Shown here: in pieces, positions 1 to 36,522 of the stretch | Layout: every line of letters starts with the position of its first letter | Numbering within the stretch: position 1 is the first letter of the stretch | Position numbers and translations under genes: made by a program | The notes under the pieces: generated by a model | Databases searched by the model: none | Told to the model about the DNA's origin: nothing | What the model saw: the letters and a program-made list of their open reading frames with translations, nothing else | Source: an uncultured Burkholderiales bacterium | GTDB taxonomy: Bacteria; Pseudomonadota; Gammaproteobacteria; Burkholderiales; Burkholderiaceae_C | Direction: 5' to 3' | NCBI GenBank assembly: GCA_903865035.1 | Contig: CAIPII010000162.1 | Coordinates: forward strand, 1-36,522 | DNA: 36,522 bases

Positions 1-136
1 CCACAAGTCTCACCGGGTGGCTTGGCCAGTTGGGCTCTTGGGACCAACTGTTTGCTGCAGCAATCAGGCACAAGGCGGACACTGTGAACCAACGCTTGAA
101 GCGGTCAATTTGGGTGAAAGCCTGAGTTGAATGCAT
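1..136 (-). CDS. Bug/TctC-family periplasmic solute-binding protein (partial, N-terminus only)
   Basis: Only the first 45 codons lie in the window; the gene runs off the left edge. The start is an ATG at 136, with AGGAG at 144-148 placed 7 nt upstream, which makes this a convincing translation start although it is too short for simple ORF calling. The product begins with a signal peptide (positive residues, then a hydrophobic VSALCLIAAA segment, likely cleavage near NSWSQ). It continues into PNWPSHPVRLV, the short motif that opens mature TctC/Bug receptors. It follows another TctC gene with only 17 nt between them, so the two are tandem receptors in one transcript. The ligand is unknown; family members bind carboxylates in the periplasm. 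Confidence 0.75.
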   Translation of the reverse strand, partial: MHSTQAFTQIDRFKRWFTVSALCLIAAANSWSQEPNWPSHPVRLV

Positions 137-153
137 CGCTTTGCTCCTCTTTT

Positions 154-1134
154 TTATTGATCCGCTTTCACACCAGAAGATTTCACCACTTTGGCCCATT
201 TTTGAACTTGGACGTCCAAATAGCTTGTGGTTTGTCCAGGATTCAGAGCCATTGGATTTGCTCCGAGCTCTAAAAATTGTGATTGAATTTGTGGATCCTT
301 CATGGCTTCAGCCACTTTTGCGCTCAATGAGTTCACCACAGAAGAATTCATCCCTTTGGGACCCACCAAGGCAAAAAAGGAGGTCGATTGGGCATTGGGG
401 TAGCCTGACTCTCCCAGGGTGGGAACATCAGGGAGTTGGGACATTCTCGTCTCAGACGTCACGCACAATGCACGCAGTCTTCCCGCTTTGATGTGGTTCA
501 TTACATTGGGTGGATTGTCAAACATGGCTTGAATTTGACCTCCCAATAAGTCGACCAATTCGGGTGCTGCGCCTTTGTAGGGAACGTGCAGCATGTGAAT
601 ATCGGTTTGCAAGTTGAGCAGTTCACCAGAGAGGTGAAAGGGTGAACCTGATCCGGGAGAGCCATAGGCCACTGCGTTGGGGTGAGTTTTGACGTAAGCG
701 ATGAATTCTTTGAGCGTTTTGACTGGCAAGCTCGAATTGATCACCAAAACGCTGGGTGACTCTGCCACGAGCGCAATGGCTTGGAAGTCTTTGACTGGAT
801 CGTAGTTCAAGTTGGTGAATAAACTTGCGTGAATCGCCAAGGTGCTGGTGTTTCCCAATAAAAGCGTATATCCATCTGGTGCTTCCTTGGCCACAAAACC
901 AGCTGCAATGGTTCCATTTCCTCCCGCTTTGTTCTCCACAATGAAGGGGGCCTTATAAAGATCGGACAGTTTGTGTGCCAATGCCCTGGCAATCAAGTCA
1001 TTGGTTGCACCTGCGGCCAAAGAGACCTCAATCTTGACGGGGCGCTCTGGGTAATTTTGCGCTAGAGCGCAAGTGCTCAAGCCCAATGACAATGAAAAGA
1101 AAGAGCAGAGCAAAAGAGCATGTAGTTTCTTCAT
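154..1134 (-). CDS. Bug/TctC-family periplasmic solute-binding protein
   Basis: Predicted periplasmic receptor of the tripartite tricarboxylate transporter (Bug) family. From the chosen ATG at 1134 the protein starts MKKLHALLL with a classical signal peptide ending near CALAQ. Family signatures follow: NYPERPVKIEV at the mature N-terminus, PDGYTLLLG, NYDPVKDFQAI, HVPYKGAAPELVDLLGGQIQ and LPDVPTLGESGYP. The frame stays open to a TTG at 1179 and another ATG at 1155, but those starts add a hydrophilic extension before the signal peptide and have no better ribosome site. It lies between an upstream aminotransferase gene (179 nt away) and a second TctC gene 17 nt downstream. No TctA or TctB membrane genes are visible, so its transport partner must be elsewhere. 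The ligand is unknown. Confidence 0.9.
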   Translation of the reverse strand: MKKLHALLLCSFFSLSLGLSTCALAQNYPERPVKIEVSLAAGATNDLIARALAHKLSDLYKAPFIVENKAGGNGTIAAGFVAKEAPDGYTLLLGNTSTLAIHASLFTNLNYDPVKDFQAIALVAESPSVLVINSSLPVKTLKEFIAYVKTHPNAVAYGSPGSGSPFHLSGELLNLQTDIHMLHVPYKGAAPELVDLLGGQIQAMFDNPPNVMNHIKAGRLRALCVTSETRMSQLPDVPTLGESGYPNAQSTSFFALVGPKGMNSSVVNSLSAKVAEAMKDPQIQSQFLELGANPMALNPGQTTSYLDVQVQKWAKVVKSSGVKADQ

Positions 1135-1313
1135 GTTTAGATGGATACTTTTCATTAAAAAAGAAGAATCAAAGCGCAAGGCATGAGATCCAACACGTGC
1201 ATGGCGATTGAGTTTAATGCGCTCTTGAACCCACCGCTATTGGTGTTTACTTCTACTCTTTGTGCAGATTTAAAGCCTTGAGCCAGATTGGGTGACTCAA
1301 GCAAGGGCTGAGC

Positions 1314-2675
1314 TCAATCGACCAAGCTCAAGCATTCTCCAAGAGCATTGACCATGCTGTCGATTTGAGTGGGTGTGCAAATGAAGGGGGGAGCCAATTG
1401 AAGAGTGTCGGCTCCGTAGCGCACGTAAAAACCTTTGTCCAGCATTTTCATGGCGATTTCAAAAGGTCGCTTTGCAGGCTCTCCAGGGAAGGGATCAATG
1501 CTGAGTCCAGCGGCCAAGCCAAAGTTTCGAATGTCATTCACATGCTTGGATCCTTTTAGAGAATGAATTGCACTCTCAAAGTGAGGGGCCAATGCATTCA
1601 CCCTCTCAATTGCATTGTCTTTGACTAAAAGGTCAAGCGCTGCAATTGCTGCGGCGCAAGCCACGGGGTGCGCGGAGTAGGTGTAGCCGTGGGCAAATTC
1701 AACCAAATAATGCGCTCCAGCGTGCTCCATGAAGGTTTCATAAAACTCATGCCCCACCAAGACAGCCCCCATGGGCTGGGTGCCGTTGGTGATTTGTTTG
1801 GCCACATTCATGATGTCAGGTGTCACGCCAAAAGCTTGAGCAGCACTGAATGCGCCTGATCGGCCAAATCCAGTGATCACCTCATCAAAGATCAAGAGAA
1901 TATTGTGTTGGGTGCAAATTTCACGAATTCGTTGAAGGTAGCCTTGGGGTGGAATGATCACTCCTGAGGAGCCCGAGAAAGGCTCCAAAATCACGGCGGC
2001 AATGTTGCTCGCATCGTGCAAAGCAATCAAGCGCAAGAGTTCATCGGCGAGTTCAATTCCATTGGGTGGCATGCCTTTTGAGAAAGCGTTGCTTTCAAGT
2101 AGTGTGTGAGGCAAATGGTCGACTTCAACGCCTTGACCAAACATTTTTCGATTGCCAACCATACCGCCCACAGAGTAGCCGCCAAAGTTCACGCCGTGAT
2201 AGCCTCTCTCTCTGCCAATGAACTTGGTTTTGCTGGCTTGCCCCTTGAGTCGCCAATACGCTCGAGCCATTTTGAGTGATGTGTCGGCTGCATCTGATCC
2301 CGAGTTGGTGAAGAAGACATGATCCAATCCCTCAGGTGTGAGTTCGACCAATTTATTGGCCAGCTCAAAAGCCAGGGGATGTGAAAACTGAAAAGGGGGT
2401 GTGAAATCAAGGGTGGCCATTTGTTGGGCCACAGCTTGAGTGATCTCCTGCCTTGCATGTCCCAAGCCCGTCGTCCAAAGTCCAGACAAGCCGTCGAAGA
2501 TGTCTCGCCCTGAGCTGTCTTTGAAGTGACAGTCCTTTGCAGAAACAAACATCCTGGGGTTTTGCTTGAACTCTCGATTTCCGGTGTACGGCATCCAAAA
2601 TGCTTGCATCCACTTTGAGTCGTGAGGACTTGAATAGGAGGAACTCAAAGGGTTGGAAGGCGTGGGTTTTGACAT
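1314..2675 (-). CDS. class III omega-amino acid:pyruvate aminotransferase
   Basis: PLP-dependent fold-type I transaminase of 453 aa, the usual length for the beta-alanine/omega-amino acid:pyruvate aminotransferases. Visible landmarks are FFTNSGSDAADTSLK (phosphate-binding region, about residues 121-135), GYHG (159-161), LIFDEVITGFGRSG with the PLP-contacting Asp264, the Schiff-base Lys293 in NVAKQITNG, and GYTYSAHPVACAAA. It should move an amino group from an omega-amino acid or amine to pyruvate in the cytoplasm. It heads a probable transcript with two TctC receptors. That suggests use of an imported amino acid or amine, but the exact donor cannot be read from sequence. The ATG at 2675 has only a weak ribosome site. 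A BauA-like role is likely, though another omega-transaminase specificity is possible. Confidence 0.9.
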   Translation of the reverse strand: MSKPTPSNPLSSSYSSPHDSKWMQAFWMPYTGNREFKQNPRMFVSAKDCHFKDSSGRDIFDGLSGLWTTGLGHARQEITQAVAQQMATLDFTPPFQFSHPLAFELANKLVELTPEGLDHVFFTNSGSDAADTSLKMARAYWRLKGQASKTKFIGRERGYHGVNFGGYSVGGMVGNRKMFGQGVEVDHLPHTLLESNAFSKGMPPNGIELADELLRLIALHDASNIAAVILEPFSGSSGVIIPPQGYLQRIREICTQHNILLIFDEVITGFGRSGAFSAAQAFGVTPDIMNVAKQITNGTQPMGAVLVGHEFYETFMEHAGAHYLVEFAHGYTYSAHPVACAAAIAALDLLVKDNAIERVNALAPHFESAIHSLKGSKHVNDIRNFGLAAGLSIDPFPGEPAKRPFEIAMKMLDKGFYVRYGADTLQLAPPFICTPTQIDSMVNALGECLSLVD

Positions 2676-2765
2676 TTAGAAATAACTCTGTGGTTGTCAC
2701 AAGCGGAAGACAAAAAGAAAAATCATCGTTTCAGTCAAATCCACCAAATTAAATAATACAACGAA

Positions 2766-2803
2766 AGTATAAGTTGCAATTTAATGTGACACTATGGTGA
2801 CAA
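2766..2803 (-). promoter_or_regulatory. direct-repeat regulatory element, weak PHO-box resemblance
   Basis: Read on the minus strand, TTGTCACCATAGTGTCAC (2803-2786) is two 7-mers separated by 4 nt, the spacing of PhoB half-sites (consensus CTGTCAT N4 CTGTCAC). A TATACT hexamer follows at 2771-2766, but 14 nt downstream rather than the 10 nt usual for PhoB promoters. It lies about 90-130 nt upstream of the aminotransferase start. A third TGTCAC copy, on the opposite strand, lies at 2695-2700. This could be a PHO box or the operator of an unrelated regulator. Confidence 0.3.
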
Positions 2804-2973
2804 TACATGAATTGAAATATTTCAAACCAAAGTTTTTTTCTGAAAATGAAGGGCTGGATGTGTTCCTTTTTTCATTTTAGGCCTAGATAAATCAGGACAT
2901 TGAGAATATGATATGCGAATCAGGGGTCAAGTCAGATTGATCAAGCATTAACCACATTCTTTAATCAATTCAT

Positions 2974-3228
2974 ATGCAAGCCATTAAAAAAGCAAAAAAA
3001 ATCATTGGTCGCGACATCTCAACTCCGTTGGCAAAAGTGCTCTCAGGATTGATCGTCTCTCTTGAAACCGATGAGGCATTTGACATCAAGCAAATTTTTG
3101 ATTTGCCAAACGATGACTTTGAATTGGTCCTTGATATTTTGAAAGAATGGAAGATCGACCGCTTCTACATGGGTAAGGCAAAAACATTTGCCGCCGCTTA
3201 TTTTGCTAAAAATCTAAACGCTTCATAA
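2974..3228 (+). CDS. small conserved-looking hypothetical protein
   Basis: I do not recognise this 84-aa protein. It is charged, starts with a lysine-rich helix (MQAIKKAKKIIGRD) and continues with amphipathic segments (STPLAKVLSGLIVSL, DIKQIFDLPNDDFELVLDILKEWKIDRFYMGKAKT). There is no signal peptide, membrane segment or metal-binding motif. The ATG at 2974 lacks a recognisable Shine-Dalgarno. The gene stands alone on the plus strand in an AT-rich stretch, with a hairpin plus T-run about 65 nt after its stop. The good amino-acid composition and terminator make it more likely real than a chance ORF. It appears to be a small cytoplasmic protein of unknown role. Confidence 0.65.
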   Translation: MQAIKKAKKIIGRDISTPLAKVLSGLIVSLETDEAFDIKQIFDLPNDDFELVLDILKEWKIDRFYMGKAKTFAAAYFAKNLNAS

Positions 3229-3294
3229 ATTTCAACTCGAACCTACAGTCAATTTTTTTTGCTCTGATCGAGTCACAAGCAACCTTCAATATCT

Positions 3295-3317
3295 GTCAGT
3301 GATTCATTGACTTTTTT
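3295..3317 (+). terminator. probable Rho-independent terminator of the small plus-strand gene
   Basis: GTCAGTGA pairs with TCATTGAC (3295-3311, one G-T wobble and a very tight loop, so the working stem is probably 5-6 bp) and is followed by six Ts at 3312-3317. The T-run is on the plus strand, so it serves the gene ending at 3228 rather than the convergent operon ending at 3328. Confidence 0.5.
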
Positions 3318-3327
3318 GTTCAGTGCT

Positions 3328-4281
3328 CTAAAAACGGTCCCAGTTGAGCATTTTCATGAGCGGCAGGTCCGAAACCCTCAGCAGTATGGTTTCCTCTCTT
3401 GCCTGATGCGAGTGTTCATACCAACTTGGGATTGCCAACATATCACCTCTTTGCCAAGTGAAGGTTTGACCCTCAACTTGGGTCGAACCAGTCCCCTTCA
3501 AAACCACAAACATGTGATTGGCTGTCGTTTTCTCACAGCTCCATACTTGATTGGCTGCTAAAGAAATCACAAATCGATCAAAAGTGCAAAGCCTAGGAGG
3601 GCCCAACTCCATGAGCTTGACACCTGATGTTTGTTCAGTTTGAGTCAAGAGTTTGGGTACAAAGTCCTTGAAGGCAAAACGCATTTCGGAGTTTGGATTG
3701 ATGGCAGTTGTGTTTTCGACCTGTTGTGGGTGAATTTGAAAAAACATTGGGCCCAAGAATTGGACCAATGGCACATCCAAGAAATCAATCCAATACGCAT
3801 CCTTCTCGCTTTGGTTGTCATGTCCGTGATAACACCCGTTGGGGGTTAAGAGGACATCACCATCCAACATTGGAATGGCTTGCCCATCAACAACGGTGTA
3901 AGCGTTTTCGTCCCCTTGCAAAATCACTCGCATGGCGTTGGGGGAGTGGCGATGACTTCTAGCAACCTCGCCTGCTTTGACCATTTGATAGGCTCCAACC
4001 AAGGTGGAGACGCTCGCGTAATCGTTGCCAGGTATTGGATTGGCCATGATCAGATTTCTGCGCTCTGCGTGCTCTGTGCTCACCAAGCGTCCCGCTGTGT
4101 GAAGCGCAGCCTTTGCATCTTGATATCTCCAGTGAGCAGGTACGAATTTTTTCTTTGGCTCTGGGTAAAGGGATGGGGTGGGTTTTGCCCAGCCGTTTTT
4201 CATGCGCACTTGGTCCAACATGTCATGGAGTTCACTTAAGCTTTGTGCGCTGTCAAAGTCGGGTTGAGTTGATGAGTTCAT
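3328..4281 (-). CDS. gentisate 1,2-dioxygenase-like bicupin ring-cleavage dioxygenase
   Basis: Predicted non-heme Fe(II) extradiol dioxygenase of 317 aa with two cupin domains, like gentisate and 1-hydroxy-2-naphthoate dioxygenases. The N-terminal cupin carries SHRHSPNAMRVILQG (His110, His112) and then LTPNGCYHGHDN (His152, His154). This closely follows the known gentisate dioxygenase pattern HRHTQSALRF...TPQW.WHDH, so the iron ligands look intact. The C-terminal cupin retains NHMFVVLKGTGS...GDMLAIPSWYEH. It should cleave a dihydroxylated aromatic acid next to a carboxylate. It is the last gene of a five-gene operon with a hydroxylase and two decarboxylase-type enzymes, 32 nt after the preceding gene. 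Gentisate itself is only one possible substrate; salicylate or another hydroxylated acid would also fit. Confidence 0.85.
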   Translation of the reverse strand: MNSSTQPDFDSAQSLSELHDMLDQVRMKNGWAKPTPSLYPEPKKKFVPAHWRYQDAKAALHTAGRLVSTEHAERRNLIMANPIPGNDYASVSTLVGAYQMVKAGEVARSHRHSPNAMRVILQGDENAYTVVDGQAIPMLDGDVLLTPNGCYHGHDNQSEKDAYWIDFLDVPLVQFLGPMFFQIHPQQVENTTAINPNSEMRFAFKDFVPKLLTQTEQTSGVKLMELGPPRLCTFDRFVISLAANQVWSCEKTTANHMFVVLKGTGSTQVEGQTFTWQRGDMLAIPSWYEHSHQAREETILLRVSDLPLMKMLNWDRF

Positions 4282-4313
4282 GATTGGAATATCGGTGTTA
4301 AAAGTGCTGGGGT

Positions 4314-5294
4314 TCAGACGGGAAGAAACAGCTCTTGAAGGTCCATTTTTTTTGCAATCACACCTTGCTCAATCATGTATTGAATCAATGTGTTGAGCGT
4401 AGGCAGGTTCTTTTCTAGACCATAAGGCCAAGGGTCACCGTTGAAGAGATCGTCAATTTCATCCAAGTCGTCTGCAAGCCAAGGCAACATGTAGCGAAGC
4501 GCTGCCAAATTTTTCATTCTCAAGAGCGCAATGTTCTTTGATTCCTCAAAGGCTTGATAAAGCGCTCTTGCAATATTGGGGTGAGCCTCAAACGTACTTT
4601 TCTTGATTGCCACCAAATGCATGATGGGGAAAATATGTGTTCTGCGAAAGTACTCTTTCTCTATGTCTCTGAAATTGGGGAAAAGCCTTTCCACCTGAGG
4701 ATTGGTTTTGATGCAATGGGGAAGTGTGGTGCCAATGATGGCATCAATCTCTCCAGCATCCAACAAGTCACTAAGGGATTTGTGGTTTGGCGCGAGCTCG
4801 ATGGGTACTGGTTTGTGCATGGGCATTACCGTTGGTTCACCGTGTGTGCTGGCTGAGTTGATGGAGCCCTGGACCCATGTGACCTGAGATAAGTCAACGT
4901 CATGATCATGCTCCAAATGGCCTCGAATCCAAATGGCCGCAGTCATCGTATACAAAGGGACCCCAATTCTTTTGCCAGCAAGATCTTTTGGCGTTTGGAT
5001 TCCACTCGTTTTGTTGATGGTGATAAAGCTGTGGCGAAACGATCTTGAAGGAAATACGGGCAAGGCCACAAAACTCTCGTCCCCAGAGGCCCTTCTTGCA
5101 ATGTATTCTGAGCTAGACATCTCGCTCAAGTCGTAAGCTTGCTTTGAGGCCATGTTGTCAAAAATCACCCTGGGTGCTTCAATTCGCAAGAACTCTAAAT
5201 CAATGCCTTCGGGCTTGACCTCACCTGTAAACAATGGCTGCATGCGGTCATACAGTCCGCAGGCAAAGGTGAGATGTGGTTTTGGAGTGGACAT
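4314..5294 (-). CDS. 4,5-dihydroxyphthalate decarboxylase-like protein (Pht5 family)
   Basis: This 326-aa protein has the periplasmic-binding-protein-like fold of the 4,5-dihydroxyphthalate decarboxylase family. Recognised features are LTFACGLYDRMQPLFTGEVKPEGIDLEFL at the N-terminus, RHSFITINKTSGIQTPKDLAGKRIGVP in the middle, and WPYGLEKNLPTLNTLIQYMIEQG near the end. It has no signal peptide, which favours a cytoplasmic enzyme over an ABC-transporter binding protein. The expected reaction is decarboxylation of a dihydroxylated benzene-polycarboxylate. Only 3 nt separate it from the aldolase-type gene upstream. The family also contains uncharacterised members, so the precise substrate is unknown; the operon context of monooxygenase and ring-cleavage dioxygenase supports an aromatic acid. 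Confidence 0.8.
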   Translation of the reverse strand: MSTPKPHLTFACGLYDRMQPLFTGEVKPEGIDLEFLRIEAPRVIFDNMASKQAYDLSEMSSSEYIARRASGDESFVALPVFPSRSFRHSFITINKTSGIQTPKDLAGKRIGVPLYTMTAAIWIRGHLEHDHDVDLSQVTWVQGSINSASTHGEPTVMPMHKPVPIELAPNHKSLSDLLDAGEIDAIIGTTLPHCIKTNPQVERLFPNFRDIEKEYFRRTHIFPIMHLVAIKKSTFEAHPNIARALYQAFEESKNIALLRMKNLAALRYMLPWLADDLDEIDDLFNGDPWPYGLEKNLPTLNTLIQYMIEQGVIAKKMDLQELFLPV

Positions 5295-5297
5295 GCT

Positions 5298-6041
5298 TTA
5301 TAGATCTTCTTTTGAGCCAGGTGCGATGCCTGCTTTTGAGCACCAAAATTCCCAGGCCCTCCACATTTGAGGAGATTTGGGGTCCACTTTGGAGCGAATT
5401 TCAATCTCTCCAGGGGTGAGCCCCTTCACCGGTCCAAGCCTCAATGCATTCATCAAGATCTTCGCGTTCTTTGGCATGTAAATGGCCACTTTGACGACTT
5501 CAACCAGATTTTTGCCTGCTGCAGAAAATCCATGGCCGCGCATCAAAATGACTTTGTGCTCTCCCAGCCCTTGAGCCAGATCATCGCCTTGATCGGGGTT
5601 GGTCACCAGTAAGTTCGTGTCTCCAAAATGGTCGTGTATATCCCAAAGAGGAACCTCCAAGCCCATGTCGGAAGCTGTGTTGATGACGGGTCTTAAGGGT
5701 TCACGTGCAATCGTGAAAGGCAGCACATCGTCTGCGTGGCTGTGAACGACGGCGTGAATGTCAGCTCTTCTTTTGTAGATGGAGCCATGGATGAATCGCT
5801 CCAGATAAGGGGTGGGTGTATTGGGGTCTACAGGGGAGCCATCCAAATGAAAAGCGTAGATATCCTCTGAAGTGACCAACTCAGGACTCAGGGAGCGAGA
5901 GATGAGGAATTGATTGGGCTCAAATGGATGTCTAATGCTCACGTGACCATAGGCGTCCACAACGCCTTCGTTGGCCAAAATGCGGTTGGCTGCGACCAGC
6001 ATGTGAATGCATCGATTGAGTTTGTCGTTATTTTGTGTCAT
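5298..6041 (-). CDS. class II aldolase/adducin-family protein, possible aromatic decarboxylase
   Basis: Metal-dependent class II aldolase-fold protein, 247 aa. The Zn/Mn-binding triad appears intact: His100 and His102 in AVVHSHADD and His170 in LMRGHGFSAAG. Glu81 in YLERFIHGSIY is a likely catalytic acid. Family members include sugar-phosphate aldolases and also 3,4-dihydroxyphthalate decarboxylases of phthalate pathways. The neighbours (Pht5-like decarboxylase 3 nt downstream, TctC 12 nt upstream, FAD monooxygenase) make a decarboxylase or retro-aldol step in an aromatic pathway the better guess. It is cytoplasmic. The ATG at 6041 is preceded by GGAGTAATCA, a reasonable ribosome site that lies in the 12-nt gap. 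Having two decarboxylase-type families in one operon is notable. Confidence 0.8.
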   Translation of the reverse strand: MTQNNDKLNRCIHMLVAANRILANEGVVDAYGHVSIRHPFEPNQFLISRSLSPELVTSEDIYAFHLDGSPVDPNTPTPYLERFIHGSIYKRRADIHAVVHSHADDVLPFTIAREPLRPVINTASDMGLEVPLWDIHDHFGDTNLLVTNPDQGDDLAQGLGEHKVILMRGHGFSAAGKNLVEVVKVAIYMPKNAKILMNALRLGPVKGLTPGEIEIRSKVDPKSPQMWRAWEFWCSKAGIAPGSKEDL

Positions 6042-6053
6042 TGATTACTCCAG

Positions 6054-7043
6054 TTAATTGATGTGAGCTCCAGAGGCGCGCACGATGGGTTCCCACTTGC
6101 GAACCTCTGAGTTGATGAAATCTTGAAACTCCTCGCTCTTCATGCTTTGGACTTGAACGCCATTTTGTTCCAAGCGGGATTTAACACCAGTCTGTGCCAA
6201 TGCTTTTTGTGTGGCCTCATTCAAGATCGCAACCACATTTGACGGGGTTCCCGCTGGGGCCAGCACTCCAAACCAGGTTGGGGATTCAAACCCTGAGATG
6301 CCCAATTCAAGGAGAGTGGGAACGTTTGGAAGTGAGGGCAATCTTTGAGAGCCTGCTACAGCAATGGCTTTGAGCGCACCCCTTGCGATTTGAGGCAAAA
6401 GCTCAACGGGTGTGCCAAATTGCAATTGCACACGTCCAGCCACGACCTCTTGCACCGCCTCTCCACTGGACTTGAATGGAATGTGCTCCATGGAGACACC
6501 CGCTTTGAGTTTAAAGAGCTCGCCAAAAAGATGGGCTGTGTTGCCCATGCCAGATGAGCCGTAATTGAACTGAATGGACTTGGACTTCATCAACGCGATC
6601 AAATCTTTCAAGTTGTCGGCCTGAACACTTGTATTGACCACAAGCACAAAGGGCACGCGCCCAATGAAGGCGACGGGAATGAAATCTTTCGCAGCATCAA
6701 AGGGCAATGAAGAGTAGAGAAAGCGATTGGTCACGAGCATGTTCGCCGCTCCAATGCCCAAGGTATAACCGTCGTTGGGTGCCTTGGCCAGAACAGATAA
6801 ACCGATGTTGCCTCCTGCTCCTGGGTGATTTTCCACCACAAAAGTTTTACCCAAGAGGTTGGTGTAGGCCTGAGCAATTTCTCTGGCCAAAGAGTCCACG
6901 GCTCCACCGGGTGCATATGGGGCAATGATTTTTCCGACTTTGTTTGGGTAGCTTGAGTTTTGCGCAGACGCAGACAAGCAAATTGCAATCGAGCACAGCA
7001 AACCAATGCGCTTGATGAAAAGATTCATCGCCGCAATGTTCAT
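6054..7043 (-). CDS. Bug/TctC-family periplasmic solute-binding protein
   Basis: Predicted periplasmic receptor of 329 aa. A signal peptide (IKRIGLLCSIAICLSASAQ) precedes SSYPNKVGKIIAPYAPGGAVDSLAR, where APGG is typical of the ligand-binding lip of Bug proteins. Also present are NDGYTLGIG, LPFDAAKDFIPVAFIG, EHIPFKSSGEAVQEVVAGRVQLQFG and LPNVPTLLELGISGFES. The start overlaps the stop of the monooxygenase gene by 4 nt (ATGA), so translation is probably coupled. This physical link suggests it captures the substrate, or a close analogue, of the enzymes encoded in the same operon. No membrane transporter subunits are present nearby. MNLF at residue 6 is an alternative start. Confidence 0.9.
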   Translation of the reverse strand: MNIAAMNLFIKRIGLLCSIAICLSASAQNSSYPNKVGKIIAPYAPGGAVDSLAREIAQAYTNLLGKTFVVENHPGAGGNIGLSVLAKAPNDGYTLGIGAANMLVTNRFLYSSLPFDAAKDFIPVAFIGRVPFVLVVNTSVQADNLKDLIALMKSKSIQFNYGSSGMGNTAHLFGELFKLKAGVSMEHIPFKSSGEAVQEVVAGRVQLQFGTPVELLPQIARGALKAIAVAGSQRLPSLPNVPTLLELGISGFESPTWFGVLAPAGTPSNVVAILNEATQKALAQTGVKSRLEQNGVQVQSMKSEEFQDFINSEVRKWEPIVRASGAHIN

Positions 7044-8722
7044 GCCGATAGAACCAAGGTTTTCGATGAATGAGCACTACCAACTTGATTGATGGCGTCA
7101 TGTCCGCACAATTTTCGCCACAACGCTTGTGGATCGGTGGGGCCCTCATCTCCCCTCCAAGCCACGTGGCCATCGGGGCGAATCAAGACATATTTTTTGG
7201 CATAAAGAATTTTGGCTTGAGAGTTATCCAGCTGATGAACTTGAAGTGGAATATCCAAAGCGGATGCCATTTTTCTTAAATTCACGATCGCATTGTCAGT
7301 GGGCTCGAAACAAAAAAGAACGAAATCCTTGCCCAACAAGTCCAGAGTTGAGGTTTTTTCATCCAACCAAATGTGCGGTGCTCTAGAGCCTACGCGAGAG
7401 GAGGGCTTGTAGTTCACCGCATCCACAAATTCAGCCTGTTGTGACTCTGGCGATTCGATTTCATCGTAAACACACACAGGTGAATTGACGTAACGGTTAC
7501 CCAGGTGCATGTTCATTGAAAACCACTCGCGCTTGAGACCCTCACTCATGGCTTGCCCTACCTCAAGTCTGACTTGTTCTCCAGCTTTTGAATCCTCTTC
7601 GATCAAAGGCGAGCTTGGTACTTGCTTCATGAGTGTGAGGTTGCCGGTGGAGAATTCGGTGATTCGCTTCGCAATGGGCTGTCTCTCAATGAAGTAAGAA
7701 TCCAAGAGAGTTTCTCCAGCATAGCCTTTGAGCACTGCACCAAGCTTCCAAGATAAATCGATTGCATCCCCTATGCCTGTGTTCATGCCAAGACCACCCG
7801 TGGGTGATGTGAGGTGACAAGCATCCCCACAAATGAAAACCCGGCCTTGGCGGTATTGTTGAGCCACAAGCTCAGCCCTTTGCCAAGGTAAAACACTCAA
7901 TATCTCCATCTCAAAAGGAGCTCCCAGGGCTTTGTGTGCCAATGTCTTGAGTTCCTCGTGAGTGTATGTTTTCTTCTCTTGTGCACTTCCGATGATGGAC
8001 ATTCGCCATTGATCTCGACCATTGATGGCCACGATCGTGGCCCAAGTCCCCTGGGCCCCAACCAACATGTATCGATATCCAGGAGCTTTGTCATGTAAGG
8101 CATTGAAATTTGTACAACGAAAAATGATGTTCGTCGTGTAGGTCAGTAATCCCTTTCCCTTCATTTCAATGCCAAGAGATTCACGGATCACGCTCTTGCC
8201 CCCATCGCAGCCCACCAAAAACTTTGATCGCACGTACTGGGTTTGCCCAGTTTTGAGACTTTTGATGCTCGATATCACCCCATGAGCATTTTGTTCAAAG
8301 CCAAGAAATTCAGTTTCATAGCGCAACTGATGGCTATTGTGCGATGTTGCGAATTTTTGTAGAACTGGATCAAAGAAGTTTTGTGGGCAACGTTCTCTTT
8401 TTTGTGGGCTCTCAGCTGGGGGTCTCTCCTTGTTCATGCTGGGCATTGATTGCCGCCCCAATTCGTAACCGTTGAGATTTGTCAAGTAGACGTTGTCTTG
8501 TGGGTAGTCTCGGTCATAAGCAGTCGCCTCAACATCGGCCACAATGCCCCACTTTCGACAAAACTCCATGGTTCGAATGCCGACCAAGTCCATCTTGGGC
8601 TGGAAGATGGAGCCGTCCCCTCGCTCCACGGTCACCACAGAGTGTCCTCTCCACCCCAAGTCTCCTGCCAGAGCCAAGCCCACGGGCCCTGAGCCAACGA
8701 TCAATACCTCAGTTTCTATCAT
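7040..8722 (-). CDS. FAD-dependent aromatic monooxygenase (PheA/TfdB/MhpA type)
   Basis: Flavoprotein hydroxylase of 560 aa in the phenol hydroxylase/MhpA group. The N-terminal dinucleotide fold is plain (VLIVGSGPVGLALAGDLGWRG with GxGxxG at residues 10-15). The second FAD motif is GDACHLTSPTGGLGMNTGIGDAIDLSWKL. FLVGCDGGKSVIRESLG is the conserved DG-type motif of this class. A C-terminal thioredoxin-like extension (DLLGKDFVLFCFE...VLIRPDGHVAWRGD) is also typical. It should use NAD(P)H and O2 to hydroxylate, or oxidatively decarboxylate, a phenolic acid in the cytoplasm. It is the first gene of the operon, and a 4-nt overlap couples it to the TctC gene. A TATACT -10-like hexamer sits at 8754-8749 with no good -35, which would fit an activator-dependent promoter. 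Confidence 0.9.
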   Translation of the reverse strand: MIETEVLIVGSGPVGLALAGDLGWRGHSVVTVERGDGSIFQPKMDLVGIRTMEFCRKWGIVADVEATAYDRDYPQDNVYLTNLNGYELGRQSMPSMNKERPPAESPQKRERCPQNFFDPVLQKFATSHNSHQLRYETEFLGFEQNAHGVISSIKSLKTGQTQYVRSKFLVGCDGGKSVIRESLGIEMKGKGLLTYTTNIIFRCTNFNALHDKAPGYRYMLVGAQGTWATIVAINGRDQWRMSIIGSAQEKKTYTHEELKTLAHKALGAPFEMEILSVLPWQRAELVAQQYRQGRVFICGDACHLTSPTGGLGMNTGIGDAIDLSWKLGAVLKGYAGETLLDSYFIERQPIAKRITEFSTGNLTLMKQVPSSPLIEEDSKAGEQVRLEVGQAMSEGLKREWFSMNMHLGNRYVNSPVCVYDEIESPESQQAEFVDAVNYKPSSRVGSRAPHIWLDEKTSTLDLLGKDFVLFCFEPTDNAIVNLRKMASALDIPLQVHQLDNSQAKILYAKKYVLIRPDGHVAWRGDEGPTDPQALWRKLCGHDAINQVGSAHSSKTLVLSA

Positions 8723-8825
8723 GTCAACGTTCTATGAAGTGAAATTTGAGTATAGAGAGTAATTGTCAAAATGGAATGAGGGAATGCCTTGAGAGCGGAG
8801 TCTGAGAAAAAGTATTCAGAAACCC

Positions 8826-8837
8826 CCTGTCGACAGG
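8826..8837. repeat. perfect 12-bp palindrome CCTGTCGACAGG
   Basis: A perfect inverted repeat between the fructokinase stop (8845) and the aromatic operon start (8722), about 70 nt upstream of the TATACT hexamer. It may be an operator for the aromatic operon or a weak hairpin ending the fructokinase transcript; there is no clear T-run. Confidence 0.4.
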
Positions 8838-8844
8838 AAAAGGC

Positions 8845-9759
8845 CTAAGCGCTCAAAAACGCAGCACCTCGAACACCCGAGGAGTCACCGTGTTTGGCTT
8901 TCTTGATAGGCGTGCTTGTTTTGTCATGAAAGGTGTAGCGTCTCATCTCAAGTGCCAAAAGCGGATAGAGCTCATCTATGTTGCTCATGCCCCCACCAAG
9001 CACGAAGCAACTTGGATCCAAAATGTTGGTGATTTGCGCCAGTCCTCGAGCCAATTGATTCGTGTATTCCTTAAATAACAAGAGCGAAGGCTCGTGACCT
9101 TCCCGCATTTTTCGAATCGTCTCTTGAGCTGAAAGTCCACTTGGGTTTCGCTTTTCAAAGGCTGGGCCGCTCACAAAACTCTCCATGCATGCTCTTTTGT
9201 TGCACCAACAGGTCTGTGCGTTTTGGAACTCCATGTCACTCATCCAGGGCAGTGGCGTATGACCCCATTCGGCAGCAATTTGGTTGGGCCCCTCCCAAAT
9301 TTTGCCATTCACAACCAAGCCTCCTCCGCAACCCGTGCCGATGATCACGGCAAATACCATGGGTTCATCCATGCAGGCGCCATCCAGTGTCTCGCTCAAG
9401 CCCAAACAATTGGCATCGTTTTGAAGAATCACAGTTGAATTCAAGCTGCTCTCTAAATCTTGTGCCAAGCGTTTTCCATTGAGAGCTTGAGAGTTTGCTC
9501 CCCTGACGGTTTGCGTGGTTCGATCCAAGCACCCAGGGATGCCAAAGCCAATGCGCTCGGGTTGTGGCAGCTTTAAGTTTTGAATTTGATCTCGAGCCAA
9601 TTGAACCAGGTTTTCAATCACCTCTAGAGTTAGCTCGTAGGAACCACTTGGAGTTGGAAGCCGATGTCTAAACAAGAATGAATGCGGCGCCTCTCTCGTG
9701 ATCACAGCCACTTCAATTTTGGTGCCGCCAACGTCTAGGCCAATGAGGGGAGTGTTCAT
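8845..9759 (-). CDS. mak: ROK-family fructokinase (Mak-like)
   Basis: ATP-dependent sugar kinase of the ROK family, 304 aa from the ATG at 9759. Evidence includes the N-terminal phosphate loop GLDVGGTKIEVA, the catalytic Asp115 in LQNDANCLGLSE, AVIIGTGCGGGLVVNG, AAEWGHTPLPW (His167), and the ROK zinc motif CWCNKRACMESFVSG (Cys184, 186, 191). The end KAKHGDSSGVRGAAF matches my recollection of E. coli Mak almost residue for residue. It should phosphorylate fructose or a related hexose in the cytoplasm. The frame is open for another 31 codons upstream, but that extension is not homologous and the kinase fold begins at MNTP. It is divergent from the LigW-like gene and unrelated in function to its catabolic neighbours. 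Confidence 0.88.
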   Translation of the reverse strand: MNTPLIGLDVGGTKIEVAVITREAPHSFLFRHRLPTPSGSYELTLEVIENLVQLARDQIQNLKLPQPERIGFGIPGCLDRTTQTVRGANSQALNGKRLAQDLESSLNSTVILQNDANCLGLSETLDGACMDEPMVFAVIIGTGCGGGLVVNGKIWEGPNQIAAEWGHTPLPWMSDMEFQNAQTCWCNKRACMESFVSGPAFEKRNPSGLSAQETIRKMREGHEPSLLLFKEYTNQLARGLAQITNILDPSCFVLGGGMSNIDELYPLLALEMRRYTFHDKTSTPIKKAKHGDSSGVRGAAFLSA

Positions 9760-9934
9760 GTTGGGGTCAAAGTGATGTCCGTGATAAAAGACAGATGCAT
9801 GGATAGGCCAGTTTAAATCCACTGTGCATGAGTGGTCAATCCTGGGTCTCATGGCGCTGAGTCAGGCTGTTCAGTAGAGCGGAACTCTTAATTGAAATAG
9901 AATCGGCTGTGAAATTCAATACAAGAGGAAACAC

Positions 9935-11005
9935 ATGTCCAATCCACTTTCAGCACGTCCAGCCAAGGTTCCTTATCGTCGCATTGCAACTGAAGAGGCT
10001 TTTGCGCCCAAGGAAATGCTAGACATTTACAACAAAATTTTGGCCAAAGCCGATGTCGATGTTGGCTTTAAAAACTTGATGGGCTTTTACATGAGCAGCC
10101 CCTCCGAGCGTGCCCAGCACATCATGAGTGGATTGCAAGACATGGACGAGCTTCGTTTGGCTCACATGGATGCAACGGGCATTGATACCCAAGTGATTGC
10201 GCTGACCTCTCCTGGTGTTCAAATCATGGATAAAGAGACCGCTGTGTCCTTTGCGCCCATCTCCAACGACATTTTGGCCGAAGCTTGCAAGAAACACCCG
10301 ACACGCTTGGTGGGCATGATTGCAGTTGCACCACAAGATCCAACTGCTGCAGCCAAAGAAATTGAGAGAGCGCACAACAAGTACGGCATGAACGCTGTTG
10401 TGATCAATTCACACACGCATGGAGAATATTTGTCTGATCAGAAATTTTGGGAAATTTTTGAAGCAGCTGAGGCACACGATACCCCCATTTACTTGCACCC
10501 CAATTCAATGCCCAAGTCCATGATCCAACACTTCTTAGAAGCTGGCCTAGATGGTGCGATTTATGGTTTCGGTGTTGAAACAGGTCTGCACGCCATGAGA
10601 ATCATCACTTCAGGCGCTTTTGATCGTTTTCCTAAGCTCCAAATTATTTTGGGTCACATGGGTGAGGCGTTGCCGTTTTGGGCTTATCGTCTTGACTACA
10701 TGCACACAGCCACAGTCAAATCCAAGCGCTACGATTCCATGAAGCCCATTGGTAGAAAACCCAGTGACTACATGAAATCCAATTTCACCTTCACCAATTC
10801 TGGGGTGGCTTGGGAGCCAGCAATCAAATTTACTCAAGAGTTTGTGGGCGTAGAGCGCGTCATGTATGCGATGGATTACCCCTACCAATATGCAGTTGAG
10901 GAAGTCAATGTCTTGGATCAAATGAAGATGTCTGACGCTGATAAATTGGCCTTCTTTCAAACCAATGCTGAACGTGTCTTTAAGATTCCACACATTCCAG
11001 CTTGA
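9935..11005 (+). CDS. ligW: 5-carboxyvanillate decarboxylase-like amidohydrolase (LigW family)
   Basis: Metal-dependent, O2-independent aromatic decarboxylase of the amidohydrolase superfamily, 356 aa. It resembles LigW of lignin-biphenyl degradation along nearly its whole length as I recall that sequence: RRIATEEAFAPKE, GFYMSSPSERAQ, IALTSPGVQ, INSHTHGEYL, LEAGLDGAIYGFGVETG, LGHMGEALPFWAYRLDYMH and MYAMDYPYQY. The expected Mn ligands are all present: Glu20, His188, His241 and Asp314. It should decarboxylate 5-carboxyvanillate or a similar ortho-hydroxy-carboxylate in the cytoplasm. A strong ribosome site (AAGAGGA, six nt before the ATG) and a terminator after the stop indicate a single-gene transcript. 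Other LigW-pathway genes are absent, so the physiological substrate may differ. Gamma-resorcylate decarboxylase is the nearest alternative. Confidence 0.85.
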   Translation: MSNPLSARPAKVPYRRIATEEAFAPKEMLDIYNKILAKADVDVGFKNLMGFYMSSPSERAQHIMSGLQDMDELRLAHMDATGIDTQVIALTSPGVQIMDKETAVSFAPISNDILAEACKKHPTRLVGMIAVAPQDPTAAAKEIERAHNKYGMNAVVINSHTHGEYLSDQKFWEIFEAAEAHDTPIYLHPNSMPKSMIQHFLEAGLDGAIYGFGVETGLHAMRIITSGAFDRFPKLQIILGHMGEALPFWAYRLDYMHTATVKSKRYDSMKPIGRKPSDYMKSNFTFTNSGVAWEPAIKFTQEFVGVERVMYAMDYPYQYAVEEVNVLDQMKMSDADKLAFFQTNAERVFKIPHIPA

Positions 11006-11061
11006 TCTGATTCTCCAATCCCTCAGGGCTTGAATCCAAGCGAGAGATTTGGTGCAATATC

Positions 11062-11090
11062 AAAAAAGGGAGGCTGAGCCTCCCTTTTTT
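11062..11090 (+). terminator. Rho-independent terminator after ligW-like gene
   Basis: A near-perfect hairpin: AAAAAAGGGAGGC, loop TGA, GCCTCCCTTTTTT. The GC-rich 7-bp core is flanked by A and T runs, so it can work in both directions. It lies 57 nt after the decarboxylase stop. Confidence 0.9.
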
Positions 11091-11227
11091 GTGTTTTACG
11101 CTTGTTACGGTGCGTTTATCCATGCGCTTTCGATTCAAGAGCGCACTGTATTGCTTTTTTACCTAGAGCTTGTCGCATAATACAGGGTGGTTTTACAATT
11201 AATAGAGCAGGGGCGAGTGAGTTAAAA

Positions 11228-11641
11228 ATGTCAATGGAACTTGATAGGCAAATCGCTGACACCATTTACGCTTTGTATGAGTTGATGCAGGCTCACGCAT
11301 TGAGTTTGAAGGAACTCAATTCGGTTGAAATCAAGGAATCAAACCATGACTCAAACTCGCAAGAAGATGCGCCTACTTTGGAGTCGGGTTCTTTGATTGA
11401 GCTCGAAGGTGGTGAGCCATTGGTTCACGATCATGAGACATGGGTTCAGCATCGGCAAAAGTTGAGTGCCGATTCTTTGGAGATGATCAAGCAAATCGAG
11501 TCCTTGGTGAAAATGCTCACGCAGTCTCACACCAGTGCAGAAGCCTTGAGACAAGAATTTGAAAATATACGAACTTTCAAATTTCTCTCGGGCGAGACTT
11601 TCCAGTTGGGCAAAGTTTTACCCCTTAAAGCCAAGCGTTGA
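11228..11641 (+). CDS. hypothetical small acidic protein
   Basis: Unrecognised protein of 137 aa from the ATG at 11228. The frame is open to 11102, but the upstream part (many Cys/Arg, not protein-like for this genome) is unlikely to be coding; a second ATG lies at 11234. The sequence is mostly helical and polar: MSMELDRQIADTIYALYELMQAHALSLKEL, then a Glu/Ser-rich middle (NHDSNSQEDAPTLESGS). It ends in a probable coiled coil (DSLEMIKQIESLVKMLTQSHTSAEALRQEFENI) and a basic C-terminus, PLKAKR. No signal peptide or membrane span is seen. It lies between the ligW terminator and ugd, separated from ugd by 147 nt, so it is probably transcribed alone. The function is unknown. Confidence 0.6.
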   Translation: MSMELDRQIADTIYALYELMQAHALSLKELNSVEIKESNHDSNSQEDAPTLESGSLIELEGGEPLVHDHETWVQHRQKLSADSLEMIKQIESLVKMLTQSHTSAEALRQEFENIRTFKFLSGETFQLGKVLPLKAKR

Positions 11642-11788
11642 GTCCTCTTGTGTAGGCACGGGTCTTTTGACCCATAGCCTGAAATGCCGTTGCCTTTCAT
11701 TAATCACGCAATGGTCATCAAATCGAAATAATTTAGTTGAACAATGATTGAACATTAATGTCAATTTTGTTTCAATTAAAGGTGCTCA

Positions 11789-13210
11789 ATGAAAGTGACC
11801 GTTATTGGTACTGGCTATGTGGGGTTGGTCACGGGTACTTGTTTGGCAGATCTCGGCAATGAGGTCATGTGTTTTGATATCAACCAAGACAAAGTGGCTC
11901 AATTGAATGCTGGGCATTCCCCCATATATGAGTCTGGTCTGGATTCACTCATTGATAAAAACAGGTTGGCTGGAAGATTGCATTTTTCTTCCAACATCGA
12001 AGCCTCCATTCACCATGGTGAAATCTTATTCATAGCTGTAGGAACCCCACCGGGTGAAAGTGGTCAAGCCGATACCTCTCAAGTCTTAGAGGTGGCCAGA
12101 AACATTGGTTTGTGGATGAGAACGGACAAAGTGGTCGTCAACAAGTCAACCGTTCCCGTTGGAACGGCAGATGCGGTACACGGTGTGATTGAGCGTGAGC
12201 TTGCCAAAAGAGGTTGGTTCAAGCCCGTGGGTGAATTGCAGCATGAGGCCAGACCCGAATTTTGTGTGATCTCCAACCCTGAGTTCTTAAAGGAGGGCTC
12301 TGCGGTTGAGGACTTCATGCGCCCAGATCGAATCATTTTGGGAATTCCGCAAAGTCCTCAAGGTCTTCGTGCAAGAGATTTGATGCGTCAACTCTACGCG
12401 CCTTTCAATCGACACCATGAGCGCACTTTGATCATGAGCGTGCGGTCTTCTGAATTCACCAAATACGCTTCCAACGCGATGCTTGCAACGCGAATTTCAT
12501 TCATGAATGAATTGGCCAATTTGGCTGAGAAAATTGGTGTGGACATCGAATCGGTTAGGCAGGGCATGGGCTCAGACCCAAGAATTGGATACAGTTTTTT
12601 GTATGCAGGTACAGGCTACGGTGGATCGTGTTTTCCCAAAGACATCAAAGCACTGCAGCAAACCGCTCAAATCAATGCGATGCATCTCCACGTCTTGAAC
12701 GCGGTGGAAAGCGTCAATGAAAGGCAAAAGCATTTATTGGTCAAAAAAGTGTTGACTCGTTTTGGTGAAAATTTAACCGGAATGGTTTTTGCGGTTTGGG
12801 GTCTTGCATTCAAGCCCAACACAGACGACATGAGAGAAGCACCAAGTTTGGTGATCATGAAGGAGTTGATTCAACTGGGTGCCTCAGTTCAAGTGTTTGA
12901 CCCGGTTGCAACGGAAGCTGCGAAACTGGAAGTCAAAAGAGAGTGGTCCCAGGAGCCAGAAATATTGGACAAAGTGGTGTTCACTGATCATGAGTACAAA
13001 GCACTGATTGGCGCAGACGCTTTGCTGATCGTGACCGAGTGGAAAGCCTTCAGAAGTCCAGATTTTGCTTTGATCAAATCTGAGTTAAGAACGCCAGCAA
13101 TATTTGATGGCCGTAATCTCTTTGAACCCGAAGATCTGGTTGGGCTGGGTATTGAATATCATGGGGTTGGTCGCCTGAATCAATTGGCATTTGATGCCAT
13201 TCAGCAGTAG
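11789..13210 (+). CDS. ugd: UDP-glucose 6-dehydrogenase
   Basis: Oxidises UDP-glucose twice with NAD+ to UDP-glucuronate in the cytoplasm. The 473-aa length is close to normal for bacterial Ugd (about 390-470). Visible features are the N-terminal Rossmann motif [24 protein letters not shown], the [10 protein letters not shown] loop, the [15 protein letters not shown] substrate loop, the catalytic Cys281 in [14 protein letters not shown], and the C-terminal [13 protein letters not shown] region. The ribosome site AAAGGTG lies 5 nt before the ATG. It converges with a GT4 glycosyltransferase/lplT operon. UDP-glucuronate is needed for acidic exopolysaccharide, lipid A modification or glucuronyl lipids; the neighbouring glycosyltransferase makes the last option worth considering. 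Confidence 0.95.
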
Positions 13211-13244
13211 CTCAAACCCATAGGAATTGAGTCCTAGAGTTTGA

Positions 13245-13268
13245 AACTGCGCTTTACTCCAGTTTTTG
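13245..13268 (+). terminator. possible weak terminator of ugd
   Basis: AAACTG (13245-13250) can pair with CAGTTT (13261-13266) across a 10-nt loop, with the Ts continuing to 13268. A second, interrupted pairing (TCAAAC..AGGA with TCCT..GTTTGA) lies just upstream. Both are weak; the region separates ugd from the convergent glycosyltransferase gene. Confidence 0.3.
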
Positions 13269-13291
13269 ATCTCGAGGATCGATCCTTGTAC

Positions 13292-14299
13292 TTATCCTCT
13301 CATAGGGCGAAGTGCACTTAAAAATTGTTCGCTGGCAGTGGTCCATGAAAATAAGTTTGCATGATCAATCACGTTTTCTCTTTTGATTGCCAAAGCCTCA
13401 ATGCAAGCCACGCGCAAATCTTCGTGCAAAAACCCCGAGTAGTTGTGCTTGACCACGTCAATGGGACCTTCAACGGGAAAGCCCGCTACGGGTGTTCCGC
13501 AAGACATGCTCTCGAGCATGACCAAGCCAAAGGTGTCTGTTTTACTCGGGAAAACAAAGACATCTGCACTTCGGTACAGTCTTGCAAGTGAGGGCCCGTC
13601 AAGAACACCGAACCATTTGACACCGGGGTAAGTTTGTTCCAACCGAGCTCGCTCAGGACCATCTCCAGCCACCCACTTCTCTCCTGGCAAGTCGAGTTGT
13701 AAAAAAGCGTCCACATTTTTTTCTACAGCCAAACGACCTACATGCAAAAAAATAGGTTTTCCATCGTTTGACTTTTCTTCTCTTGGACCGACTGGTTTGA
13801 AAGTGTCTTTGTCCACACCTCGGGTCCAAAGTCTTGGATTTAAAAAACCTTTGCTGGCCAAATCATTGACGATGGCTGGAGTAGGTGTGAGCGTTGCACG
13901 TCCAGCGTTGTGAAACTTTCTAAATAAAGAATAGGTCCATTTCGTTGGGATTTTAAAACGTGCGTGAACGTATTCTGGAAATCGACTGTGATAAGCAGTA
14001 GTGAACGCCCAGTTGTTTTTCATCGCAATGTTTCGGCTCATCCAACCCAAAGGCCCCTCCGTTGCGATGTGCAAACAGTCTGGATTGATCGCATCAATTT
14101 TCTTTTTGACTTGTGACGGAGTGCAAAGCGCCAAAGCGATTTCAGGATAGGTGGGGCAGGGTATGGAGCGAAACTCCAATGGGGTTAAGAAAAAGACTTC
14201 GTGTCCCATTTTTTCAAGCTCGCGTTTGGTCATCTTAAGCGTTCGCACAACTCCATTGACCTGCGGCTCCCAAGCATCAGTGACAATCAATATTTTCAT
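13292..14299 (-). CDS. GT4-family glycosyltransferase, possible glycolipid synthase
   Basis: GT-B fold glycosyltransferase of 335 aa. The N-terminus MKILIVTDAWEPQVNGVVRTL and HIATEGPLGWMSRNIA are typical of GT4 enzymes acting on lipids (SQD2, mannosyl- and glucosyl-diacylglycerol synthases, Agrobacterium-type glycolipid glycosyltransferase). The nucleotide-sugar domain shows PIFLHVGRLAVEKNVDAFL, VAGDGPERARLE, YRSADVFVFPSKTDTFGLVMLESMSCGTPVAG. The first acidic residue of the usual E-x7-E motif is replaced (KTDTFGLVMLES). It is co-transcribed with lplT (8-nt gap) and has its own ribosome site (AAAGGTAG). Membrane-associated, cytoplasmic-face action is likely. Together with lplT, nearby ugd and the PHO-like promoter, a role in membrane glycolipid synthesis is an attractive inference; a lipopolysaccharide or capsule role is the alternative. 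Confidence 0.8.
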   Translation of the reverse strand: MKILIVTDAWEPQVNGVVRTLKMTKRELEKMGHEVFFLTPLEFRSIPCPTYPEIALALCTPSQVKKKIDAINPDCLHIATEGPLGWMSRNIAMKNNWAFTTAYHSRFPEYVHARFKIPTKWTYSLFRKFHNAGRATLTPTPAIVNDLASKGFLNPRLWTRGVDKDTFKPVGPREEKSNDGKPIFLHVGRLAVEKNVDAFLQLDLPGEKWVAGDGPERARLEQTYPGVKWFGVLDGPSLARLYRSADVFVFPSKTDTFGLVMLESMSCGTPVAGFPVEGPIDVVKHNYSGFLHEDLRVACIEALAIKRENVIDHANLFSWTTASEQFLSALRPMRG

Positions 14300-14307
14300 T
14301 TTAAAAA

Positions 14308-15555
14308 CTACCTTTCTCTTTGAGATGCGTTGGTATGAAAGTTTGTTGTGGCTGTGTTCAATTTGATGATCAAGCCCATCAAAACGGTGATGAAAATGCC
14401 AAACAGGATCAGCAAGGTGCTATTGGTGACATTGAGTCCGATGAAAGCACTGTAGAGGCTGGTCAAAATCACGATGCTGGTGTTTTCACAAAAATTTTGA
14501 ACTGCGATGGATTCGCCGGTACTCAGAATCACTTTGCCTCTGTGTTGCAGTAGGGCATTCATGGGAACCAAAAAGAGGCCAGTCAAAACTCCAACAGCCA
14601 CCATCAAGCAAATGGTGCTGATCATTGAAGTCGAAAAATCAAGTGCAGCAATCAAGATGCCCATCAAGAGTCCCAATCGCAATAGCTTGCGTGCTTGTTC
14701 AATTTTTATCAACTTAGAGGCTAAAAATGCACCCAATATCATGCCCAACGCACCCGACGCTTGTATGTAAGTGGCTTGACTGAGTGTGAGCTGCAAGTGT
14801 TCTTGGGACCAAGCCAGAATCAACAATTGCAAAGTGGCACCACAACCCCAAAACAAAGTGGTGACAGATAACGAAACCCTTCCCTCAGGGTCTCTCCAAA
14901 GCTTCATGCAGCTGTTTGCAAACGTTGTCAACGTAAGCAATAGACTATTTTGCTTGAATTCAAGAGCCGCTTTGGTGTGCGGTATTTTGAGTGTCAGTGT
15001 GATTGCCAGTAAATAGGCGGTGAGCAAAGCAAGAACAGAAATGTGAGTACTCGAAAAGGGCAAATTTTCTTTGAACCACAATGCCAGCGTTGAATTTTGA
15101 ACATTGGAATTGACCAAAATACCGCCCAAAATGATCCCAAAAACGGATGCCAAAATGGTACTCACCTCTAGCCAGGCGTTGGCTTTGACCAATTCGTTGA
15201 CTGGCACGATTTCAGTGACCAAACCATATTTTGCTGGTGAATAAAGCGCTGCTGCAAATCCTGCGAGTGCCAAGCAACTTGTGAGTGGAGCTGAGAGCAA
15301 GAGACCAAGGCAGCTGATGATTTTTAATAAACTTGCCCATTGCATCACCAGTCTTTTAGGCCTCAAGTCTGACCAAATGCCAACGAAGGGCGCAAAAACG
15401 ATGAAAGACAGTGTGAAGATGGCTTTTAGTATTGGAATCCACCACGGTTCAGAGGACTGTTCCATGAGCATTGCAATTCCAACCAGTAACAAAGCGTTGT
15501 CAGCCGTGCTCGTGATGAATTGTGTCAGCAATAAGTAAAAGAATCCTGAGCTCAA
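14308..15555 (-). CDS. lplT: lysophospholipid transporter LplT (MFS)
   Basis: Major facilitator protein of 415 aa with about 12 hydrophobic segments, clearly related to LplT. LplT flips lysophospholipids from the outer to the inner leaflet of the cytoplasmic membrane for reacylation. Shared landmarks are FITSTADNALLLVGIAML, KAIFTLSFIVFAPFVGIWSDLRPK, AALYSPAKYGLVTEIVP.NELVKANAWLE, SLSVTTLFWGCGATLQ, FLVPMNALLQHRGK and ESIAVQNFCENTS. The start appears to be a TTG at 15555; the resulting N-terminus (xSSGFFYLLLTQF) aligns with LplT proteins of Burkholderiales as I recall them, and no ATG is available. No acyltransferase gene (aas) is adjacent, unlike in enterobacteria. A PHO-box-like promoter lies 27-60 nt upstream. 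It leads the operon with the GT4 gene. Confidence 0.9.
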   Translation of the reverse strand: MSSGFFYLLLTQFITSTADNALLLVGIAMLMEQSSEPWWIPILKAIFTLSFIVFAPFVGIWSDLRPKRLVMQWASLLKIISCLGLLLSAPLTSCLALAGFAAALYSPAKYGLVTEIVPVNELVKANAWLEVSTILASVFGIILGGILVNSNVQNSTLALWFKENLPFSSTHISVLALLTAYLLAITLTLKIPHTKAALEFKQNSLLLTLTTFANSCMKLWRDPEGRVSLSVTTLFWGCGATLQLLILAWSQEHLQLTLSQATYIQASGALGMILGAFLASKLIKIEQARKLLRLGLLMGILIAALDFSTSMISTICLMVAVGVLTGLFLVPMNALLQHRGKVILSTGESIAVQNFCENTSIVILTSLYSAFIGLNVTNSTLLILFGIFITVLMGLIIKLNTATTNFHTNASQRER

Positions 15556-15581
15556 GAAGTCAAACGTAGTGAATTGTTACG

Positions 15582-15615
15582 ACTAGAACATTGTTAAATG
15601 ACATCGTTGTGACAT
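15582..15615 (-). promoter_or_regulatory. PHO-box-like promoter of lplT-GT4 operon
   Basis: On the minus strand ATGTCACAACGATGTCAT (15615-15598) gives two 7-mers separated by 4 nt. Each half matches the PhoB consensus CTGTCAT/CTGTCAC at 6 of 7 positions. Exactly 10 nt later lies TCTAGT (15587-15582), a 4/6 match to TATAAT, reproducing the half-site to -10 distance of E. coli phoA, pstS and phoB as I recall them. It predicts an mRNA start near 15575, about 20 nt before the TTG start of lplT. Confidence 0.6.
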
Positions 15616-15694
15616 CTGTAGACCCTTTTGACAATAACAAGTTCACTTCTGCGCTGCATTTTCTCAGTGGACAGCGCCAAGGTCAGAGTCACAT

Positions 15695-15728
15695 GAGTCA
15701 TGGTTTTGTCACAATCGATGATTAAACT
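15695..15728 (+). promoter_or_regulatory. PHO-box-like promoter of exbD-tonB-receptor-exbB operon
   Basis: GAGTCATGGTTTTGTCAC (15695-15712) has the 7-4-7 PhoB layout; the first half is degenerate (5/7) and the second, TTGTCAC, is a 6/7 match. TAAACT (15723-15728) follows after exactly 10 nt, the canonical spacing. The predicted mRNA start would fall at or next to the exbD ATG (15735), implying a leaderless transcript, which agrees with the absence of a Shine-Dalgarno. Confidence 0.55.
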
Positions 15729-15734
15729 TTGGGC

Positions 15735-16169
15735 ATGCGTAGATTCCCTAATCAGCCCAGAAAAAGAACACGGATTGAAATCATCCCCATGATTGACGTG
15801 ATGATGTTCTTGCTGGTCTTTTTTGTACTAATTAGTATTAATGTGATACCCGCTTTGGGTCTCAAAATGAAGTTGCCCCAATCCTCGCAAGCTCGTGAGG
15901 ACCATCCTCCCAAGAGAGTGATCCTGGGGATATCTGCTCAAGGTGAGTTTTTGTTGGATGGGGTTGAGTTCCGGTCCCTTGAGTCCATGCAGCCAAGTTT
16001 GATCAAATTAAGGGATGAAGCCTCAGCGAATGGTGGCGATGTCAAGAAGAATTTGGTCGTCATCATCAATGGAGACCAGGAATCCAAGTTGCAGCAATTG
16101 GTTGATGTGATGGATTTGCTCAAGTCCAACGGTATTGATTCAATGACCATAGCATCGAAGAAGAAATAA
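15735..16169 (+). CDS. exbD: ExbD/TolR-family biopolymer transport protein
   Basis: Inner-membrane energy-transducing protein of a TonB system, 144 aa. A short basic cytoplasmic N-terminus (MRRFPNQPRKRTRIEI) leads into one transmembrane helix, IPMIDVMMFLLVFFVLISINV. This contains the conserved aspartate that conducts protons in ExbD. The rest is a periplasmic TolR/ExbD domain (VILGISAQGEFLLDGVEF, KNLVVIINGDQESKLQQLVDVMDLLKSNGIDSMTIAS). ATG 15735 is preferred to the in-frame TTG at 15729; neither has a ribosome site. It is first in an exbD-tonB-receptor-exbB operon, 4 nt before tonB. The gene order is unusual, because exbB normally precedes exbD. Confidence 0.9.
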   Translation: MRRFPNQPRKRTRIEIIPMIDVMMFLLVFFVLISINVIPALGLKMKLPQSSQAREDHPPKRVILGISAQGEFLLDGVEFRSLESMQPSLIKLRDEASANGGDVKKNLVVIINGDQESKLQQLVDVMDLLKSNGIDSMTIASKKK

Positions 16170-16173
16170 CACG

Positions 16174-16857
16174 ATGGAGGCCGTTCTCAATTGGACCTAT
16201 CAAAAGCGAGAGCCAATTTCAGTTGGAAGTGCTCTGTCTTTTGCCATTTTGGTGTTGCTGCTCATCAATTTTGCCTCCATCCCATCGGTTCGTCCTGACG
16301 AAAACGAAATGACCGCATTCTTGGATCTTCCGCCTGAGGTCAAGCCGCCTGTTGAGCAGCCCAAGAAAATCACTCAAGAGCAGCCCATGGTCAAGCCTCT
16401 GCCAGTGGCAACACCCTTGAGCAAGAATCCAGATCCTGTGGACACTCCAGCTCCTGCCAAGGTCCAAGAGTTTCACCCCAGTGTGCCCGTTGCGCCTCCT
16501 GTGCCGGTCGCTGCAACCCCAACTCCGGTTACACCCCCGGTCAAGAGTCAACCCACTGTTGAAAATACCTATGTTGCTGAGCTCAAAGCGTATTTGGAAA
16601 AAATCAAGAAATACCCCAGCTCTCGTGAGTCGAGACTGACCCATCCACAAGGCAGCGTTGGTTTGTCTTTGGTGATTTCCAGAAGCGGTCAATTGCAGGA
16701 GATTCGAGTTGTCTCTACTTCTCACTCCAATTTATTGGATGGGGAGGCCATCAAGACCATCAAAGCAGGTTCTCTACCTGCTTTTCCCGAGCAAGCCTTT
16801 GCTGGTGAAAGTACCCATGAGTTCAGGGTGAACATGGAGTATTCGATCGATCCTTGA
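16174..16857 (+). CDS. tonB: TonB energy-transducing protein
   Basis: Periplasm-spanning protein of 227 aa that carries proton-motive energy from ExbB/ExbD to an outer-membrane receptor. It has a cytoplasmic N-terminus, one transmembrane helix (SVGSALSFAILVLLLINFASI, about residues 17-37), then a Pro/Val/Lys-rich spacer (EVKPPVEQPKK...VPVAPPVPVAATPTPVTPP). A C-terminal TonB domain follows: YVAELKAYLEKIKKYPSSRESRLTHPQGSVGLSLVISRSGQL and ends with HEFRVNMEYSIDP. YP in KKYPSSRE is the usual signature. The encoded partner is presumably the receptor whose gene starts 64 nt downstream, making this a dedicated TonB rather than the housekeeping copy. Confidence 0.9.
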   Translation: MEAVLNWTYQKREPISVGSALSFAILVLLLINFASIPSVRPDENEMTAFLDLPPEVKPPVEQPKKITQEQPMVKPLPVATPLSKNPDPVDTPAPAKVQEFHPSVPVAPPVPVAATPTPVTPPVKSQPTVENTYVAELKAYLEKIKKYPSSRESRLTHPQGSVGLSLVISRSGQLQEIRVVSTSHSNLLDGEAIKTIKAGSLPAFPEQAFAGESTHEFRVNMEYSIDP

Positions 16858-16921
16858 GCCACCCATGCTCATTGATCCTGTTTGTTTTCGTTGATTTTGT
16901 TTTTGTTTATTAGGAGTTTTC

Positions 16922-19315
16922 ATGAAGAAGTCTAAGCAAGTGTTTAAGTTATCGCTATTGAGCGTTGCTTTGTTGGGAATGGGCTACTTGACGTCAGTCC
17001 AAGCTCAATCTTCTGCAACCAACGTCGGAACTGTCAAAATTTCTGGCGAGGGTGACTCATTGGGCAATGGCCTTTTGATCGATGAAGATGGTGTTAAAAA
17101 TAAAAGCACCGTGACCAAAGCCGCCATTGACAAAGAAAGGCCAACGGCCAACCCTTTTCAGCTCTTGAATTTGGAGCCTGGCGTTAACGCTTACAGCTAC
17201 GACGCAACAGGCCTCTTTGGTGGCAACATGCGTGTTCGTGGTTTCAACAGCGACGAGATGGGCTTCACAATCAATGGCGCTCCTGTGAACGATTCAGGTA
17301 ATTTTGCTGTTTACCCCCAAGAATACGCCGATGTCGAAAATTTGTGTGAAATCTCCATCACACAAGGCTCTGTCGACACAGAAGCTCCTCACGTTGGTGC
17401 CTCAGGTGGTAACGTGGGTATGGTGAGCTGCTCACCCAAAGACAAGTTTGGCGGTAAAGTGTCTATGTCCTTGGGTGACTTGTCATTCAAGCGCGGATAC
17501 ATGAGAGTCGATACAGGCTTGATCGGAACAGAGCATCCCTTTAAGGCCTACGCTTCCTACTCAAACGCTTCAGTTAACAAGTTCAAGGGTCCTGGTCAAG
17601 CCAACAAGGATCACGTGGACACAGGTTTTGATTGGAAGTTGACCGATGACACTTCCTTGAACACCAACCTCTTGTACAACTATCAGTTGAACAACAACTA
17701 TTTGACATTGACAAAGGCTGAGTTTGCACAAAATCCAAACTTGGACTTTTCTCCCAATGTTCCCCAGCATTTGACCAGCGGATCTGAGAGTGGAACCAAT
17801 TCCTTTGGAACAAGCAGCGCCACTGCTACAGGCGTTCGTGCACAAACGGCTTATGCTGGCTACTCACTCAATCCGTTTCAAAATTACTTGTTCACATCTA
17901 GACTCCAAAGTCGCATTGATGATGTCTTGACATTGAGTGCTGAGCCTTACTACTGGTATGGCTACGGTACAGGTGGAACTGAGCAAAACACGTTGACAGA
18001 AGGTACAACCGGATTTGCCGGTGGCATCAGTAACTTCACCACCAACGGCAACAACGGAACTGTGGTCGGCGTTTACAAGGGCTCTGTCACCGAGACCAAG
18101 CGTCCTGGCGTTACATTCAAAGCCAATTACAACCTTGACAACCAAAAGATCATGGCTGGATTGTGGCTCGAGCAAGCCAATCACCGTCAAACACAACCAG
18201 CAACCACAGTCACCAACGCCGGTGGCATTGGTGACTTGTGGCTTGCAACGGGTTTGATCACTTACAACAACGGCTCTTTGTACGAAGGCCGCAATTACTT
18301 GACTCAAAACGTAGCCTACTCAGCATTCTTGCAAGACACCATCACCATGGGTCAGCTTGATGTGAATGCTGGCATCCGCTACACATCGTTGAAGCGTGAT
18401 TTCACGAACTACGCATCAAGTGGTTCAGGCTTGGGAGCCAATTACACAGCATCTGCCACTTATGCCAAACCTTTGGCATCGATTGGTGCGCGCTACAAAT
18501 TCAACGAAGAGTTACAAGCTTATGGTAACGTTTCTCAAAACCAGAGAACACCCAGCAACTTCGTGTTGTCAGGTTGGGTAACCGGTGGAACGATTGTCAA
18601 CGGAGCATTGACTGGCTTCACATTGAATCCAAACACTGCGATTCAAGCTGAGACCTCCACCACGTATGAAGGTGGCATGCGCTTCAACAACGATAGCGTG
18701 AAGGGTTCAGTGGCCTTGTTTGATGTTGAATTCAAAAATCGCATTGCCTCTGGTTACAACCCAACCACAGCAACCACTACCGATTACAACGTGGGTGACT
18801 CACGCATGAAGGGTGTGGAGTTGCAGTTGGGTACAAAACCCGTTAAAGGTTGGAGTTTGTTTGGTTCAGCAACTTACACACAAAGCACAATCCTTAACAA
18901 CTACCCCGCAACATCAACAAGCACTTTGCCAACCTCAGGTGCGACTTTCCCTGACACACCTTTGTGGATGTACTCTGCTTCAGTGCAGTACGCCAGCGGA
19001 CCTTACATGGCTGCTTTGAACGGCAAATACACTGGCAAGCGTTACACAACACTCGTCAACGATGAGTATTTGGATGCTTACACAGTTTTTGACTTCAACG
19101 CAGGATACCGTTTCCCCTCAGGCACCTTCCTCAAAGAGCCAACAGTGCGCTTGAACATGTCTAACATCTTCAATGCCAAGTATTTGTTGGCCAATTCTGG
19201 AAGCGGATCAAGCATCACAACCACAGTCAACACCAGTGCAACTGGCGGCGGTATCCCAACTTACTACGTTGGTGCACCAAGGTTTGTGAGCGTTTCCTTC
19301 ACATCTGACTTCTGA
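16922..19315 (+). CDS. TonB-dependent outer-membrane receptor
   Basis: Outer-membrane gated channel of 797 aa. It has a signal peptide (MKKSKQVFKLSLLSVALLGMGYLTSVQAQ) and a TonB-box-like GTVKISG. A plug domain follows (NPFQLLNLEPGVNAYSYDATGLFGGNMRVRGFNSDEMGFTINGAPVN), and then a 22-strand-type barrel ending in phenylalanine (FVSVSFTSDF), the usual outer-membrane terminal signal. The plug contains a Cys pair (ENLCEISI and GMVSCSPK) that may form a disulfide. YAGAPRF-like YYVGAPRFVSV is typical of the last strands. The ATG has a strong site, TAGGAG. The receptor is flanked by its own TonB, ExbD and ExbB genes. The ligand is not readable from sequence; the PHO-like promoter would favour a phosphorus-containing compound, while the neighbourhood otherwise suggests organic acids. 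Confidence 0.92.
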   Translation: MKKSKQVFKLSLLSVALLGMGYLTSVQAQSSATNVGTVKISGEGDSLGNGLLIDEDGVKNKSTVTKAAIDKERPTANPFQLLNLEPGVNAYSYDATGLFGGNMRVRGFNSDEMGFTINGAPVNDSGNFAVYPQEYADVENLCEISITQGSVDTEAPHVGASGGNVGMVSCSPKDKFGGKVSMSLGDLSFKRGYMRVDTGLIGTEHPFKAYASYSNASVNKFKGPGQANKDHVDTGFDWKLTDDTSLNTNLLYNYQLNNNYLTLTKAEFAQNPNLDFSPNVPQHLTSGSESGTNSFGTSSATATGVRAQTAYAGYSLNPFQNYLFTSRLQSRIDDVLTLSAEPYYWYGYGTGGTEQNTLTEGTTGFAGGISNFTTNGNNGTVVGVYKGSVTETKRPGVTFKANYNLDNQKIMAGLWLEQANHRQTQPATTVTNAGGIGDLWLATGLITYNNGSLYEGRNYLTQNVAYSAFLQDTITMGQLDVNAGIRYTSLKRDFTNYASSGSGLGANYTASATYAKPLASIGARYKFNEELQAYGNVSQNQRTPSNFVLSGWVTGGTIVNGALTGFTLNPNTAIQAETSTTYEGGMRFNNDSVKGSVALFDVEFKNRIASGYNPTTATTTDYNVGDSRMKGVELQLGTKPVKGWSLFGSATYTQSTILNNYPATSTSTLPTSGATFPDTPLWMYSASVQYASGPYMAALNGKYTGKRYTTLVNDEYLDAYTVFDFNAGYRFPSGTFLKEPTVRLNMSNIFNAKYLLANSGSGSSITTTVNTSATGGGIPTYYVGAPRFVSVSFTSDF

Positions 19316-19320
19316 TCGCC

Positions 19321-19881
19321 ATGACTGAATTTTTGCACCAAGCTTCCTTTGGTTTGATGATCATATCGGCCATCATTGCAGCTGTAGTGAGCATTGAGCG
19401 AACTATATTTTCGGGAATGAATTTGCGTCGTGCCAAGTCCTTGGTGGCCAACATTGACTCGCAAACGACAGACATCAAATCTCTTTTGGGTGATGATGTT
19501 GTTTCTGAAATGGTGCAAAAAATCATCTCCGATAAAGTCAAGAGCTTGCCTCCTGCCGTGATGCAAGATCATGCCGATGCAGCATTCATTCATGCAAAAG
19601 ACGAGCTTGGCTCAAGACTGTGGATACTCGATACGATCGTGACTGCAGCTCCATTGATGGGGTTGCTTGGAACGATTTTTGGCATCGTTGACACCTTCTT
19701 GGCCTTGTCAAAGTCTGGTATGTCTGATCCCGCGGGTGTGAGTGCAGGCATTGGTACTGCACTTTATGCCACGGCACTGGGTATCTCCATTGCATTGGTG
19801 GGATTGTTTGCCTTCAATTACTTGAGTGTCAAAAATGAGCGCATTGGTGAGTATTTGAAAATGCTCATCCTCAGACTCTAA
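19321..19881 (+). CDS. exbB: ExbB/MotA/TolQ-family proton channel protein
   Basis: Inner-membrane proton-channel subunit of the TonB motor, 186 aa, somewhat shorter than most ExbB proteins. A first transmembrane helix is at the N-terminus (FGLMIISAIIAAVVSIERTIF). After a cytoplasmic loop come the two conserved helices, WILDTIVTAAPLMGLLGTIFGIVDTFLAL and AGIGTALYATALGISIALVGLFAFNYL; TAAPLMGLLGTI.G and IGTALYATALGI are the family signatures. It starts 5 nt after the receptor stop, so it is in the same operon, separated from exbD by tonB and the receptor gene. A terminator follows. No other energising genes are nearby, so the four genes look like a self-contained uptake system. Confidence 0.9.
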   Translation: MTEFLHQASFGLMIISAIIAAVVSIERTIFSGMNLRRAKSLVANIDSQTTDIKSLLGDDVVSEMVQKIISDKVKSLPPAVMQDHADAAFIHAKDELGSRLWILDTIVTAAPLMGLLGTIFGIVDTFLALSKSGMSDPAGVSAGIGTALYATALGISIALVGLFAFNYLSVKNERIGEYLKMLILRL

Positions 19882-19905
19882 ATTTGATTCAATTTTCTCC
19901 ACTCG

Positions 19906-19940
19906 CGCCTAGTCTCATTTGAGTCTAGGCGTTTTTTTTT
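19906..19940 (+). terminator. Rho-independent terminator of the TonB operon
   Basis: CGCCTAGTCTC pairs with GAGTCTAGGCG across an ATTT loop, with one internal T-T mismatch. Nine Ts follow at 19932-19940. It lies 24 nt after exbB and closes the exbD-tonB-receptor-exbB operon. Confidence 0.9.
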
Positions 19941-20076
19941 AGGTGAGGATTTATTTCTTGACGGCAAAGACGCGATGCATGAGTTTTCCTGACATACATC
20001 AATACTCTTGATTGCGCAGGCCCTAAACTCAAGCTTGTCCATGAAACGCATTGGATCAGTTCAATCGGTCAGTCTA

Positions 20077-20083
20077 TAGGAGG
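20077..20083 (+). promoter_or_regulatory. strong ribosome binding site TAGGAGG that fixes the next start
   Basis: TAGGAGG ends 6 nt before the ATG at 20090. It shows that translation starts there and not at the in-frame TTG at 20051. Confidence 0.85.
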
Positions 20084-20089
20084 CGCAAA

Positions 20090-20449
20090 ATGAGTCCCGA
20101 GCAACTTCAAAATCAGAAATTCAAACTTGAATCCAGCCTGCATGAATTGAGATCTCGACTGGTGATCAGTAGAGGTGGAGAACTCGATCGCGTGCAGGCC
20201 GCCTATGATCACTACAACCGCTCAGATTCAAGTCATGCACAACTCATTACAGACAAAGATTTGGATTTTCAGCTCAGTGAAATTGAGATTGAAAAGTTAA
20301 ACCAAGTTGAATTGGCCCTGCTAAGAATCCAATCCAACACCTATGGGCTATGCTTGACTTGTCATAAGTTGATTGCACTCGAGCGCTTGATTGCCATGCC
20401 AGAAGCCAGATTGTGCATCTCTTGTGAATCGATCGAGCACCAGCCTTGA
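20090..20449 (+). CDS. DksA/TraR-family C4 zinc-finger protein
   Basis: Small cytoplasmic protein of 119 aa. It has a helical N-terminal half (QNQKFKLESSLHELRSRL...LDFQLSEIEIEKLNQVELALLRIQ) and a C4 zinc finger: YGLCLTCHKLIALERL.AMPEARLCISCES, with Cys88, Cys91, Cys109 and Cys112. The finger layout and the preceding coiled coil match DksA/TraR proteins, which bind RNA polymerase in its secondary channel. The coiled-coil tip lacks the usual DksA Asp pair as far as I can tell; residues there read SRGGELDRV. A regulatory role is likely but it need not be a stringent-response factor. It stands alone between the TonB-operon terminator and a convergent transglycosylase gene. Confidence 0.8.
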   Translation: MSPEQLQNQKFKLESSLHELRSRLVISRGGELDRVQAAYDHYNRSDSSHAQLITDKDLDFQLSEIEIEKLNQVELALLRIQSNTYGLCLTCHKLIALERLIAMPEARLCISCESIEHQP

Positions 20450-20486
20450 GCCTTAGACTTGGTGGTGTCACTTCAAGTGAATCCAT

Positions 20487-20504
20487 TTCAATGAGTTCAT
20501 TGAA
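20487..20504. repeat. inverted repeat between convergent genes
   Basis: TTCAATGA and TCATTGAA are perfect complements separated by GT. The element sits between the stops of the DksA-like gene and the transglycosylase gene. It lacks a T-run, so a terminator role is uncertain. Confidence 0.4.
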
Positions 20505-20518
20505 TGCCGCAGCTTGAT

Positions 20519-21139
20519 TCACGGCTGAAGTGAAGGTACCAGGCGTTTTGGACCAGTTAGAACCTTATCTGCCACCAGTTGGTTGAATAAAAGCACTTGA
20601 TATCTGCTGTTGTAATAGGGTGTGGTGGAGTGGTAGGCGGCAACCCCAAACCAAGTGTTGCCAAACTGATTGATCCCTTTTTTGAGTTGCCAGGCTGTGA
20701 CATATGTGGCCACACAGTCATTGAGCAAATGCTCAGGCGCTATGCCAAATTTTGCCAGTTCAGTGAAGTGACTTGAGTTCAAGCCACCCAAGCCCACATC
20801 GATCGTGCCATTCTTATTTTGATTGATGGCCAAGGGGTTCATGTTTGACTCAACCATCAAAATGGCTTGCAAGATAGATGGATTAACGCCGTGAAATGAG
20901 GCTGCATGCTCAATGCATTTGCCATCGCTTTTAATGGCCGGGCTTTCTTGAGCCTTTTTTGGGCTTGAGGCGTGCCAATCTCTTGGTGAGGGCCATGCGA
21001 TGCTCAGGGACGGCCTTGCTGCTTCGATTGGGAGATTGTCGCTGCCTGCAGTTAAAACTTGTGAATACCCAGAAATCGATGGTCCAAGCAATAAGACGCA
21101 TCGCAATAATTTGAACATCGCATCAGGGTTGAAATTCAT
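20519..21139 (-). CDS. lytic transglycosylase, VirB1/IagB-like
   Basis: Predicted periplasmic muramidase of 206 aa that cleaves peptidoglycan. A hydrophobic N-terminus (FKLLRCVLLLGPSISGYSQ) acts as a signal peptide. After a variable linker comes the SLT core: CIEHAASFHGVNPSILQAILMVESNMNPLAINQNKNGTIDVGLGGLNSSHF, with catalytic Glu97, and later WFGVAAYHSTTPYYNSRYQ. NPLAINxN.NGT.DVGLxxxNSSHF is the signature of the IagB/VirB1/PilT-like group that opens the wall for secretion systems or pili; none is encoded in the window. The normally conserved Q in GLMQIN is Gly-Gly here (GLGGLN). The ATG at 21139 or at 21118 could be the start. It is downstream of the amidohydrolase operon but separated by a terminator. 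Confidence 0.82.
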   Translation of the reverse strand: MNFNPDAMFKLLRCVLLLGPSISGYSQVLTAGSDNLPIEAARPSLSIAWPSPRDWHASSPKKAQESPAIKSDGKCIEHAASFHGVNPSILQAILMVESNMNPLAINQNKNGTIDVGLGGLNSSHFTELAKFGIAPEHLLNDCVATYVTAWQLKKGINQFGNTWFGVAAYHSTTPYYNSRYQVLLFNQLVADKVLTGPKRLVPSLQP

Positions 21140-21158
21140 CGCTAGAAGTGGTCAATTG

Positions 21159-21197
21159 AAAAATCCACATCAAGCACAAGAACAGGCTCGATGTGGA
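21159..21197 (-). terminator. Rho-independent terminator of the TctC-SnoaL-amidohydrolase operon
   Basis: On the minus strand a 12-bp stem (TCCACATCGAGC with GCTTGATGTGGA, one G-T pair) and a 10-nt loop are followed by TTTTT. It lies 50 nt after the amidohydrolase stop and just before the transglycosylase start. Confidence 0.8.
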
Positions 21198-21247
21198 CTT
21201 CATTTTGACAGAGTTTTTTCAAACCCTGGTGTGGAAAAAAAACCGTT

Positions 21248-22390
21248 TTAGATGGTTTTCAGATTTGGCATGATGCGCAGGGCGTTCTCACGGTCAATGG
21301 CCATTCTCTCGGCTGGCGTGAAGTTTCTTGCAGCCAAACCCTCGCGCACATCAGAGGCTCTGCGGTAGGGGAAATCGCTGCCAAAGAGAATGTGTGAAGT
21401 CGGAATCAAGGCCCTCAATGCGGCAATCGCACCCTCGTGATGCCCTTGAGCGGTGTCGTAGTAGAAGTGCTGAACTTCTGCCAAGACCCCATTGGGCATG
21501 ACCTTTTTGGCCTCGTCTTTCATGTCAAACTCTTGCCTCGTAAAGCGACTCCAAAGGAACGGCATTGTGCCTCCACTGTGTGACCAAATCCAATTGATAT
21601 TGGGATATTTATTTGATGCACCACCAAACACCATGCTGGCAATCGTGCGAGTTGTGTCGGTGGCAAACTCAATGGCAGCGGGTGGGAGCCACTCGGCAAA
21701 TGGATTTTTACAGCAAGCCGCCAAGAGTGGGTGAACGTATATGGTTGCACGTCGTTTATTGAGTTCCTCCCAAATCGGCCAAAACCGCTTGTCGCCCAAA
21801 TATTTATCGCCATAGCTCGTCATCAGGCCAATGCCATCGGCTTTCAAGGTGTCCATTGCATACTCAATTTCTTTGAGACTGCCCTCTGTGTCCATGAGCG
21901 GCAATGTGGCAAAGGAGCCAAAGCGGCCCGGATAGTCTCTGGACATTTGAGCTGCGTACTCATTGGCTTCCCTGGCCAATCGTCGATCCAAATCTTTGTT
22001 GTTGAAGAATGCTCCGGGCTGCATCAAAGCAACCACTGAGGTTGCAATACCATTCATGTCCATTTCTTCAATGGACTTTTGGGGAGACCAAGGGGGAGCG
22101 CCAGAGCCGTCGAATTTTTTCAACTCTGCCAAATAATTGGGAGGACAGATGTGGTGGTGAATGTCAATGCGGTGTGGCTTGACCGGTGTGCTTTGAGCCA
22201 AAGCGCTCGATGATGCTCCTGGCGTTGCAAGAAGGCCTGTGCCTACACTGGCGAGTGAAGCCAGTGCTCCAACAGAGCCCAAGCCGGTTAAAAACCCGCG
22301 TCGACTTGCGTTGGGGCTCATGCATGGGTCAGTGGCTCCTGGATTGAGCAAAATTCCAGATTGATCGCAGCTGCAACGGTAGGGTTTCAT
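21248..22390 (-). CDS. Tat-exported amidohydrolase 2-family enzyme, probable decarboxylase
   Basis: Amidohydrolase-superfamily enzyme of 380 aa related to ACMSD, 6-methylsalicylate and gamma-resorcylate decarboxylases. The metal site looks complete: RIDIHHH (Asp76, His78, His80), IYVHP (His220), WIWSHSGG (His271) and LFGSDFPY (Asp339). It carries a twin-arginine signal (ASRRGFLTGLGSVGALASLASVG, Arg30-Arg31, cleavage near SALAQ), so the folded metalloenzyme should act in the periplasm, which is unusual for this family. The first 23 residues contain three Cys and look odd. ATG 22390 has AGGAG 10 nt upstream, while an ATG at 22321 (MSPNASRRGFL) is a credible alternative. It is the last gene of an operon behind a SnoaL-like gene and a TctC receptor. 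The substrate is unknown. Confidence 0.85.
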   Translation of the reverse strand: MKPYRCSCDQSGILLNPGATDPCMSPNASRRGFLTGLGSVGALASLASVGTGLLATPGASSSALAQSTPVKPHRIDIHHHICPPNYLAELKKFDGSGAPPWSPQKSIEEMDMNGIATSVVALMQPGAFFNNKDLDRRLAREANEYAAQMSRDYPGRFGSFATLPLMDTEGSLKEIEYAMDTLKADGIGLMTSYGDKYLGDKRFWPIWEELNKRRATIYVHPLLAACCKNPFAEWLPPAAIEFATDTTRTIASMVFGGASNKYPNINWIWSHSGGTMPFLWSRFTRQEFDMKDEAKKVMPNGVLAEVQHFYYDTAQGHHEGAIAALRALIPTSHILFGSDFPYRRASDVREGLAARNFTPAERMAIDRENALRIMPNLKTI

Positions 22391-22472
22391 GGTGCACTGT
22401 CTCCTAAGGGTGGGGGTTGATGGAGGTAACTTAAAGGGATTGTTTTGCCAAATGGGTGAGCTTGACTTGGAT

Positions 22473-23072
22473 TCACGAATTCAGCCACGATTGACCCTCT
22501 TGGATCAATTTTTCAAGGGCTGCACCACGAGAAGTGGCCAACTCAGTGCTCACGTTTGCCCCGTGCGAACTTTGAAGGTAAGCCAAATGCTGGTAGCCCT
22601 CGGGGAATTGATTCAATCGCAACGTGTCTAGCTTTAAAGTCGCACCTGGATCGACCAAATCCATGCGATCTTTTTCATAGATGACATTTCGCTTGAGAAT
22701 TCTCCAGTGTCCATCCCGTTTTTCAACACGGTCGTAGAAACGGCCCGTGCAAGTGATGTCCACATCCAAGCCTTGAAGTTGTCCGCGCACCATGATGGAC
22801 ATGCGAGTTTGTGCAATGGCTTTGTGTCCATGAATGGTGCTCACCGTTCCACCCAAAAAGTGCTGACTGCTCGAGCCTTTTCTCCACGAGTCCTGAACCG
22901 CCAAAATAAAGTCAGTGAAACTCCCATCGAACCAAGTGGCTGTCATGTGTGCATCTGGATGTACCGTGCTTTTGAGACCTGCCCAGTCACCCGTGTCACG
23001 GTACAAGGCCCAACTTTGAACCACATCGTGAATGGCCAGTTTTTCAAGAAAAATATCGCTGGGAAGGTTCAT
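22473..23072 (-). CDS. SnoaL/NTF2-like domain protein
   Basis: A 199-aa protein whose first 130 residues fit the SnoaL_4/NTF2-like cone fold: LAIHDVVQSWALYRDTGDWAGLKSTVHPDAHMTATWFDGSFTDFI and FYDRVEKRDGHWRILKRNVIYEKDRMD. The fold is shared by polyketide cyclases, LinA-type dehydrochlorinases and ring-hydroxylating dioxygenase small subunits. His15, Asp16 and nearby polar residues could form a catalytic pair, but function cannot be assigned. There is no signal peptide, so it should be cytoplasmic even though the partner amidohydrolase is exported. It lies 27 nt after the TctC gene and 82 nt before the amidohydrolase gene. A C-terminal 60-residue helical extension is specific to this protein. 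Confidence 0.75.
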   Translation of the reverse strand: MNLPSDIFLEKLAIHDVVQSWALYRDTGDWAGLKSTVHPDAHMTATWFDGSFTDFILAVQDSWRKGSSSQHFLGGTVSTIHGHKAIAQTRMSIMVRGQLQGLDVDITCTGRFYDRVEKRDGHWRILKRNVIYEKDRMDLVDPGATLKLDTLRLNQFPEGYQHLAYLQSSHGANVSTELATSRGAALEKLIQEGQSWLNS

Positions 23073-23099
23073 TTTAATTTTTGCTCTTCATTGAAAGGG

Positions 23100-24155
23100 T
23101 CATTCAGGCTCAATGCCCGCTTGCTTGAGTACTCGAGTCCATTTGGAGACTTCGGATTTCAAAAATGCATCAGTTTCTTGGGGTGAGAGTTGCAAAATGC
23201 GCCCACTGCCTTGCTGAAGTCTTGATTTGACATCGGCGTTTTGCATGGCTTTGTCGATTTCTGATCTGAGCCTTTCCACGATAGGTGCGGGTGTTTTGGC
23301 AGGCGTGAATAACCCAAACCAAGTCTCCATCTCCAAATCCATCGTGCCAGTTTCTTTGAGGGTGGGAATGCTTGGCGCATCTGTTGCTCTTAATTTTGAA
23401 GAAACAGCCAAGCCCTTGACCTGTCCAGATTCCAAGTAAGGGCGTGTGTTGGTTGAATTGTCAAAGAAAAGATCGACTCGACCTGCGATCAAATCCATGT
23501 AAACAGGTTGAGCACCTTTGTAGGGTACAAGCAGGATGTCCACGGCGCCTAGACTTTTGAGTAAGGTGCCCAAAATGAACTGACCACTCCCGGGGCCACT
23601 TGACCCTATGGCAAGCTTTCCAGGGTTGGCTTTAGCAAATGCGATGAGCTCCCTTAAATTATTGGCAGGCAGCTCCTTGGTGCCAATGAGTGTGTAGGAG
23701 TGACTCACCACCAGCTTCAATGGAATGAAATCATTGAGTGGGTCATAACCGGTTTGCTTGTAAAGCCCCATGTTCAAGGCCAAATTTGACAAGCCCCCAA
23801 CCAAAAGATGGTAGCCATCAGCTGGTGCTTTTGCAGCGCTTTGGGTGCCCACCAATGTGCCGCTGCCGGGGCGATTTTCAACAATGAATTGCTGGCCCAT
23901 TTGCTCTGAGAGTTTGTTCCCAAGGACTCGAGCCACCAAGTCAAAGCCGCCGCCTGCAGTCGAAGGGGCAATGACTTGAATTGGGTGTGAGGGGTAGGGA
24001 GGTGAATTGGTTTGAGCGTTGCTCAATGGGCAAGTCAGCGCAATCAAACTGGCCAAGGTCAATTGAATGCCGATGCGGCCAAGATGTCGTGAGTTTGGAT
24101 AAAAGATCATGGACTCGATGAATGTGATTTTGAAGGTTGAAGAAAGAGCATGCAT
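23100..24155 (-). CDS. Bug/TctC-family periplasmic solute-binding protein
   Basis: Predicted periplasmic receptor, 351 aa from the first ATG or 336 aa from the ATG at 24110. A signal peptide (IQLTLASLIALTCPLSNAQ) precedes PYPSHPIQVIAPSTAGGGFDLVARVLG. Further TctC signatures are PADGYHLLVGG, GYDPLNDFIPLKLVV, LLVPYKGAQPVYMDLIAGRVDLFFD and IPTLKETGTMDLEMETWFGLF. It leads the operon with the SnoaL-like and Tat-amidohydrolase genes and is divergent from the ThDP enzyme gene. The operon suggests that the bound ligand is a substrate or product of the exported enzymes. Neither possible ATG has a clear ribosome site. No TctA/TctB genes accompany it. Confidence 0.9.
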   Translation of the reverse strand: MHALSSTFKITFIESMIFYPNSRHLGRIGIQLTLASLIALTCPLSNAQTNSPPYPSHPIQVIAPSTAGGGFDLVARVLGNKLSEQMGQQFIVENRPGSGTLVGTQSAAKAPADGYHLLVGGLSNLALNMGLYKQTGYDPLNDFIPLKLVVSHSYTLIGTKELPANNLRELIAFAKANPGKLAIGSSGPGSGQFILGTLLKSLGAVDILLVPYKGAQPVYMDLIAGRVDLFFDNSTNTRPYLESGQVKGLAVSSKLRATDAPSIPTLKETGTMDLEMETWFGLFTPAKTPAPIVERLRSEIDKAMQNADVKSRLQQGSGRILQLSPQETDAFLKSEVSKWTRVLKQAGIEPE

Positions 24156-24444
24156 TCAACACAATCAAATTCTTTGAATCAGAACCAGAATTGATTGTGC
24201 AAAACTTCACATGCTTGGACTCGAATGGAATCCTTCAACGCTCAAATGTGAGCCCCTATTGAACAACAATTTGCAATGAAGAGCGGTCAGGGTTAACGCT
24301 TAATGCTGCAACTCAATGTTCACATGCAAAGCTTTTTTCGTTTGGTTTTTTGGTTTGTTCATCATGCAAGAACTCTCAACCACAGGTCTCCCTCATAGGT
24401 GAACCTTCTCTTGCTCAGGCTTTGTAAAAACAGTATGGTTAGCG

Positions 24445-24471
24445 TTGAAAAAATCAATGCTCACATATAAA
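24445..24471 (+). promoter_or_regulatory. candidate sigma70 promoter of the ThDP-enzyme gene
   Basis: TTGAAA (24445-24450) and TATAAA (24466-24471) are good -35 and -10 matches, but the 15-nt spacer is short. The predicted start is near 24478, giving a leader of about 65 nt that contains AAGGA (24532-24536) just before the ATG. Confidence 0.45.
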
Positions 24472-24480
24472 CACCATTGA

Positions 24481-24494
24481 GTTTGCATACAAAC
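24481..24494. promoter_or_regulatory. candidate operator GTTTGCATACAAAC
   Basis: Inverted repeat GTTTG N4 CAAAC, placed across the predicted transcription start of the ThDP-enzyme gene where a repressor would block it. Its core TTGCATACAA differs by one base from TTGTATACAA-type sites used by GntR (FadR/VanR subgroup) repressors of aromatic and organic-acid genes. No GntR gene is present in the window. Confidence 0.45.
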
Positions 24495-24541
24495 GCAGGT
24501 GCTTGAAAGCGAGCCAACAAATAAGTCTATGAAGGATTGAC

Positions 24542-26545
24542 ATGAAAGACGAGCCCAAACAAGCCACCCCTTCGACTCCAAATTCAGCGCCCACTTTTGC
24601 CAGACGTCAGTTTTTGGGAAATGTGGTTGCTGGATCAGCTGCGGGTGTGGTCGCAGCCACAACGGGAGCGGCTGCAGCTGCAGCGGAGAGCACGCAAGAC
24701 GCCAAAAAGCCCTCTGCTTTACCCCCATCACTTAGAGGGATCGCCAATGAGTCGGGTGAAGTGCCCGATATGGGGCGTGTTGGGGGTGTTGCCGGCTCAG
24801 ACTTCATGGTCGATGTGATCAAGACCTTGGATATCAAATACACACCGACCAACTGTGCATCTAGTTTCAGAGCGATACACGAGTCTTTGATTGACTATGG
24901 ACAAAACACAGCACCAGAATACATCAGCTGCATGCACGAGGAGTCAGGTGTCGCCATGGCTCATGGCTACTTCAAGATTGCAGGCAAACCCCTCATGACC
25001 ATTTGCCATGGAACGGTTGGATTGATGCACGCCACCATGGGCATCTACAACGCTTGGTGTGACCGAGTTCCTGTCATCATCGTTGGAGGCAATGACACCG
25101 ACTCGGCCTACCGCCCTCCGATGGTGCCCACCTACCATGCTGCGCAAGACATCAATGCCATCGTTCGCGATTACACCAAGTGGGACGATGCTCCAGTTTC
25201 ATTGCAACATTTTGCCAATTCATTTGTCAGGGCCTACAAGGTCGCAATGACACCTCCTTATGGGCCCGTGGCCATTTCTCTTGACTTGGGGCTGCAGCAA
25301 GAGCCCGTGCATAAAAAGGGAGGAGTCCTTCCATCCATCCCACGCTACATTCCAAGCTCACCCCCACAAGGCGACAGTGGTGCGGTGCGTGAGGCAGCTC
25401 GCTTGCTCGTACAAGCGCAAAATCCATTGATCATTGCTGACCGATGTGCCAGAACGCCCAAGGGCATTGAGCTCTTGATTCAATTGGCCGAATTGCTGCA
25501 AGTTCAAGTGGTTGACCAAGGCAGTCGCATGAATTTTCCAAGAACCCATTACCTGAGCACCTCAGCGCAAGCGGTTGGACAAGCCGATGTTATTTTGGGG
25601 CTGGAGTTGTCTGATTTTTGGGGAACGGTGAACACCTACACCGATAACGGCGAATACGAAGGGGTGGGTACTCAAAGCTCTAAACTGCAGCCCCAAGCCA
25701 AGTTGATCAGCATCAATTCGGCAGACTTGATCACCAAAGCGAACTATCAAGATTTTCAAAAGTTTCAAGTCATTGACGTTCAAATGCCTGCTGACGCAGA
25801 GGCCACCTTGCCCGCCCTCATTGAGGCTGTGCGCCAAGCACTCACACCAGATAAAAAGGATGTCATTGCAAAAAGGGCAGAGCGTGCCAAGAAGGCTTTT
25901 GCTGCTGATTTTGCCAAAACACAAGCCGCAGCCGCTGTCGCTTGGAATGCAAGCCCCATCAGCACCGCACGCTTGGTCATGGAAACCTTCAACGCCATCA
26001 AACACCTGGACTGGTCACTGGTGGCATCTGAGGGCAATGTGAGCAATTGGCCCAATCGTTTGTGGCCCATGGAGAAAGCACACCATTGGATTGGTCGCTC
26101 TGGAGGTTTTGGTGTCGGTTATGGTGCTCCTGCATCTGTGGGTGCGGCACTGGCCAATCGCGATTTGGGACGTTTTTCTGTGAGCATTCAATCCGATGGG
26201 GACTTGATGTACGCGCCGGGTGTGCTTTGGACGGCAGCACATCACAAGATCCCCTTGTTATCGGTCATGCACAACAACAGAGGTTGGCACCAAGAGTTGA
26301 TGCACGTACAACGCATGGCGGATTTTAGAAATCGCCGTGTGAACTTGGGGCAAGACATGGGTCCCATTGGAACCAGCATCCAAAACCCAGATATTCAGTA
26401 CCACGAGTTGGCCAAATCCATGGGTTGGTGGGCCAAGGGCCCCATCACCCGTCCAGAGGACCTGGGGCCAGCGTTGAAGGAAGCGGTTGAAGTGGTGAAA
26501 TCCGGTCATCCCGCGTTGCTCAACGTGTGGACTCAACCGCGCTGA
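24542..26545 (+). CDS. Tat-exported thiamine diphosphate-dependent enzyme
   Basis: A 667-aa protein with the three-domain architecture of the acetolactate synthase/benzoylformate decarboxylase superfamily, but with an N-terminal twin-arginine signal (FARRQFLGNVVAGSAAGVVAA, Arg21-Arg22, Ala-rich h-region, cleavage near residue 48). The PYR domain carries the cofactor-activating Glu133 in MHEESGVAMAHGYFKIAGKP. The PP domain has the Mg/ThDP motif SDGDLMY (Asp552-Gly-Asp554) ending at HNNRGW (Asn578-Asn579). Both catalytic halves therefore look intact. It should cleave or form a C-C bond next to a carbonyl, for example 2-oxo acid decarboxylation, in the periplasm. It is 34 nt upstream of a cytochrome c gene, so an oxidative reaction feeding electrons to the cytochrome is possible. 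Ordinary cytoplasmic IlvB is ruled out by the Tat signal and lack of an IlvN partner. Confidence 0.85.
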   Translation: MKDEPKQATPSTPNSAPTFARRQFLGNVVAGSAAGVVAATTGAAAAAAESTQDAKKPSALPPSLRGIANESGEVPDMGRVGGVAGSDFMVDVIKTLDIKYTPTNCASSFRAIHESLIDYGQNTAPEYISCMHEESGVAMAHGYFKIAGKPLMTICHGTVGLMHATMGIYNAWCDRVPVIIVGGNDTDSAYRPPMVPTYHAAQDINAIVRDYTKWDDAPVSLQHFANSFVRAYKVAMTPPYGPVAISLDLGLQQEPVHKKGGVLPSIPRYIPSSPPQGDSGAVREAARLLVQAQNPLIIADRCARTPKGIELLIQLAELLQVQVVDQGSRMNFPRTHYLSTSAQAVGQADVILGLELSDFWGTVNTYTDNGEYEGVGTQSSKLQPQAKLISINSADLITKANYQDFQKFQVIDVQMPADAEATLPALIEAVRQALTPDKKDVIAKRAERAKKAFAADFAKTQAAAAVAWNASPISTARLVMETFNAIKHLDWSLVASEGNVSNWPNRLWPMEKAHHWIGRSGGFGVGYGAPASVGAALANRDLGRFSVSIQSDGDLMYAPGVLWTAAHHKIPLLSVMHNNRGWHQELMHVQRMADFRNRRVNLGQDMGPIGTSIQNPDIQYHELAKSMGWWAKGPITRPEDLGPALKEAVEVVKSGHPALLNVWTQPR

Positions 26546-26579
26546 TTCAACCCATTGGAAAAAAAAAGGACAACCCATC

Positions 26580-26990
26580 ATGTTGATACTCAATCGATCG
26601 ATCAGCCCAAGCAAAGCTTTGTTGCGAAACAAAAAGCCTGCAATTCGCTCATATGTTGCTTGTCTGAGCGCAAGCATCTTGCTCCTTTTCTCGACTCAAA
26701 ATTCGCTTGCAGCTTCTGCGGAAAAAGGGCGTGAAAATTTCATGAAAAATGGTTGCTGGCAATGTCACGGCACTTGGGGGCAAGGCGGCTCAGCTGGCTT
26801 GAAGCTTGCACCCAACCCCAAGCCACTTGCCTACATATCCGCTTTCATTCGCAACTCCAACGGCCCCATGCCGCCCTACACCACCAAAGTGTTGTCGGAG
26901 GAGGACTTGGGCGATATATACGCTTTTCTCCAATCCATTCCAGCCTCGCCCGACCCCAAAACCATTCCGCTGCTCAATGACTTGAAGTGA
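26580..26990 (+). CDS. periplasmic mono-heme c-type cytochrome
   Basis: Small class I cytochrome c, 136 aa. A signal peptide (hydrophobic SYVACLSASILLLFSTQNSLAASA, cleavage near residue 46) precedes AEKGRENFMKNGCWQCHGTWGQGG. The heme-attachment motif is CWQCH (Cys59, Cys62, His63). The likely distal ligand is Met97 in NSNGPMPPY, followed by LSEEDLGDIYAFLQSIP, which is typical of cytochromes acting as single-electron carriers for periplasmic dehydrogenases. The gene is 34 nt behind the Tat-exported ThDP enzyme with its own AAGGA site, so the two are co-transcribed. An electron-acceptor role for that enzyme is inferred. Confidence 0.9.
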   Translation: MLILNRSISPSKALLRNKKPAIRSYVACLSASILLLFSTQNSLAASAEKGRENFMKNGCWQCHGTWGQGGSAGLKLAPNPKPLAYISAFIRNSNGPMPPYTTKVLSEEDLGDIYAFLQSIPASPDPKTIPLLNDLK

Positions 26991-27016
26991 AGTTTAGGTG
27001 AACAGCAAGCCGAATT

Positions 27017-27067
27017 AAAAAACCTCTTGAGGCTTGAGCAATTTGTCTCAAGTCCTTCAAGAGGTTT
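27017..27067 (-). terminator. terminator of the long minus-strand operon
   Basis: AAACCTCTTGA/TCAAGAGGTTT (11 bp) encloses an inner stem CTTGAG/CTCAAG with an 8-nt loop. On the minus strand it ends in TTTTTT (27022-27017), so it closes the operon whose last gene is the UbiD-like gene. It has no comparable T-run for the convergent cytochrome gene. Confidence 0.8.
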
Positions 27068-27135
27068 AGAGCTTGGATTCAAGAGCGGTGCAAGTCGTCC
27101 CACAAGGCCTGAGCTGCAGCAGGTCCTTTGAGTCT

Positions 27136-28953
27136 TTAACGTTTGACTTTTTTGGCGGCTTTGGACGCAACCCCCTTTGCACCTGACTTGCTTTTTTGTG
27201 CACTCTTGGCTGATCGATGGGTTGAGGCTTGAGCCTTGAGTCCCTCTTCAAAGCTTTCCTCGATGTGGTGTTTGATCTCTGTGTTCATGGCCACATCGCG
27301 TCTTCTTTGTTTGGCGATTTCAGCGCCAGTGATGAAGTAATCGCTCTTGACTGCTCGTTTGGCCATGAGCTCATTGCGATCGCTCCAGTCGCCAAGTGAG
27401 TATCCAAACCAAGGCGCCTCGGGTTTCAATTCAGGCAGTTTGAGCTCTTGCCATATCGCCTTGGCATGCTCCATGTATTCGCGCTTGGGGAGCGCAATCG
27501 GTGGGAAGTTGTCCTTGAGGGTTGCATCGATCAATAGGGCAGCATCCTCTCCGTGGTTCCTTGGGCTTCTGGGTCCGTGCCCTGGATCGCGGTGGTGCAG
27601 CACTTGCATGTCGAGTGCAAAGTTGGCCCTGTAGCTCATGGCCCAAAGCAGTGCGTCTGCATTGTCTGGATCAATGTCATCGTTGATTGCAATGACAAAT
27701 TTACCGCCCGAGCGCAGCAAAGAGGACGCCCCGTAGAGCGCTCTCCAAACCTCAGTGGGCGGGGTTTTTCGATCGACGACCACGGCAATGACTTTGCGCA
27801 AATTGGTGAGCGGTTCATGCATGGACACGCGCAGCACACCCTTGATGCCCAAGTTGCGCTTCAAGTGGTTGGTGAAAACAGGCTCAAGGGCAACGCGCTT
27901 GATCAAGCTCGACTCTGATGGAGTGACCTGAGAGATGATGGAGGTCAGAATTGCTTTTTTGCGCCGCGTGATGGCCGTGACCTCCATGTAGGCATTGAAC
28001 TCTTGCAAGTTCACGTGTCCATGGGACTCGCCAAAGGGTGCTTCGGGTTCAAGCCACTCTGTCGAGATGAAGCCTTCAATCACGATCTCCGCCTCCGCTG
28101 GCACCATGAGATCGACCGTTTTGCACTTCACCACATTGATGGGTTCGCCCACCAAGCCACCAGCCACATCCAACTCATCGGTGTCTTCGGAGAGTTTTTG
28201 CACCGATGTGAAGGCCACACTGGGTGGGCAGCCCAAAATCACTGCTGCGGGCAGTTTTTGGCCTTTGGCCTTGGCTTTTTCCCAGTGCGTGTAAATGCCA
28301 GGTTGGTTCTCCAGTGATGGATTCATCCCCAAGCGTGTGGGTGACTTCACCTGGCCACGGTACACGCCCATGTTTTGTATCCCAGTTTCGGGATCTTTGG
28401 TGATGTATTGCGAGAGCGTGGTGTAAGGTGCGTTGTCCCAGCCAGGAGAGGAGATGGGAACAGGAATGCCATCCAAGCCTTGACCCGGCTTTAAAAGATC
28501 TTTGCCCATGTAGACAATCTCTTGGCAGGGAGCTTCTTTGACCAAATTGGGTTTGATGGGATGAGAGATGGCATGGTTCCAAGTCTTGCCAATGTCTTCG
28601 ATTTTGCAGTTCATGCCAATGCTGTAGATCTCGCGATTTGCTGCCAAAGCACCCACCACGACTGGGATGTCATATTGGTGACCTTTGGAGTCGGTCACAT
28701 TGGTGAACAAGAAGGCCTTGCGATTGGGCTCGGTGATGCCGCCCCTGAATTGCCACCTCACCAAGGGATGCATTTCTGTGTCTTTGTTGATCTTTCGATC
28801 AATGGTGACCAAGAGACCCGCCTCATCCAAAGCCTTCAAGTGCTCGTGCAAGTCTGCATAAGAGCGCGCGTTGGTGGAGGAAGGTTGACTTGATGTTTCG
28901 GCGTTCACTTTTTTCGTTTTTGCAGTGGCCTTTGAAGTGGGTGTTTTTTTCAT
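27136..28953 (-). CDS. UbiD-family prenylated-FMN decarboxylase with basic tails
   Basis: Non-oxidative (de)carboxylase of the UbiD family, 605 aa, longer than the usual 450-510. Metal and prFMN-site residues are visible: Asn194 and Arg199 in QNMGVYRGQV, His223 in THWEK, Glu270 in LVGEP, and Glu304/Glu309 in EPEAPFGESHGHV, matching the catalytic Arg-Glu-Glu set of Fdc1. Extra length comes from a Lys/Thr/Ser-rich N-terminus (MKKTPTSKATAKTKKVN) and a Lys/Ala-rich, histone-H1-like C-terminus (SAKSAQKSKSGAKGVASKAAKKVKR). It should decarboxylate an aromatic, heteroaromatic or unsaturated acid in the cytoplasm. It is last in the operon, with AGGA 8 nt before the ATG. No UbiX prenyltransferase gene is in the window. 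Confidence 0.9.
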   Translation of the reverse strand: MKKTPTSKATAKTKKVNAETSSQPSSTNARSYADLHEHLKALDEAGLLVTIDRKINKDTEMHPLVRWQFRGGITEPNRKAFLFTNVTDSKGHQYDIPVVVGALAANREIYSIGMNCKIEDIGKTWNHAISHPIKPNLVKEAPCQEIVYMGKDLLKPGQGLDGIPVPISSPGWDNAPYTTLSQYITKDPETGIQNMGVYRGQVKSPTRLGMNPSLENQPGIYTHWEKAKAKGQKLPAAVILGCPPSVAFTSVQKLSEDTDELDVAGGLVGEPINVVKCKTVDLMVPAEAEIVIEGFISTEWLEPEAPFGESHGHVNLQEFNAYMEVTAITRRKKAILTSIISQVTPSESSLIKRVALEPVFTNHLKRNLGIKGVLRVSMHEPLTNLRKVIAVVVDRKTPPTEVWRALYGASSLLRSGGKFVIAINDDIDPDNADALLWAMSYRANFALDMQVLHHRDPGHGPRSPRNHGEDAALLIDATLKDNFPPIALPKREYMEHAKAIWQELKLPELKPEAPWFGYSLGDWSDRNELMAKRAVKSDYFITGAEIAKQRRRDVAMNTEIKHHIEESFEEGLKAQASTHRSAKSAQKSKSGAKGVASKAAKKVKR

Positions 28954-29018
28954 GAGGAGGGTCCTGAGTTTTTAAAATTGAATTGGTGTTTCAAGCGGGG
29001 TCATTTGGTTGGCTTGGA

Positions 29019-30158
29019 TCACTTGGGCACTTTGGTCACCGTTTGTTCGTATAGGCGGGTCCACTTGGCATAGTTGTCGATGATGAAGACGGGATCCACC
29101 ACATTGATCTTGAGATTGGGATAATTGTTGGGCACCTTGGTGCTGATCGTGTAGTAGTTCAGCTGTGCCAGCAACTTTTGGGTCTCAGCCGAGAGCAAGT
29201 AGTCGTAAAAGAGCAGTGCGGCATAAGGGTGTTGGGCATTTTTATACACCCCCATGTTAAAACCTTGTGCGACCACTGGATCCAGCGCAAACCAATCGAC
29301 GGGTTTACCTGCTTTTTTGTCCTTTTCAGGTAAATCAATGTAGACCGTAAGCCCCATGGGAACTTCGCCAGCGACCACCAAGTTGTGCAGCAAAGAAACG
29401 CCCAAACGAGTGGAGATGCCGTTTTTGCTCACAATGTCTTTGAAGGTGCTGATGCCTTTTTCCTCGCCCATGGTGGTCACCACTTTGGAGAACCATTCTT
29501 CGGCCTTGGTCTCGATGCCCAAATTGCCCTTCCACCTGGGATCAGACAAATCGGACCATTGCTTGGGTAAATTCTCAACCTTGATCAAGTTGGTGTTGTA
29601 GCTTTGAACCATGACATTGAACACAAAGGAGCTCCACTGGTGGTGGTCGGGCAAAGCCGTGGCGATCATGTCTTTGAAGTAGGGGGAGTAAACCGGTTGC
29701 AACAAATGCTCTTTATAAAGCGCGTACATCTCACTGGCCGGTGTCATGATCAAGTCCACCTCTTGGTGTTTTGAGCTGGCCTCCCTCACCACGCGTTGCA
29801 GCACATTGTCTGAGCCCGATCTCCAATACTTCACCTTGATGCCGGTTTGGCGCTCAAAGGGTGCAATGATGAGCGGCATGTCTTGTGGTCTAAAGGCTGT
29901 GTAGATGCTCAGCACGCCTTCCTCTTTGGCCTTTTGAGCCACTCGTTCAGCCCGATCAGCCTTGTCGTTGAGCAAATCTGCGCCAGTCTGCGCGTTGGCC
30001 ACTTGAAGGCAAAGACCCAATAGCAAAGTGCTACACAGTCGCAGAACAGTTGAGCGGTTCAATTTCAACTGATAAAGCGCCTTGTCAATCTTCCAAGGTC
30101 CATGGGCTGAAGGGTTGCTGGATAAAACAAGTGGTCTTGAGGTGTTCATCTGAGGCAT
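29019..30158 (-). CDS. ABC-type extracellular solute-binding protein (Fe3+/AfuA-like fold)
   Basis: Periplasmic binding protein of family 1/AfuA type, 379 aa from the first ATG. The fold signature is clear: AKEEGVLSIYTAFRPQDMPLIIAPFERQTGIKVKYWRSGSDNVLQRVVREASSKHQEVDLIMTP, LPKQWSDLSDPRWKGNLGIE, and QHPYAALLFYDYLLSAETQKLLA. The N-terminus to 30158 gives an unusually long hydrophilic leader. A TTG at 30068 would start MKLNRSTVLRLCSTLLLGLCLQVANA, a textbook signal peptide, and may be the true start. There are no ABC permease or ATPase genes next to it, so it is an orphan receptor inside a catabolic operon. The family binds Fe3+, but also phosphonates, polyamines and organic acids; an organic ligand fits the context better. 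Confidence 0.85.
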   Translation of the reverse strand: MPQMNTSRPLVLSSNPSAHGPWKIDKALYQLKLNRSTVLRLCSTLLLGLCLQVANAQTGADLLNDKADRAERVAQKAKEEGVLSIYTAFRPQDMPLIIAPFERQTGIKVKYWRSGSDNVLQRVVREASSKHQEVDLIMTPASEMYALYKEHLLQPVYSPYFKDMIATALPDHHQWSSFVFNVMVQSYNTNLIKVENLPKQWSDLSDPRWKGNLGIETKAEEWFSKVVTTMGEEKGISTFKDIVSKNGISTRLGVSLLHNLVVAGEVPMGLTVYIDLPEKDKKAGKPVDWFALDPVVAQGFNMGVYKNAQHPYAALLFYDYLLSAETQKLLAQLNYYTISTKVPNNYPNLKINVVDPVFIIDNYAKWTRLYEQTVTKVPK

Positions 30159-30258
30159 TTTGAGGTTGGGTTCAATCTAAGGCATGAAGCGCATTCAATG
30201 GCGCAATGCGAGCAAGGCAGGCGTCAAGGGCAGAAGTTCAAATCGTGAACTGGATGCT

Positions 30259-31266
30259 TCATTCTTTTTCGATGTGGCTTTTCTTGACCACATCTCCCCA
30301 GTAGGCAAACTCACTCTTCAAATATTGTTGCGCCTCCTCAGGCGAGGTGCTGAACCTGGGTTGCAGGCCAAGGCCCAAGAGTTTGCTCTCCATCTCTGGG
30401 GTGGAGACGATGCTCATGAGAGTGCTGTAGAGCAATTGAATGCGCGCTTTTGGGGTGCCTGCAGGCAAAAGCAGCATGAGCCACGTCACTGCTGTGAAAT
30501 CCGACATCCCTTGCTCTTTGAAGGTGGGCACCTGTGCAAAAAGACCCGCCAACCTTTTGGCGCTTCCCGTGGCGATGGGCCTCAGGCGCCCAGACTCCAC
30601 ATGTGGCCTCACCGTCGATGCGGTCTCAAGCGCCATGGATACATTGCCAGCAATCACATCAGAGAGCCCAGCCACACTGCCCTTGTAGGGGATGTGGGTG
30701 ATGTCAAGACCCAATCTTCTTTTGAGTTCTTCCATGGCCAAATGTGAAACCGTGCCATTTCCTGATGAGGCGTTGGTGAGTGGTGCGGGCGCTGTTTTGG
30801 CGACTTGGCTCAAATCCTTTAAGTTTTGAATGGGTAAATTGGGGTTCACGCACAGTACAAAAGGCAAATCGCCCACCAAACCAACCGCATCAAAATCTCT
30901 CAAAGTATCGTAATTGACCGCGTTGTAAATGTGCGGGTTGGTCTCGAGCGCAGACATGTGCGCCATCATCATCACAGAGCCGTTTGGAGGCGCCTTGGCG
31001 AGCAATCCCAAAGCAAGGGAGCCGCCTTGTCCAGGACGGTTGTCGATGATGATGCTCTCTGAGAGTTGAGTCGACATCTTCTCCGCAATCACCCGAGTCA
31101 CCATGTCTGTGGCTTGTCCTGGTGGAAAGCCAACCATCAATTTGACAACTTTGTTGCCCGTCGTCACCAGGCTTTGTGCCTGTGCTGTGTTGGCAAAACT
31201 TGAGGCCGCGACAAGTCCAATGGAGGACTGGATAAAAAAGTCGCGGCGATGGATGGGGCTGTTCAT
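30259..31266 (-). CDS. Bug/TctC-family solute-binding protein with Tat-like signal
   Basis: Periplasmic receptor of 335 aa. Its signal peptide contains a twin arginine (HRRDFFIQSSIGLVAASSFANTAQA), so export by Tat rather than Sec is plausible. Mature-domain signatures are VVKLMVGFPPGQATDMVTRVIAEKM, IIDNRPGQGGSLALG, NYDTLRDFDAVGLVGD, THIPYKGSVAGLSDVIAGNVSMALE and VPTFKEQGMSDFTAVTWLML. It lies in the Mo-hydroxylase/UbiD operon, 81 nt after the CoxG-like gene and 100 nt before a second solute-binding protein gene. Two receptors of different families in one operon suggest uptake of the pathway substrate or of two related compounds. Confidence 0.9.
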   Translation of the reverse strand: MNSPIHRRDFFIQSSIGLVAASSFANTAQAQSLVTTGNKVVKLMVGFPPGQATDMVTRVIAEKMSTQLSESIIIDNRPGQGGSLALGLLAKAPPNGSVMMMAHMSALETNPHIYNAVNYDTLRDFDAVGLVGDLPFVLCVNPNLPIQNLKDLSQVAKTAPAPLTNASSGNGTVSHLAMEELKRRLGLDITHIPYKGSVAGLSDVIAGNVSMALETASTVRPHVESGRLRPIATGSAKRLAGLFAQVPTFKEQGMSDFTAVTWLMLLLPAGTPKARIQLLYSTLMSIVSTPEMESKLLGLGLQPRFSTSPEEAQQYLKSEFAYWGDVVKKSHIEKE

Positions 31267-31347
31267 GAAAGTCTGTCTCCTTTTGCTTTATTTTTGAAAT
31301 TCAGCGGGGAACTCTGTCGGCTCCCTTGTGCTCATCAACGCGATGGA

Positions 31348-32016
31348 TCAATACATCCAACGAGCGGTGGTGATTGCAATGAGTGCGCCAAGCACACAAG
31401 CGGGAGCCAACCACCATGCCGGGACCATGGGTGTGCTGTGTGCAGGGTGTGCGGCTTGCGTTGCGGGTAATGACTGGCTTTGTGCACTTGGGGTCTGTGC
31501 GTTTGCAGCCTCTGGTGCAGCGTGCAAAGGGTTTGCGCTCGCAATGCTTGCGGCTTTGGCACTGACTTTGATTGGGTCAGGGTTGAGTTGCTCTTGAAAG
31601 GCTTTGAAGAAATCGTCGGTCATTTTCTTGGCCACACTGTCAATGAGCCTGGAGCCCACTTGCGCCAATTTACCGCCAACTTGCGCTTTGGCTTCATAAG
31701 ACAACTCAGTGCCTTGCGCAGTTTGAACCAATTTGACTTTGGAGGAGCCTTTGCCAAAGCCAACCGCTCCACCTTGACCTTCAAATTGCATGACGCAAGA
31801 CTCTGGGGCATTGACGTCCTCCATTTTGAGCGAGCCTTGAAAGCGTGCCCGAAGTGGACCAATTGCGGTTTTGATGGTGACTTTGAAATCGGTGTCTGAG
31901 AGTTTGTCCACGCTCTCACACCCAGGCAAGCAGGCTTTCAAAATTTCGGGGTCATTCAATGCTCTCCAGACCAACTCTCTGGGAGATGGGATTAATTTGG
32001 TGCCGATGATTTCCAT
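31348..32016 (-). CDS. CoxG-like SRPBCC protein with C-terminal membrane anchor
   Basis: CoxG/carbon monoxide dehydrogenase subunit G family protein, 222 aa. The first 150 residues form the SRPBCC domain (MEIIGTKLIPSPRELVWRALNDPEILKACLPGCESVDKLSDTDFKVTIKTAIGPLRARFQG, then GSSKVKLVQTAQGTELSYEAKAQVGGKLAQVGSRLIDSVAKKM). A Pro/Ala/Gln-rich linker leads to one C-terminal transmembrane helix, WWLAPACVLGALIAITTARWMY. In CO dehydrogenase operons CoxG anchors the enzyme at the cytoplasmic membrane. The neighbouring molybdenum hydroxylase could be tethered in the same way. It is separated from the crotonase gene by 98 nt and precedes the TctC gene. Confidence 0.88.
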   Translation of the reverse strand: MEIIGTKLIPSPRELVWRALNDPEILKACLPGCESVDKLSDTDFKVTIKTAIGPLRARFQGSLKMEDVNAPESCVMQFEGQGGAVGFGKGSSKVKLVQTAQGTELSYEAKAQVGGKLAQVGSRLIDSVAKKMTDDFFKAFQEQLNPDPIKVSAKAASIASANPLHAAPEAANAQTPSAQSQSLPATQAAHPAHSTPMVPAWWLAPACVLGALIAITTARWMY

Positions 32017-32114
32017 GATGGGTGCTCTTTAAATGGGAGTCTATTGGGAGGGGGAGAGAAAACCCTGTGCGAGCCTTTTGAACATCGCACAAGGTCAATG
32101 AAGAAGACCTGTGC

Positions 32115-32846
32115 TCAATGTGCCTTTTTCTTCATCTCTGCAGCCGTGTTGACCATGGAGTGCAGGCTTCTTGCGTAATCGATAGCACCTTGTTCGTCCA
32201 TTTTTGGGGCCACGCGTAAATATTCTTTGAGTCCCAATATTGCAGGTCTTGGTCGTGAGAGGAGCAACTCGCAGAAACGCTCAACTTCGTGGTCCACTTG
32301 CTCGTGCGCCACCACTTGGTTCACGATGCCAAAAGACAGCGCGCGGTGAGCATCGATGAAGTCGGCTGAGTAAGCCATCCAAAGAATCGCATTGCGGTTC
32401 ATGCGGTCATAAAGGGCAGACATCACCATGGTGGGCATTACATTGTGCGCAATCTCTGGGATGTTAAAGGTGGCCTGGTCGCTGGCAAAGGAGACGTCGC
32501 AAAGGGAGGCGACAGCTGTGCCGTAACCCATCACACGGCCTTTGAGAACGCCAATGACTGGCACTTGACAAGCCCTCAGCGCTTTGTAGCTGTTGAAGAT
32601 GGAATCGTACTCAGCTCTGCGTGTATAAGCCTCTGGTGATGGGGGGTGAGCTGCATCGCGCACACGACCAGTGCAGAAATCAGGTCCGGTGCTTGAGAGC
32701 ACCACTGCGTCAGAGGTTTCGTGTGCGCTCATGACCGCTTTGCTCAGTGCGGCTGCCATGCTGTCAGACACGCCATTGTCTTCGGGGCGATTGAATTGAA
32801 TTCTTAATAGACGGCCATCTTGTTTGATGATCAGGTGTTCACTCAT
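32115..32846 (-). CDS. enoyl-CoA hydratase/isomerase (crotonase) family protein
   Basis: Crotonase-fold protein of 243 aa, within the usual 240-270. Family landmarks are IQFNRPEDNGVSDSMAAALSKAVMSAHE, VVLSSTGPDFCTGR, VIGVLKGRVMGYGTAVASLCDVSFASDQATFNIPEIAHNVMPTM and FGIVNQVVAHEQVDHEV. The first oxyanion-hole motif departs from the common CAGADL (here CTGRVRD), and the GG of the usual ALGGG is YGTA. It acts on a CoA thioester in the cytoplasm: hydration, isomerisation or thioester hydrolysis are all possible. It overlaps the alpha/beta-hydrolase gene by 4 nt, so the two are translationally coupled. No CoA ligase is encoded in the window. Confidence 0.85.
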   Translation of the reverse strand: MSEHLIIKQDGRLLRIQFNRPEDNGVSDSMAAALSKAVMSAHETSDAVVLSSTGPDFCTGRVRDAAHPPSPEAYTRRAEYDSIFNSYKALRACQVPVIGVLKGRVMGYGTAVASLCDVSFASDQATFNIPEIAHNVMPTMVMSALYDRMNRNAILWMAYSADFIDAHRALSFGIVNQVVAHEQVDHEVERFCELLLSRPRPAILGLKEYLRVAPKMDEQGAIDYARSLHSMVNTAAEMKKKAH

Positions 32847-33670
32847 GATTGACTCCAGAGAGGGTTTTGAAAAAAGTGTCGCATCAAGGCTGCATTGAAA
32901 GCGCTTGGGTTGTCGATGTTGGGCAGGTGGCCTGAGTTTGCAATCACCTCAAGCTTGGCGCCTGGGATCAAGCCTTGCAGGGCTTTGTTGGCCTCAGGCA
33001 ATGGGCCGTCGTTGGCGCCCACCAAAAGCGTTGTGGGCACCGAGATCGTGTGAGCTTGGGACAAGAAGTCCAAGCCTTGAATGGCCCTTGCACAGCCACA
33101 AAACCCCTGCACCGAGGTGTTGGCAATGGTGTCGCAAAATGCGTTTTGCACCTCTGGGTGCGCTTGGGTGAAGGCCTCTCCAAACCACCTCAGTGTGGTT
33201 GGAACAGCAAGAGCTTGGGTGCCTTCTTTTTGAGCCAATTCAATGCGCTCGTCCCAAGGCTGGCCAGCCGCGCCTGGCATGTCTGCTCGCCCATCGCACA
33301 ACAACAGGCTTAGCAAACGAGAGCCGAACTGTGCGCCCAAACCAAAGCCACTCATGGAGCCCAAAGAGAGCCCAATGTAGTGAGCGCGCTCAATGTCTAA
33401 GCCATCTAGGATGCTGATGTGATCGTTCACCAAGTCTTGCATGGTGTAGGGGCCCATTGGTGCGCTCGATGCGCCGTGTCCTCTTGTGTCAGCACAAATC
33501 ACCCGAAAGCCACAAGCGGCGAGCAAATGGGCTTGCTCCACCCACATCATGCTGGAGCTCAAAATCGAGTGGGCCATCAAGACCGCAGGCCCACTTGGGT
33601 CTCCCAAAGTGTGAATGGCCAAATCCACATTGGGTGTGCAAATGATTTGCGTCTCGAAGTCTTGATTCAT
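32843..33670 (-). CDS. alpha/beta hydrolase, 3-oxoadipate enol-lactonase-like
   Basis: Serine hydrolase of 275 aa. The nucleophile elbow is GLSLGS (Ser102), the oxyanion region is LMAHSILSSSMMWVEQ, ADTRGHGASS follows strand 4, and the catalytic His lies in VIANSGHLPNIDNPSAF. LCDGRADMPGAAGQPWDERI resembles the cap region of PcaD-like enol-lactonases. The start at 33670 is chosen because AAGGA (33683-33679) lies 8 nt upstream. A longer frame to 33754 would overlap the Mo-hydroxylase gene and adds a low-complexity leader. It probably hydrolyses a lactone, ester or ring-cleavage product. It is followed directly by the crotonase gene, with a 4-nt overlap. Confidence 0.85.
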   Translation of the reverse strand: MNQDFETQIICTPNVDLAIHTLGDPSGPAVLMAHSILSSSMMWVEQAHLLAACGFRVICADTRGHGASSAPMGPYTMQDLVNDHISILDGLDIERAHYIGLSLGSMSGFGLGAQFGSRLLSLLLCDGRADMPGAAGQPWDERIELAQKEGTQALAVPTTLRWFGEAFTQAHPEVQNAFCDTIANTSVQGFCGCARAIQGLDFLSQAHTISVPTTLLVGANDGPLPEANKALQGLIPGAKLEVIANSGHLPNIDNPSAFNAALMRHFFQNPLWSQS

Positions 33671-33678
33671 GTTCAACG

Positions 33679-33683
33679 TCCTT
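33679..33683 (-). promoter_or_regulatory. ribosome binding site AAGGA deciding the hydrolase start
   Basis: On the minus strand AAGGA is followed by 8 nt and then the ATG at 33670. It lies in the 58-nt gap after the Mo-hydroxylase stop and supports the shorter hydrolase. Confidence 0.7.
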
Positions 33684-33728
33684 GGGCTTTGTGTGGTGGT
33701 AGGGGCAAGCGGTGCATCAAGCGCTGCA

Positions 33729-36143
33729 TCATGCGCTTTTGGATGTGCTTGCACACGCTTGCCACAAGGCTTGTGGTGTCATGGGCAAGTGGTCAATGTG
33801 AGCGCCAACAGTTGACAAAGCATCATTGATGGCAGAAGCCATGGCGGCAGGGGAACCCAAGTAGCCGGCTTCGCCCGAGCCTTTTTGGCCAAACTCGGTC
33901 AAAGGAGAGGGTGTGCAGTGGTCCACGATGGTGATCTCTGGCACTTCATGCGCGGAGGGCAACAAATAGTCCATGAAGGTGCCTGCCAAGAGTTGTCCGT
34001 CCTCAGAATAAGCAAACTTCTCCATGAGCGCAGCACCCAAGCCATGCGCAATGCCACCATAGGTCATCCCATGAACGACGTCTGGAGAAATCATGACGCC
34101 GCAGTCGTGGCCGCACACGTAGCGGTGGATGTGCACTTTGAAGGTGCCAGGATCGATGCTGGCCAAAATCACATGCGACTCAAAGGAGTGGCAAGGGTAC
34201 ATTTGAATGCGCCCCTCAGCCGTTGGGAGTCCTCCACCCGTGGGCACCTCCCAGACGAACTTCTCTTGCAGGCCGGGCTCCATGCCGCTTGGCAACAAGT
34301 GGTATTTGCGGTGCATGATCTCAATCAAAGCGGCCCACGAGAGCGATTGGCTTGGATCACTTGCCACGTGAATGGCGCCTCCTTCATAGATCAACTCCTC
34401 CTCACGCACCTTCAAGTGGTGGGCGGCAAGCTTCATGAGCTTTTGTTTGATTTTTTTGGCAGCCCCTGCCGCTGCACCGCCCAGCATGATGGCCATGCGA
34501 GAGCCCACAGGGCTGTTGGAGGGCAGTGCGTTCAGAGAATCCGCCTTGAGCACACGAATGCTCTCGGGGTCGCGGTCCAAGACTTCGGCCACCACCGTGG
34601 AGACAAGTGTTTCATGCGACTGACCGGATGAGGATGTGCCCATCAAGGCCGTCACCGAACCCGACAAGTCCACCCTCACCAAACAAGAATCCATCCAAGT
34701 GGTGGTGTCGTTTTTGGGGTTGAAGAGGGGCTCAAAGGAGGAGTTTCCACCAGAGGGCTCCAAGCATGTGGAAAAACCGATGCCCGCCAAAATGCCTTGC
34801 TCTCTTAAGCGATCACGCTTGGCGATGAGCTCCTCAATGTTCGCCTCCTTCAGCGCTTTGTCAAACACAACCGCGTAATCTCCCGAGTCATAATGCGTGC
34901 CACTTGGAATGAGGTAGGGGAATTGGTCGGGGGCGATCAAATTGCGTTTTCTCAGCGCAATGCGGTCCATTTGAAGAAAGCGCGCGACTTTGTCAATGCC
35001 TGTCTCAATGGCGTAATTGGTTGGGGCTTGCCCAAATCCACGAACCGCCTCTTGAGGGGTTTTGTTCGTCATCACCGCCATGGCATCGTAGGCGACACTG
35101 TGAATGGTGTAGGGGCCCACGATCGCACCAACGGGTTTGCCCAGTTGCAGAGGAGACCTTCCAGAATAAGCACCGATGTCATCCAAGGCGCGCATTTTCA
35201 TGCACTTGATTTCGCCATCTGGCTCAAACCCCAAGGTCACATCAAAGATGCGATCTGGGCCTTGCATGTCGCCACCGCGCATGTTCTCCAATCGGTCTTC
35301 CACCAAGCGCACAGGGCGTCCGAGTTTTTTGGCCAAATAGGCCACCAAGATCGTGTGCTTGAGGCCTCGCTTGACGCCATAGCTGCCTCCCACGTCTACA
35401 TCAAAGTGAACCCGCACGGCGTTCCCCGGCAAGCGCAAAGCTTTGGCCACTTGGTCGGGGAACTTGGGCATTTGAATCGATGCCCAAACATCCAGCACCC
35501 CTTGCGCATCGCTCCACTCACATGCCACCGCAAAAGTCTCAATGGGCACAGTTGAGTTGCGAGCCCATTTGACGCGGTAACTCAGTTGGTGCGTGCAAGC
35601 GGCCATTTCTTTGTCGACTTCACCCCAAACAAAGTGGCGATGAAAGATCACGTTGGAGCCGTGCTTGGGGTGAACCAAAGGAGCGCTCGGTAAAAGTGCC
35701 TCCTCGGGGTCCACCACGTGGGGCAAGACTTCATATTCAATGTTGACCCACTCGGCTGCATCTTCGGCCAAAGCGCGAGAGGTGGCCACCACAGCGGCAA
35801 CCCACTCACCTGCATAGCGCGCGTGTGAACCCGCCAAAGGATAACGCGTCACCTGCGGCGCATCAACGCCAGGAAGTGTTGCGTCCACATTGGCCCACAA
35901 TTCCTCACCGCACAGCACATCGACCACGCCTGGCATCTCCAGCGCAGCCTTTGAGTCGATGGATAAAATTTTTGCGCTTGCATAGGGACTCGATATCAAG
36001 GCCACGTGGAGCATGCCTGGGCGCTGAATGTCAGCTGCAAAGTGACCTTGGCCCAGCACAAAGCGTTGGTGCTCAACGGCTCTTCTGTGTTTGCCAATGT
36101 ATTTGAAAGGTTTGGCGTTGGGGAGGACTTGCTTAGCGGACAT
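33729..36143 (-). CDS. molybdenum hydroxylase large subunit (xanthine dehydrogenase/CoxL family)
   Basis: Molybdopterin-cytosine-dinucleotide-binding catalytic subunit, 804 aa, a normal length. Features: YIGKHRRAVEHQRFVLGQGHFAADI at the N-terminus, the Mo-cofactor regions DVDVGGSYGVKRGLKHTILVAYLAKKLGRPVRLVEDR and GTSSSGQSHETLVSTVVAEVLD, and the catalytic base Glu758 in GQKGSGEAGYLGSPAA. The loop that defines CO dehydrogenase form I (AYxCSFR) reads EAVRGFGQ here, so it is not a CO dehydrogenase. It should hydroxylate an aromatic N-heterocycle, furan-type CoA ester or aldehyde using water as oxygen source. It overlaps the 2Fe-2S subunit gene by 11 nt. The FAD subunit gene is not in the window and may lie upstream. 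Confidence 0.92.
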   Translation of the reverse strand: MSAKQVLPNAKPFKYIGKHRRAVEHQRFVLGQGHFAADIQRPGMLHVALISSPYASAKILSIDSKAALEMPGVVDVLCGEELWANVDATLPGVDAPQVTRYPLAGSHARYAGEWVAAVVATSRALAEDAAEWVNIEYEVLPHVVDPEEALLPSAPLVHPKHGSNVIFHRHFVWGEVDKEMAACTHQLSYRVKWARNSTVPIETFAVACEWSDAQGVLDVWASIQMPKFPDQVAKALRLPGNAVRVHFDVDVGGSYGVKRGLKHTILVAYLAKKLGRPVRLVEDRLENMRGGDMQGPDRIFDVTLGFEPDGEIKCMKMRALDDIGAYSGRSPLQLGKPVGAIVGPYTIHSVAYDAMAVMTNKTPQEAVRGFGQAPTNYAIETGIDKVARFLQMDRIALRKRNLIAPDQFPYLIPSGTHYDSGDYAVVFDKALKEANIEELIAKRDRLREQGILAGIGFSTCLEPSGGNSSFEPLFNPKNDTTTWMDSCLVRVDLSGSVTALMGTSSSGQSHETLVSTVVAEVLDRDPESIRVLKADSLNALPSNSPVGSRMAIMLGGAAAGAAKKIKQKLMKLAAHHLKVREEELIYEGGAIHVASDPSQSLSWAALIEIMHRKYHLLPSGMEPGLQEKFVWEVPTGGGLPTAEGRIQMYPCHSFESHVILASIDPGTFKVHIHRYVCGHDCGVMISPDVVHGMTYGGIAHGLGAALMEKFAYSEDGQLLAGTFMDYLLPSAHEVPEITIVDHCTPSPLTEFGQKGSGEAGYLGSPAAMASAINDALSTVGAHIDHLPMTPQALWQACASTSKSA

Positions 36144-36522
36144 GGGTTTGATCCTCTGAGGCAGTGGCCAGCATCACGGCGTCCACAATTTGTTGGTAAC
36201 CTGTGCAGCGGCAAAGGTTGCCACTGATGGCCTCTCGCACTTCTTCTTTGGTGGGGTGAGGCGTGTGTTGCAACAAATCATGACAGGCCACGAGCATGCC
36301 TGGCGTGCAGTAGCCGCATTGCAGTGCGTGCGTTTCACAAAAGGCGTCTTGCAACTTTGACATCACACCTCTTTGGGGCGCCAAACCTTCGACGGTTGTG
36401 ATGTTGGCGCCATTGACTTGCACCGCAAATGCGCAGCACGAGCGAATGGGCTCATCGTTGAGCAACACCGAGCACGCACCGCACACGCCGTGTTCACACC
36501 CAACGTGTGTGCCCGTGAGCGC
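36133..36522 (-). CDS. molybdenum hydroxylase 2Fe-2S subunit (CoxS/XdhC-like), partial
   Basis: Small iron-sulfur subunit that passes electrons from the Mo centre; its 5' end lies beyond the right edge. The plant-type ferredoxin cluster motif GCEHGVCGACSVLL is encoded right at the edge (a GTG inside it is not the start). It is followed by the fourth ligand region RSCCAF and by the second cluster motifs CGYCTPGM and NLCRCTGYQQIV. These give the full CxxCxC..C and CxxC..CxC pattern of the family. The stop overlaps the start of the large-subunit gene by 11 nt, indicating a coupled operon. Confidence 0.92.
   Translation of the reverse strand, partial: ALTGTHVGCEHGVCGACSVLLNDEPIRSCCAFAVQVNGANITTVEGLAPQRGVMSKLQDAFCETHALQCGYCTPGMLVACHDLLQHTPHPTKEEVREAISGNLCRCTGYQQIVDAVMLATASEDQTHVR

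Follow-up and report, generated by a model that had tools for sequence, protein, structure and literature searches.

Thiamine-diphosphate (ThDP) enzymes are regarded as cytoplasmic or organellar catalysts, and the locus described here raises the question of whether one of them could work outside the cytoplasm and pass electrons to a cytochrome c. The locus lies in a 36,522-nucleotide stretch of DNA from an uncultured Burkholderiales bacterium (contig CAIPII010000162.1), which we call the window. An earlier note on this DNA had proposed that a ThDP enzyme with a twin-arginine signal is exported and, together with a neighbouring cytochrome, performs oxidative decarboxylation or C-C cleavage of a carbonyl acid and delivers the electrons to the respiratory chain.

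A ThDP enzyme with a predicted Tat leader is encoded beside a cytochrome c

The ORF of the ThDP enzyme starts at the first in-frame ATG past an upstream stop (24530-24532), and the cytochrome gene follows on the same strand after a gap of 34 bp (26546-26579), within which a terminator scan found no terminator-like site. The pair comprises the following features:

24532..24536, + strand: AAGGA, Shine-Dalgarno-like sequence of the ThDP gene, 5 nt from the ATG (direct reading)
24542..26545, + strand: ThDP enzyme with Tat leader (type A), 667 aa, benzoylformate-decarboxylase-like fold (ORF, Pfam, predicted fold)
24542..24676, + strand: predicted twin-arginine leader, residues ~1-45, with R21-R22-Q-F-L and then an Ala-rich stretch (motif-based)
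26566..26570, + strand: AAGGA, Shine-Dalgarno-like sequence of the cytochrome gene, within the 34-bp gap (direct reading)
26580..26990, + strand: partner cytochrome c, 136 aa, CBB3/class-I-like, with a predicted signal peptide and one CxxCH (Pfam)
26754..26768, + strand: CWQCH haem-binding motif, residues 59-63 (direct reading, alignment)
27020..27067, + strand: inverted repeat with 11-bp arms (27020-27030, 27057-27067) that may mark the transcript end (found by eye; its loop exceeds the length allowed by the terminator scan, which does not list it)

The cytochrome ORF combines a hydrophobic leader and the CWQCH motif with a match to Pfam Cytochrome_CBB3 above the cut-off, and Met97, which is invariant in an alignment of six sequences, is a candidate Met ligand. 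The adjacency of a ThDP gene and a gene for a signal-peptide-bearing CWQCH cytochrome, as the earlier note had described it, is therefore present.

The leader of the ThDP enzyme (...FARRQFLGNVVAGSAAGVVAATTGAAAAAAES) falls within residues 1-56, for which the predicted structure has pLDDT values below 50. When the window was compared with its close relative L019 over residues 1-60, third codon positions accounted for 36 of the 50 nucleotide differences, which indicates that the leader is translated and that the start is not mis-called. The RR motif was present in all 82 type-A relatives with an intact N-terminus (41-97% identity in the fetched set; L051, which is cut at a contig end, is left out of this count), and 79 of the type-A loci had been retrieved by scan patterns located outside the leader. 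By comparison, 0.4% of shuffled leaders contained the motif. The source genome also encodes TatC (G000:C167, 227.8 bits against a cut-off of 25.1). The Tat assignment is based on the motif, the hydrophobic stretch after it, its conservation and the TatC gene; on these grounds, the prediction that the ThDP enzyme carries a Tat export leader is well supported. The twin-arginine signal proposed earlier is thereby upheld, and two findings named beforehand as able to overturn it, relatives that lack the signal and a mis-called start, were looked for and did not emerge: the motif is retained in the relatives, and the leader is coding.

The putatively exported family retains the catalytic residues of ThDP enzymes

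All three Pfam TPP_enzyme domains (N, M and C) scored above their cut-offs. Alignment of the family placed the catalytic and cofactor-binding positions as follows:

24938..24940, + strand: Glu133, catalytic Glu position (E in 58 of 59 sequences, D in L031)
25007..25009, + strand: His156, invariant in 59 of 59, aligned with active-site His70 of benzoylformate decarboxylase
26192..26203, + strand: SDGD (551-554), Mg/diphosphate motif, with D552, G553 and D554 invariant in 59 and residue 551 variable
26273..26278, + strand: Asn578-Asn579, end of the ThDP-binding motif

Glu133 aligns with the residue that serves as catalytic Glu in benzaldehyde lyase and in proteins like benzoylformate decarboxylase. 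D552 occurs in 59 of 59 sequences and N579 in all 58 that have the position, such that both the catalytic Glu and the Asp...Asn Mg/ThDP motif of the DC/BFD/AHAS superfamily are present. At the column of His281, the second active-site His of benzoylformate decarboxylase, the family shows no conserved His, but HMMER aligned this region with low confidence. Taken together, the alignments strongly support that the catalytic residues are intact and conserved across this putatively exported family. The earlier description of an intact Glu133 and a GDG...NN motif holds for the Glu, the Asp and the Asn, but not for "GDG", which reads SDG at 551-553 and has a first residue that varies in the family.

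For the predicted fold, the nearest kind of enzyme differs by program. VIA-align placed benzoylformate decarboxylases nearest, with AHAS rows 1-2 Z lower, and a profile search also ranked benzoylformate decarboxylases first; ranking by Foldseek E-value instead put BbmA, glyoxylate carboligase and benzaldehyde lyase on top, with 4q9d (the benzoylformate decarboxylase of M. smegmatis) fifth and formolase also near the top. Benzaldehyde lyase and formolase are likewise among the best sequence matches. The NCBIfam equivalog for benzoylformate decarboxylase, PRK07092, matched at 143 bits, below its cut-off of 493.

The pairing with a cytochrome is conserved among relatives

We counted pairing across 83 type-A loci, namely the window, L014-L016 and L019-L097. 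L009-L013 are not counted, as the L019-L097 set contains their records again, and of eight matching plasmid records four were taken in and four from Sinorhizobium (30-36% identity) left out. A homologous cytochrome lay within 600 bp of the ThDP gene in 80 of the 83 loci, compared with 2 of 205 background blocks, on which we reject a chance neighbour. For six of the 83, a match to the cytochrome model is built in, because the model was made from them or their duplicates, and L074 has only 179 bp downstream, yet its haem motif is visible. The cytochrome gene was downstream on the same strand in 78 loci, persisted beside the enzyme gene despite inversion in L014 and L095, and carried a second CxxCH in eight. 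The counted loci without an adjacent cytochrome are L069, L091 and L096; a further paralogue, L116, lacks one as well. No two fetched loci have identical last 300 residues, but the loci are not independent, as they include very close pairs (e.g., L025/L026, L041/L042, L039/L040 and L019/window), and conservation of the operon among relatives is partly common descent. Raw counts are therefore given throughout; Fisher tests on these data treat the loci as independent, and the one for type B takes an estimated 293 negatives. Record titles place the carriers in Pseudomonadota and Acidobacteriota, mostly as uncultured bins, with a few named isolates or plasmids (L015, L016 from Novosphingobium sp. 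KACC 22771, and L046).

These counts, together with the RR motif in every scored relative, answer the check on whether signal and cytochrome are conserved together, and it is well supported from gene order and homology that the pairing of ThDP enzyme and cytochrome c is genuine and conserved. They also bear on the explanation that the Tat-like leader is non-functional, the enzyme cytoplasmic and the cytochrome a chance or passive neighbour. That the Tat assignment is motif-based and the localisation predicted leaves room for this explanation; however, the universal RR motif and its absence from 19 cousins that have no cytochrome (below), the coding leader, the TatC gene, the pairing in 80 of 83 loci and its recurrence in a second family (below) make it highly improbable.

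A second Tat-ThDP/cytochrome family occurs in the same genome

The source genome also encodes a distant Tat-ThDP enzyme (type B), which is flanked by two small cytochromes. Among 21 type-B loci, all have the RR motif and 18 an adjacent cytochrome, the exceptions being L148, L152 and L153. The upstream cytochrome of L132 is SorB-like at most, with a weak match of 25 bits that is below the NCBIfam cut-off of 93, and the dihaem cytochrome of L137 matches PF09098, the haem domain of quinohaemoprotein amine dehydrogenase, above its cut-off; no Pfam family matched two other scanned type-B cytochromes of this kind (L138 and L154). These matches point to families that accept electrons from a catalytic partner, which favours a dehydrogenase. 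The PoxB structure 3eya appears among the fold matches of the type-B model only.

Type B was present in 17 of 39 type-A genomes (40 loci were queried and L031 left out), at 61-84% identity in 13 and only 35-38% in four. Within the order, it was found in 3 of 300 genomes, all three of them type-A positive; four other type-A genomes are not among the type-B matches and may lie outside the 300-genome draw. On the tree, whose deep branches are weak, types A and B need two label changes. Parsimony favours, without proving, that the pairing arose twice. As judged from these sequences, the second family strengthens the idea of electron transfer.

Non-exported homologues lack the cytochrome

The type-A sequences form one clade on one side of a single branch (SH-aLRT 98). 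Beyond it lie ThDP enzymes that are sister to the clade and share its core (~29-39% identity; e.g., L002/L133 in the source genome and L017 from Salipiger). Among 19 such rows, neither the RR motif (0/19) nor a CxxCH within 600 bp (0/19) was found; the homologue list also holds four rows that have no locus and lie outside the analysis. Since "non-exported" is defined by the absence of RR, only the absence of the cytochrome is an independent test, and L002, L006, L007, L121 and L127 have less than 600 bp on one side. The 19 rows include three genes twice, which leaves 16 distinct cousins, and an aldehyde dehydrogenase is encoded beside seven of these, compared with 3 of 82 type-A loci (within 1.5 kb). 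L017 also has an alpha-hydroxy-acid oxidase. The pattern looks as if cytochrome c had replaced NAD-linked aldehyde oxidation.

The three type-A loci are L020-L022 (77-78% identity to the window), where the aldehyde dehydrogenase is 407-510 bp from the enzyme gene, which fits release of an aldehyde and runs counter to a dehydrogenase, as does the nearest VIA-align fold, a non-oxidative and flavin-free decarboxylase with one active-site His retained here as His156. These observations, with the dehydrogenases beside the cousins, suit an exported non-oxidative ThDP decarboxylase or lyase that forms an aldehyde in the periplasm, the cytochrome serving a separate dehydrogenase, for aldehyde or alcohol, from another locus, or carrying electrons only indirectly. 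We consider this rather unlikely, because the sole conserved partner is a cytochrome and no dehydrogenase, and some type-B cytochromes resemble partners of catalytic subunits. In the neighbour-family count, which gives lower bounds as many flanks are short, the cytochrome family occurred at 79 of 83 loci and the next, TctC, at 24; besides the cytochrome, only an artefact antisense to the enzyme gene exceeded 24. The cytochrome is the only real neighbour family common to most loci, which argues that no separate dehydrogenase is conserved.

Neighbouring genes differ between clades

UbiD, a Mo-hydroxylase and transport receptors are encoded near the gene pair in the window and in some relatives; UbiD (nine loci) and the Mo-hydroxylase (ten loci) are found again in two widely separated regions of the tree, in a minority of loci. 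We rejected a reading of the substrate from these genes, since the neighbours vary between clades. They would fit an exported carboligase or acyloin-cleaving ThDP enzyme whose enediol or acyloin product is oxidised by the cytochrome, for example in the degradation of diaryl compounds from lignin or humus, as would the Foldseek ranking and the matches to benzaldehyde lyase and formolase. However, benzoylformate decarboxylases rank first by both VIA-align and profile search, and with neighbours that differ between clades we regard this explanation as quite improbable.

A proposed mechanism

We lean, by a little, towards the gene pair encoding a ThDP-dependent dehydrogenase that works outside the cytoplasm, together with a cytochrome c dedicated to it as electron acceptor; the substrates would probably be (aryl) 2-oxo acids. 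The type-A and type-B loci that have no cytochrome next to the enzyme gene speak against this reading. The enzyme would fold and take up ThDP and Mg2+ in the cytoplasm and then be exported by Tat, while the cytochrome would leave via Sec and gain its haem outside. In the periplasm, ThDP would attack a 2-oxo acid or cleave an acyloin, the likeliest acids being aromatic or heteroaromatic ones (cf. benzoylformate), and would yield a carbanion/enamine that the partner haem may oxidise directly in two one-electron steps. The cytochrome could dock twice, or the dihaem variant accept both electrons, which would join the cytochrome c pool; hydrolysis of 2-acyl-ThDP would release a carboxylic acid. The logic would be that of pyruvate:ferredoxin oxidoreductase or PoxB, moved outside the cytoplasm and using cytochrome c instead of Fe-S or quinone. 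Flavin-free electron transfer from ThDP intermediates is described for 2-oxoacid:ferredoxin oxidoreductases and DXP synthase (PMC5020499, PMC11908136). Of the earlier proposal, the leader, the catalytic residues and the pairing stand, and the oxidative chemistry remains an inference set against a closest VIA-align fold that is a non-oxidative decarboxylase. A broader idea, to which we give slightly less than even credence, is that ThDP redox enzymes working outside the cytoplasm form a class, put together two or more times out of distinct ThDP lineages and distinct cytochromes, in which the ThDP carbanion hands its electrons to haem c without a flavin as 2-oxo acids (or acyloins) are oxidised. 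Respiration would then gain electrons with no need for substrate import, NAD or CoA.

Comparison with known systems

A full-text literature search, which most subscription papers fall outside, returned no description of an exported ThDP enzyme/cytochrome c system or of ThDP-to-haem transfer. The conserved pair suggests an undescribed respiratory route that oxidises organic acids outside the cytoplasm. If so, it would be a new entry point to the respiratory chain and would involve both ThDP-to-haem electron transfer and a Tat cargo that needs its cofactor loaded before export. The pair may account for unexplained organic-acid oxidation in uncultured lineages, and, as a small two-gene operon carried by a few named isolates and plasmids, it is directly testable.

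Benzoylformate decarboxylases of the MdlC type (1bfd, 4q9d) share 18-24% identity with the window enzyme, which differs from them in its predicted Tat leader, its partner cytochrome, the variable first residue of GDG and its score below the NCBIfam cut-off. PoxB, a pyruvate:quinone oxidoreductase of the cytoplasm, contains FAD, associates peripherally with the membrane and reduces quinone; it shares the proposed logic of ThDP-dependent 2-oxo acid oxidation that feeds the respiratory chain, whereas the window pair has a predicted Tat leader and a partner cytochrome c. The 2-oxoacid:ferredoxin oxidoreductases are cytoplasmic, Fe-S-containing and CoA-dependent, and a Pfam search of the window ThDP enzyme (E 0.001) found only TPP_enzyme domains and no Fe-S domain. 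The likeness would lie in flavin-free one-electron oxidation of a ThDP intermediate by an external carrier protein, as described for these oxidoreductases (PMC5020499). Finally, in SorAB, SorT/SorU and quinohaemoprotein amine dehydrogenase, a catalytic subunit is served by its own cytochrome c (PMC4760952); their cofactor is Mo or a quinone, whereas that of the window pair is predicted to be ThDP.

The window enzyme has a predicted twin-arginine leader

We read a gene pair in the window as encoding an exported thiamine-diphosphate (ThDP) dehydrogenase that passes electrons to a cytochrome c of its own. The window enzyme and its exported relatives are termed type A, and fetched loci carry L-numbers.

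Features of the window
16922-19315, + strand, TonB-dependent receptor, upstream of the ThDP/cytochrome region
21248-22390, - strand, amidohydrolase (PF04909) that also carries a Tat-like leader, SRRGFLTGLGSVGALASLAS...
24542-26545, + strand, ORF for the ThDP enzyme, 667 residues; Pfam TPP_enzyme N, M and C above cut-off
26580-26990, + strand, ORF for the c-type cytochrome, 136 residues; Pfam Cytochrome_CBB3 above cut-off
27136-36143, - strand, run of UbiD, solute-binding protein, TctC, CoxG, enoyl-CoA hydratase, alpha/beta hydrolase and Mo-hydroxylase large subunit

The ThDP enzyme and cytochrome genes lie 34 bp apart, and an AAGGA ribosome-binding site precedes each. The PF04909 family is present in 16 of 83 type-A neighbourhoods, and UbiD with Mo-hydroxylase occurs again beside type A at L024, L026, L027 and L066, L073, L092.

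RRQFL occupies residues 21-25 of the enzyme, and an Ala-rich stretch comes next. The earlier note had proposed a twin-arginine signal here, with a mis-called start as one way in which the proposal could fail. Just three codons are open ahead of the ATG. Among the matches listed, the closest named relative is L019 (uncultured Burkholderiales bacterium, 97% identity), and third positions hold 36 of the 50 nucleotide differences to it over residues 1-60, which indicates that the leader is translated and disposes of the mis-called start. To collect relatives, we scanned GTDB at one genome per species, using search patterns placed outside the leader. Counting intact N-termini from the best 79 of 547 relative-encoding stretches, L014, two plasmid copies (L015, Caballeronia; L016, Novosphingobium, 41% identity) and the window, RR.[FLM][LIMVF] was present in 82 of 82 type-A proteins, as against 0.4% of shuffled leaders. 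Because this set comprises the best ~80 of the 547 relatives, remoter members may behave differently. Eight further type-A paralogues of at least 43% identity also have the RR motif, and the window's own genome (G000) encodes TatC. These results support the proposed twin-arginine leader. One type-A member of 59 aligned, L031 (9986-11974), has Asp replacing the catalytic Glu133.

By record titles, the best 79 loci belong to Pseudomonadota and Acidobacteriota. Genome draws show a rare family with a scattered distribution: 7 of 399 genomes in an even draw of the order (own included) match at E 1e-120 or better, and 4 of 397 in a draw of the phylum match at 1e-50, the window's own being the only exported kind among the latter.

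A cytochrome c gene is conserved beside type-A enzymes

Using a model built from six partners, and allowing at most 600 bp between the enzyme gene and the haem motif, we found a cytochrome in 80 of 83 type-A loci. These are not independent events, given their shared descent and some near-duplicates among them. The identical test on 205 blocks elsewhere in these loci gave 2. Adjacency is thus conserved together with the leader, in line with the pairing described in the earlier note. All 80 cytochromes are downstream of the enzyme gene and 78 share its strand; at L014 and L095 the gene still adjoins but is inverted. The median distance from enzyme stop to haem codons is 141 bp, and eight partners have a second CxxCH. 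No model-matching cytochrome lies within 600 bp at L069, L091 and L096, and each of these genomes has additional type-A copies with a haem gene alongside (L122; L117 and L123; L104, respectively). A CxxCH gene also adjoins seven of the eight further paralogues, the exception being L116 (G771:C10:103345-105231), an enzyme with an RR leader but without a CxxCH gene at up to 600 bp. The L116 genome also carries L069, likewise unpaired, and L122, which is paired. Another genome has three tandem paralogues, each beside a cytochrome gene (G762:C1:118232-125308; L107, L114, L128). No neighbour family other than the cytochrome is common to most type-A loci (79/83, leaving aside an antisense artefact across the enzyme's own gene); the TctC receptor follows (24 of 83). 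At the level of sequence, the leader, intact cofactor motifs and a conserved cytochrome partner are established.

Some non-exported homologues adjoin an aldehyde dehydrogenase

We compared 19 homologues without RR (13 from homologue searches, four from the own genome and two plasmid copies), none of which has a CxxCH ORF within 600 bp, five having less than 600 bp on one side. A single branch separates all 90 exported type-A rows in a 113-row tree (SH-aLRT 98). An aldehyde dehydrogenase lies 42-311 bp away in 7 of 16 distinct non-exported homologues, including one from the own genome:

L133, 233-3534, - strand, non-exported homologue with directly neighbouring genes for aldehyde dehydrogenase and a TctC-like receptor

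L017 has, in addition, genes for alpha-hydroxy-acid oxidase and for a tripartite tricarboxylate transporter. This gene order suggests a cytosolic route from 2-hydroxy acid through 2-oxo acid and aldehyde to acid in which NAD serves as sink, and the exported counterpart would have a cytochrome in place of the aldehyde dehydrogenase. The chief rival is an exported, non-oxidative decarboxylase, which the modelled fold of the window enzyme favours, as do L020-L022, the 3 of 82 exported loci with an aldehyde dehydrogenase within 1.5 kb. No dehydrogenase is conserved at type-A loci, which argues against that reading.

A second predicted Tat-ThDP family also has cytochromes

The own genome encodes a second ThDP enzyme (L003; in L132), just 24-27% identical to the window enzyme, with the putative leader MRDLVGQYLSKSISRRGFLDN. 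It represents a distant family, type B.

Features of L132 (G000:C52)
7685-10353, type-B locus, ThDP enzyme between two small cytochromes c
7685-8026, upstream cytochrome
10021-10353, downstream cytochrome

After removal of three repeats (L143, L145, L155), [ST]RRx[FL] was present in 21 of 21 type-B loci, the stricter RR pattern failing on L151, L152 and L153. A cytochrome is adjacent in 18 of the 21 (14 upstream, 10 downstream, 6 both) and in none of L148, L152 and L153. The match of L144 (G796:C95:7438-9312) reportedly contains one in-frame TGA, perhaps through an error in the frame or in the sequence. Three genomes out of 300 in the order have type B, and each is also type-A positive; among 39 type-A genomes, 17 have it, in 13 cases at 61-84% identity. 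The tree sets the types apart by two changes, with non-exported rows nearer type A and weak deep branches; separate origins may be envisaged from it and are not proven.

The type-B cytochromes of L138 and L154 matched no Pfam family, and the dihaem cytochrome of L137 matches PF09098 (quinohaemoprotein amine dehydrogenase haem domain) above cut-off. The upstream cytochrome of L132 is a weak match to the SorB model, at 25 bits against a cut-off of 93; in SorAB and SorT/SorU the catalytic protein is described as passing electrons to the cytochrome (PMC4760952).

Proposed reaction and comparison with known ThDP enzymes

In the exported dehydrogenase that we favour, ThDP would be loaded prior to Tat export, a carbanion would form from a 2-oxo acid or acyloin, and two one-electron transfers to haem would follow; the acyl-ThDP would be hydrolysed to the acid as electrons enter the cytochrome c pool. 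The window enzyme falls below the cut-off of all 25 models listed of the 46 NCBIfam models matched, the best of those being PRK08327 ('thiamine pyrophosphate-requiring protein'; 201 bits against 456). In full-text literature searches, thin on subscription journals, neither the titles nor the opening lines of abstracts among the hits described an exported ThDP enzyme or a ThDP-cytochrome c pair. Redox catalysis by ThDP enzymes as such is known. Precedents for flavin-free transfer of electrons out of ThDP intermediates are 2-oxoacid:ferredoxin oxidoreductases (PMC5020499) and DXP synthase (PMC11908136). As far as the literature searches show, what is new relative to known ThDP redox enzymes is the predicted extracytoplasmic location and the proposed cytochrome c acceptor.
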